A stretch of 41,098 bases of DNA, from positions 1 through 41,098 of the forward strand of contig CAITSE010000204.1 in the NCBI GenBank assembly GCA_903894975.1, given 5' to 3'. Below, piece after piece: positions 1-41,098 of this stretch; within the stretch, counting starts at the first letter, position 1; every line of letters begins with the position of its first letter. A program made the translations under genes and the position numbers. The notes beneath the pieces were generated by a model. It was not told the origin of the DNA. It searched no databases and worked only from the letters and a program-made list of their open reading frames with translations. This DNA is from an uncultured Lentisphaerota bacterium (lineage in GTDB: Bacteria; Verrucomicrobiota; Lentisphaeria; Oligosphaerales; CAITYL01).

Positions 1-90
1 CCCCAGGCTACCCACGGCCGCCCCGCCGGGGCTCCAATCCAAAAAGGACTCCGAATCCCGCTTTCTCCGGTTTCATGAATAATCCAGGCT

Positions 91-115
91 ATGTGATCTT
101 TGTGTTCTTTGTGGC
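91..115. repeat. short-word repeat (9-nt period) after tlyA
   Basis: The word TGATCTTTG is followed at once by TGTTCTTTG and then TGGC, giving a 9-nt period. It belongs to the same class as the 'GCGTTCTTT' words near 5.0 kb. It lies just downstream of tlyA, which is read leftward, so a terminator role is possible. The first 150 bases of the window hold no gene that I can support. Confidence 0.45.
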
Positions 116-150
116 AAAAAATTCTGCCCAAAGCTCGCAAAGCGGCGGCG

Positions 151-885
151 TCACTTCTTGCGGAAGACCGCGACGAATTCGTGGTTGCCGGCCGGGCCTT
201 GGATCGGGGAATGCACCACGCCGAGCCGGGTCCAGGCGATCTCGGCTTCGGCAAAGCGCACGATCTCGTCCACGCAGCGCTGGCGCACGGACTCATCCCG
301 GATTACGCCGCCCTTGCCGACTTCGGCGCGGCCGGCCTCGAACTGGGGCTTGACCAGCACGAACGCCCAGCCGCCGCTCTTCAGAAACGTCGCCGGTGCG
401 GGGAGCGCGAGTTTCAGCGAGATGAAGGAGACGTCGGCGGTCAGGATATCCACCGGTTCCGGAATCTGGCTGGCGTCCAGCATGCGGGCGTTGACTTTTT
501 CCAGGCAGATCACCCGGCTGTCCTGCCGAAGCTTGTGATGAAGCTGGCCGTGGCCGCAGTCCACGGCATAGACCTTGCGGACGCCACGCTGGAGCATCAG
601 ATCCGTGAACCCGCCGGTCGAGGCGCCGACGTCCAGGCCGATCATCCCGTCCAGCGGCGGCGGGAACGCCTCCAGCCCCGCCAGCAGCTTGTAGGCGCCG
701 CGGCTGACATAGGGACACGGCGTCGCGATTACAAAGGCGGTTTCCGGCGGATACAGGTCGCTGGCCTTCTGCACCACGGCGTCCGGGCCGGTCCGCACTT
801 CGCCCGCCAGGATCAGCCGCTGGGCCAGGGTCCGGGACTCGCAGAGCCCGCTCTCCACCAGCAAAATATCTGCGCGTTTTTTCAC
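151..885 (-). CDS. tlyA: TlyA family rRNA 2'-O-methyltransferase (S4 + FtsJ/RrmJ fold)
   Basis: The 244-residue product begins with an S4 RNA-binding domain (about residues 3-60). An FtsJ-like Rossmann methyltransferase follows, with the SAM loop DVGASTGGFTD at 85-95. A K-D-K-E tetrad typical of RNA 2'-O-methyltransferases can be placed at K66 (SRGAYKL), D151 (ADVSF), K179 (VLVKPQFE) and E236 (NHEF). Known TlyA proteins methylate cytidines in 16S and/or 23S rRNA using SAM, and the old hemolysin label is misleading. The predicted start is GTG (the plus strand reads cac at 883-885) with only a weak ribosome-binding site. It lies 60 bp downstream of proA on the same strand and may be co-transcribed. 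Its length is normal for the family. Confidence 0.93.
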   Translation of the reverse strand: MKKRADILLVESGLCESRTLAQRLILAGEVRTGPDAVVQKASDLYPPETAFVIATPCPYVSRGAYKLLAGLEAFPPPLDGMIGLDVGASTGGFTDLMLQRGVRKVYAVDCGHGQLHHKLRQDSRVICLEKVNARMLDASQIPEPVDILTADVSFISLKLALPAPATFLKSGGWAFVLVKPQFEAGRAEVGKGGVIRDESVRQRCVDEIVRFAEAEIAWTRLGVVHSPIQGPAGNHEFVAVFRKK

Positions 886-945
886 AGGAAAATCAACTTC
901 ACCCGGGCTTGGCGCCCAGCGTGGGTTCGTGGTGAATGCGTAAGC

Positions 946-2232
946 TCAGGAACGAATCTGGCCGCTGCCCTGGACCACATACTTGTAGGAGGTCAATTCC
1001 TCGACGCCCATGGGGCCGCGGGCGTGAATCTTGTCGGTGCTGATGCCGATCTCCGCGCCCATGCCGAACTGGCCGCCGTCAGTGAAACGGGTGGACGCGT
1101 TGACATAGACCGCCGCGGAATCCACGAGTTCGGTGAAAAGTTCGGCAGTGTCCTTGTCGGCCGTGACAATGGCGTCGCTGTGAGCCGATCCGTGAACGGC
1201 GATGTGCTCCGCCGCGGCCTCGACGTCGGCGACGATGGCGACCGTCAGGATCAAGTCCAGGTATTCCTCCTGCCAGTCCTGGTCGGTGGCGGGCTTGGCC
1301 TCTGGCACGAGCTTGCAGAAGGCGGCGTCGCCGCGCAGTTCGACCTTTTTCGCCAGGAGCCGCTTGGCCAGTTTCGGCGCAAACTCCGCGGCGATGTCCT
1401 TGTGGATCAGCACTTTCTCCGCCGCATTGCAGACGCCGGGGCGCTGGCACTTGGCGTTCTCGATGATCGCCAGGGCCATGGCCTGGTCCGCCGCAACATC
1501 GACGTAGACGTGGCAGACGCCCTTGTAATGCTTGATGACCGGGATGGTGGACTGTTCGACCACGGCGCGGATCAGGCTTTCGCCGCCGCGGGGCATGACC
1601 AGGTCCACATACTTGTCCAAGCGCAGCAACTGGTTGACCGCCTCGCGGTCGGTCCAGGGGATGACCTGCACCGCGGCCGCGGGCACGCCGCAGACGGCCA
1701 GGCCGTCCGCCATCACCTGCGCCAGGGCAAGGTTGGAGCGGATCGCCTCGGAGCCGCCGCGCAGGATCACGGCATTGCCGGCCTTGAGACAGAGCCCGGC
1801 GGCGTCCACGGTGACGTTCGGCCGGGATTCATAGATGATGGCGATGACGCCGATGGGCACGCGTACCTTGCGGATCTCCAGGCCGTTGGGCCGGAGCCAG
1901 GTGGAGTCCACGCGGCCGATGGGATCCGGCAGGCCGGTGAGCGCGCGCAGTCCCTTGGCCATTTCCTCGACCCGGGCTGGGGTCAGTTTCAGGCGGTCGA
2001 GCAGGGCCGCGTTCAGTCCTTTGACCCGGCCGGCTTCCAGGTCGTGGGCGTTCTCGGCCAGGATCGTCTCCTGCCGTTGCAGGAGCAGGTCCGCCATGGC
2101 CTCCAGGCAGCGGTCCTTCTGCCCGCCCGAGAGCCGGGCCAGCTTCCGGGATGCGATCCGCGCCTCGCGTCCGATCGTCTCCAGGCCCGCCTGGAAGTCC
2201 ACATTTTCCGTTTTGACAGCCGCCGTTTTCAT
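946..2232 (-). CDS. proA: Gamma-glutamyl phosphate reductase
   Basis: This enzyme reduces gamma-glutamyl phosphate to glutamate-5-semialdehyde with NADPH, the second step of proline synthesis, in the cytoplasm. The 428-residue protein has the aldehyde-dehydrogenase fold. The catalytic cysteine is C268 in RPGVCNAAE, and the motif YESRPNVTVDAAGLCLK is typical of ProA. The ORF track begins 32 codons earlier. I choose ATG at 2232 because the family starts there and because GAGGATACGGAT directly precedes it as a ribosome-binding site. It lies downstream of proB on the same strand, with a 309-bp gap filled with repeats, and 60 bp upstream of tlyA. Confidence 0.96.
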   Translation of the reverse strand: MKTAAVKTENVDFQAGLETIGREARIASRKLARLSGGQKDRCLEAMADLLLQRQETILAENAHDLEAGRVKGLNAALLDRLKLTPARVEEMAKGLRALTGLPDPIGRVDSTWLRPNGLEIRKVRVPIGVIAIIYESRPNVTVDAAGLCLKAGNAVILRGGSEAIRSNLALAQVMADGLAVCGVPAAAVQVIPWTDREAVNQLLRLDKYVDLVMPRGGESLIRAVVEQSTIPVIKHYKGVCHVYVDVAADQAMALAIIENAKCQRPGVCNAAEKVLIHKDIAAEFAPKLAKRLLAKKVELRGDAAFCKLVPEAKPATDQDWQEEYLDLILTVAIVADVEAAAEHIAVHGSAHSDAIVTADKDTAELFTELVDSAAVYVNASTRFTDGGQFGMGAEIGISTDKIHARGPMGVEELTSYKYVVQGSGQIRS

Positions 2233-2368
2233 ATCCGTATCCTCAAATTCCGTGCGCCGGTCAGGCGGCCCGCAGGCACGCCGGACGCCGAAGCGACAAG
2301 GGATAAATATAGCCTGTGACGGCGGCAAGCCGGCCTGTGCTCTGCGGGTCGTGGTCTGCGTACGGGGG

Positions 2369-2431
2369 GATCCGTCCGATCCATCAGATCCGTCCGATCC
2401 GTCCGATCTGACTGATCTGACTGATCATTTT
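2369..2431. repeat. 9-bp GATC tandem repeat between proB and proA
   Basis: GATC occurs at 2369, 2378, 2387, 2396, 2405, 2414 and 2423, exactly every 9 bp. The units drift from GATCCGTCC to GATCTGACT. The 2233-2541 gap also holds a looser word pattern near 2508-2538 (ATCGAAACTCC, ATCGAAAATTCC). I see no gene in this gap. The array lies in the predicted 5' region of proA. Confidence 0.85.
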
Positions 2432-2541
2432 CCTGCGAAACCCGGCGCGCACCATATCGGTTCCTCCCCCGTTGTTTTCGCGTTCCGCCGCAACCCGTTT
2501 CCCCCCACTCGAAATCGAAACTCCAAAATCGAAAATTCCCC

Positions 2542-3708
2542 TCACCCCTCCGCCGAGGTCAGGACCAGGTGGTCGCGGTGGATGACTTCCTCGTAGTGGT
2601 GTTCGCCGCCGAGGAGGCCGGGGATCTCATGGGTGTTCCGGCCGCGGATCAAGGCCAGTTCCGCACTGTCGTAATTGGTGACGCCCTTGGCCAGTTCCAG
2701 GCCGCTGGCATTGACCACGCGCACCGTGGCGCCGCGCTTGAAGCTGCCGAGCACCGCGGTGATGCCGCTGGGCAGGAGGCTGCGCCCCTGCGCCACCAAT
2801 GCCTTTTCCGCGCCGGCATCCACCACCACATCCCCGGCCGGCTTGGAGAAAAAGGCCAGGAACCGTTTCTGGGCGTTGAGCCGCGCCCCGTCCGCGGCGA
2901 CGAACAGGGAGCCGACGTCCGCGCCCTTCAGGATGTCGTTCAGCACGGCAAAGTCCCGGCCGCAGGCGATCCACATCGCCGCGCCGCTTTTCATCAGCAT
3001 TTCCGCGGCGTGCACCTTGGTAATCATGCCGCCGACGGAAAGGGCATTGCCGTCCGTGCCCATGGCCATCTGCCGCAGGCGCGGCGTCACGGCCGGCACC
3101 ACCGACAGGCGCCGGCCGAAGCCGGCGGCCTCGGGCAGCCGTTCGTGCATGCCGTCGATGGTGGTCAGCAGGATGACCAGGTCGGCGTTGCACATGGACC
3201 CGACCAGGGCGGCCAGGGTGTCGTTGTTGCCGAACTGGATCTCGTCCACACTCACCGAATCATTCTCGTTGATGACCGGCAGTATCCCGGTCTGGAGCAT
3301 TTCATGCAGGCAGTGCATGACATTGAGGTAGCGGTCGCGGTCGCGCACATCGGCGGCCGTGAGCAGGAGTTGGCCGGCGTGGAACCCGAGCTTGGCGCAG
3401 GCGGTTTCATAGAGCGACATCAGCCGGCACTGGCCGACGGCGGCGTGCGCCTGCAGGCCGGGGATGTGCGAGGGGCGCTTCGCCGTGCCGAGGATGCGCA
3501 TGCCGGCGCCGATGGCCCCGGAGGTGACCAGGATGACCTCCAGCCCGCGCCGGCGCAGTCCGGCCAGGGCCGCCACCAGTTCCGCCACCCGTTCTTCCGA
3601 CCCGGTCTTCCCGCCCATCAACAACTGGGTGCCGACCTTGACCACGACACGGCGCACCCCTTTGAGCACCCGCGCCCGTTGTCCTTCATCGGAGAAAAAA
3701 ACATTCAT
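2542..3708 (-). CDS. proB: Glutamate 5-kinase with C-terminal PUA domain
   Basis: This enzyme phosphorylates glutamate on its gamma carboxyl with ATP, the first and normally proline-inhibited step of proline synthesis. The 388-residue protein has an amino-acid-kinase domain (VVKVGTQLL near residue 25, VTSGAIGAGM, and INENDSVSVDE for substrate binding). A C-terminal PUA domain covers roughly residues 285-375. The ORF track extends five codons further, to a TTG at 3723. I prefer ATG at 3708 as the conventional start, although neither has a strong ribosome-binding site. It is first in the order proB-proA-tlyA on the minus strand. The length fits the PUA-containing bacterial type. Confidence 0.95.
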   Translation of the reverse strand: MNVFFSDEGQRARVLKGVRRVVVKVGTQLLMGGKTGSEERVAELVAALAGLRRRGLEVILVTSGAIGAGMRILGTAKRPSHIPGLQAHAAVGQCRLMSLYETACAKLGFHAGQLLLTAADVRDRDRYLNVMHCLHEMLQTGILPVINENDSVSVDEIQFGNNDTLAALVGSMCNADLVILLTTIDGMHERLPEAAGFGRRLSVVPAVTPRLRQMAMGTDGNALSVGGMITKVHAAEMLMKSGAAMWIACGRDFAVLNDILKGADVGSLFVAADGARLNAQKRFLAFFSKPAGDVVVDAGAEKALVAQGRSLLPSGITAVLGSFKRGATVRVVNASGLELAKGVTNYDSAELALIRGRNTHEIPGLLGGEHHYEEVIHRDHLVLTSAEG

Positions 3709-3847
3709 CTCGGAATATCCCAAACAGGATGATTTTACGGCGACACCGCCAAAGGGAGGAAAATAGCGCTTCTCATGGAAAGGGCCAAAGCTCCCTTTCC
3801 ATATATTTGGTAATCCCTCAGTTGTGAGAGGCTGCTAGAGTTAGAAT

Positions 3848-3950
3848 GGTCTGTGGCTTGTGGTTTGTGGGAAAGCGTGGACAGGAACAAATTCTTTGAT
3901 TTTTCCGTCTTCCTCTTCACCGCCAGCCACAGACCTACAGACCACAGGCC
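3848..3950. repeat. CTGTGG-word inverted repeat between proB and tRNA-Pro
   Basis: The left arm at 3848-3870 (GGTCTGTGGCTTGTGG...) is answered by a complementary right arm at 3927-3950 (CCACAGACC...CCACAGGCC). Each arm is itself built of a 7-nt word (CTGTGGT, CTTGTGG, TTTGTGG). The 3709-4119 gap otherwise shows no convincing gene. The minus-strand ORF there is the antisense of the tRNA. Confidence 0.6.
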
Positions 3951-4119
3951 TTTTGTAACAGAGCCATTACATATATATGCATGAGCAGGTGGTCGCGCGT
4001 TTTGTTGTGTCATTCTCCCACGACTGAACCGACCAGGAAACCAACGTGCTGCAACCACGTTCCGACATTGCCGGATTGTCCGGCGTCGTGCGGGCACTAC
4101 ATTACGCATTCCTTTCCGG

Positions 4120-4195
4120 CGGGGCGTAGCGCAGTTGGTAGCGCGTCTGCTTTGGGAGCAGAAGGTCGCGGGTTCAAATCCCGCCGCCCCGACCA
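4120..4195 (+). tRNA. tRNA-Pro (anticodon TGG)
   Basis: A full cloverleaf is visible. The acceptor CGGGGCG pairs with CGCCCCG, the anticodon stem TCTGC/GCAGA encloses the loop TTTGGGA (anticodon TGG), and the T arm is GCGGG-TTCAAAT-CCCGC. The discriminator is A, and CCA is encoded at 4193-4195, giving 76 nt in total. The first base pair, C1-G72, is the usual bacterial tRNA-Pro identity feature. It reads CCN proline codons, chiefly CCA. Confidence 0.96.
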
Positions 4196-4197
4196 TT

Positions 4198-4262
4198 TTT
4201 AACAGAAGACGCAAAGACACGAAGGAAACCGTCTTCTCTGCGTCTTTGCGTCTTCTGTTAAA
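4198..4262. terminator. 21-bp perfect inverted repeat, putative bidirectional terminator
   Basis: The left arm 4198-4218 (TTTAACAGAAGACGCAAAG...) is perfectly complementary to the right arm 4242-4262, with a 23-nt loop. It begins three bases after the tRNA CCA end, and the right arm contains the stop codon of the convergent phosphatase gene (TTA at 4258-4260 on the plus strand). The arms carry an 8-nt GCGTCTTT/GCGTCTTC word. Ending transcripts from both sides is the natural reading, but T-runs are short. Confidence 0.7.
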
Positions 4263-4899
4263 CCCCGCCCTTCAGGTACGCGGGCAGTTCTGTCAGCGTG
4301 TCCACGGCCAGGTCCCAGCCTTCGCTGCGGGGATCGCCGAAGCCGTACCGGCAGAAACAGCATTTCAAACCTGCGCGCCGGCCGGATTCGAGATCGGTGA
4401 AATGATCGCCGGCCATCCAGGAACCGGCAGCCCCGGCCCCGCACTGTTCCAAGGCCAGACGCAACGGCGCCGGATCGGGCTTGAGCTGCGGACAGACGCC
4501 GCCGCCGACCACGGCGCGGAAAAACTCCGCCAGCCCGAGCCCGTTCAGGACGGCCTCGGAAAACTCCTGCGGTTTGTTGGTGACCACGCCCAGGGCGTAC
4601 CCAAGCCCGCGCAGTTCCGCCAGGGCCAACTTCACTCCGGGATAGGGCCGGGTATGATCCAGCAAATGCTGGCTGTAATGGAGACGGGTCAGTTCCACCG
4701 CGTCATCCAGCCGTTCCGGACATTCCGGCAGTGCGCGGGCCACCAGGTTGCGCATGCCCTCCCCGACGAAGGAAACGACCCGCTCCTCGGCCAACGGCGC
4801 CAGGCCCAGGTCGCGGCGCGCCAGATTGACCCCCAGCACCAAATCCGCCCGGGAATCGACCAGGGTGCCGTCGAGATCAAAAAGAATGCAGGAAACCAT
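4258..4899 (-). CDS. gph: HAD-family phosphatase, phosphoglycolate phosphatase-like
   Basis: The 213-residue haloacid-dehalogenase-type hydrolase has motif I DLDGT (D8 nucleophile, D10 acid/base), motif II VVTNKP, motif III lysine in LKPDP, and motif IV GDHFTDLESGRRAG. The helical cap between motifs I and II is of the C1/Gph type. The best guess is removal of 2-phosphoglycolate formed during DNA repair or oxygenase reactions. HAD specificity is hard to fix from sequence, so other small phosphoesters are possible. The start ATG at 4899 lacks an obvious ribosome-binding site. The stop codon sits inside the inverted repeat shared with tRNA-Pro. Confidence 0.85.
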   Translation of the reverse strand: MVSCILFDLDGTLVDSRADLVLGVNLARRDLGLAPLAEERVVSFVGEGMRNLVARALPECPERLDDAVELTRLHYSQHLLDHTRPYPGVKLALAELRGLGYALGVVTNKPQEFSEAVLNGLGLAEFFRAVVGGGVCPQLKPDPAPLRLALEQCGAGAAGSWMAGDHFTDLESGRRAGLKCCFCRYGFGDPRSEGWDLAVDTLTELPAYLKGGV

Positions 4900-4945
4900 A
4901 ATTGGCCGGCTTTACTTTATGGGAAAACTACCGTCGACCGTTCCT

Positions 4946-5026
4946 TTTTGCCGCAAAAGAACGCATGGATCGCAAAGAATTGCGGAATCCCTTTTTTTGC
5001 GTTCTTTGCGTTCTTTCGCGGCAAAA
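4946..5026. repeat. long imperfect inverted repeat built of GCGTTCTTT words
   Basis: The left arm from 4946 (TTTTGCCGCAAAAGAACGCA) mirrors the right arm ending at 5026 (TTCTTTCGCGGCAAAA) with few mismatches. The arms carry a 9-nt word (GCGTTCTTT). It lies upstream of gph and downstream of the SUI1-like gene, both on the minus strand, so it may end the SUI1-like transcript. Confidence 0.65.
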
Positions 5027-5034
5027 CCGTTTTC

Positions 5035-5109
5035 AACCGCTGACTTTCGCTAATTTGCGCTGACAAATTCCCTGATTGGTTAGCGGAACGTCAGCGTTCG
5101 TTAGCGGTT
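5035..5109. repeat. imperfect inverted repeat of TTAGCG/GCTGA words
   Basis: AACCGCT at 5035-5041 is the complement of AGCGGTT at 5103-5109. In between, related words recur (CGCTAATTTGCGCTGA, GTTAGCGGAACG, CAGCGTTCGTTAGCGG). It is adjacent to the previous inverted repeat and of the same style with a different word. No gene is seen in 4900-5160. Confidence 0.5.
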
Positions 5110-5160
5110 AAAAACGAACTCGATGTGAGCGTTGCGTTCTTTCGCGGTGAATCGGGCCGG

Positions 5161-5637
5161 TCAATTCCCGAGCTTGATGTCAAACCCGTTGCGCTGAAGC
5201 CAAGCGGCGCCGCGTTCCCGCTGGTCGCCCTGGAGTTCCAGCGTGCTGTCCTGGACCGTGCCGCCGGTGCCGAGGTCGCGCTTGAGCCGGCCGAGCATGT
5301 CCATGAGCCCGGTCAGGCTGTCGTCCGGGAACCCGCGCAGGATGGTCACGGTCTTGCCGCCGCGCCCCTTGCGTTCCATGCGGAGAAGGATGACCGGCTT
5401 GCGTTTTTCCTGCGACTCCCGCAATAATTCCGCAGCGAGCTTACGGTCGGCGAAGGGAATGACGTTGTCAGTCCAGTTTTTATTAGCGCCCGGAGAGGGT
5501 TTGAAGACGGGAGGAGGAGTCCGAGCGGCCCCCGGCGCTGACGGCGCGGCCGGCTCCAAGCCGGCCACTTTCAGGCCGGCAAAGGGATTGACCTTGAAAT
5601 CTTTCGCGGGCGCCTTGTCCGGTTGCGGTTTGGCCAT
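5161..5637 (-). CDS. SUI1/YciH-family translation initiation factor-like protein
   Basis: The 158-residue protein has a Pro/Ala-rich N-terminal half and a C-terminal SUI1 (eIF1-like) domain from about residue 80. Supporting motifs are GRGGKTVTILRGF, LKRDLGTGGT and a terminal QRNGFDIK. Bacterial YciH/SUI1 proteins are thought to bind the 30S subunit and influence start-codon fidelity, but they are not essential where studied. The extended N-terminus is longer than in E. coli YciH (108 residues). It is transcribed alone on the minus strand. Confidence 0.85.
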   Translation of the reverse strand: MAKPQPDKAPAKDFKVNPFAGLKVAGLEPAAPSAPGAARTPPPVFKPSPGANKNWTDNVIPFADRKLAAELLRESQEKRKPVILLRMERKGRGGKTVTILRGFPDDSLTGLMDMLGRLKRDLGTGGTVQDSTLELQGDQRERGAAWLQRNGFDIKLGN

Positions 5638-5723
5638 GGGTGTATCGTCCTTGCCTGAACTCTGTGCAGGTTCCCGGGAGCATGCGCGCCGACTTCATCA
5701 TCTCACACCGCAGCAGAACAGCC

Positions 5724-5785
5724 CCCACTGAAGTGGGAACTCCCAACCCGGGCCGTCCCTGTTCGGAGTTCCGCCTTCAGGCGGT
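5724..5785. repeat. compound hairpin repeat (GGAACTCC/GGAGTTCC)
   Basis: Nested palindromes are packed together. CCCACTGAAGTGGG comes first, then GGAACTCC (5736-5743) paired with GGAGTTCC (5765-5772), then CCGCCTTCAGGCGG. The long ORF reading through it on the minus strand (5698-6024) is low-complexity and looks spurious. This is one of two repeat blocks filling the 366-bp gap 5638-6003. Confidence 0.6.
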
Positions 5786-5909
5786 GCCGGTTTCACGCGC
5801 GGTCGCGTCTTCATCGCCCGCACCAGGGCAATATCATGCGCGCCGTCGGGGCTGCAACACCCAGTTCCCATTGCCAGGCGCGGGAATCGAGACGCGCCGA
5901 TCAGGAGTT

Positions 5910-5961
5910 CGGCGTTTCCGGGGGGTGCCAAAACGCCGCGGAAACGTGGTGCACCCACGTT
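5910..5961. repeat. hairpin pair upstream of feoA
   Basis: CGTTTCCG near 5915 is complementary to CGGAAACG near 5940. It is followed directly by a perfect stem AACGTGG (5943-5949) and CCACGTT (5955-5961) with a 5-nt loop. The block ends about 40 bp before the feoA start, so it could act on feoAB expression. I see no Fur-box-like 19-mer here. Confidence 0.5.
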
Positions 5962-6003
5962 GCTACACTTTCGAGCGCGGGAAGGCAGGCTAAATTGAGG
6001 TGC

Positions 6004-6306
6004 ATGACCCCGCACCATCCGCATAGACTGACCCTAGCCTCCGGCGAGGCCGGCGGCCATTTCCGGGTGGTGGCCGTCCATGGCGGGGCCGCCCTGAAAC
6101 AGCGGCTGGCCGCCATGGGGCTCAGTGAAGGCAAAACTCTGGTCAAGCTGGGCCGGCAACTGTTCAACGGACCGGTGACCGTCCGCATCGCGCACACCGA
6201 GCTGGCGCTGGGCCACAGCACGGCGGGACACGTGGAAGTTGAACCGACCAAGCCGACCGGCGACCATCCCCAGTCCCATAGCGGACGGGGGGCTATAGGG
6301 TTTTAG
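6004..6306 (+). CDS. feoA: FeoA domain protein (ferrous iron transport)
   Basis: The 100-residue protein is an SH3-like FeoA domain: LTLASGEAGGHFRVVAV, then LKQRLAAMGLSEGKTL, VTVRIAHTELALGHSTAGHVEV. FeoA is a small cytosolic partner of FeoB needed for ferrous iron uptake. I choose ATG at 6004 over the upstream ORF start because TTGAGGTGC directly precedes it and the conserved domain starts a few residues later. The last 15 or so residues (KPTGDHPQSHSGRGAIGF) are outside the domain. It lies 150 bp upstream of feoB on the same strand. Confidence 0.92.
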   Translation: MTPHHPHRLTLASGEAGGHFRVVAVHGGAALKQRLAAMGLSEGKTLVKLGRQLFNGPVTVRIAHTELALGHSTAGHVEVEPTKPTGDHPQSHSGRGAIGF

Positions 6307-6335
6307 GCTGTGGGCTATTAGCCTGAATTATCATG

Positions 6336-6376
6336 AACATTCAACATTCAACATAGAACATTCAACGTTGAATGTT
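6336..6376. repeat. CATTCAA heptamer repeat ending in a 20-bp palindrome
   Basis: CATTCAA recurs with a 7-nt period (CATTCAA, CATTCAA, CATAGAA, CATTCAA). It runs into the perfect palindrome AACATTCAACGTTGAATGTT at 6357-6376. It lies between feoA and feoB, flanked by TAGGCTGTGGGC and AACAGCCTACAGAC words that are roughly complementary to each other. Confidence 0.7.
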
Positions 6377-6456
6377 GTAATCGACTTGCGGAAAAACCTA
6401 ACAGCCTACAGACTAAACCGCTATCAACCGCAGCGTCCCCCGGGAACGCGTATCCC

Positions 6457-8205
6457 ATGAAACGCCTCATTCTCATCGGCAACCCGAACGTTGGCAAGTC
6501 GGCGCTGTTCACCCGCCTGACCGGGGTGCACACGACGATCTCCAACTACGCCGGCACCACGGTCGCCTTCAAGGCGGGCGAACTCGCGGCGGGCGGCGAG
6601 ACGTTCTCCGTCATCGACACGCCCGGAACGTACTCGCTGGAGGCCGACAACGACGCCGAACGCGTGGCCGCGGAACTGGCCGGATCCGGCGACCTGATCA
6701 TCAATGTCCTGGACGCCACGAACCTGGAACGGAACCTGCTCCTGACCATGCAGCTCCTGGAACGGGGCAAGCCGTTGCTGGTCGTGCTCAACATGTTCGA
6801 CGACGCGCAGCACAAGGGCATCGACATCGACGTGGCCCGCCTCCGGGAATACCTGCGCGTCCCGGTCATTCCCACCTGCGCCCTCAGCGGCGACGGCATT
6901 GCCGACCTGGTTCAGGCCGTCGCGGAAGCGCGGCGGAAACAGGAGGACGGCGGCGGCTTTCCCAGCATCCGGCCCCATGCGTTCCAGGAGAAATGGGAGG
7001 ATCTCGGGCGGATCCTGCCGGCGGTGCAGTCGCTGCGCCACCGGCGGCACACCTTCCTGGAACGGCTGCAGGACGTCTCGGTGCATCCGGTTTACGGCCT
7101 GGCCTTTGCCGCGGCGCTCATGGCCGTGCTGTTCCTGCTCATCCGTTTTTCCGCCGAAGGACTGATCAACTGGGTGATGGATCCGATGTTCGAACACTTC
7201 TATCGGCCGCTGATCGAACGACTCGACGCCGCCCTGGCTGGCCTCCCCGCCCTACAGCACGTGCTCATCGGCGCCCCGGTCGCCGGCAAGATCGAGTTTG
7301 AGCAGAGCCTGGGTGTGCTCACCACCGGCGTCTACGTCGAGCTGGCGGTGGTCCTGCCCTACCTGCTGGTTTTCTATTTCTTCCTGTCGCTCCTGGAGGA
7401 CATCGGCTACCTGCCGCGGCTGGGGGTGGTGCTCGACACCTTCATGCACCGCATCGGCCTGCACGGGTTCAGCGTCATCCCGGTGCTGCTCGGGTTCGGC
7501 TGCAACGTGCCCGGCATCCTGGCCACGCGCTCGCTGGAAACGTCCCGGCAGCGCTTCATCGCCTGCACCCTGATCGCCATTGGCGTCCCCTGCGTCTCGC
7601 TCCAAGCCATGATCTTCAAGCTCGTGGGCGCGATCAGCCTCAGCCATGTCGTCATCGTCTACGCCTACCTGGGCCTGACCATCCTGATCCTGGGGCACCT
7701 GCTGAAATGGGGCGTCCGCGGCCCCCTGCCCGAACTGATCCTGGAAATCCCGCCCTACCGCCAGCCCCAGGCGCGCCAGCTCCTGCTCAAGCTCTACGGC
7801 AATGCCAAGGGCTTTCTGTTCGAGGCGACGCCGCTGATCTTCGGCGGCATCCTGCTGATGAACCTGCTAGACGGCGCCGGGTTCTTCCGGGTCATCGCCC
7901 GCGTCGCCGGCCCGGTCGTCCGCCAGGTCTGGGGATTGCCGGACGGCGCCATCCTGCCCATCGTCATGGGCTTCCTGCGCAAGGACGTGGCGGCCGGCAT
8001 GCTCGTGCCGCTGAACCTGAGCGCGCCCCAGCTCATGACCGCCTGCGTCCTGCTCTCCCTGACCTTCCCCTGCATCGCCACCTTCGCCGTGCTCTTCCAG
8101 GAACTGGGCTGGAAAGACACCGCCAAAAGCGTCGGCGTCATGCTCCTCACCGCCCTCTCCTTCGGCGGCCTGGCGCACCTCCTGTTCCAGCATGTCGCGG
8201 GGTAG
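6457..8205 (+). CDS. feoB: Ferrous iron transporter FeoB
   Basis: The 582-residue inner-membrane protein has an N-terminal G domain and a polytopic C-terminal part. The G domain shows G1 GNPNVGKS at 8-15, G3 DTPG at 54-57 and G4-like NMFD. The membrane part holds the two conserved gate segments, LLGFGCNVPGILATRS and GFLRKDVAAGML, and ends with the PCIATFAVLFQELGW helix. It takes up Fe2+, with nucleotide hydrolysis controlling the pore. It is shorter than E. coli FeoB (773 aa), mainly through short loops, but both gates and the G domain are present, so I judge it intact. Start ATG 6457. It follows feoA, probably as one operon despite the 150-bp repeat-filled spacer. Confidence 0.95.
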   Translation: MKRLILIGNPNVGKSALFTRLTGVHTTISNYAGTTVAFKAGELAAGGETFSVIDTPGTYSLEADNDAERVAAELAGSGDLIINVLDATNLERNLLLTMQLLERGKPLLVVLNMFDDAQHKGIDIDVARLREYLRVPVIPTCALSGDGIADLVQAVAEARRKQEDGGGFPSIRPHAFQEKWEDLGRILPAVQSLRHRRHTFLERLQDVSVHPVYGLAFAAALMAVLFLLIRFSAEGLINWVMDPMFEHFYRPLIERLDAALAGLPALQHVLIGAPVAGKIEFEQSLGVLTTGVYVELAVVLPYLLVFYFFLSLLEDIGYLPRLGVVLDTFMHRIGLHGFSVIPVLLGFGCNVPGILATRSLETSRQRFIACTLIAIGVPCVSLQAMIFKLVGAISLSHVVIVYAYLGLTILILGHLLKWGVRGPLPELILEIPPYRQPQARQLLLKLYGNAKGFLFEATPLIFGGILLMNLLDGAGFFRVIARVAGPVVRQVWGLPDGAILPIVMGFLRKDVAAGMLVPLNLSAPQLMTACVLLSLTFPCIATFAVLFQELGWKDTAKSVGVMLLTALSFGGLAHLLFQHVAG

Positions 8206-8216
8206 GAGGAAGGCGG

Positions 8217-8249
8217 GTCTGTGGCCTGTAGGCTTGTGGTCTGTGAGGG
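8217..8249. repeat. CTGTGG-word repeat downstream of feoB
   Basis: GGTCTGTGGCCTGTAGGC is followed by TTGTGGTCTGTGAGG, the same 7-nt word family as at 3848, 17007 and 18719. It sits 12 bp after the feoB stop, between two convergent genes. The remainder of 8250-8407 shows no gene. Confidence 0.6.
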
Positions 8250-8407
8250 GAAATGCGGGAAGAAGCCCATGGCGATGACAAATCTGTCGGCGTACGTTCC
8301 CAGGCAAGGGGAAGGATGCCCCCTCTCCCACGGAACGCCGCCGGGCGGGGCGAAGACCATCGCCAGGGGGTTCGGAGGCGCGCGAACTGCGCCCCCGACA
8401 ACGCCTT

Positions 8408-9400
8408 TCACACATTCCAGCCGGCGCGGCGGCGGCTGCGGCTGCGGAGAAGGATTAGGAAAAATGGACCGCCGACAAAGGCGGTGATGACGCCGACCGG
8501 GATTTCGGTTTCCATCAGCGACCGGGCCGCAGCGTCGCAGACCGCGAGCAGCAGCCCGCCGCCAATGGCGGCCACGGGCAGCAACCGCCGGTGATCGGCG
8601 CCGACCAGACTGCGGGCCGCGTGCGGCACGACCAGGCCGACAAACCCGATGAGCCCGGCCAGGCTGACGGCGGCGGCGGTCATGGCCGTGGCCAGGATCA
8701 GCCCCAGGGCCAGGCAGAACCTGGCGCGGACGCCGAGGCAGTGCGCCATGTCCGAACCCAGCGTCAGCGCATTGAGATCGCCGGCCAGCAGCCACGCGCC
8801 GGCGAACCCGATCACCACGGGCACGGCGGCGGCCAGGAGCAGCGCCGGGCTCTTGGCCTCGAGATTGCCCAGCATCCACCAGAGGATGTTGTGCATGGCC
8901 GTGTCACTGCTCACGGAAATGCAGAACATCAGCATGCTGGACGCAATGGCGCTGACAATGACGCCGCTGAGGATCAGGCTGTAGACCGAGTGCGCGCCGC
9001 CGCCAGGGTCGCGGGCCAGTCTCACGACCAGCCCCAGCGTGAGCAGGGCGCCGATGAATGCGGCCCCCGGCAGGAAGAAGACCGAGAGCGCGTTGAGTCC
9101 GGCCAGGATGGCCAGGGCCGCGCCCATGGCGGCGCCGCCGCTCACGCCCAACACATACGGTTCGGCCAGTGGATTACGCAGCAGTGCCTGAAAGACCACG
9201 CCGGCACAGGACAGGGCCGCGCCCACCAGAAACCCGGCGGCCACGCGCTGGAGCCGGAGCTGGAGGATGAGCCGCCCACCCGGATCCGCGGTGTCCGGAA
9301 AACCGAAACCCGCGGCCCCGAACAGCAGGCAGGCGGCCAGAAGCGCCAGCGCCGCCGGCGCCAGCCACCAGACCCACAGCCGCCGGTTCTTGTTGTTCAT
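8408..9400 (-). CDS. FecCD/BtuC-family ABC transporter permease
   Basis: The 330-residue protein has about ten hydrophobic segments. Family motifs are RLQRVAAGFLVGAALSCAGV, FQALLRNPLAEPYVLGVSGG, LAGLIGFVGLVVPHAAR and the C-terminal FVGGPFFLILL. Members form the membrane channel of importers for iron-siderophores, heme or cobalamin. No ATPase or binding-protein gene adjoins it, so partners must be elsewhere in the genome. Its position beside feoAB and ferritin suggests an iron chelate substrate, but cobalamin cannot be excluded. The start ATG 9400 is supported by the usual family N-terminus and has no clear ribosome-binding site. Confidence 0.9.
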   Translation of the reverse strand: MNNKNRRLWVWWLAPAALALLAACLLFGAAGFGFPDTADPGGRLILQLRLQRVAAGFLVGAALSCAGVVFQALLRNPLAEPYVLGVSGGAAMGAALAILAGLNALSVFFLPGAAFIGALLTLGLVVRLARDPGGGAHSVYSLILSGVIVSAIASSMLMFCISVSSDTAMHNILWWMLGNLEAKSPALLLAAAVPVVIGFAGAWLLAGDLNALTLGSDMAHCLGVRARFCLALGLILATAMTAAAVSLAGLIGFVGLVVPHAARSLVGADHRRLLPVAAIGGGLLLAVCDAAARSLMETEIPVGVITAFVGGPFFLILLRSRSRRRAGWNV

Positions 9401-9420
9401 GATAGGCTCGGGAAGAATCG

Positions 9421-9526
9421 GGGTTCAGGGGCGAAAGCAGGGTGGGAACGGGGCGATACATGAATCTACAACCACTTCTCGATCTACTGGTTGATTTCTT
9501 AACCATGCCCCCTGAACCCTGAACCC
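9421..9526. repeat. TGAACCC words with complementary partner
   Basis: GGGTTCAGGGG at 9421-9431 is complementary to CCCCTGAACCC at 9509-9519, and the latter continues into a second TGAACCC unit. The block fills the 132-bp gap between the cyclophilin gene and the permease, both on the minus strand. The same heptamer is seen three times in tandem at 14050. Confidence 0.55.
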
Positions 9527-9532
9527 TCTTTT

Positions 9533-10105
9533 TCACGGCAACCGGACGGCGCCGGTGACGGTGATCGGTTCGACGGGCACGTTCTGGTGCCCGCCACGAT
9601 CGCCGGTCTTAACCTTGGCGATGCGGTCCACCACATCCATGCCTTCGACCACACGGCCGAACACGGCATAGCCAAAACTGCGCGGGCTGTTGTCAAGGGA
9701 GGCGTTGTCCGCGAGGCTGATGAAGAACTGGGAGGTAGCGCTGTCCACCTCATTGGTGCGGGCCATGGAGAGAGTGCCGCGAAGATTTTTGAGGCCGTTG
9801 GTCGCTTCGTTTTTGATGGGCGCCCGGGTCGGCTTGCGGGCCATGTCGACGGCCATGCCGCCGCCCTGGATGACAAAACCGGGGATGACGCGGTGAAAGA
9901 CGGTGTCCTTGAAGAAGCCGGAATCCACATAGGCCAGGAAATTCGCAACGCTCACGGGCGCCTTGTCGGCGAAGAGTTCGATGGTGATGTCGCCCTGGCT
10001 GGTGGTGAACTTGACGCGCGGATTGGCGGGGGCTCCGGCGGCGGCGGCGGCCAGGGGCAGCAGCAGGGCGGGAGCGATCAGGTGGCGGATGGTGCGGAGG
10101 TTCAT
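9533..10105 (-). CDS. Periplasmic cyclophilin-type peptidyl-prolyl isomerase
   Basis: The 190-residue protein starts with a signal peptide (positive MNLRTIRH, then a hydrophobic stretch, cleavage near AAAGA at about residue 24). A compact bacterial cyclophilin domain follows. Motifs are FHRVIPGFVIQGG, containing the catalytic arginine, then SMARTNEVDSATSQFFI and FGYAVFGRVVEGMDVVD. It catalyses cis-trans isomerisation of proline peptide bonds, helping proteins fold in the periplasm. The start ATG 10105 has AGGAA upstream. It is probably a single-gene transcript, with the ferritin gene further upstream on the same strand. Confidence 0.94.
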   Translation of the reverse strand: MNLRTIRHLIAPALLLPLAAAAAGAPANPRVKFTTSQGDITIELFADKAPVSVANFLAYVDSGFFKDTVFHRVIPGFVIQGGGMAVDMARKPTRAPIKNEATNGLKNLRGTLSMARTNEVDSATSQFFISLADNASLDNSPRSFGYAVFGRVVEGMDVVDRIAKVKTGDRGGHQNVPVEPITVTGAVRLP

Positions 10106-10196
10106 GGGACGGGTTCCTGAGGGGGTTGAGATACAACGCTCAAACTAACATACAACGTATTTATGGTTAGTCAGTTGTGGTCTATAAGCTATTCTC

Positions 10197-10294
10197 ATTC
10201 GCGTTCATTGGCGTTCATTCGCGGTTAACCTGTGCTTCTTTGGCTAATCCATTCAGGTTTGATTAACCGCGAATGCACGCCAATGAACGCGAAT
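10197..10294. repeat. 32-bp inverted repeat of GCGTTCATT words
   Basis: The left arm 10197-10228 (ATTCGCGTTCATTGGCG...) pairs with the right arm 10263-10294 with a single mismatch and a 34-nt loop. The arms contain a 10-nt word repeat (GCGTTCATTG, GCGTTCATTC). A second small stem, GTTTAAC (10296-10302)/GTTAAAC (10311-10317), adjoins it. The pair lies just downstream of ferritin, so a terminator role is likely. The gap 10106-10352 holds no gene. Confidence 0.75.
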
Positions 10295-10352
10295 AGTTTA
10301 ACTAGTTCAAGTTAAACAGGTATTAGCCAGGATGGTTCATGATGCGATCAGG

Positions 10353-10898
10353 TCAGGGCGCGGCGGCCACGGCGCCGAACTTGCCGACCAGCGGCGGCGG
10401 CAGGGAGAACGCGCGGGCGCCGAGTTCCTTGTCCAAGAACAGCATCCCGTCGCCGGCCTTGGCGCCAAGGAGCTTAAGCTTGGAGCTGATCTCGCCGAAG
10501 TTCGCCTCTTCCTCGACCTGCTCCTCTACAAACCACTTGAGCATGCTCTGGGTCGCGAAGTCGCGCTCCTTGACGGCCACGTCCATGATGTCGTTGATGG
10601 AGGCGGTGACGGTGTATTCGTGCTTGAGGCCGCGCTCGAAGACGTCCAGCGCCGACTTGAAGCTCTGATCGGGCGCGCCCACGGCGCCGAGCTTGACATC
10701 GCCGCCGCGGTCGCAGATGTAATTGTAGAAGATCAGGCCATGGCAACTCTCTTCCTGAGCCTGGATGCGGAGCCATTGGGCAAAGCCCTTGAGGTTTTCC
10801 CGTTCGAACCAGGCAGCCATCTGCAGGTAGAGCCAGGCCGAGTAGTATTCTTTGACGATCTGTTCGTTGAGAGCTTTGGCAACGCGCGGATTGAGCAT
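10353..10898 (-). CDS. ftnA: Ferritin (non-heme, FtnA type)
   Basis: The 181-residue four-helix ferritin oxidises Fe2+ and stores ferric mineral in a 24-mer shell. Ferroxidase-centre ligands are visible in KEYYSAWLYLQM (E and Y), AQEESCHG (E and H) and VEEQVEEE. The C-terminal DGMLFLDKELGAR matches the family. The ORF track extends 35 codons upstream. I choose ATG at 10898 because AGGAGG lies just before it and the family starts MLNP. A sigma70-like promoter is readable upstream at 10968-10995. It lies near feoAB, consistent with an iron uptake and storage neighbourhood. The gene symbol is by similarity. Confidence 0.94.
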   Translation of the reverse strand: MLNPRVAKALNEQIVKEYYSAWLYLQMAAWFERENLKGFAQWLRIQAQEESCHGLIFYNYICDRGGDVKLGAVGAPDQSFKSALDVFERGLKHEYTVTASINDIMDVAVKERDFATQSMLKWFVEEQVEEEANFGEISSKLKLLGAKAGDGMLFLDKELGARAFSLPPPLVGKFGAVAAAP

Positions 10899-10967
10899 GG
10901 GGAGATCCTCCTGGTTGAATCTGGAAACGGCCGTCCCCGATGCGGGAGGCTTCCGGATTGTGACCAC

Positions 10968-10995
10968 TATATAAGCGCAGCCGGTTCTTTTGCAA
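10968..10995 (-). promoter_or_regulatory. putative sigma70 promoter of ferritin
   Basis: On the minus strand TTGCAA (10990-10995) is followed after 16 nt by TATATA (10968-10973). This places a start about 60 nt upstream of the ferritin ATG. No repressor site was recognised. Confidence 0.45.
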
Positions 10996-11115
10996 GGTTG
11001 CAATCAGTCGTTGGGAATATACCGTTTACCGCAAAATACGACCGCTTTATCCAGACCGGGAGTTGCCTGCTGTGGCCAGGCGGTCCGGTTCGGCATCCGG
11101 AATGGGGATTTTCGT

Positions 11116-13845
11116 ATGGCTAGCCAGGACAAAGCCTCAGCGTTGGGACACATCATGCCGCTGGACGGCATCTGGTCGGTAAAGCTTGAGCGGACTCCGG
11201 CCCGGACCCGCGGGTTCGTGACCCTGCCCGGCACGCTGGAAAGCAACGGCATCGGCGACCCGGCGGTTTTTCCCGCGGCCAACGGTCCGGCGCGACCACT
11301 GAGCTTTGCCGGCCCCGCCGTGTTCGAACGCACCGTGAGCATCCCCGACAAATGGGCCGGGAAAAGCCTCCGCCTGTTCCTGGAACTGGTGCACGGCCGG
11401 TCCCAGGTCTGGGTGGATGACAAACCCGCCGAAGGCAGCGGCCGCAGCCTGGCTGTGCCGCACCAGTATGACCTCACCAGCCTGCTCACCCCCGGCGACC
11501 ATGTGCTGCGGCTTCTGGTGGACAACACACTGGCCATCCCCCTTTCCCCGGCCGCCGCCGGCGGGGCCGCAAACCACAACTGGAACGGGGTTCTCGGCCG
11601 TTGCGAATTACGCGTCGCCGACCCCGTGAGCCTGCGTCATGTGGCCGTGACCCCGGATATCCGCAAGCTCACGGCCGTGGCCAAAATCACCGTCGAAAAC
11701 CGCACCGGCGCCATCGTCTCCGGCACCCTCGCGATCAAAGCCGCCACCTGCTCCTCCCCGCAGAAACATGCGCCGCCGGGGTTGTCCCTGCCGGTCGTGC
11801 TCAATCCCGGCGTGAACGCCCTGGAAGCCGTCCTGCCCATGGGCGACCGCGTCCAGTTCTGGGACGAATTCATCCCGGCCGTCTACCGCATGACGCTCGA
11901 CCTGACCTGCACCGGACCCGACCAGCGCCGCCTGCGCGACACCGCCGTCGTCGAATTCGGCATGCGCGAAATCTCCCGCAAAGGCACCCAATTCCATCTC
12001 AACGGCCGCGCCATCCTCCTGCGCGGCACCCACCACCGCGGCCTGTTCCCGGACGACGCGCGGAACCCCGCCGAACCCGCGGGTTGGCTCAAGTTCTTCA
12101 AGGCCGCCCGCGCCCACGGATTCAACTTGGTGCGCTTCCCGGCCTGGTGCCCGCCCGAAGCGGCTTTTGCCGCGGCCGATATCACCGGCGTCTATCTCAT
12201 GCCCGAATCCCCGGTCCTCGGCGACTGTGCCGGGCGCCCGGAACTGCTCTCCTTTGCCTGGAAAGAGGCGGAGCGTATCCTGCACGACTTCGGCGACCAC
12301 CCGTCCTTCCTCTTTTTTTCCATAGGCGACGGCCTGACCGGAAAACCGGAATCCGTCCTGGATCTGATCCGGCACCTGAAAAACCGCGATGCCACCAAGC
12401 TTTATGCCGCGGGAACCGATGCGGAATGGACCCGGGCCGGCTGTAGCCTGGATCCGGCCGCCGCCGACTTCGCCGCCGCCGCCACCCTGGTAACCGTCCC
12501 CGGGGCTCCGGCCTGCTCCCTGCGCCGCACCGGCCCCGGCGAACCGGCCTCTACCGAACCCGATCACGCCGCCGCCGTCCGCGCCCTCCCGGTGCCGTTC
12601 ATCGCCACCGGCCTCGGCCGCCTGGCCGCCCATCCCGGCCTCCACACCCGGGAAAAATACACCGGCCGGCTACGCCCGGCGCACCTGGAAAAATTACGGG
12701 AACGCCTTCTGGAACAGGGGATTGCCGATCGCGCCGCGGACTGGGCCGCCGCTTCCGGTCAGCTCGCCATCCTCCTGGCCAAAGAGGAAATCGAAGCCGC
12801 CATCCGCACCCCCGGCCTCGGCGGATTCCTCTTTTCCGACTTGGAAGACGCACCCGGCCCCGACGGCCTGGCCACCTGCGGGTTCCTGGACGAGTTCGGT
12901 GACAGCAAGGGGATCATCACCGCCGACCGCGTTCGCCGCTTCTGCAGCCCGATCGTCGCCCTGGCCCGTTTCCCCAGATGGGTGTGGACCACCAACGAAA
13001 CCTTGCGCGCCCGCATCGAAGTGGCGCACTATGGCGAAGAAGGCGGCCTGGACATCTCGGTCAATTGGAAGTTCCGGGTCGACGGCACCGTGCTCGCCTC
13101 CGGCACATTCCCATCCCTGGACGTGGCCCAGGGGCGCCTGATAACCGTCGGCGCCATTTCCGTGCCACTGGCCGTCTGCGACGCGCCCGCCAAGGGCACG
13201 CTCTCCGTCGAGGTGCGCGGCGCCGAAGCGGAAAACCGCTGGGACTTGTGGATCTATCCCGACCCCGCCCGGCAGGCCGACCCCGCCCTCCCCGAGGATC
13301 TCACCGTAACCCGGGCCTGGACTCCGGAGGCGCGCAACCGCCTCCTGGCCGGTGGCCGCGTCGTGCTCATCCCCGGCCCGGACGTAAAACTGGCCAACGC
13401 CATCCCGGGCCGTTTCCTGCCCCCCGACGACACCGCCGCCGATCCCGCCGGCGGCGCGGATTGGCCTACCCTCGGCCTCTGGTGCGACGTCTCCCACCCG
13501 GCCTTGGACCACTTCCCCACCGACGCCAGCGCCGGCTGGCAGTGGCGTGACCTGGCCGAACGCTCCCGCGCCGTCAGCCTGGATTTCCTGCCGCCATCCT
13601 TCCGCGCCGTGGTCGAAATCATCGACAACCCCACCCGCTGCCAGCGCCTGGCCTGCCTGTTCGAAGCCCAGGTCGGTCCCGGCCGCCTGCTTTTCTGCAG
13701 CGTAGACCTGGAGACCGCCATGGCCTCCCGTCCCGCGGCGCGCCAGCTCCGGCACAGCCTGCTGGCCTACGCCGCCGGCGACAGTTTCGCCCCGGCCCAG
13801 ACCATTCCCGTCACCGCGGTGGACGCCCTGTTCCAGGCCGGATGA
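11116..13845 (+). CDS. GH2-fold protein, apparent loss of both catalytic glutamates
   Basis: The 909-residue protein has the GH2 layout. An N-terminal galactose-binding-like sugar-binding domain (about 15-165) is followed by an Ig-like domain, a TIM barrel (about 280-600) and a C-terminal beta-rich region. It resembles a GH2 subgroup whose members carry HPSF...SLGNELGG (acid/base) and SHEIGQ (nucleophile). Here the matching segments read HPSFLFFSIGDGLTG and FIATGLGRL. The acid/base position is therefore G406, preceded by D405 where Asn is expected, and the nucleophile position is G499. The flanking family landmarks (KYTG, EEIEAA, DSKGIIT, RRFCSP) are intact. I infer a carbohydrate-binding or scaffold role, or an altered mechanism. 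No signal peptide is evident. I choose ATG 11116 because GGGGAT precedes it and the sugar-binding domain starts soon after. It is divergent from ferritin. Confidence 0.8.
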   Translation: MASQDKASALGHIMPLDGIWSVKLERTPARTRGFVTLPGTLESNGIGDPAVFPAANGPARPLSFAGPAVFERTVSIPDKWAGKSLRLFLELVHGRSQVWVDDKPAEGSGRSLAVPHQYDLTSLLTPGDHVLRLLVDNTLAIPLSPAAAGGAANHNWNGVLGRCELRVADPVSLRHVAVTPDIRKLTAVAKITVENRTGAIVSGTLAIKAATCSSPQKHAPPGLSLPVVLNPGVNALEAVLPMGDRVQFWDEFIPAVYRMTLDLTCTGPDQRRLRDTAVVEFGMREISRKGTQFHLNGRAILLRGTHHRGLFPDDARNPAEPAGWLKFFKAARAHGFNLVRFPAWCPPEAAFAAADITGVYLMPESPVLGDCAGRPELLSFAWKEAERILHDFGDHPSFLFFSIGDGLTGKPESVLDLIRHLKNRDATKLYAAGTDAEWTRAGCSLDPAAADFAAAATLVTVPGAPACSLRRTGPGEPASTEPDHAAAVRALPVPFIATGLGRLAAHPGLHTREKYTGRLRPAHLEKLRERLLEQGIADRAADWAAASGQLAILLAKEEIEAAIRTPGLGGFLFSDLEDAPGPDGLATCGFLDEFGDSKGIITADRVRRFCSPIVALARFPRWVWTTNETLRARIEVAHYGEEGGLDISVNWKFRVDGTVLASGTFPSLDVAQGRLITVGAISVPLAVCDAPAKGTLSVEVRGAEAENRWDLWIYPDPARQADPALPEDLTVTRAWTPEARNRLLAGGRVVLIPGPDVKLANAIPGRFLPPDDTAADPAGGADWPTLGLWCDVSHPALDHFPTDASAGWQWRDLAERSRAVSLDFLPPSFRAVVEIIDNPTRCQRLACLFEAQVGPGRLLFCSVDLETAMASRPAARQLRHSLLAYAAGDSFAPAQTIPVTAVDALFQAG

Positions 13846-13860
13846 ACCAAAACCTTTTTT

Positions 13861-13926
13861 TCTCACGGGGGCACAGGGACACGGAGAAGAGCGATCCTTC
13901 CTCCGTGACTCCGTGTCACCGTGAGA
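13861..13926. terminator. 26-bp imperfect inverted repeat after the GH2-like gene
   Basis: The left arm 13861-13886 (TCTCACGGGGGCACAGGG...) and right arm 13901-13926 (CTCCGTGACTCCGTGTCACC...) match at 21 of 26 positions around a 14-nt loop. A T-run precedes the left arm. The arms use a CCGTG word. It begins 16 bp past the stop codon, so it may end that transcript. Confidence 0.6.
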
Positions 13927-14049
13927 AGATGCATTCTTGTATCTTTGCGGTGCAGGAGAAAACCGCAACTCCCGCTCCGGCGCTATAGTATGCGGCTTGC
14001 CCTTTTCGCTTTGGCGATTGTCGCTTTTACCCCAGGCTTTCCTGACACC

Positions 14050-14070
14050 TGAACCCTGAACCCTGAACCC
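14050..14070. repeat. (TGAACCC)3 upstream of topA
   Basis: Three exact tandem copies of the heptamer TGAACCC end 24 bp before the topA start codon. Two copies of the same heptamer occur at 9513-9526. The function is unknown. Confidence 0.8.
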
Positions 14071-14094
14071 TTGGTTTCCGGACCCCACTCTTCT

Positions 14095-16989
14095 ATGAAG
14101 CTTGTCATCGTCGAATCTCCCACCAAGGCCCGCACCATCACCCGCTTCCTCGGCGGCGGCGACATCACGGTGCTCGCCTCCATGGGGCACATCCGCGACC
14201 TTCCCCAGCGCTCTCTCGGCCTGGATCTGCAAAACAAGTTCGCCCCGGTCTACGAGCTGACCACTAACGGCAAGCGGGTCATCAAGGATCTGAAAGCCGC
14301 CGCCAAAAAAGCCGCCGACATCTATCTGGCGACAGATCCTGACCGCGAGGGGGAAGCCATCTCCTGGCATCTCCAGGAACTGCTCAAGGACGGCACCAAG
14401 GCCAAGTTCCACCGCGTCACCTTCCACGAAATCACCCGCGAAGCCATCGCCCACGCCTTCGAACAGCCCACGGAACTGGACGTGCACAAGGTCGACGCGC
14501 AGCAGGCCCGCCGCGTCCTCGACCGCATCGTCGGCTACCAGGTCAGCCCCATGCTCTGGCAGTCGGTCCAGAAAGGCACCAGCGCCGGCCGCGTCCAGTC
14601 CGTCGCCCTCCGCCTGATCTGCGAACGCCAGCGCGCCATCGACGGCTTCACCCCGGTGGAATTCTGGACGCTGGACGCCATCTTCCGCACCCTCCAGCCG
14701 GAGGCCAAGTTCAACGCGCGCCTGGTCCAGCTCGACGGCCGGAAACTGCCCTTTGACAGCAAGCAATCCCTCATTCCCGACGCTGCCACGGCCAACGCCC
14801 TGGCCGCCGAACTCGAGGCCGCCTCCGGCTTCCGCATCAGCCGCGTCGCCAGCACCCCGAAATTCCAGCGGGCGCCCCCGCCGTTCATCACCAGCACCCT
14901 ACAGCAGGCCGCCGGCACCAACCTCGGCCTCGGTTCCGGCCTGACCATGCGCCTGGCCCAGGAACTCTACGAAGGCGTCGAGATCGGCAGCGAAGGCCCC
15001 TCCGGTCTCATCACCTACATGCGTACCGACTCGGTCGAGGTCGCCCGCGAGGCGCAGGAGGCGGCCCGCCGCTTCGTCGCCGCCACCTTCGGACCCGAAT
15101 ACGTTCCCGAACGCCCCAACGTCTACCGCTCGCGCCAGTCCGCCCAGGGCGCCCATGAAGCCATCCGTCCCACCGACGTCAGCCGCACCCCGGACAGCCT
15201 GGCCAAGTTCCTCTCGCCCAATCAGCTCCGTCTTTACCGCCTGATCTGGACCCGCTTCGCCGCCAGCCAGATGGCCCCGGCCCGCCTCCTGGAAAACAGC
15301 ATCGAGGTCACCGCCGAAGGCGCCGCCCTCACCCACCAGTACCTCTTCCGCACCGCCGCCACCTCCATCGTCTTCCCGGGCTTCAAGAAGGTCTACAACT
15401 TCCGCGACACCGAAGTCATCGCCCCCAAGAACGGCGAACGCGCCGAAGACGAGGACGACGCCGACGAATCGCAGAACCGTGACCTGCCCGTCCTCCCCGA
15501 GGGTGCCCCCTGCTCCCTGGACGAACTGAAAAAGGCGCAGAAATTCACCGAGCCGCCCAAGCCCTACTCCGAAGCGACCCTGGTCAAGGAACTGGAACAG
15601 AATGGCATCGGCCGTCCCTCGACCTACGCCACCATCGTCGAGACCATCCAGGACCGCGAGTACGTCACCAAGGAAAAAGGCCGGCTCGCTCCCACCCCCC
15701 TGGGCTACAACGTCAACGATTTCCTCGTCGCCCGGCTCCCGGACCTGTTCCAGGTCGGCTTCACCGCGGAAATGGAAAGCAAGCTCGACCAGATCGAGGA
15801 AGGCAACGTCAACTGGAGCTCCATGCTCGAGGAATTCTACCGGCAGTTCCAGCAGTGGGGCGCCGGCGGCGGCGGCGACGCCATTCCGGCCAGCGCCCCG
15901 GGCAATGAAACCGTCCTGCGCTTCCTCGCCCTGTTCCCGGCGGACTTGGTCTGGAGCGAACCCGAAAAGCGCGGCCGCCGCACCTACGACGACCGCAAGT
16001 TCCACGAGTCCCTCAGCGAACAGGCCACCAGCGGCAAAGCCATCTCCGACAAGCAGTGGCAGGCCATTCTTTCCATGGCCGCCCGCTATGCCGATCGCCT
16101 CCCCGGTCTGCTCGACACCGCCCGCGAACTCGGCGTCGCCCCCCAGATCGAAGCCCTCATCACCCATCACCAGATCCCCGCGGCGGAACGGGCCGCCACC
16201 AAGGCCGCCTCCTACGCCCACCAGGCAGCCGACGTCGCCCCCCTTCTCGAAGCCATGGCCAAGGTCGCTTGGGAAGCTCCCGTCAAGCGCGGCCGCCGCA
16301 CCTACGACGACAAACGCTTCTACAAATCCCTCGCCCGCCAGGCTGACGAAGGCCAGGGCGGTTTCAGCGAACCCCAGATGGACGCCCTCCGCCGCCTCGC
16401 CGTCAAGTATCACTGCCAGATCCCGGGCTTTGCCGAACTCGCCGCCCGCTTCCAGATCCCCGTTGCCGCCGAACCCGGTGCCGAACCCGTCGCCGGCGCC
16501 GGCGCCGCCGCCACCGGTGAAGCCGGTGCCGCCGCATTCGCCGGCAAGGGTGTGCCGCAGATGCTGACGGAGGCGGAAAAAGCCAAGGCCGCCGCCCTCG
16601 TCGCCCTCCTGGACGAAGTCAAGGAATGGAAACCCGCCACCCAGCGCCGCGGCTGGACCTTCGATGACCGCAAGTTCGCCGATTCCCTTCGCGACCAATT
16701 CGCCAAGCGCCAGTACCTCTCGCCCAAGCAGCTCGACGCGCTCCTCGGCATCCTCCGCAATTACCAAGAACAGATCCCCGACCTGGCCGCGCGCCTCGCC
16801 CCCTTCGGCGTCTCCGCCGAAAAGCCGAAGCCGGAAGTGATCGACGCCAAGTGCCCGAAGTGCGGTGCCCAGATGCTCAAACGCACCGCCCGCGGTCGGA
16901 TCTTCTACGGCTGTTCCGCCTTCCCCAAGTGCCGCCACACCGCCAACACCCTCCCCGATGCCGGCGGCGCGCCGCCGGCAATGGCCTGA
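14095..16989 (+). CDS. topA: DNA topoisomerase I with triplicated C-terminal domain
   Basis: The 964-residue type IA topoisomerase relaxes negative supercoils. The Toprim domain opens with KLVIVESPTKA (E9 region) and holds the acidic triad in TDPDREGE (D81, D83, E85). The catalytic tyrosine is Y308 in LITYMRTDS. The core ends near residue 590 (WSSMLEEFYRQF). Instead of the usual set of zinc ribbons, three copies of an ~80-residue unit follow. Each has W..P..KRGRRTYDD-like and S.KQ..A..-like segments, at about 607-680, 714-790 and 835-905. A single four-cysteine ribbon ends the protein (CPKC at 920-923, then GCSAFPKC). I choose ATG 14095 over the ORF-track start because MKLVIVESPTKA is the family N-terminus. 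No clear ribosome-binding site is present. Confidence 0.95.
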   Translation: MKLVIVESPTKARTITRFLGGGDITVLASMGHIRDLPQRSLGLDLQNKFAPVYELTTNGKRVIKDLKAAAKKAADIYLATDPDREGEAISWHLQELLKDGTKAKFHRVTFHEITREAIAHAFEQPTELDVHKVDAQQARRVLDRIVGYQVSPMLWQSVQKGTSAGRVQSVALRLICERQRAIDGFTPVEFWTLDAIFRTLQPEAKFNARLVQLDGRKLPFDSKQSLIPDAATANALAAELEAASGFRISRVASTPKFQRAPPPFITSTLQQAAGTNLGLGSGLTMRLAQELYEGVEIGSEGPSGLITYMRTDSVEVAREAQEAARRFVAATFGPEYVPERPNVYRSRQSAQGAHEAIRPTDVSRTPDSLAKFLSPNQLRLYRLIWTRFAASQMAPARLLENSIEVTAEGAALTHQYLFRTAATSIVFPGFKKVYNFRDTEVIAPKNGERAEDEDDADESQNRDLPVLPEGAPCSLDELKKAQKFTEPPKPYSEATLVKELEQNGIGRPSTYATIVETIQDREYVTKEKGRLAPTPLGYNVNDFLVARLPDLFQVGFTAEMESKLDQIEEGNVNWSSMLEEFYRQFQQWGAGGGGDAIPASAPGNETVLRFLALFPADLVWSEPEKRGRRTYDDRKFHESLSEQATSGKAISDKQWQAILSMAARYADRLPGLLDTARELGVAPQIEALITHHQIPAAERAATKAASYAHQAADVAPLLEAMAKVAWEAPVKRGRRTYDDKRFYKSLARQADEGQGGFSEPQMDALRRLAVKYHCQIPGFAELAARFQIPVAAEPGAEPVAGAGAAATGEAGAAAFAGKGVPQMLTEAEKAKAAALVALLDEVKEWKPATQRRGWTFDDRKFADSLRDQFAKRQYLSPKQLDALLGILRNYQEQIPDLAARLAPFGVSAEKPKPEVIDAKCPKCGAQMLKRTARGRIFYGCSAFPKCRHTANTLPDAGGAPPAMA
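15913..16815 (+). repeat. three-copy domain repeat inside topA
   Basis: Units start near 15913, 16234 and 16597. Copies 1 and 2 share an exact 27-nt stretch (AAGCGCGGCCGCCGCACC...) at 15967-15993 and 16285-16311. Copy 3 is diverged (RRGWTFDDRKF). The linkers are Ala-rich, and one is almost pure Ala/Gly (near 16495-16545). The family is not known to me. The KQ..AL motif recalls small helical modules in DNA-processing proteins, so DNA binding is a guess. Confidence 0.75.
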
Positions 16990-17006
16990 CGGCCGTCCAG
17001 CAGGCT

Positions 17007-17097
17007 CGTGGTCTGTAGGCCTGTGGCTTGTGGGTCTGCGGGAAGGAGGGCGGGTGTCCACACCCGGCCAAACGGGCCGGCGGGCATCTTGCCCGCC
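17007..17097. repeat. CTGTGG words plus three consecutive hairpins after topA
   Basis: TGGTCTGTAGGCCTGTGG words at 17007-17040 are followed by three small perfect stems in a row. These are GGGTGT/ACACCC (17052-17065), CCGGCC/GGCCGG (17064-17080) and GGCGGGCA/TGCCCGCC (17079-17097). They lie downstream of topA and could include its terminator. The rest of the 346-bp gap, to 17335, holds no gene that I can support. Confidence 0.55.
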
Positions 17098-17335
17098 GAT
17101 TGACCTGGGATCGCCAAGTTGCACTCGGCACGCGTCTATCGCTCTCCGGCCCGGTGACGGCCAGGATTGTTGTCAAAGGGGCGGAATGATCCGGCCCCGC
17201 CTCAGCCCTGAAAGTGCGCGACATAAAACACTACCTTGTTTTCCCCGGCGGCGGCGCCTATGGTATATTTTCCCCAGCCACCCCGGACGACACTCTGCAA
17301 CCAACTGAATGACAATTTTCATCAGAGTAAAAAAC

Positions 17336-17836
17336 ATGAAATACGAGTTGCAGATCACATGCGATGACTACAAGGCGGCCATGCGGCTGCATGTGACGCC
17401 GCGGCGACGCTTCAAAATCGTCCTGTATCCCTTGCTCGCCTTCCTCGCGCTTGCCATTTTTTTTACGTTCAAAAACCTCCTGGCCGGAGAGGGGCGGGGA
17501 TTCTACATGCTGGCCGGCGGGGTTGCGTATTTATTTCTGCTTTTCGAGGTTCTGCTTCCGTATCGCTGGCGGAAAATCTACCGGCAGCAGAAGCTTCTCC
17601 AAAAATCGTTCCAGTACGAATTCACGGCGGACACCTTCCACACGTTTTCGGACTATGGGAATGCGACGCTGCCGTGGGACAAGTTCCACAAATGGCGGGA
17701 GGGCAAGAACGCTTTCCTGGTTTATCAGTCGGACAACCTGTTCCACCTGATCCCGAAGCGGATCTTCGAGAGCCCGGAGGCGCAGGCGCAACTCCGATCT
17801 TATCTGACGGCGAAAATCGGAAACCCGGTGACCTGA
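17336..17836 (+). CDS. YcxB-like membrane protein
   Basis: The 166-residue protein has a short N-terminal segment (KYELQITCDDYKAAM) and then two hydrophobic helices (about residues 27-50 and 57-80). A C-terminal cytosolic domain contains the 'F..Y....LPWDKFHKW.E.KNAFLVY' pattern seen in the YcxB family. The function of that family is not known. The ORF track starts nine codons earlier. I prefer ATG 17336 because GAG lies about 9 nt upstream and family members start with this sequence. The gene stands alone between topA and the toxin-antitoxin pair. Its composition is more AT-rich than its neighbours, which may mark a transferred patch. Confidence 0.65.
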   Translation: MKYELQITCDDYKAAMRLHVTPRRRFKIVLYPLLAFLALAIFFTFKNLLAGEGRGFYMLAGGVAYLFLLFEVLLPYRWRKIYRQQKLLQKSFQYEFTADTFHTFSDYGNATLPWDKFHKWREGKNAFLVYQSDNLFHLIPKRIFESPEAQAQLRSYLTAKIGNPVT

Positions 17837-17976
17837 CCCAACACGAGTTGCGCCAAAACCCCGGAGTCCGCACCTAGGCGGACTTGCAGAAGCGTCCCAA
17901 GGCGCGGGACTCCAACCTCCACCCAACCTCAGTTCCGTTCATGTTCCCCGTAGCGGAAGAAGGCGTACGCTCGTCC

Positions 17977-18005
17977 TTGACACAACCCACGATCTGCTGT
18001 AATTT
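17977..18005 (+). promoter_or_regulatory. putative sigma70 promoter of the toxin-antitoxin operon
   Basis: TTGACA at 17977-17982 is separated by exactly 17 nt from TAATTT at 18000-18005. The predicted transcript starts near 18012, 30 nt before the antitoxin ATG at 18042, with GGAG in between. Upstream, AGTCCGC/GCGGACT (17865-17884) forms a 7-bp stem that could end the previous gene. Confidence 0.6.
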
Positions 18006-18041
18006 GATAAGCAATGAATAAGTGGCAGTGGAGTCAATGAG

Positions 18042-18260
18042 ATGAATACGATATTAAATCTGGCAGAGATGAGCAAGGCCGAGAAAATCGGCGCGATGGA
18101 GTCGCTTTGGGCCGATCTCTGTCAAAACGAGAATGAAATCGATTCCCCGGCATGGCATGAGAACATTCTGCAAGACCGGAAGCGGCGGGTCAAAGCCGGC
18201 ACCGAGGCCATCTCGGATTGGCATGTTGCCAAGGCCATGATCCGTAAGGCCGCCCAATGA
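18042..18260 (+). CDS. Antitoxin of the addiction-module (PF09720-like) family
   Basis: The 72-residue protein resembles the short 'addiction module component' antitoxins: MSKAEKIGAMESLWADL, then SPAWHENILQDRKRRVKAG and DWHVAKAMIR. These usually bind and neutralise a RelE/ParE toxin and repress their own promoter. The stop codon overlaps the toxin start in the sequence ATGA at 18257-18260, the classic coupled arrangement. A good promoter lies just upstream. The next gene confirms the pairing. Confidence 0.85.
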   Translation: MNTILNLAEMSKAEKIGAMESLWADLCQNENEIDSPAWHENILQDRKRRVKAGTEAISDWHVAKAMIRKAAQ

Positions 18261-18592
18261 GAGTGCGGATTCTCGAGTCGGCTGCGCATGATTTGATCGG
18301 CGGCTCGCAGTTCTATGATCGTCAGGAGGCCGGCCTGGGGGAGTATTTCCTCGACTCTCTGTTCTCCGACATTGACAGCCTGCAACTCTACTCTGGCATA
18401 CACGCACGGCACTTCGGAACCTTCCATCGCCTGCTGTCAAAGCGATTCCCCTTTGCCGTGTATTACGAGTTTGAGCAGGACACCGCCATCGTCTATGCCG
18501 TTCTCGACTGCCGATGCGATCCAACTTGGATCAAGAATCAACTCGGCGGCAGGGCAAACAAAACGCTTGCGCCGGACGTGGACACCCGATAG
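18257..18592 (+). CDS. RelE/ParE-family toxin
   Basis: The 111-residue protein has the ParE/RelE layout: an N-terminal strand (VRILESAAHDL), two helices (GGSQFYDRQEAGLGEYFLDSLFSDID), and C-terminal strands (HRLLSKRFPFAVYYEFEQDTAIVYAVLDCRCDPTWI). Members inhibit either ribosome-bound mRNA or DNA gyrase, and sequence alone does not say which. The 'FPFAVYY' and 'VLDCRCDP.W' pattern is typical of the subgroup paired with PF09720 antitoxins. The length is normal and no frameshift is seen, so the pair is probably active. Confidence 0.85.
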   Translation: MRVRILESAAHDLIGGSQFYDRQEAGLGEYFLDSLFSDIDSLQLYSGIHARHFGTFHRLLSKRFPFAVYYEFEQDTAIVYAVLDCRCDPTWIKNQLGGRANKTLAPDVDTR

Positions 18593-18718
18593 CCTCCCAA
18601 ATCGATAAGACGGTGAAGACATGGGAGCTTATAACGACCTATTAATTGAAGCGGACCAGAGATCGCGCCATACCGTTGACCCGCCGTCCAAGGTCCCTTC
18701 CCTTTATGTTGGTTCCCC

Positions 18719-18757
18719 CCACAGACCACAGACCATAGGCCCACCAGCCACAGACCA
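18719..18757. repeat. CCACAGA-word repeat upstream of the thioesterase
   Basis: CCACAGACCACAGACC, then CCACCAGCCACAGACC, is the complement of the CTGTGG words at 3848, 8217 and 17007. It ends 12 bp before the thioesterase start. The 177-bp gap after the toxin gene holds nothing else that I recognise. Confidence 0.6.
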
Positions 18758-18769
18758 TTCCCCAAAAAA

Positions 18770-19180
18770 ATGCCCGAAACCGACCACACCTGCATCTGCT
18801 GCGGCCGCGACAATCCCATCGGCCTCAAGCTGACCTTCACCTTTCCCACGCCGGACCAGGCCCGGACGGAAGTGGTTCTGCCCGCCCATTTCTGCGGCTG
18901 GAAAAGCCTGGTCCACGGCGGCGTCCTGGCTATGCTCCTGGACGAGGTCATGGCCAAGGCCTGCATCCAGGCCGGGTTCACCGCGGTCACCGCCGAGATC
19001 ACCGTGCGCTACCTCAAACCGGCGCACGTGAACACCCGCCTGACCGTGACCGGCACCATCACCGCCCGCAAACGCCGCATCCTCCATACCTCCGGCGAAA
19101 TCACCACCCCCGACGGCCAACGCCTCGCCACCGCCACGGCCGTATTCGTCGCCCAAACCATGCCGGCCATAACTCCATAG
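18770..19180 (+). CDS. PaaI-like hotdog-fold thioesterase
   Basis: The 136-residue single hotdog domain has the PaaI-type N-terminus C..CG..NP.GL (C8, C11) and the substrate-loop motif HGG (H49-G51) in SLVHGGVLAMLLDEVMA, with the presumed catalytic acid D58 or E59 in the following helix. Such enzymes hydrolyse acyl- or aryl-CoA thioesters in the cytoplasm, and the substrate is unknown. No clear ribosome-binding site precedes ATG 18770, and the next 12 bases upstream are A/C-rich. It has no clear operon partner: the next gene is 204 bp downstream. Confidence 0.86.
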   Translation: MPETDHTCICCGRDNPIGLKLTFTFPTPDQARTEVVLPAHFCGWKSLVHGGVLAMLLDEVMAKACIQAGFTAVTAEITVRYLKPAHVNTRLTVTGTITARKRRILHTSGEITTPDGQRLATATAVFVAQTMPAITP

Positions 19181-19384
19181 GCAGTCAAACGTTGAGAGTC
19201 TCCCCTCCCCCTGCGCTTTTCCGCAATCCGGCAGGCGGTATCCATCCCATGGCGTAAGGTGTTTGTCGCGGTTTTTTCCACGGACTGCTACGTTACAGCA
19301 CAAGACGCCGGAAGGAAAGACTCCCGTCCGGAATTTCCGCATCCATGGCGCTATCACGAGGATCGTGACAAACAGGAACCTTCC

Positions 19385-20167
19385 ATGCAAATCGGCATTT
19401 GTACCAGCGTTGACCAGGCCGCGACACTCCGCGAGGTTGGGGTGGACTTCATCGAGGAAAACGTCGGCGGCCTGCTCTGCCCGCTGCAACCGGAAGAGAG
19501 CTTCGCGCCGAACCTGATCCGCGTCCAGGCATCGCCCCTGCCGGTGCTCACGGCCAACTGTTTTCTGCCGGGAACCCTGAAATGCACCGGCCCGGCCGTG
19601 GATGTGGACGCCATCGCGGCTTTTGCCGAAACCACCTTCCGCCGCGCCGCCCTGGCCGGCCTGAAAAATATCGTCTTCGGCAGCGGCGGCGCGCGCCAGG
19701 TGCCGGAAGGGTTTTCCCGGGAAACCGCGTTTGTGCAGTTTGTGGCCGTGCTGAAACGGCTCGGCCCCATCGCGGGGGAGCACGGCATCCGGATCGTTGT
19801 CGAACCGCTCTGCCGCGGCGACTGCAATTTCCTCAACACCCTGGACGAGGGACTGGCCGCCGTGAAAGCCTGCAACCACCCCCAGGTCGGGCTGCTGGCG
19901 GACATCTACCACATGACCCGGAACGGCGAGACCCCCGACGCCATCACCCGCTGCGGCAGCCTGCTCTGGTATATGCACATCGCGGAAAACGCCAAGCGCA
20001 CCGCCCCGGGCGTGGCCGGCGATGACTTCCGGCCCTTCCTCCGTGCCCTGCGGCAGACGGGATACGATTACGTCATCTCCCTGGAATGCTCGGACTTCCA
20101 CATGCCGGGAGATGCCCCCGCCGCCGTTCGCGAACTTCGTCGGCAACTCGCCGATGTCGGGTATTGA
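19385..20167 (+). CDS. Sugar phosphate isomerase/epimerase-like TIM-barrel protein
   Basis: The 260-residue protein has the xylose-isomerase-like TIM barrel (AP_endonuc_2 family). Candidate metal ligands are E140 (VVEPLCRGDCNF), D173 and H176 (LADIYHM), H198 (MHIAEN) and E234 (ISLECSDF). This pattern matches D-tagatose/D-psicose 3-epimerase-like and inosose-type proteins. The substrate is unknown. The ORF track starts 42 codons earlier. I choose ATG 19385 because AGGAACC precedes it and the first beta strand (QIGIC) starts there. It may be part of carbohydrate catabolism, given the other saccharide genes nearby. Confidence 0.85.
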   Translation: MQIGICTSVDQAATLREVGVDFIEENVGGLLCPLQPEESFAPNLIRVQASPLPVLTANCFLPGTLKCTGPAVDVDAIAAFAETTFRRAALAGLKNIVFGSGGARQVPEGFSRETAFVQFVAVLKRLGPIAGEHGIRIVVEPLCRGDCNFLNTLDEGLAAVKACNHPQVGLLADIYHMTRNGETPDAITRCGSLLWYMHIAENAKRTAPGVAGDDFRPFLRALRQTGYDYVISLECSDFHMPGDAPAAVRELRRQLADVGY

Positions 20168-20257
20168 CACTTCCCCATCGCGATCTGAAGATGCCTGCAT
20201 CCGGGAGTCCCGGCGGCCCCCACCCGCTTTGCGCCTCCGTGCCTTCTGTTCAACCGC

Positions 20258-22342
20258 TCACTCATCCATCCCGGGGTCGGTGGAGAAAAGCTGGCGGCGG
20301 CAGGGCGGGAGGGATTCGAGGAACGCCTTGCCGTAGCTGGTGGTCCGGATGCGGTGATCCAGGATCACGACAATGCCGCGGTCGGTCCGGCTGCGGATGA
20401 GCCGGCCGAAGCCCTGGCGCAGTTTAAGGATGGCCTCCGGCAGGGAATATTCCCAGAACGGTCGCCCGCCGCGGCGTTCGATCAGTTCGTGGCGCGCCTG
20501 GACCAGGGGATGGTCCGGCACCTGGAACGGCAGACGGACCAGGATAACGTTGACCAAGGCGTCGCCGGGCACGTCCACGCCGGTCCAGAAACTGTCGGTG
20601 CCGAAGAGGACGCTCTTGGGCGTGGAGCGGAAATTTTCCAGGAGTTTCGTCCGCGGCAACCCCTCGCCCTGCATGAGCAGTTTCAGGCCGGACTCCTGGA
20701 AGAACTCGGCCAGACTCGCGCCCAGATCCTGCATCATGCGATAGCTGGTGAACAGGACAAAGGCGTGCCCCTGGGTCATGAGAAGGAAGCGCTTGATCTG
20801 ACCGGCGGCGGCGTCCAGAAATTCGGCCGAGTTCGGAGCCGGCATGTCCATGGGCAGCCAGAGCGTGACCTGGCTGGGGAAGTCGAACGGCGAGTCGAGC
20901 ATGACTGCCGCCGCGTCATCCGCGCCGATCCGCCGTTGGAAATAGGCGAGCGAATTGCGCACGGCCAGCGTGGCGCTGGTGAGCACCACGGGGAAGTCCT
21001 GGTTGAACAGACAAGCCTTCAGCAACGGCCCGACCTCGACCGGTGCCGCGACCAGGGCCAAGCTGCGGCCGCGGGAGCCCTGGCGCTCCGTCCAATAGAC
21101 ATGGTCCGCCAGGGTCATGTTGCAGAATTGGTGGAAGCCTTCGCGATATTCTTCGATCTGGTTCTGCACCGCGCGCATTTCCTGAGCCCGGGCCGGATCG
21201 GTGTCCGCCTTGGCGACGCGGGCCACGGCTTCGGCGGCGCGCTCCAGCGGTTCCGCCAGCAGGTCGGGGATGACGCCGGCCTCGACATAGCGCCGGGGAT
21301 TGCTCTGCGGCGCCTCGTCGAGCCAGGTAAAAATCAGGCGGTACACCCGTTCGGCGTGTTCAGCGGCGCGGACCACGGCGTCACGGGCCTCGTGCAGCTT
21401 TGGATCCGCCAGAAGGCCGCGGTGGCGTTCGGGATTATAAAGACGGAACAGGCTCTTACGCAGGCCATAAGATGTCAGGTGCAACCCCAAATGCATGGCC
21501 GCGGTGTCTTCGACCGTGTGTGCTTCATCCAGCACCACAGCGGCGTAGCGCGGCAGGATGCCGGCGTCAGGATCTCCGGCGGCCCGGCGCATGCCAAGAT
21601 CGCTAAAAAACAGCGCGTGATTGGCCACGATCAGATCGGCGGTCAACAGTTTGCGGCGGGCCTTGAACAGGAAGCACGCCTGATAGTGCGGGCAGTTCTG
21701 GGCCAGGCAATTGCCGGGCTCGCAACAGACCGTCTCCCAGACGGCGTGCGGCACCTCGTAGGTCAGATCGCTGCGGGAGCCGCCGGCCGTGGTTTCCGCC
21801 CAGGGCCGGAGTTTTTCCAGGTCGGGAAGCAACTCTTCGGAAGGCAGATACAGATTCGCTTCCCCGCCGAGCACGGCGTTGAGCCGGCGCAGGCAGAGGT
21901 AGTTGGCCCGCCCCTTGGCCAGAGCCGTGCGGAAAGGCACGCCCAGAAGCTTGGCCAGCAGCGGCGCATCCTTGTCCAGGATCTGTTCCTGGAGGCTGAT
22001 GGTGTGGGTGCTGACCACCACCGGTTTCTTCGCGGCCAGGGCGAAGAGGATGGCGGGCACCAGATAGGCGAAGGTCTTGCCCACGCCGGTCGGCGCTTCC
22101 ACGCAGAGATGAGCGCCGCCCTCAAACGCCTGGGCCACATGCAGGGCCATGGCGGCCTGCTGTGGCCGCGGTTCGTAAGGCCGGCCGCCGTGCCGTTCCG
22201 CCTCCCGCAGCGGCGAACCCTCGCCGAAAAATTCGGCCGTCGCCCGCGAAATCGCCGGGGTCACGGCGACCGGCGCGGGGCCGGTCGCTTCCGCGTCCGG
22301 GAGCACCTCGTCCGCCGCTTGGATGTCTGGCCATTCGATCAT
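20258..22342 (-). CDS. dinG: DinG/YoaA-type ATP-dependent Fe-S DNA helicase
   Basis: The 694-residue XPD-like superfamily 2 helicase unwinds 5'-tailed DNA, probably clearing R-loops or damage intermediates. Walker A is APTGVGKT at 83-90 and the DEAH box is at 272-275. Motif VI is QGFGRLIRSRTDRG near the end. The 4Fe-4S cysteines can be placed at C150 (RANYLC), C212, C217 and C223, whose 5- and 6-residue spacing equals that of E. coli DinG. An extra pair, C206-C207, is present. The start ATG 22342 has only a weak ribosome-binding site. The next gene upstream on the same strand, the O-antigen-ligase-like protein, ends 70 bp away. Confidence 0.93.
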   Translation of the reverse strand: MIEWPDIQAADEVLPDAEATGPAPVAVTPAISRATAEFFGEGSPLREAERHGGRPYEPRPQQAAMALHVAQAFEGGAHLCVEAPTGVGKTFAYLVPAILFALAAKKPVVVSTHTISLQEQILDKDAPLLAKLLGVPFRTALAKGRANYLCLRRLNAVLGGEANLYLPSEELLPDLEKLRPWAETTAGGSRSDLTYEVPHAVWETVCCEPGNCLAQNCPHYQACFLFKARRKLLTADLIVANHALFFSDLGMRRAAGDPDAGILPRYAAVVLDEAHTVEDTAAMHLGLHLTSYGLRKSLFRLYNPERHRGLLADPKLHEARDAVVRAAEHAERVYRLIFTWLDEAPQSNPRRYVEAGVIPDLLAEPLERAAEAVARVAKADTDPARAQEMRAVQNQIEEYREGFHQFCNMTLADHVYWTERQGSRGRSLALVAAPVEVGPLLKACLFNQDFPVVLTSATLAVRNSLAYFQRRIGADDAAAVMLDSPFDFPSQVTLWLPMDMPAPNSAEFLDAAAGQIKRFLLMTQGHAFVLFTSYRMMQDLGASLAEFFQESGLKLLMQGEGLPRTKLLENFRSTPKSVLFGTDSFWTGVDVPGDALVNVILVRLPFQVPDHPLVQARHELIERRGGRPFWEYSLPEAILKLRQGFGRLIRSRTDRGIVVILDHRIRTTSYGKAFLESLPPCRRQLFSTDPGMDE

Positions 22343-22411
22343 GGGAAATCACAGGCGTCCCGGAGGGGCGTCCATGGCTGTTTTTTATCAGTCAAATGTA
22401 GGGGGGCGGGA

Positions 22412-24877
22412 TCAAAGTTCAAGCCCCGGCCGCAGCGAGATCCGGGCCGCAGCTTGCGGGTCCCGGTCGCGCAGCCAGTGACGCCAATCCTCGAACAGCA
22501 GGAGCGGCGGCCGCGTCCAGGGCGCGGCGGCCGCGTCCCCCACGGCCGCCTGACGATCGGCCAGCAGCACGTTCCGCGTCTTGAACATGGGCGCCGGGAA
22601 GGGGATTTCGAGGGTGCCGGATTCGGCCGGGAGCCCGCCCGCGGCCAAAAGGGTGAACACGCCCGTTGCGGGCTCGATCCAGCCGGCGTCACCGCCCCCG
22701 GCGCGACGCACGAGAAACCTGGGCCGCCCTGCCCCCGTCTGCGGCCGCCAGACCGCCGTCAACCAGCCGGCCTGACGCAGCAACCGGGCAGCCGGCACCC
22801 GCAGCGCTTCCAGTTGGCCGCGTCCCGCCGCCAGCAATGCCACCGGTCCGGCCGCACCATGGGTCGCGGCCAGCAATGCCGACGCCTGAACCCGGCGCCA
22901 GAACAGCAAGTCTGCCGCATCCAAATTTTCTTCCTGCAAACGTGGCGGCACCAAGCCAGCCCCGGCCAGTTGGAAAAACACCGGATCCGGCAACACATCA
23001 CCAAGCCCGGGATCACTCCACTCCCGGCCGACGGCCAGGGCCGTAACCTCATCACCGACTTGCAACGCCGCCAGCCAGCGCCCGCGCAACCGCCGGCAGA
23101 CACCCGTTCCGAGCTTGATCTCGGCCAGGCGTGCGTCCAGAAGAACCACACGATCCGCCATTTCCCGCGCCGCATCCAGCCGGCCGGTGGCCAAGCTTCC
23201 GATCAGCAGCCGTCGCGCCGCCAGCGGAGAAAACGGGTACAGTTCGGCCTCCCGGCGGAAAAACTCCCAGGCGTCGCCGTGCCGGCCGAGGGCGCCCAGC
23301 GCCGCGCCGATCTCGCCATTGAGATGGGCAAAGTCCGGCTCCAGGCGCCGCGCGGCGCTCAGGTATGGCAGGGCCAGACGCGAATCCCGCAGCGCGTTCG
23401 CCGCTTTCATCCCGGCCAGGGTCTGGGCTTCCACCGAATACGGGTTCCACAACCCCGCCCTGGCAAAGGCGGCAAAGGCGACATCTTCCTGCCCGTTGCG
23501 TTCCGCGATCCAACCGGTGCGGACCCATGACGAGGCCATCACCAACCGTGCACCCCAGGACAGGCCGAACAGGGCCGCCGCCACCATCACGCCGCGCGCC
23601 GTCCAAACGCGCCAGGCGGCCGGCGCGAACGCCGGGACCGCGGAAACCGCACCGCTCCCCGCCGGCAACAGCCGTTCCCGCCAGAGCCAGCCCAGGAACA
23701 ACAGCCCGGCCAAGCACCCCGGCGGCTGAACCAGCGTCTTATCAAACAACGCGGTGCCGGCGATCATCCAGGCGCCGAAATGGGCAGCGCGCAAAACCGG
23801 ATCCCGGGGCGGCGGCGCCAGTAGCGGTATCAGCAAGAACAACCAAAGCAACGCCGCGGGAATCCCCAACTCCGCGGCCAGACGCAGCAGTTCGTTGTGG
23901 GGATGTTCGGTCACAGGCGCGGCCACGGGCCGAGCCTTGTGCGCCACGGTCTTATACACGACAAATTCACGCCGAAAATTGCCCGGACCGACTCCGGTCA
24001 GCGGATGATCGGCAATCATCTTGACGGTGGCAGCCCACATGGGCAGGCGGATGTCCCGATCCACGGCCGCGGCCACCTGGTTCCCCCGCCACAGCACGGC
24101 CACGGCCGCGAGGCCGCCGGCCAGCAGCAGAAACAGCAGCCCGCGCCGCAGCGGTTGGAAGCGCGCCAGCAGGCCGTGAAGCACCGCATACGCTCCCAGG
24201 CAAAGCCATACCGCCCGGCTCTCCGACTTCCAGGCCAGGGCCAGCGCCGCCGCGCCGGCAATGGCGGCCAAGGTCCACCGCGCGACGTTCCCGAAACGTT
24301 CCGCGCCTTTGATCTCCGCCCCCGCCAGCAGCGCCCATGGCGCCAGCGCCAGGGTCAGGGTTCCGGCCCAGTTCCGGTTGCCGGCCAGGCCAACGGTTTC
24401 AAAACCGGCATGCCACTGCCACGCCCCGTGCAGCAGGTTGGCCAGCCATAGCCCGGCCAGGAGAAAAGTCCAGCCCCGTCCGGGACCTGTCCACGGCGCC
24501 AGCGCCACAGCCAGCGGCACGGCATACAGCGCCAGCGTTTCGAGCGCGGACTGAGGTTCGGCGGTGCGCCGCCAAAAGGCCAGAGCCAGAGTCCAGACCG
24601 CCACCAGCAGAAAACCCGCCACCATCCACCAGGCCTGCCGTACCCCGGCGACGGCGACGCCACCGGCATCCGTCCGCCGGAACTCCCGCGCCAGCAACCA
24701 GGCGCAGGCAGTCAACCCCGCCCAGAACAGCACCGGCGCCTGCAAGTAAAACACCAGTCCTGAACCGGTCGTGACCGGACACACCAAGGCCAGCGGGTAT
24801 GCCCCAAACAGCAGCAGCGCCGCCAGCCCCCAGAAAGCCCATCCCGGCAGCCGCGATAAAATCCGTGAAAAGATCAT
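22412..24877 (-). CDS. O-antigen ligase/polymerase (Wzy/WaaL-like) with TPR C-terminus
   Basis: The 821-residue inner-membrane protein has about twelve hydrophobic helices in the first ~430 residues. A soluble half with TPR-like helices (about 440-620) follows, then a Pro/Arg-rich tail. The signature is HPLTGVGPGNF, then EHPHNELLRLAAELGIPAAL, the periplasmic loop of the Wzy_C/O-antigen ligase family. It would polymerise or ligate glycans, or glycosylate proteins, at the periplasmic face. Many PVC and Bacteroidota homologues with TPRs have unknown targets. No LPS or capsule cluster adjoins it. The start is ATG 24877 with no obvious ribosome-binding site. Confidence 0.85.
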   Translation of the reverse strand: MIFSRILSRLPGWAFWGLAALLLFGAYPLALVCPVTTGSGLVFYLQAPVLFWAGLTACAWLLAREFRRTDAGGVAVAGVRQAWWMVAGFLLVAVWTLALAFWRRTAEPQSALETLALYAVPLAVALAPWTGPGRGWTFLLAGLWLANLLHGAWQWHAGFETVGLAGNRNWAGTLTLALAPWALLAGAEIKGAERFGNVARWTLAAIAGAAALALAWKSESRAVWLCLGAYAVLHGLLARFQPLRRGLLFLLLAGGLAAVAVLWRGNQVAAAVDRDIRLPMWAATVKMIADHPLTGVGPGNFRREFVVYKTVAHKARPVAAPVTEHPHNELLRLAAELGIPAALLWLFLLIPLLAPPPRDPVLRAAHFGAWMIAGTALFDKTLVQPPGCLAGLLFLGWLWRERLLPAGSGAVSAVPAFAPAAWRVWTARGVMVAAALFGLSWGARLVMASSWVRTGWIAERNGQEDVAFAAFARAGLWNPYSVEAQTLAGMKAANALRDSRLALPYLSAARRLEPDFAHLNGEIGAALGALGRHGDAWEFFRREAELYPFSPLAARRLLIGSLATGRLDAAREMADRVVLLDARLAEIKLGTGVCRRLRGRWLAALQVGDEVTALAVGREWSDPGLGDVLPDPVFFQLAGAGLVPPRLQEENLDAADLLFWRRVQASALLAATHGAAGPVALLAAGRGQLEALRVPAARLLRQAGWLTAVWRPQTGAGRPRFLVRRAGGGDAGWIEPATGVFTLLAAGGLPAESGTLEIPFPAPMFKTRNVLLADRQAAVGDAAAAPWTRPPLLLFEDWRHWLRDRDPQAAARISLRPGLEL

Positions 24878-25013
24878 GATGACTTAAGATAAGACCTGAT
24901 CCGGGACTGACGAACCGATCAGGATTAGACTGCCGCCGGCTGCCGCGGCGGAGTATATTGCTTTTGCTCTTCCCGTTCCTCAACCACGACCTTTACGGAC
25001 CGGAATTTACGGC

Positions 25014-26370
25014 ATGCCCCAGGACGACGCCGGCCGCAGCCGCCTTTATTCAACCGCCCTTCCCGAACCACCCAAGGCCCTGCTGGTGGCCCTGGAAATG
25101 CTGGGCGGGGAACCGGAACCCGGCAGCACCCCCGCCGACCTGCTGGCCGAACTCGGGCAACTCGCCACCACCCTCGGCATGCGCACCGCGGAACCGCTGG
25201 TGGTGCGCATCCGCGAACCCCAGAGCGGGTTCCTGGTCGGTTCCGGCAAGGCGCAGGAAATCATTGCCCGGGCCAAGGCCGAGGGCGCCGAGGTGATCGT
25301 CTTGACGATCCGCTCTCGCCCTCCCAGCAGCGCAACTGGGAAAAACTCGCCGGCATGCCGGTTATTGACCGGCAGGAAGTCATCCTGGACATCTTCGGCC
25401 GGCACGCCCGTTCCCGCGTCGCCGTCCTGCAGGTGGCCCTGGCCAGGGCCCGGTACGATCTGCCGCGACTGAAACGCCGCTGGGTCCACTTTTCCCGGCA
25501 GCGCGGCATGCGCGGCGGCTTGGGCGGCCGCGGCGAGGGCGAGCAGCAGATCGAAATGGACTACCGCCAGGTCAAACGCCGCATCACCCTGCTCCAAGCC
25601 CAGCTCAAAGAAACCTTCCACACCCGTGCCCTGCAGCGTTCGCTCCGCCGCCGTCGCGGCGCCCCCGTCGCCGCCATCGTCGGCTACCTAATGCCGGCAA
25701 ATCCTGCCTGTTCAACGCCCTGACCGACGCGGGCGTCCTGGTCCAGGACCAGCTCTTCGCCACGCTGGACCCCACCGTCCGCCGCCTCCGCCTGCCCGGA
25801 CGCCAGGACCTGCTGCTCACCGACACCGTCGGCTTCATCCGCAAACTGCCGCACCAGTTGATCGAAGCGTTCAAGGCCACCCTGGAAGAAGTCGCCGAAG
25901 CCGACTTTCTCATTGAAGTCCTGGACGCCTCCAGCCCGGCCGTCGAAGCGCACCATGTCACCACCGGCGAGGTTCTGCGCGAGATTAAGGCCGACCTGCT
26001 TCCGACCATCACCGTCTTCAACAAGAGCGACCGGATTCCCGACCCCCTGGAACTCCACCGCATCCGGCGGAAACATCCAGACGCCGTCTTCGTTTCCGCC
26101 CGCACCGGCGATGGCCTCAACCGCCTGCAGGAACGGCTGACCGCCCAGCTCGCCCATGCCCGGCGCTACCTGGAACTGCTCCTGCCTCCGGACCGCTACG
26201 ACCTGCTCGCCCTCCTGCACCGCTCCGCCCAGGTCGAACGGCTCGAATATGTGGAAAGCGGCATCGAAGTCGATGCCTCCATCCCTCTCCCCCTCTGCCA
26301 CCAATTCCAGTCCCACCTCCGCCCGCCGGGGAATGGCTCTATTCAGGAACAAAGGGACAACCTTTTTTGA
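25014..26370 (+). pseudogene. hflX: hflX GTPase gene with two single-base frameshifts
   Basis: HflX is a ribosome-splitting GTPase of stress responses. Three ORF-track entries join into one HflX when two deleted bases are restored. The first frame (from 25014) holds the N-terminal domain and breaks after AEGAEVIVL, near 25303/25304, where DDPLSPSQQRNW should follow. The second holds the middle domain (DRQEVILDIF, then a Gly-rich linker) and breaks at 25687/25688, inside the P-loop that should read VGYTNAGKS. The third frame carries the G domain (DTVGFIRKLPHQLIEAF, NKSD, SARTGDG). Each break is -1 and the flanks are well conserved, so decay is recent or these are sequencing errors. The second break destroys the nucleotide-binding loop. 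No slippery heptamer is seen at either site. Confidence 0.88.
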
Positions 26371-26389
26371 TTCCGGATCCATTTTGCTA

Positions 26390-26486
26390 CTCCTGTGGTT
26401 TTTCAGGAGAACAAACCCTCGTCGTTTCCCGGCCTCGTCAGCGCTTCCATAATTCGTAATACCCATATTTCCTGATATTACGTTTT
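26390..26486. terminator. two hairpins after hflX in an AT-rich gap
   Basis: CTCCTG (26390-26395)/CAGGAG (26404-26409) encloses an 8-nt T-rich loop. A second stem, CGTAATA (26455-26461)/TATTACG (26476-26482), is followed by TTTT. Either could end the hflX transcript. The 26371-26649 gap is clearly AT-rich compared with the rest of the window. It contains TTGACA at 26497 but no matching -10 at the right spacing, so I do not call a promoter. Confidence 0.4.
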
Positions 26487-26649
26487 AAAATTTATTTTGA
26501 CAATTCGCCTTGCGCGCTGGCCGAATCCCTTTATTTTTAATTAAACGATTCATTTGATGGCGGCGGACATCCGCCGGTCTCTCATGCGATCCGATCATGT
26601 TGCACACTGTTATTACGTATCCCCTTCAACCCAAACAGGAAACCCGTTA

Positions 26650-29600
26650 ATGATCAAGGCAACCGGAACTCGCCTGCGGGCGGCCATCAGGCTGTGGCGC
26701 CCGTTTTTACTGCTGACAGCCTTTGGGTTGACTTGGGCATCCAAGGTCAGTGCCGCCAACGAAACGGTCACGGTGTACACGGCGACGCAATACCAGACAA
26801 TCATGGCATGGGGTGCGGGCGCGGGCTATTTTGCCCTTTCCGAAAAGGATTCGCTGCGGCTGCATCTGCTTGACGAAGCGGTGAATGGCGTGGGCATAAC
26901 GCGAGCCCGTTTTGAGCCTGGGGCCGGCTCCTCCCCGGATGGCGCCATGGACTGGGAGCTGTGGAATGACGACGGCGATCCCTCCACGACAACCATGAGT
27001 CAGATGAACCCGACGAAGATCGACGACGAGGCCACGCGGTTTTATCTGCCCATGAAGTCGTTGGTGGAAGCCAACAGCGAGACCTTCACCACCTACCTGA
27101 GCCCCTCCTATTTCACCAACGGCAGCAGTGGCGCGGCCCCCGCCTGGCTGTTGAACAGCCCCGGCGAACATGCCGAATACCTGACTTCAATCCTCCTGTA
27201 CCTGAAGAACACACACGGCATCACGGCGGACTACACCACCATCCTGAACAAGGCGGGCAACAACAACAATTACACCGCCACCGTCTGCGCCAACACCATC
27301 AAAGTCCTGGGCCCGCGGCTCGCGGCGTTGGGACTGCCCACCAAAGTCCAGTTCCCCGAGTGCATGCAGGCGGCGACATCCTACAGCTACATCACGGCGG
27401 TGCAGGACGACCCTGCGATCTGGCCGTACATCGGGCTTCTTTCGTATCACCTGTACGGGGGCGCCGACCCGGGCCGATCGAACCTCCGCGATTTCGGACT
27501 CGCGCGAAATATCCCTACCGGCCAGACGGAGTATATGGGCCTGACGGTGAGCATCCTGTATGACGACCTCATCAAAGGCGGGGTCTCGGTATGGGAGATT
27601 TACGCATGGAACGATGTCCTGCCGCCTGATGCGTCCCATTCGTGGTTCAGCCGCACGGCCCAATACTGGCAGATCCGCCAGGTCACGCGCTACGTGCGCC
27701 CCGGCGCCGTGCGGGTGGAAGCCGCTTCGAGCACGACCAACATCCGCCCGCTCGCCTTTGTCCGCAACGGCAAAATGACGGTGGTTCTCCTGAACAACAC
27801 CGTCAGCCAAGTGCCGAAGACCCTCGACCTGTCCGGGCTTCCCGCCGGCGAATACGGCGCCTGTTACTCGACCACCAACGCCACCGATTACACAGAACTG
27901 GGGCTGTTCACCGTCACCGTGGGCGGAACCTTGACCGTCACCGTTCCCGGGTCGTCGGTGCTGACGGTGTATCCCCATGAAACCAATCAGCCACCGACCC
28001 TGACCGACTGGAAAGCCACGCCCTCATTCCTGACGCAACCCGCCTCCGCCGCGACGCTGTCGGCGGCGGCACGGGATCCGGAGCTGGACGCCATTTCCTA
28101 TGCTTGGTCGGTGGCGAGCCAGCCGGCGGGAGCCGCAGCCATCCTCGCAACCCCATCCTCGGCAACCACCAACGTGAGCGGAATGACGGTCGCCGGCGAC
28201 TATGTCTTCGCCGTCGCGGTCCGTGATGCCACACACACCGTCACGCGCACCGTCGAGCTGACGGTATACGCGGGAAACCAGCCTCCGTATATCGGGAACA
28301 GCCACAATCGGTGGCCCGTCGTTGTCACGCTGCCGACCAGCACCACCACGCTGCGCGGCGGCGGAAGGGATCCCGAGGGCGATGCTCTGACCTACCAGTG
28401 GAGTCTGGTCAGCCAGCCGGCGGGGGCCAATGCGGCGCTGGCGGGGCAAACCACGAGCACGTGCTCCGTGTCCAACCAGACGGTGGCCGGCAATTATGTC
28501 TTCCAGTATTCGCTCAGCGATCCGACGCACACCGTTTCCCAGCAACTGACGGTTCCGGTTTATCCCGCGAACACGGCGCCGGTGATTTCCAGTGCCACGG
28601 CCACGGCCGCCACGATCACGCTGCCGACCGCCACCACCTCCCTGGCGGCGGTTACCAGCGATCCCGACGCCGCCGCGATCACGCCCTGGCGGCCCGGCGG
28701 CGATGTGCTGACCCACTGGTGGTCCGTCCAGAGCGCACCGGCCGGAGCCTCTCCTGTTTTCGCCAACCAGGGTGCGAAGAACACCGCGGTCGGCGGACTA
28801 ACCGCGACAGGCACATACGTCTTCCGGTTGACCGCCATCGACCGGACCTTGACGGCGACTAAAGACGTTACCGTGACGGTGGCGCCGCCGCCGTCGGTCC
28901 TGACATCCATCACCCTGGCGCCGACGAACACCGCGGTGCTGACCGGCGCGACCAAGCAGTTCACCGCGACCGCCAAGGACCAGTTTGGCGCCGCGATGTC
29001 GCCGCAGCCGACCTTCGGCTGGAGCGTGAGCGGCGGCGGCGCCATCAATGGCAGCGGCCTGTTCACAGCCGGCGGCACCGCCGGCGGACCGTACACGGTG
29101 ACGGCGACAAGCGGCGGCCAGATCGCCACGGCCAGCGTCACGGTGACGCCCGTGCTGGTTCCGGTGACGGTTGCGGCCAACACCACAAGCGGCGGCAGCC
29201 TAGGCCGGTACGACATCTACGAACTGACCATGACCGAGAGCGGGAGCTACGCCAACCCGTGGGAGGACGTGACCATCACGGCGGTCTTCACCTCGCCCTC
29301 GGCAAAGAGTTACACCGTCGGCGGATTTTATTACGACACAGCCACTTGGAAACTGCGCTTCGCGCCCATGGAACTGGGGAACTGGACCTGGAGCCTGACC
29401 TTCGACAACGGCGCGGGCAAGTTCGTCACCGGCGGCAACTTCACCTGCACGGCCTCGGGCAACAGCGGCTTTCTGCGCATGCAACCGGGGAACACCCGCA
29501 CCTTCATCACCGAGGGCGACAGCCGCCCGTTCTATGCGAACGGCTTCAACAAGCCCGCCTATACCGGCAACGGCGGCGTGGACGCGCCGACCTTTCCGAC

Positions 29601-32600
29601 CTTCATGGCTCCCTTCCGGGCCGCCGGAATCAACATGATCCGGGACAATGCCCAGGCCTGCCACACCAATGCCACGAACAATTATGGCAACAACCTCACG
29701 GTCAACGGGTTCAATGTCGGCGGGTCCGGGAAAAACAACTACGACACCGCCCTGGGGAAAGTCGAAGACCAGTATTACCAGTTGTTGCATCAGTCCGGCT
29801 TCAAACTCATGCTGGCGTTCATGCTCCACCCGAATCTCATCATCCCCAACTACGATGTGTCCAACCCGGCGGTCAAGGCCGCGGCCGAGAAATACCACAC
29901 CTACATGCTCAACCGCTTCTCGGCGTATGTGGACGTCTGGGAACTGGGCAATGAACTGAACAGCGTCACCCAGACGTACCTGGACACCGTCACCGGGATC
30001 TGCGGCGTCAAAGACCCCTATCAACATCCGCTGACCATCAGCAATCCGCAGGGCCAGCTTGACGAGTCCGGCCTGGCGGTCGTGGCACCGCACCGGTACA
30101 CGCCGGACGATAACTTGAAGATGGCCGACCTGGCGGCCTCCTGCCAGCGCAATCACGCCACCTATCCCGACAAGCCCCTGCTCTACGGTGAAGATGGGAA
30201 CTATACGCCCTACGGCAAGTACGATCCCGCGCGCTACCGCATCAGCATTTGGAGCGCGTTTACCAACCAGGCCGGGTGCCTGTTCTGGCTGGTAAGTTTT
30301 GACCAGAACTCCTGCGAGGCCGGCGCCGGGATCACCAACCAGTACATCGGCACGGAAGAGCGGGCACTGGCCAAGATCCTGGCCAATTTCACGGCCGATT
30401 TCGACCCATCGGCCGTACCCATGACGGCGACCCTGAACCCCTCCAACCAGATGACCGGGTCGGTGCTGGGCAGCGCCGTGGACATCGCCGGATACTTCAC
30501 CCATGCCACCAGCCATACCACGCCCCTGGCCGGCGCCAGGGTGACCCTGCTCATCCCGGCCGCCGGCATGCAGGGGCAATGGCTCGATCCCGCGACGGGC
30601 AACACCGTCCAGACCTTCACCGTGAACAGCGGCTCGCAAATTCTGACCCTCCCGACCTTCCGCTCCGACCTTGTGCTCCGCATCCGCGCCGCCGGCACGG
30701 CGCCGAAGCTCGAATTCAGCACGGCCAACTACAATGCGCGGGAAAACCAGGGCGTCCTCACCGGCACCGTGACCCGCTCCGGGTCGGCTGCGGGCGCGGT
30801 CTCCGTAACCTATTCGACCCGAGACGGCCAAGCCGTCGCCGGAACCAGTTACACCGCGGTCACCGGGACGCTCAGTTGGGCAGACGGCGACACGGCGCCC
30901 AAGACCTTCACCGTCCCCCTTCTGAACGACAACGTCTACGATGGCGACCGGGATTTCGCGCTGGTCCTGAGCAATCCGGCCGGCGGCGCCGGGCTGGGCA
31001 ACAATGCCGACGCGCTGGTCACGCTCTACAACGACGATTCGGACCTGGTGATGCTGAATGCCACGTCCTACGCGGTCATGAAGGATGCCGGAGCCACCGC
31101 CATCACCGTCCACCGCGTCGGCCGCGGGGTCGGCCCCGTCAGCGTCAACTACGACACCCAGGGCGGCAGCGCCACCACAAGCGACTACACGCCGATCCAG
31201 GCGGGGGCCACGTCGGTGACGGGCGTCATCAAGTGGGCGGACGGCGACCTCTCGCCCAAGACCGTCGCCATCCCGATCCTGAACAATCCGGGTTCGTCCG
31301 GCAACAAGACGTTCCGGTTCGAGCTCCTCAATCCCCAGGGCGTGGATATGGGCATGGCCTACCGGGCTACGGTCACGATTGTGGATCCGGCGGCCACGCG
31401 GGCCGGCGTCCTTCAGTTCGGCAGGTACTCGTATTTCACCAATGTCATCGGTGCCTGCGGCGCGACCGACGCCGGGTACGCGGTCACCCGCACCGCCGGG
31501 TCCGTCAGCGTTCCCGTTTCCCGCATCGGCGGCGCCGACGGCGCGGTCTCGGTCAGTTACAGCCTCATGGCCGGAACCGCCGTTGCCGGAGCGGATTACA
31601 CCAATGTTTCTGGCACCCTGTCCTGGGCGGACGGCGATGCGGCCGACAAGACCATCACCATCCCGGTGCTCAACAATGCGACGGCCTCCGGGAATGTCGC
31701 CGTCTGGGTGTACCTGAGCAGTCCCGTCGGCGGCGCGCTCCTCAACGGGTACATCGGCAACCGGGCCGCAATCGTGATCGCCGATCCCAACCTGCCGCCG
31801 GTGCTCGCCAACCCGCAGACCGCCGCCGGAACCGTCGGGAGCCTTTTCACCTGCACCGTTGCCGCCACCAGCACGCCCACCGCCTTCAGCGCCGCAAATC
31901 TGCCTTCCGGGCTCACCCTCAACCCCGCGACGGGCATCATCACCGGCACGGCCTCGGCCGGCATCGAAGGCGCCTATGACGTTGTGCTCGGCGCCGCCAA
32001 CGCCGGCGGCACGGGCTCGGCCCACCTGATGCTGACCCTCGGCCCGACCACAGCAACGGCCCCGGTCATCCTGTCCCAGCCCGCCGACACGGGCGTGACC
32101 GTGGGGCAGAGCGTCACCTTCTGCGTGACCGCCGCCGGCACGCCGCCCCTGAGCTACCAGTGGCGGCGGAACGGCGTGGTCATCGCCAACGCCGTCGGCT
32201 CCGCGTACAACATCACGTCTCCCGCGCTTACCGATCACGGTGCCCAGTTCAGCGTGGTCGTTACCAACAGCGTGGGAAGCCTTGCCAGCGGCACGGCCAC
32301 CCTGGCGGTTACCTCCTCGGCAACAGCCCCTTCCATCATCGCCAGCCCCGCCAGCCGCACCGTGAGCGTCGGGCAGACCGTGATCCTGAGCGTGACCGCC
32401 GCCGGTTCGGGGCCGCTGGATTACCTGTGGACCCGGAACGGCGCGAACATCGGCGGTGCGACCGCTTCCACATACACCATCTCGCCGGTGACCGCCGGGG
32501 AAAACGGCAACGCCTACGCCGTAACCGTCCAAAACACCATCGGGACCGCGACCAGCAACGACGCGGTACTGACGGTGAACGGAGGCACGCCGATCCTGAG

Positions 32601-34563
32601 CACGGTCAGCGTCGCGCCGGCCAACGTCAGCGTACTCACCACCGACACCCGGCAGTTCACCGCGACCGGCCGGGACCAGTACGGCGCGCTCATATCGCCG
32701 CAACCGGCCTTCGCCTGGGGCGTCAGCGGCGGCGGCAGCATTGACACCAACGGTCTGTTCACCGCGGGCGGCAGCGCCGGCGGCCCCTACATCGTCACAG
32801 CCTCCAGCAGCGGCTCGAGCGGCGCCGCCAGCGTCACCGTGACCCTGCCGCCGCCTGTCCTGACCTCGATCATCGTCTCCCCCACGAGCGCCGGCGTGGC
32901 GACCGGCACGACCCAGCAGTTCAGCGCCTCCGGCCGGGACCAGTACGGCGCCGCGATGTCACCCCAACCGACCTTCGCCTGGAGTGCCAGCGGCGGCGGC
33001 GGCATCGACACCAACGGCCTGTTCACCGCCGGCGGAACCGCCGGCGGACCGTACACGGTCACGGCTTCCAGCGGCGGAATTGACGGCACCGCGAGTGTGA
33101 CGGTGGTGGACCCCGCCATCCCGGTGCTGACCTCGATCGCCGTAACGCCGGCCGCCGCAGGCGTCGCCATCTCTTCGACCCAGCAGTTCAGTGCGGTCGC
33201 CAAAGATCAGCACGGCATCGCCATGGCCTCGCAGCCGACCTTCGCCTGGAGCGTTAGCGGCGGCGGCAGCATCGACGTCAACGGCCTGTTCACGGCCGGC
33301 GGCACCGCCGGCGGACCGTACATCGTGACGGCGACGGGCGGCGGCAAGAGCGGCACCGCCAACGTCACCGTGACCTCATCGCTGATCCTGTTCGACGATG
33401 CCGTCCATAGTTGCACCCTTTATGGAGCCAAAACGGTCCTGGCGTACTCGTCCACCGCGCCCGTCCACTCCGGCACCGTGGCCTATGGTGCCACATCCGG
33501 ATCTTCTTACCAGGGCGGTCTGGCCGGCAGCAACCTGGTCATTCCCGTCGGCAAAACCACGGTAAAAACCTACATCTACATCCAGTCGGCCACCGCGATT
33601 TCCGGGTTCATCGCCCAGTTGGGTGCCCCGAACTACACCTCGACCACCTTCAGCAACAGCTCGAACACCGCGTATTGGAAGGTCGACGGTGTCGCCGGCC
33701 GCGTCGCCATGACCGCCAACACCTGGCATGAGGTGACCCTGGACCTGGGCGGAGCCTTCGGCGCCACTCTGACGCCCGGCACGACCAAGTTAAACAATGT
33801 GACGGTCCTGTTCACCAGTGCGTCCGAGACCATCTATCTGGACGACACCAGCCTGACGGCCCCGGCCCCGGTCTTCACCACGCTGGTCGTGACCCCGACG
33901 GATGCGAGTGTGCAAGCCGCTCAGGCCCAGCAGTTCACGGCCGTTGCCAAAGACCAGTACGGGTATGACCTGTCACCCCAGCCGGCCATCGCCTGGAGCG
34001 TCAGCGGCGGCGGAACGATCACCGGCAGCGGACTCTTCACCGCGACCGGCGCCGGCGGCGGACCCTACACCGTCACCGCCACCAGCGCCGGAGTGATCGG
34101 AACCGCCAACGTGACGATCACGGGAACTCCCCATGACACTTGGAAGAACTCCCAGTTCGGCGCCAACGCGGGGAACCCGGCCGTCAGCGGCGACGCCGTG
34201 GTGAACAACGCGGCGGGCATCCCCAATCTGACCACCTATGCGCTCGGGGTGAACCCATACACGGCCGCGGCGACCGACCTGCCGGCCGCCGCCACGGTCA
34301 CGACCTCCGGCACGAGCTATCTCGCACTCTCCTTCACCCGCAACACGGCGGCGACCGACCTGACGCTCACCGTGCAAAGCAGCAGCGACCTGACCAATAC
34401 GGCCGGGTGGACGGCCGTGAGCACCTGGCACGCCGGCGCCTGGTCGCCCCCGGACCGCGTCCAGGAAAGCGGTGCCCCGCCGCAAGTCCAGGTCCAGGTC
34501 AAGGACACCGCGCCGGTGGGCTCGGCGCCCCGCCGTTTCCTGCGGCTGAAGATCGACCCGTGA
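26650..34563 (+). CDS. Giant secreted two-catalytic-domain glycoside hydrolase (GH30-like + DUF5060/clan-A GH)
   Basis: This is a 2637-residue exported protein. A signal peptide (cleavage near VSA, about residue 35) leads into these parts. A GH30-like TIM barrel comes first (about 38-440; predicted nucleophile E294 in GQTEYMG). Three PKD/REJ-like beta repeats follow (440-745) and one BIG2-type Ig repeat. A DUF5060 domain precedes a GH5-like barrel (acid/base E1102 in WELGNELN, nucleophile E1181 in LLYGEDG). Next come three Calx-beta repeats (about 1350-1710), a He_PIG-like repeat, two Ig domains and three BIG2 repeats. A jelly-roll-like module (about 2243-2405), one more BIG2 repeat and the C-terminal domain complete it. 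In the first barrel the NEP position reads N200-K201-A, so its acid/base may be lost. I choose ATG 26650, not 26554, because the signal peptide starts there and AGGAAA precedes it. Confidence 0.88.
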   Translation: MIKATGTRLRAAIRLWRPFLLLTAFGLTWASKVSAANETVTVYTATQYQTIMAWGAGAGYFALSEKDSLRLHLLDEAVNGVGITRARFEPGAGSSPDGAMDWELWNDDGDPSTTTMSQMNPTKIDDEATRFYLPMKSLVEANSETFTTYLSPSYFTNGSSGAAPAWLLNSPGEHAEYLTSILLYLKNTHGITADYTTILNKAGNNNNYTATVCANTIKVLGPRLAALGLPTKVQFPECMQAATSYSYITAVQDDPAIWPYIGLLSYHLYGGADPGRSNLRDFGLARNIPTGQTEYMGLTVSILYDDLIKGGVSVWEIYAWNDVLPPDASHSWFSRTAQYWQIRQVTRYVRPGAVRVEAASSTTNIRPLAFVRNGKMTVVLLNNTVSQVPKTLDLSGLPAGEYGACYSTTNATDYTELGLFTVTVGGTLTVTVPGSSVLTVYPHETNQPPTLTDWKATPSFLTQPASAATLSAAARDPELDAISYAWSVASQPAGAAAILATPSSATTNVSGMTVAGDYVFAVAVRDATHTVTRTVELTVYAGNQPPYIGNSHNRWPVVVTLPTSTTTLRGGGRDPEGDALTYQWSLVSQPAGANAALAGQTTSTCSVSNQTVAGNYVFQYSLSDPTHTVSQQLTVPVYPANTAPVISSATATAATITLPTATTSLAAVTSDPDAAAITPWRPGGDVLTHWWSVQSAPAGASPVFANQGAKNTAVGGLTATGTYVFRLTAIDRTLTATKDVTVTVAPPPSVLTSITLAPTNTAVLTGATKQFTATAKDQFGAAMSPQPTFGWSVSGGGAINGSGLFTAGGTAGGPYTVTATSGGQIATASVTVTPVLVPVTVAANTTSGGSLGRYDIYELTMTESGSYANPWEDVTITAVFTSPSAKSYTVGGFYYDTATWKLRFAPMELGNWTWSLTFDNGAGKFVTGGNFTCTASGNSGFLRMQPGNTRTFITEGDSRPFYANGFNKPAYTGNGGVDAPTFPTFMAPFRAAGINMIRDNAQACHTNATNNYGNNLTVNGFNVGGSGKNNYDTALGKVEDQYYQLLHQSGFKLMLAFMLHPNLIIPNYDVSNPAVKAAAEKYHTYMLNRFSAYVDVWELGNELNSVTQTYLDTVTGICGVKDPYQHPLTISNPQGQLDESGLAVVAPHRYTPDDNLKMADLAASCQRNHATYPDKPLLYGEDGNYTPYGKYDPARYRISIWSAFTNQAGCLFWLVSFDQNSCEAGAGITNQYIGTEERALAKILANFTADFDPSAVPMTATLNPSNQMTGSVLGSAVDIAGYFTHATSHTTPLAGARVTLLIPAAGMQGQWLDPATGNTVQTFTVNSGSQILTLPTFRSDLVLRIRAAGTAPKLEFSTANYNARENQGVLTGTVTRSGSAAGAVSVTYSTRDGQAVAGTSYTAVTGTLSWADGDTAPKTFTVPLLNDNVYDGDRDFALVLSNPAGGAGLGNNADALVTLYNDDSDLVMLNATSYAVMKDAGATAITVHRVGRGVGPVSVNYDTQGGSATTSDYTPIQAGATSVTGVIKWADGDLSPKTVAIPILNNPGSSGNKTFRFELLNPQGVDMGMAYRATVTIVDPAATRAGVLQFGRYSYFTNVIGACGATDAGYAVTRTAGSVSVPVSRIGGADGAVSVSYSLMAGTAVAGADYTNVSGTLSWADGDAADKTITIPVLNNATASGNVAVWVYLSSPVGGALLNGYIGNRAAIVIADPNLPPVLANPQTAAGTVGSLFTCTVAATSTPTAFSAANLPSGLTLNPATGIITGTASAGIEGAYDVVLGAANAGGTGSAHLMLTLGPTTATAPVILSQPADTGVTVGQSVTFCVTAAGTPPLSYQWRRNGVVIANAVGSAYNITSPALTDHGAQFSVVVTNSVGSLASGTATLAVTSSATAPSIIASPASRTVSVGQTVILSVTAAGSGPLDYLWTRNGANIGGATASTYTISPVTAGENGNAYAVTVQNTIGTATSNDAVLTVNGGTPILSTVSVAPANVSVLTTDTRQFTATGRDQYGALISPQPAFAWGVSGGGSIDTNGLFTAGGSAGGPYIVTASSSGSSGAASVTVTLPPPVLTSIIVSPTSAGVATGTTQQFSASGRDQYGAAMSPQPTFAWSASGGGGIDTNGLFTAGGTAGGPYTVTASSGGIDGTASVTVVDPAIPVLTSIAVTPAAAGVAISSTQQFSAVAKDQHGIAMASQPTFAWSVSGGGSIDVNGLFTAGGTAGGPYIVTATGGGKSGTANVTVTSSLILFDDAVHSCTLYGAKTVLAYSSTAPVHSGTVAYGATSGSSYQGGLAGSNLVIPVGKTTVKTYIYIQSATAISGFIAQLGAPNYTSTTFSNSSNTAYWKVDGVAGRVAMTANTWHEVTLDLGGAFGATLTPGTTKLNNVTVLFTSASETIYLDDTSLTAPAPVFTTLVVTPTDASVQAAQAQQFTAVAKDQYGYDLSPQPAIAWSVSGGGTITGSGLFTATGAGGGPYTVTATSAGVIGTANVTITGTPHDTWKNSQFGANAGNPAVSGDAVVNNAAGIPNLTTYALGVNPYTAAATDLPAAATVTTSGTSYLALSFTRNTAATDLTLTVQSSSDLTNTAGWTAVSTWHAGAWSPPDRVQESGAPPQVQVQVKDTAPVGSAPRRFLRLKIDP
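33376..33866 (+). repeat. shared jelly-roll-like module, copy 1 (in giant protein 1)
   Basis: The module of about 160 residues opens with ILFDDAVHSC and continues PVHSGTVAYGAT, NLVIPVGKTT, NTWHEVTLDLGGAFGA and IYLDDTSL. Its DNA is almost the same as the copy at 38488-38975, with exact runs such as CAGCAACCTGGTCATTCCCG. Two diverged copies lie at 36304-36815 and 36937-37410. I suspect a carbohydrate-binding module but recognise no named CBM family. Confidence 0.75.
34129..34563 (+). repeat. shared C-terminal domain, copy 1
   Basis: The ~145-residue end domain reads DTW.N.QFGANA, then VVNNAAGIPNLTTYALGVNP, and closes with PRRFLRLKI. The second giant protein ends in a near copy (39507-39942). 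In related PVC proteins the first part has D.DGDG.PN.LEYALG; here the calcium-loop-like aspartates are replaced (VVNNAAG). It is probably a sorting or anchoring domain. Confidence 0.8.
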
Positions 34564-34593
34564 TCCCTCTGATCCCGTGATGAACCGAGTGAG

Positions 34594-37500
34594 ATGAACG
34601 GTACTATGCGACAGTTTCTTTCCCGGCCTCTTTTCTTGCTCTCCCTGGCATTGGTGCTGGCGATGGCCCTGAACGGCCATGCCAATCCGCCGGCCCCGGG
34701 CTGGACGCTCACGTTCGAGGATGAGTTCCTCGGCGTCAACCCGGACGGCACCGGCCTGGACCGAAGCAAGTGGACGCCCGGCCTGGGCACCTTGCGCTCC
34801 AACGGCGAGCAGGAGTGGTATGTGGATTCCCCCAACAACATCGCCATCTCCAACGGCACGCTGAAGCTGAATGCCATTCACGACCATCCGCCGGGCGGAG
34901 TCGGCCAGGGGCCGGGCCTGTGCGGAGACGGCATCACCCGCCCGGATTGCGACTATTCCTCGGGAGAGGTGATCACAAAGAGCTCCTTCTACCAGCGCTT
35001 CGGATACTTCGAAATCCGCTGCAAGATGCCTGCGGGCAAGGGGCAATGGCCGGCATTCTGGCTGCTCCCGGCCGATCCAGGCGGGTGGCCGCCGGAATAT
35101 GACATCTTCGAAAACCTCGGGGACAAGACCAAAACCCTGTACTTTTCCAGCCATGTGAGCCCGCTCTATCCGTATGTGGGCGGCGGCGTCCGCAAGGAGG
35201 TCGGGCAGTATGTCACGTCGGGCACGGTTAATTACTCCGCGGGGTTTCACACCATTGGCTTTCTCTGGAAGCCCGGCCGGATCAGTTGGTACCTGGACGA
35301 CGTCCCGCAGGGAACGCTCCGGCGCTATGTCCATTACATGTCGCCAATGTATCTCCTGGCGAACCTGGCCGTGGGCGGGAGCTGGCCCGGTTACCCGGAC
35401 GGGTCTTATCCTTTTCCGACGACCCTGGAAATCGATTACATCCGGGCTTGGGAACTGCCCCAACCCAGTCCCTGGCAGACCGCGGACATCGGCAGTCCCG
35501 GGCTGGCAGGCCGGGCCTCCTGGTGCGACGGCGTCTTCGACGTCACCGGCGAGGGCAACGACATCTGGGGCTGCAGCGACCAGTTCCGCTATGTCTACCG
35601 CCCCCTCAATGGCGACGGCGCCATCACCGCCCGGGTGGCCAGCCTGAAAAACGGCACCACCACGGGCGGCGCCCAGAATCCCTGGGTCAAGGCCGGCATC
35701 ATGATCCGCGAAACCCTGGACGCGAATGCCAAAACGGCCATGGTCGGCGTCACCCCGGGCGGAAACGGAAGCTTCTTCCAATCCCGCGCGGCCACCAACG
35801 GCGCCACCGCCGCCGTGGTGCCGTGGAACGCCCAGACTCCTTACTATTGGGTCAAGCTTGTCCGGAACGGTTCCGTCCTGACGGGCTCAACCTCGCCGGA
35901 CGGTTCGGCCTGGACGCCGATCGGCACCGCCACCATCGCCATGGGCGCCTCCGTGTATGCCGGGCTTGCCGTCACCAGCCACAACCCCGGCACATTGGCG
36001 GACGCGCAGTTCGACCAGGTCGCGGTTTCCTCAGCGGCGCCGGTTCTGACCTCGATCGCCGTTTCCCCGACCGGCACAACCATCGCCGCGGGCGGATCCC
36101 GGCTGTTCACCGCGACCGGGTATGACCAGTTCGGCGGCGCGCTGTCGCCGCAACCGGCCATTGACTGGGACGTCACCGGCGGCGGCGCCATCGACGACAA
36201 CGGAGTGTTTTCCGCCTGTGCCGTGGCCGGCGGCCCCTACATGGTGACGGCCGCGAACGGAAGCGTCCAGGGCGCCGCCACGCTGTCCGTCCTCGCCCCG
36301 CCGGCGGGAGGCAGTCTGGTCCTTTTCGACGACACGCTGCGGAACGGCTGCACCTTCACCGGAGTCGCGGCCCAGGCCGGGACGCCGGTCCATTCCGGCA
36401 CGGCGGCCTACGGCGGGACGGCAAGCGCGTACGCCCAGTTCGGGTTGAGCTGCCACGGCCTGGTGGTGCCCGCGGACAAAACCGCGGTCCAGTTCTGGTT
36501 CTACATCTCCGGCACCGCCACCGGCATCGGCGGGTTCATGGTCCAACAAGGCTCGGGCAGTTACCCGACCGCAAGCTTCTCTTCCAGCACCGGCGTCTGG
36601 ACGGTCGACGGGTTCTCCGGAACCACCACCAAGGGCAAGCCCGACGCCATTACGCCAAACACGTGGCACCTGGCGACGCTGAATCTGGCGGCCACCTTCG
36701 CCGCGGCCGGCAAGACCTTCACCCCGGGCGTCACCAAGCTGAACACGGTTGTGGCCCAGGTAACCAATGCGGCGGAAACGATTTACATGGACGACGTCAG
36801 CCTGGTGCCGGAGTTGTCCGCGCCGGTGGTGGCCAAGCCGGACGCCCTGTATCCGGCGCGGGTCTCCACCCTGCCCGCGCCCGGGCCGGTCCTGCCGCCG
36901 CGGTCGCTCCTGCCCCCGCCGGGCGTCGCCGGCATGGGCGGAATCTGCCTCTTCGACGACCTGCCGCAGAACGGCTGCACCTACTCGGGCAGCATCGCCG
37001 CGCTCACCTCGCCGGTCCACTCCGGCACGGCCGCCTATGGCGCGACCGCCGGCGGGTCGCCCCAGCTCGGACTGTCCCTGAACAAGCTGGTCGTTCCCGC
37101 CGGACAGACGACGTTGAAAATGTACGTCTACGTGAAAAGCCCCGCGACCGGCGTCCTCTCCTTCATGGTGGCGCTGGGACCGCCGACCTACCAGAGCTTC
37201 ACCTTCAACAACTCCAGCACGGCGTATTGGACGGTCGACGGCGCACCGGGCAGCGTCAACATGACCGCCAATACCTGGCATGAGGTGAAACTGAACTTGG
37301 CCGGCGCGTTCGGCGCCAGCCTGGTCCCGGGCACGACCAAGCTCGGCTCCGTGCTGACCCAGTTCACCAGCGGCTCGGAATCCGTCTATATGGACGATGT
37401 GTTCCTGGTTCCCCCGGATGGGTTCACGCCCGTCCTGGCCTCCATCACCCTGGCCCCGGCGGCCGTCGCGCTGCCACCGGGTTCAACCCGGCAGTTCGTC

Positions 37501-39942
37501 GCCATCGGCAAAGACCAGGGCAGCACAACCCTGGCCCTGCCCTCCGTGGCCTGGAGCGCGAGCGGCGGCGGAACCATTGACGGCACCGGCCTGTTCGCCA
37601 CCGGCACCAACGCTGGCGGGCCGTACACCGTGACCGCGTCCAGCCTGGGTCAGACCGGAACCGCCAGCGTGACCGTGGTCGGCGGCGGCGGCGCGCCGAT
37701 ATTGACCACGATTGCCGTGGCCCCGGCGGGCGCCAGCGTGCAGGCCGGTGCGAACCAGACCTTTACCGCGGTGGCCAAAGACCAGTACGGCGCCCTGCTC
37801 TCCCCGCAACCGGCCTTCACCTGGAGCGTGAATGGCGGAGGCGCGTTCACCGGCAGCGGCCTGTTCACCGCCGGCGGCACGGCCGGCGGACCGTACACCG
37901 TGATCGCCGCGAGCGGCGGCATCTCCGGAACCGCCGGCGTGACCGTCACCGGCGGAGGCGGCGCTCCCCCGGTCCTGACCTCCATCACGGTTTCGCCGGC
38001 CAGCGCCAGCCTGCTAACCGGCACCACCAAGGCGTTCGTGGCCACAGCGATCGACCAGGATGGCGCCAGCATGTCGCCGCAACCCGTCTTTGCCTGGAGC
38101 GTGACCGGCGGCGGCACGATCAACGGCAGCGGCCTCTTCACCTCGGGCGCCGCGGCCGGCGGACCCCACACAGTCACGGCCGCCAGCGCGGGCATCGGCG
38201 GAACCGCAACCGTGTCCGTCACCCTCCCCCCGCCGGTGCTGACCTCGGTGACTGTGACCCCCGCCAGCAACACCATCCTGACCGGCGCGACCCAGCCCTT
38301 CACCGCCACCGGCATCGACCAGTATGGCGCCGCCCTGGCGCCGCAACCGACTTTCACCTGGGCCGTGAGCGGCGGCGGCACCATCAACGGCAGCGGCCTC
38401 TTCACCTCGGGAACCGCGACCGGCGGACCGTACACGGTCACCGCCGCCGGCACGGGGAAAACCGGCACGGCCCTGATCTCCGTGGCGGCCCCGGTAATCC
38501 TGTTCGACGACGCACCCCGGAACGGCTGCGCCTACTCGGGAACCAAAACGTTCCTGGTCCTCTCGTCCACCGCGCCCGTCCACTCCGGCACGGCGGCCTA
38601 TGGCGCCACAGGAGACAAGTATTATCAGTGCGGACTGACCGCCAGCAACCTGGTCATTCCCGTCGGCAAGACGACGTTGAAAACCTACATCTACATCCAG
38701 TCGGCCTCCACGATCTCCGGGGTCATCGCCCAGTTGGGCGCCCCGAACTATACGTCGACCACCTTCAGCAACACCACGAACTCCGCGTATTGGAAAGTCG
38801 ACGGCGGCGTCGGCGGCGTTACCATGGCCGCCAACACCTGGCATGAGGTGACCCTGGATCTGGCCGGAGCCTTCGGAGCCACTCTGACGCCCGACACCAC
38901 CAAGCTGAACAGCGTGACCGTCCAGCTCACCAACGCTGCCGCCTCCGTCTATTTGGACGACACCAGCCTGACCCTTCCTTCGCCCGGATTGACCACCGTC
39001 TCGGTCACGCCCGCGAGCGCCGCCGTGCAGGCCGGCGCCACCCGGCAGTTCGCCGCCACCGGCCTCGACCAATACGGCGCCCCGCTGTCGCCCCAACCCG
39101 TCTTCGCTTGGATCGTAAGCGGCGGCGGAACCATCACGACCGGCGGCCTGTTCACCGCGACCGGATCGAGCGGCGGCCCCTACACGGTGACCGCCACCAG
39201 CGGCAGCCTCAGCGGAAGCGCGACCGTCACCGTCACCGCACTGCCGGCGCCGGTGTTGACCGCGGTCGCGGTCTCGCCGGCAAACGCCAGCCTGTTGCCC
39301 GGCGCGACGATGGCATTCACCGCCACCGCCCTGGATCAGTACGGCGCTCCCCTGTCCTCGCAGCCAGCCTTTACCTGGAGTGTCGACGGCGGCGGCATCA
39401 CCGGCAGCGGCTCCTTCGCCGCGGACAACACCGCCGGCGGACCGTACACCGTCACGGCCGCCAGCGGCGGCAGAAGCGGAACCGCCGCCGTGACCGTTGC
39501 CGCCCCGCCGCTGGACACCTGGAACGCCGCCCAGTTCGGCGCGAACGCGGCGGACCCGGCCGTAAGCGGAGGCGCGATGGTGAACAACGCGGCCGGCATC
39601 CCCAATCTGATGGCCTACGCCCTCGGTGTCAGCCCGTACACGGCCGCCGCGGACGCGCTCCCGGTCGCCACCACGGCCATCGCCTCCGGCACGAGTTACC
39701 TGGCCCTCTCCTTCACTCGCAACACCGATGCGACCGACCTGACGCTCACGGTGCAAGGCAGCAACGACCTGACCAACCCGGCCGGGTGGGCGACCGTGAG
39801 CACCTGGCACGGCGGCGCCTGGTCGCCGCCGGGCTGCGTCCTGGAAAGTGGCTCACCTCCACAACTCCAGGTGCAGGTGCAAGATGCCGCGCCCGTAGGC
39901 TCCGTCCCCCGCCGTTTCCTGCGTCTGAAGGTCGGGCCATAA
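34594..39942 (+). CDS. Giant secreted GH16 (laminarinase/agarase-type) multidomain protein
   Basis: This 1782-residue exported protein has a signal peptide (cleavage near GHA, about residue 30). A GH16 catalytic domain follows (about 30-290), whose ExDxxE site reads E168-Y-D170-I-F-E173. A concanavalin-like DUF1349-type domain comes next (290-480), then one BIG2 repeat and two jelly-roll-like modules joined by a Pro-rich linker (about 740-780). Four BIG2 repeats, a third module, two more BIG2 repeats and the C-terminal domain end the protein. GH16 enzymes hydrolyse beta-1,3/1,4-glucans or galactans such as laminarin, lichenan, agarose or carrageenan. The site is compatible with activity, but the substrate is not determined. 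It starts 30 bp after the previous stop, so the pair is very likely one operon. ATG 34594 has GAG just before it; a second ATG at 34606 is possible. Confidence 0.9.
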   Translation: MNGTMRQFLSRPLFLLSLALVLAMALNGHANPPAPGWTLTFEDEFLGVNPDGTGLDRSKWTPGLGTLRSNGEQEWYVDSPNNIAISNGTLKLNAIHDHPPGGVGQGPGLCGDGITRPDCDYSSGEVITKSSFYQRFGYFEIRCKMPAGKGQWPAFWLLPADPGGWPPEYDIFENLGDKTKTLYFSSHVSPLYPYVGGGVRKEVGQYVTSGTVNYSAGFHTIGFLWKPGRISWYLDDVPQGTLRRYVHYMSPMYLLANLAVGGSWPGYPDGSYPFPTTLEIDYIRAWELPQPSPWQTADIGSPGLAGRASWCDGVFDVTGEGNDIWGCSDQFRYVYRPLNGDGAITARVASLKNGTTTGGAQNPWVKAGIMIRETLDANAKTAMVGVTPGGNGSFFQSRAATNGATAAVVPWNAQTPYYWVKLVRNGSVLTGSTSPDGSAWTPIGTATIAMGASVYAGLAVTSHNPGTLADAQFDQVAVSSAAPVLTSIAVSPTGTTIAAGGSRLFTATGYDQFGGALSPQPAIDWDVTGGGAIDDNGVFSACAVAGGPYMVTAANGSVQGAATLSVLAPPAGGSLVLFDDTLRNGCTFTGVAAQAGTPVHSGTAAYGGTASAYAQFGLSCHGLVVPADKTAVQFWFYISGTATGIGGFMVQQGSGSYPTASFSSSTGVWTVDGFSGTTTKGKPDAITPNTWHLATLNLAATFAAAGKTFTPGVTKLNTVVAQVTNAAETIYMDDVSLVPELSAPVVAKPDALYPARVSTLPAPGPVLPPRSLLPPPGVAGMGGICLFDDLPQNGCTYSGSIAALTSPVHSGTAAYGATAGGSPQLGLSLNKLVVPAGQTTLKMYVYVKSPATGVLSFMVALGPPTYQSFTFNNSSTAYWTVDGAPGSVNMTANTWHEVKLNLAGAFGASLVPGTTKLGSVLTQFTSGSESVYMDDVFLVPPDGFTPVLASITLAPAAVALPPGSTRQFVAIGKDQGSTTLALPSVAWSASGGGTIDGTGLFATGTNAGGPYTVTASSLGQTGTASVTVVGGGGAPILTTIAVAPAGASVQAGANQTFTAVAKDQYGALLSPQPAFTWSVNGGGAFTGSGLFTAGGTAGGPYTVIAASGGISGTAGVTVTGGGGAPPVLTSITVSPASASLLTGTTKAFVATAIDQDGASMSPQPVFAWSVTGGGTINGSGLFTSGAAAGGPHTVTAASAGIGGTATVSVTLPPPVLTSVTVTPASNTILTGATQPFTATGIDQYGAALAPQPTFTWAVSGGGTINGSGLFTSGTATGGPYTVTAAGTGKTGTALISVAAPVILFDDAPRNGCAYSGTKTFLVLSSTAPVHSGTAAYGATGDKYYQCGLTASNLVIPVGKTTLKTYIYIQSASTISGVIAQLGAPNYTSTTFSNTTNSAYWKVDGGVGGVTMAANTWHEVTLDLAGAFGATLTPDTTKLNSVTVQLTNAAASVYLDDTSLTLPSPGLTTVSVTPASAAVQAGATRQFAATGLDQYGAPLSPQPVFAWIVSGGGTITTGGLFTATGSSGGPYTVTATSGSLSGSATVTVTALPAPVLTAVAVSPANASLLPGATMAFTATALDQYGAPLSSQPAFTWSVDGGGITGSGSFAADNTAGGPYTVTAASGGRSGTAAVTVAAPPLDTWNAAQFGANAADPAVSGGAMVNNAAGIPNLMAYALGVSPYTAAADALPVATTAIASGTSYLALSFTRNTDATDLTLTVQGSNDLTNPAGWATVSTWHGGAWSPPGCVLESGSPPQLQVQVQDAAPVGSVPRRFLRLKVGP
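38488..38975 (+). repeat. shared jelly-roll-like module, copy 4 (in giant protein 2)
   Basis: This near duplicate of 33376-33866 contains VILFDDAPRNGC, NLVIPVGKTTLKTYIYIQS, NTWHEVTLDLAGAFGA and VYLDDTSL. The nucleotide match is much closer to the copy in the other gene than to the two copies within its own gene. This suggests recent duplication or gene conversion. Confidence 0.75.
39507..39942 (+). repeat. shared C-terminal domain, copy 2
   Basis: DTWNAAQFGANAADPAVSGG, then MVNNAAGIPNLMAYALGVSP and PRRFLRLKV match the end of the first giant protein at both protein and DNA level. The intact pairing on two otherwise different enzymes supports a shared cell-surface or secretion role. Confidence 0.8.
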
Positions 39943-40273
39943 GCCGGTTCTCCCCGCAACGCGAACCCATCCACCGCTAATCCTACCGCCGGCGCCAGAG
40001 AAGAATTTCCCGTCGCCAAGGCTCTTAGACATGAAGGCACTGGGCATTGTGTACTGTGGCGGCGTGAGCGTGCCGATGGTCAACCAGGCGCTGGTGCCCG
40101 ACACCTGCAACCCTTCCCTTCCCACACCACACCTTGACAAGGACCGGCCACTGATGCCGGTCTGAAGGAACGCAAATCCTCGCGCGCCTTCAGCCATTGC
40201 AAATCCCCGGGCCAGCGCTTATGGTGATGCTATCTCTTGCAGGTTCACGGTTGCCGGACAAAGGAATCCCCGT
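39943..40273. other. 331-bp intergenic region before the kinase
   Basis: The region holds one 7-bp stem, GACCGGC/GCCGGTC (40142-40162). It also holds a possible 44-codon ORF at 40031-40165 (MKALGIVYCGGVSVPMVNQA...), which has no ribosome-binding site and no recognised family. TTGACA at 40134 has no -10 at proper spacing. I see nothing else to support. Confidence 0.4.
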
Positions 40274-41098
40274 ATGAGCGAGATCATGCCTTCAAAAGTG
40301 TCTCCGGAAGGTTCCGACAAAACCATGGCCACGGCCGCAAGCTCGGCCGGCCAACCCGGAGCGGAAGCCGCGGAAGCCGCAACCATGCCCAGCGCCCCCG
40401 GCGCTCCTCCGCCCGCGGCGAACAAACCACAGGCCGGCGGCCAATTCCAAGGGCTTCAAGCCGGACAGATGCTGGGAAAATGCAAGATCGGGCGGGAACT
40501 CGGCCGTGGCGGCATGGGCGCCGTCTACCTGGCCCAGCACCAGACCCTGGACGTGCCGGTCGCTGTCAAAATCCTGCCGCCAGAAATCGCCGCCAGCCAT
40601 CCGCAGTTCGCCGACCGATTCATGCGCGAAGCCAAGCTCGCCTGTCGTATCAAGCACGCCAATGTCATCTCCGTCATGGACGCCGAACGCGACGAAAAGA
40701 CCGGCCTTTACTACATCATTCAGGAGTTTGTCGACGGCGGCAGCGTCCGCGACCTCATGCGCAAGGGCGCGTTGACCGAGGCCCAGGCGCTGGACATCAT
40801 CGCCGGCGTTGCCGAAGCCCTGGCCGCCGCCGCGGATTTCCAAATCGTCCACCGCGATATCAAACCTGAAAATATCATGCTCACCCGCAAGGGCGAGGTC
40901 AAGCTCGCCGATCTCGGCATTGCCAAGGAACGTTCCGAGGAGGACGCCGGCCTGACCATGTCCCAGGTCATGATGGGCACACCGGCCTACATGGCCCCGG
41001 AACAGGCTCAGGACGCCAAGAACGTCGACGCCCGCGCCGACATCTACAGCCTCGGCGCCACGCTCTACCACATGCTCTGCGGCGCCCCGCCCTTCTCC
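40274..41098 (+). CDS. Ser/Thr protein kinase (PknB-like), cut by window edge
   Basis: The first 275 residues are visible; the gene runs off the right edge with no stop, which is why the ORF track lacks it. A disordered Ala/Pro-rich leader (1-65) precedes a Hanks-type kinase domain. The glycine loop is GRELGRGGMGAVYLA, the catalytic lysine is K99 (VAVKIL) and the helix C glutamate is E119 or nearby. The HRDIKPEN loop has catalytic D195. DLG replaces DFG, with D213 kept, followed by GTPAYMAPEQ. It should phosphorylate Ser/Thr in the cytoplasm, and the C-terminal part may carry sensor or membrane segments that cannot be seen here. ATG 40274 has AAAGGAA upstream. Such kinases are abundant in PVC bacteria. 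Confidence 0.92.
   Translation, partial: MSEIMPSKVSPEGSDKTMATAASSAGQPGAEAAEAATMPSAPGAPPPAANKPQAGGQFQGLQAGQMLGKCKIGRELGRGGMGAVYLAQHQTLDVPVAVKILPPEIAASHPQFADRFMREAKLACRIKHANVISVMDAERDEKTGLYYIIQEFVDGGSVRDLMRKGALTEAQALDIIAGVAEALAAAADFQIVHRDIKPENIMLTRKGEVKLADLGIAKERSEEDAGLTMSQVMMGTPAYMAPEQAQDAKNVDARADIYSLGATLYHMLCGAPPFS

Follow-up and report, generated by a model that had tools for sequence, protein, structure and literature searches.

A gene in the window, by which we mean the whole 41,098-nucleotide stretch of DNA from an uncultured Lentisphaerota bacterium that was analyzed, encodes a full-length GH2-like protein in which glycine stands in place of both catalytic glutamates. We favor, with a probability of roughly 0.6, the reading that this protein is a lineage-specific GH2 pseudoenzyme which arose from a BT4151-type exo-beta-1,4-galactosidase and acts as a binding or scaffold protein. 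Judging from its sequence, the gene probably encodes a "dead" enzyme that has been retained for a noncutting job; it is a singleton, and the closest sequence found in the order, the class, the phylum sample and the named genome collection is only 39 to 40% identical to it. BT4151 itself has been described as belonging to a trio of periplasmic exo-beta-1,4-galactosidases whose targets are RG-I side chains (PMC8002723). The gene, its domains and the altered positions are as follows.

11116 to 13845, plus strand: GH2 BT4151-type protein of 909 amino acids, without a recognizable signal peptide (open reading frame; NF049890; 8u01; N-terminal hydrophobicity)
11143 to 11655, plus strand: N-terminal jelly-roll (GH2 sugar-binding) domain, residues about 10 to 180 (PF02837; AlphaFold2 strands)
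11971 to 12945, plus strand: TIM-barrel domain, residues about 286 to 610, less conserved than is typical of the family (PF02836 under threshold; AlphaFold2 secondary structure; identity by domain)
12139 to 12141, plus strand: P342, replacing an invariant His (His in 56 of 56 relatives)
12328 to 12333, plus strand: D405-G406, replacing an invariant Asn-Glu pair whose Glu is the acid/base on barrel strand 4 (Asn and Glu in 56 of 56)
12607 to 12612, plus strand: T498-G499, replacing an invariant His-Glu pair whose Glu is the nucleophile on barrel strand 7 (His and Glu in 56 of 56)
12862 to 12864, plus strand: D583, replacing an invariant Gln on the loop that follows barrel strand 8, where one residue is also inserted (Gln in 56 of 56)
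13276 to 13830, plus strand: C-terminal domain, residues 721 to 905, as conserved as that of active relatives (39.7% identity to sisters, compared with 30.5 to 42.0% for controls)

The original prediction had described an intact frame of 909 codons, and the open reading frame indeed runs from 11116 to 13845 on the plus strand without a stop. The best family model was NF049890 (exo-beta-1,4-galactosidase BT4151), which matched residues 63 to 907 (557 bits, 5.7e-167). Its equivalog cutoff of 1500 bits was not reached by the GH2-like protein, nor by four Glu-bearing relatives, which scored higher (704 to 976 bits). Among Pfam models, PF02837 (GH2 N-domain) matched at 2.6e-6 with 27.9 bits against a cutoff of 28, and PF02836 (GH2 barrel) matched weakly, under threshold. 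The nearest solved structure by sequence was 8u01 from Phocaeicola plebeius (phmmer, E value of 1.8e-124), which was also the top Foldseek match (TM-score of 0.87) of an AlphaFold2 model with a mean pLDDT of 88.7 and a pTM of 0.91. Both AlphaFold2 and Foldseek indicated the jelly-roll, Ig-like, TIM-barrel and C-terminal fold of the family. By descent, the protein is thus a BT4151-type GH2 member, with full-length homology, the same domain order and a nested position in the family tree. It differs from BT4151-type enzymes in the changes at the six listed residues, in the absence of a signal peptide and in its bit score. LacZ-type GH2 beta-galactosidases share its fold (Foldseek E value of about 1e-34), but they are only about 15% identical to the GH2-like protein, which lacks their catalytic residues.

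In clan GH-A, the catalytic glutamates lie on strands 4 and 7 of the barrel. We aligned 57 sequences, namely, the GH2-like protein and 56 relatives. The acid/base column held Glu in all 56 relatives and Gly406 in the GH2-like protein, and the nucleophile column likewise held Glu in all 56 relatives and Gly499 in the GH2-like protein; both glutamates were also kept in four further relatives (two haloarchaea and two Bacteroidota). The corresponding motifs read SIGDGLTG (residues 402 to 409; 12319 to 12342) and ATGLGR (residues 497 to 502; 12604 to 12621), where the relative L043 has MGNELGG and SHEIGQ. The double replacement of Glu by Gly had been predicted from the sequence at 12316 to 12621, on the strength of family motifs; the replacement was confirmed, the coordinates were right within one codon, and the motifs given for the family agree with those of real relatives. 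A catalytic Glu relocated nearby was also looked for and was rejected, since none aligned at or beside either column.

The alignment further indicates that the extent of change had been understated. Four more columns, each invariant in all 56 relatives, were altered solely in the GH2-like protein (H342P, N405D, H498T and Q583D); the four further haloarchaeal and Bacteroidota relatives retain these residues too. The protein therefore has neither the Asn-Glu acid/base pair of an active GH2 retaining glycosidase, with D405-G406 in its place, nor the Glu nucleophile, with G499 in its place. Given these residues, canonical GH2 double-displacement hydrolysis would be impossible. Both glycine codons are GGC, two bases away from GAA or GAG, and so do not represent single base-call errors; together with the intact frame and native codon usage, these two-base differences ruled out a base-call or frameshift artifact.

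We then asked where the losses fall. There were 73 near-invariant positions (shared by at least 96% of relatives), 62 of which were kept and 11 of which were lost in the GH2-like protein. We took the C-terminal strand ends of the barrel in the model to be the active-site face; 6 of the 11 lost positions lay there, compared with 3 of the 62 kept ones (Fisher P = 1.9e-4). Other diverged members showed nearly no strand-end losses (none in six of seven and one in the seventh), and we conclude that the catalytic face is specifically affected. The earlier statement that the landmarks surrounding the catalytic positions are conserved thus held only in part: most near-invariants were kept, but six of the nine on the barrel's active-site face were lost. 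Identity to the sister clade was about 10 points below that of most active controls in the barrel and was normal in the Ig2 domain (38.5%; controls, 27 to 38%) and in the C-terminal domain (39.7%; controls, 30 to 42%). This pattern fits a removal of catalytic constraint from a protein that was kept folded, though it does not prove selection without close orthologues.

Two of the substitutions count against the pseudoenzyme reading, since the aligned sequences place new acidic residues, D405 and D583, in the pocket region. These might take over catalysis with a different mechanism or substrate. In keeping with such a rewired enzyme, both Asp residues occupy positions (Asn and Gln) that are invariant in 56 relatives, and the barrel-face residues R303, R340 and E364 are retained. 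However, H342, H498 and both glutamates are gone together, and no protein in any collection searched has such an arrangement, so that we regard a rewired enzyme as unlikely. We give similarly little credence to the related idea of a cytoplasmic neofunctionalized GH2 protein, in which a pocket rebuilt around Asp405 and Asp583, as substitutes for the two glutamates, would serve other chemistry or ligand sensing.

A galactan-binding lectin, which would use the old active-site pocket without cleavage, appears very improbable. In its favor, the fold and the jelly-roll domain are retained, and pseudoenzymes are known in families of plant-cell-wall-degrading enzymes, for example, in beetles (PMC6549527). 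Nevertheless, a lectin specific for this sugar would be expected to retain the polar invariants H342, N405, H498 and Q583, all of which are replaced, and the protein has no signal peptide with which to meet the polysaccharide. Because the residues around the catalytic pair were lost with the glutamates, reuse of the galactose subsite by a lectin seems unlikely. Under the favored pseudoenzyme reading, the protein would accordingly not use the old galactose subsite for grip, the contact residues being gone as well. It would instead bind a partner in the manner of a scaffold or sensor, via its beta-sandwich or C-terminal domains or via a remodeled mouth of the barrel.

In phylogenetic trees, the GH2-like protein nested in a clade of Glu-bearing, putatively Verrucomicrobiota-type proteins (SH-aLRT of 96 to 97), which implies a Glu-bearing ancestor and a derived loss. 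Its end branch (1.23 to 1.29) was the longest in both trees, an observation that fits relaxed constraint too and to that extent counts against the pseudoenzyme reading. Only 3 of 48 genomes of the order contained matches at E values up to 1e-40, and these were the window genome itself and its two relatives. No sisters lacking the glutamates were found in the 48 order genomes, in 198 class genomes or in 388 sampled phylum genomes, nor were any found in 346 genomes of another relative's class or in genome and viral contig collections; the existence of a clade of such sisters was therefore rejected. General decay of GH2 genes in the genome was rejected as well, since eight of nine other GH2 loci keep both motifs by inspection, with the ninth (L001) left out because its longest displayed frame is antisense.

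The protein is thus known as a single sequence, from a metagenome-type assembly of 376 contigs that is 89% complete, with no orthologue sharing the loss, and this also counts against the pseudoenzyme reading. The original suggestion of a selected noncatalytic role is supported in part. Canonical catalysis appears to be lost from a protein whose frame and fold were kept, as expected of a pseudoenzyme. Retention of the folded multidomain protein by selection is putative, no orthologue above 39 to 40% identity and no sister with the same loss having been found; the identities by domain and the drift simulations described below support it indirectly.

The combination of a singleton without a close orthologue, the longest end branch and lowered barrel conservation could also be produced by a young pseudogene, in which the enzyme became dispensable and the active-site constraint went first, with the frame not yet broken. 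The locus, moreover, differs from that of two family-level relatives, which have dprA upstream of topA. We consider this a doubtful alternative. GC content by codon position was 0.70/0.53/0.84 (GC3 of 0.838, compared with a GC content of 0.546 in the downstream intergenic DNA), and both GC3 and the synonymous-codon score of 0.43 matched those of the neighboring housekeeping genes proA, ppi, tly and topA; this comparison leaves out the rows for ferritin (wrong frame) and for 18707 to 20200 (strand doubtful). We also simulated neutral drift under several models and rates, with indels uncounted. Changes in all six pocket codons together with 909 stop-free codons were obtained in 0 of 1,500 runs at nearly every setting, a test that is biased by the six codons having been picked because they had changed. 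The sole exception, 1 of 1,500, came at the most GC-biased and most diverged setting, which would have erased the observed family identity. The native codon usage, the normal conservation of the noncatalytic domains and the retention of 62 of 73 invariants likewise argue against a young pseudogene. With no stop, native codon usage, a confident model and conserved noncatalytic domains, the gene bears no obvious mark of a pseudogene.

Klotho (GH1) is a pseudoenzyme with a glycosidase fold. Beetle GH28 pseudoenzymes also keep the glycosidase fold after the loss of catalytic residues (PMC6549527). The GH2-like protein resembles both in that the fold survived that loss. Those proteins, however, are multicopy or conserved across species and their roles have been studied, whereas the protein described here is a bacterial singleton. 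We found no published case of a bacterial GH2 pseudoenzyme in the literature searched. If maintained, the protein would be a bacterial example of a GH2 pseudoenzyme, from which one could begin to learn what large glycosidase scaffolds do after catalysis ends; its singleton status makes this a modest finding. Annotation pipelines are likely to name such proteins galactosidases, although both residues that justify the name are absent here.

No hydrophobic signal stretch was found at the N terminus from either possible start. Such a stretch is present in most bacterial relatives, and some relatives, e.g., the haloarchaeal ones, appear to lack it. The absence of a signal peptide makes the cytoplasm the most likely location of the GH2-like protein, in contrast to most of its relatives, which are exported; such a location would not be unusual in the family.

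The gene is flanked by a ferritin gene (minus strand) upstream and topA (plus strand) downstream. In two family-level relatives, the order read from translated open reading frames was aroB, dprA, topA. The dprA-topA arrangement is absent at 13846 to 14094, the GH2-like gene lying upstream of topA instead, and none of the window neighbors except topA itself was found beside topA in these two relatives, so that a conserved operon context was rejected. The differing neighborhood indicates that a rearrangement created the junction at which the gene is located.

Several further features of the window were observed. On the minus strand, an open frame of 690 amino acids (12694 to 14766) extends across the gene's 3' half and into the beginning of topA; this GC-rich window has many long antisense frames. 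Shortly after the gene ends, at 13862 to 13925, lies a palindromic pair of the dispersed repeat CTCCGTGNCNCNGTGNNNCCGTGAG, of which the genome holds 52 copies, several as inverted pairs, compared with 0 copies of the reversed control. Together the two copies form a strong hairpin (z = -6), and the pair is a REP-like element. Farther along, a gene at 26554 to 34563 encodes a 2,669-amino-acid protein that carries Calx-beta, PKD-like, DUF5060 and Ig domains and is probably a large protein of the surface or secreted. It is directly followed, at 34594 to 39942, by a gene for a 1,782-amino-acid protein with a GH16 domain near the N terminus and a bacterial Ig-like domain.

Follow-up and report, generated by a model that had tools for sequence, protein, structure and literature searches.

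Multi-modular glycosidases are a well-known class of enzymes, and a close comparison for the gene pair described here comes from Caldicellulosiruptor bescii: CelA and its relatives are large secreted multi-domain glycosidases encoded by clustered genes, they have identical catalytic modules in common that are attributed to gene duplication, and binding modules lie in between (PMC4892530). In freshwater Verrucomicrobia, Big_2 and CBM domains are present on other large proteins (PMC5615132). The recurrent C-terminal domain and the PEP-CTERM-like relatives, both described below, hint at an origin of the window in that phylum. The pair resembles the C. bescii system in that it also consists of clustered genes for large secreted multi-domain glycosidases with duplicated common modules. 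However, the common parts are catalytic in C. bescii (GH5, GH48), whereas here they form a non-catalytic tail, and one of the catalytic heads is probably dead. The common non-catalytic tail, the probably dead head and a module without an assigned family are thus what distinguishes the pair. In the literature that we searched we found no paper with exactly this combination of modules, which is not proof of its absence. Our preferred reading, to which we assign a probability of roughly 65%, is that the two genes are an operon-like pair for secreted multi-modular polysaccharide degraders of a known general kind, with a duplicated tail and with a GH30-like head that lacks its acid/base residue and would bind glycans rather than cut them.

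The window, i. e. the whole stretch of 41,098 nucleotides that was analysed, is a contig of a draft genome that is about 89% complete and comprises 4.46 Mb in 376 contigs. Genes A and B lie on the same strand with a gap of 30 bp. The first-pass annotation had reported two adjacent secreted proteins of 2637 and 1782 residues, and both open reading frames are confirmed, with signal-peptide-like N termini that are consistent with secretion. For gene A, a TTG start would give 26554-34563; the ATG at 26650 yields the protein of 2637 residues and opens its signal-peptide-like stretch. We infer that the two genes are co-transcribed. An assembly chimera had been named as an outcome that would undo this picture, and one may indeed ask whether a chimera or a contaminant contig is at hand: the genome is a draft in 376 pieces, and the relatives of the jelly-roll module as well as most of those of the C-terminal domain sit in other classes. 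However, the longest exact repeat within 26554-39942 has at least 30 and fewer than 35 bases, and such repeats are as a rule too short to mislead an assembler. Moreover, the GC3 of the two genes (0.85-0.87; gene A, 0.85) is within the range of the neighbouring genes. Finally, the DNA topoisomerase of the contig shares 66-71% identity with those of two genomes of the same family as compared to about 46-63% for most others, indicating that the contig belongs in the correct bin. An assembly chimera is thus an unlikely origin of the gene pair, and we regard an artefact of either kind as very improbable. The features of the locus are listed in the table.

Table. Features of the two-gene locus (positions in the window).
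Feature	Position	Strand	Evidence and remarks
Gene A	26650..34563	+	2637 aa; signal peptide, then module mosaic
GH30-like head	26776..27981	+	Pfam Glyco_hydro_30C, 22.6 bits vs cut-off 22; PDB GH30 matches
Three K319L-like PKD domains (gene A)	27991..28893	+	Pfam PF22352, E 2.1e-24; kept behind GH30-like head in G259
BIG-type repeat A1	28897..29148	+	phmmer
DUF5060 + clan-A-type barrel (gene A)	29155..30699	+	Pfam DUF5060, 8.3e-18; PDB 9gmj/9gpc, 4n0r
Three Calx-beta domains (gene A)	30700..31773	+	Pfam PF03160, 4e-42, three stretches
He_PIG domain + two Ig domains (gene A)	31795..32535	+	Pfam
BIG-type repeats A2-A4	32593..33375	+	phmmer
Jelly-roll (CBM-like) module of gene A	33385..33858	+	phmmer; family model predicts beta-sandwich
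BIG-type repeat A5	33871..34122	+	phmmer
C-terminal domain of gene A	34135..34560	+	76% identical to gene B copy; phylum-wide family
Gene B	34594..39942	+	1782 aa; signal peptide, then GH16 + modules
GH16 catalytic domain	34681..35463	+	Pfam PF00722, 1.2e-17; PDB laminarinases, 5.9e-29
DUF1349-like domain	35458..36039	+	weak Pfam match, 21 bits, under cut-off 32.4; new relative to first-pass annotation
BIG-type repeat B1	36043..36291	+	phmmer
Jelly-roll module B1	36319..36804	+	phmmer; modelled copy
Jelly-roll module B2	36946..37407	+	phmmer; Pro-rich linker precedes
BIG-type repeats B2-B5	37432..38484	+	phmmer
Jelly-roll module B3	38494..38973	+	closest copy to gene A module
BIG-type repeats B6-B7	38989..39498	+	phmmer
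C-terminal domain of gene B	39514..39939	+	phmmer; phylum-wide family

GH30 enzymes use a retaining mechanism that involves two glutamates (PMC13431644). The head of protein A shares with this family of clan GH-A the Pfam GH30C score, matches to solved xylanases, the nucleophile glutamate and the asparagine that precedes the acid/base position. The similarity to the solved members is weak (phmmer, E 1.8e-9 for a GH30-type xylanase), and used alone as the query, the head is barely above the gathering score of the GH30C model. The nucleophile, which follows strand 7, is retained at 27529-27531, where QTEY aligns with the homologues. In contrast to the family, the acid/base position behind strand 4 is occupied by a lysine (AAG, 27250-27252), whereas all eight of the eight aligned homologues have a glutamate in an NEP-type motif. 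Given the GH30 mechanism with its two glutamates, this replacement suggests that the head is probably not hydrolytic. The opposite possibility, that the head is still active with the help of another acid/base residue or that the lysine is an assembly error, has an appreciable though minor chance of being correct. The lysine depends on a single codon of a draft assembly, which one base change, from GAG to AAG, would explain; moreover, the rest of the domain, the preceding asparagine and the nucleophile are all conserved. However, the local motif around the position, TILNKAGNNNNYTA, contains neither glutamate nor aspartate, and the flanking residues diverge from the homologues as well. We therefore favour a head that binds glycans rather than cleaving them. 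A head that has kept its nucleophile and lost its acid/base residue can be directly compared with intact homologues of another class: its closest relatives are encoded at two loci of the genome G259, which belongs to a different class, with 37-40% identity. The first is an intact open reading frame of 888 residues in which the same three PKD domains follow the head, before an unrelated tail. The second (G259:C51:6199-8909) is split over two frames by a frameshift or an assembly error, and its acid/base glutamate is intact. In a tblastn search of plasmids, the head gave only weak matches to GH and PKD regions. GH30 members combine a barrel with a beta-sandwich; an AlphaFold model of the head, built from two sequences, was poor (pTM 0.37). 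The literature that we searched offered no paper on GH30 pseudoenzymes.

Catalysis at the locus would then most likely be due to two other domains, i. e. the GH16 domain of protein B as a beta-1,3-glucanase of the laminarinase type or a related enzyme, and the DUF5060 barrel of protein A. The GH16 domain scores far above the Pfam threshold (PF00722, 64.4 bits vs a cut-off of 22), and by sequence it is nearest to laminarinases. Protein B shares with these enzymes the ExDxxE motif, which is intact as EYDIFE at 35095-35112, and differs from them by the fusion of this domain to seven BIG repeats, three jelly rolls and the C-terminal domain. The DUF5060 domain is also clearly recognized (64.8 bits vs a cut-off of 27.2). 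As in the solved DUF5060 glycoside hydrolase-like proteins (PDB 9gmj, 4n0r), it is followed by a barrel with a pair of candidate catalytic glutamates, WELGNE (from 29938) and YGED (from 30184), both of which are intact; however, the alignment with the solved proteins covers only the N-terminal part, and no substrate can be deduced from it. We take EYDIFE as well as WELGNE and YGED to be the catalytic carboxylates on the basis of the GH16 and clan-A patterns. In the literature searched, we found no publication devoted to DUF5060 enzymes. The earlier claim of different catalytic heads thus holds in so far as a GH30-like head, a DUF5060 barrel and a GH16 domain are distinct, but the first of these lacks the acid/base glutamate.

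The two proteins might also serve adhesion rather than degradation, with long Ig-like stalks that display sugar-binding heads at the surface and with catalysis being secondary or lost. Such a role is consistent with the missing acid/base residue and with the composition of both proteins, which consist for the most part of Ig-like, Calx-beta or PKD domains; the three PKD, three Calx-beta, one He_PIG and two Ig domains of protein A had escaped the first-pass annotation. A second giant mosaic of NHL and He_PIG stretches, which is encoded in the same genome and weakly matches the C-terminal domain, points in the same direction. However, the candidate catalytic carboxylates are intact in both the GH16 domain and the DUF5060 barrel, and we consider a mainly adhesive system unlikely. 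For a pair of degrading enzymes, the BIG, PKD, Calx-beta and Ig domains would be spacers.

How did the two proteins come to have the same tail? The counts given earlier are exact: phmmer identified 12 BIG-type repeats in the two proteins (five in A, seven in B; i-E 2.5e-20 to 9.5e-48), four jelly-roll modules (one and three; 2.4e-35 to 1.3e-103) and one C-terminal domain each. Repetition to this extent far exceeds what chance would produce. At E <= 0.001 in a genome-wide search, only a single repeat passes with Pfam Big_2, and in the scan of individual proteins protein B reaches 38.7 bits (cut-off 22.8, four stretches) and protein A gives no match. At the DNA level, a collinear block of about 1.5 kb joins 32580-34121 of gene A with 37686-39236 of gene B, and a second aligned block covers the C-terminal domains (33934-34555 with 39316-39934). 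The order of the common end block is BIG-BIG-BIG-jelly roll-BIG-C-terminal domain. The closest pairs of modules are the jelly roll of A with B3 (75% identical amino acids, 83% DNA identity) and the two C-terminal domains (76% and 82%, respectively). For the former, dS is 0.35 and dN 0.146 (dN/dS about 0.42), for the latter dS is 0.47 and dN 0.134 (dN/dS about 0.29), indicating that both pairs are under purifying selection. The closest partner of a BIG repeat is not consistently the collinear one, which suggests local expansion or conversion inside each gene that has partly overwritten the signal of the duplication. Since most of what the two tails have in common is a single collinear end block, the simplest history is the duplication of a tail followed by local changes of the repeats rather than the free mixing of a kit. 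Thus, a tail that is found in few lineages can become common to neighbouring enzymes through duplication. The duplicated end block would provide both proteins with the same tail for anchoring and substrate binding.

The locus had initially been interpreted as a degradation system built to order, with different catalytic heads swapped on a common scaffold. One part of this idea stands: two different heads are attached to one type of tail, and the GH30-like head, together with the three PKD domains, is present on an unrelated tail in G259, so recombination between heads and tails has happened in the phylum. A general kit is a different matter. BIG modules of this type and jelly rolls were both found nowhere outside genes A and B in the draft genome, so that no third carrier of these two modules was detected there; moreover, the jelly roll was not found in 385 of the 388 sampled genomes of the phylum, and the other two carry it on small proteins only. 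A lineage-wide system of exchangeable heads is therefore improbable, and duplication is the better reading of the common tail.

The jelly-roll module has no trustworthy match in Pfam and no sequence match of weight in the PDB. With copy B1 as the predicted sequence and the remaining three copies as the alignment, the fold is predicted to be a beta-sandwich (pTM 0.77). The nearest solved folds identified by Foldseek include CBM8, CBM61, CBM35, CBM16 and CBM22; these matches are weak, with borderline E values (1.1e-3 at best) and TM scores of up to about 0.55 among the top matches. The predicted topology resembles that of beta-sandwich CBM families (CBM22, CBM35, CBM8, CBM16), although there is no match to a family at the sequence level and the TM score is about 0.55 at best. 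Based on this model, the module is likely to bind sugars, and the four natural copies would represent a putative sugar-binding module without prior description. The two other genomes that encode it, G259 and G321, belong to one genus outside the class of the gene pair; there, the open reading frames specify small secreted proteins of about 220-250 residues, and the protein of G259 has, as judged by eye, a PEP-CTERM-like end. Scans of a collection of genome contigs with protein B and with the jelly-roll alignment, and of viral contigs, yielded no confirmed relative, and a tblastn search of plasmids with the jelly roll gave a single weak partial match. One may go further and speculate that the jelly roll founds a new CBM family and that the proteins form a two-part system, in which the dead GH30-type head serves as a specific sensor or anchor for a glycan and so directs the cutting DUF5060 and GH16 domains to a mixed polysaccharide; we find this extended version doubtful.

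The C-terminal domain has a very different distribution. It comprises about 140 residues that end in RxFxRLKV, and it represents a large family in the phylum; the copies of the gene pair have no Pfam match. It was detected in 103 of 289 genomes of the phylum, often many times per genome and on host proteins of widely differing length. All other genomes with a match lie outside the class of the gene pair, and it is possible that the tail was acquired laterally from another class. The domain may function at the surface or in secretion. The concern that the common modules might be a family already described with this architecture therefore applies to this widespread domain but not to the architecture as a whole. 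Two apparent matches were set aside, one in G033 in an open reading frame that by eye resembles a peptidyl-prolyl isomerase chaperone, and one in G038 in a frame of equal length. In the genome of the gene pair, there are four more weak matches. One of these is at the end of an open reading frame of 3238 residues (G000:C191, L102:2017-11730), the giant mosaic mentioned above, which has 28 NHL and 17 He_PIG stretches.

Upstream of the gene pair, feoA, feoB, FecCD permease and ferritin genes are clustered around a cyclophilin gene (5836-11003), a neighbourhood for iron uptake and storage. The window also contains an open reading frame of 951 residues (10990-13845) in which a GH2 sugar-binding domain narrowly misses the threshold (27.9 bits vs a cut-off of 28). 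Directly after gene B, a gene for a Ser/Thr protein kinase (40274-41098) is cut by the end of the contig.
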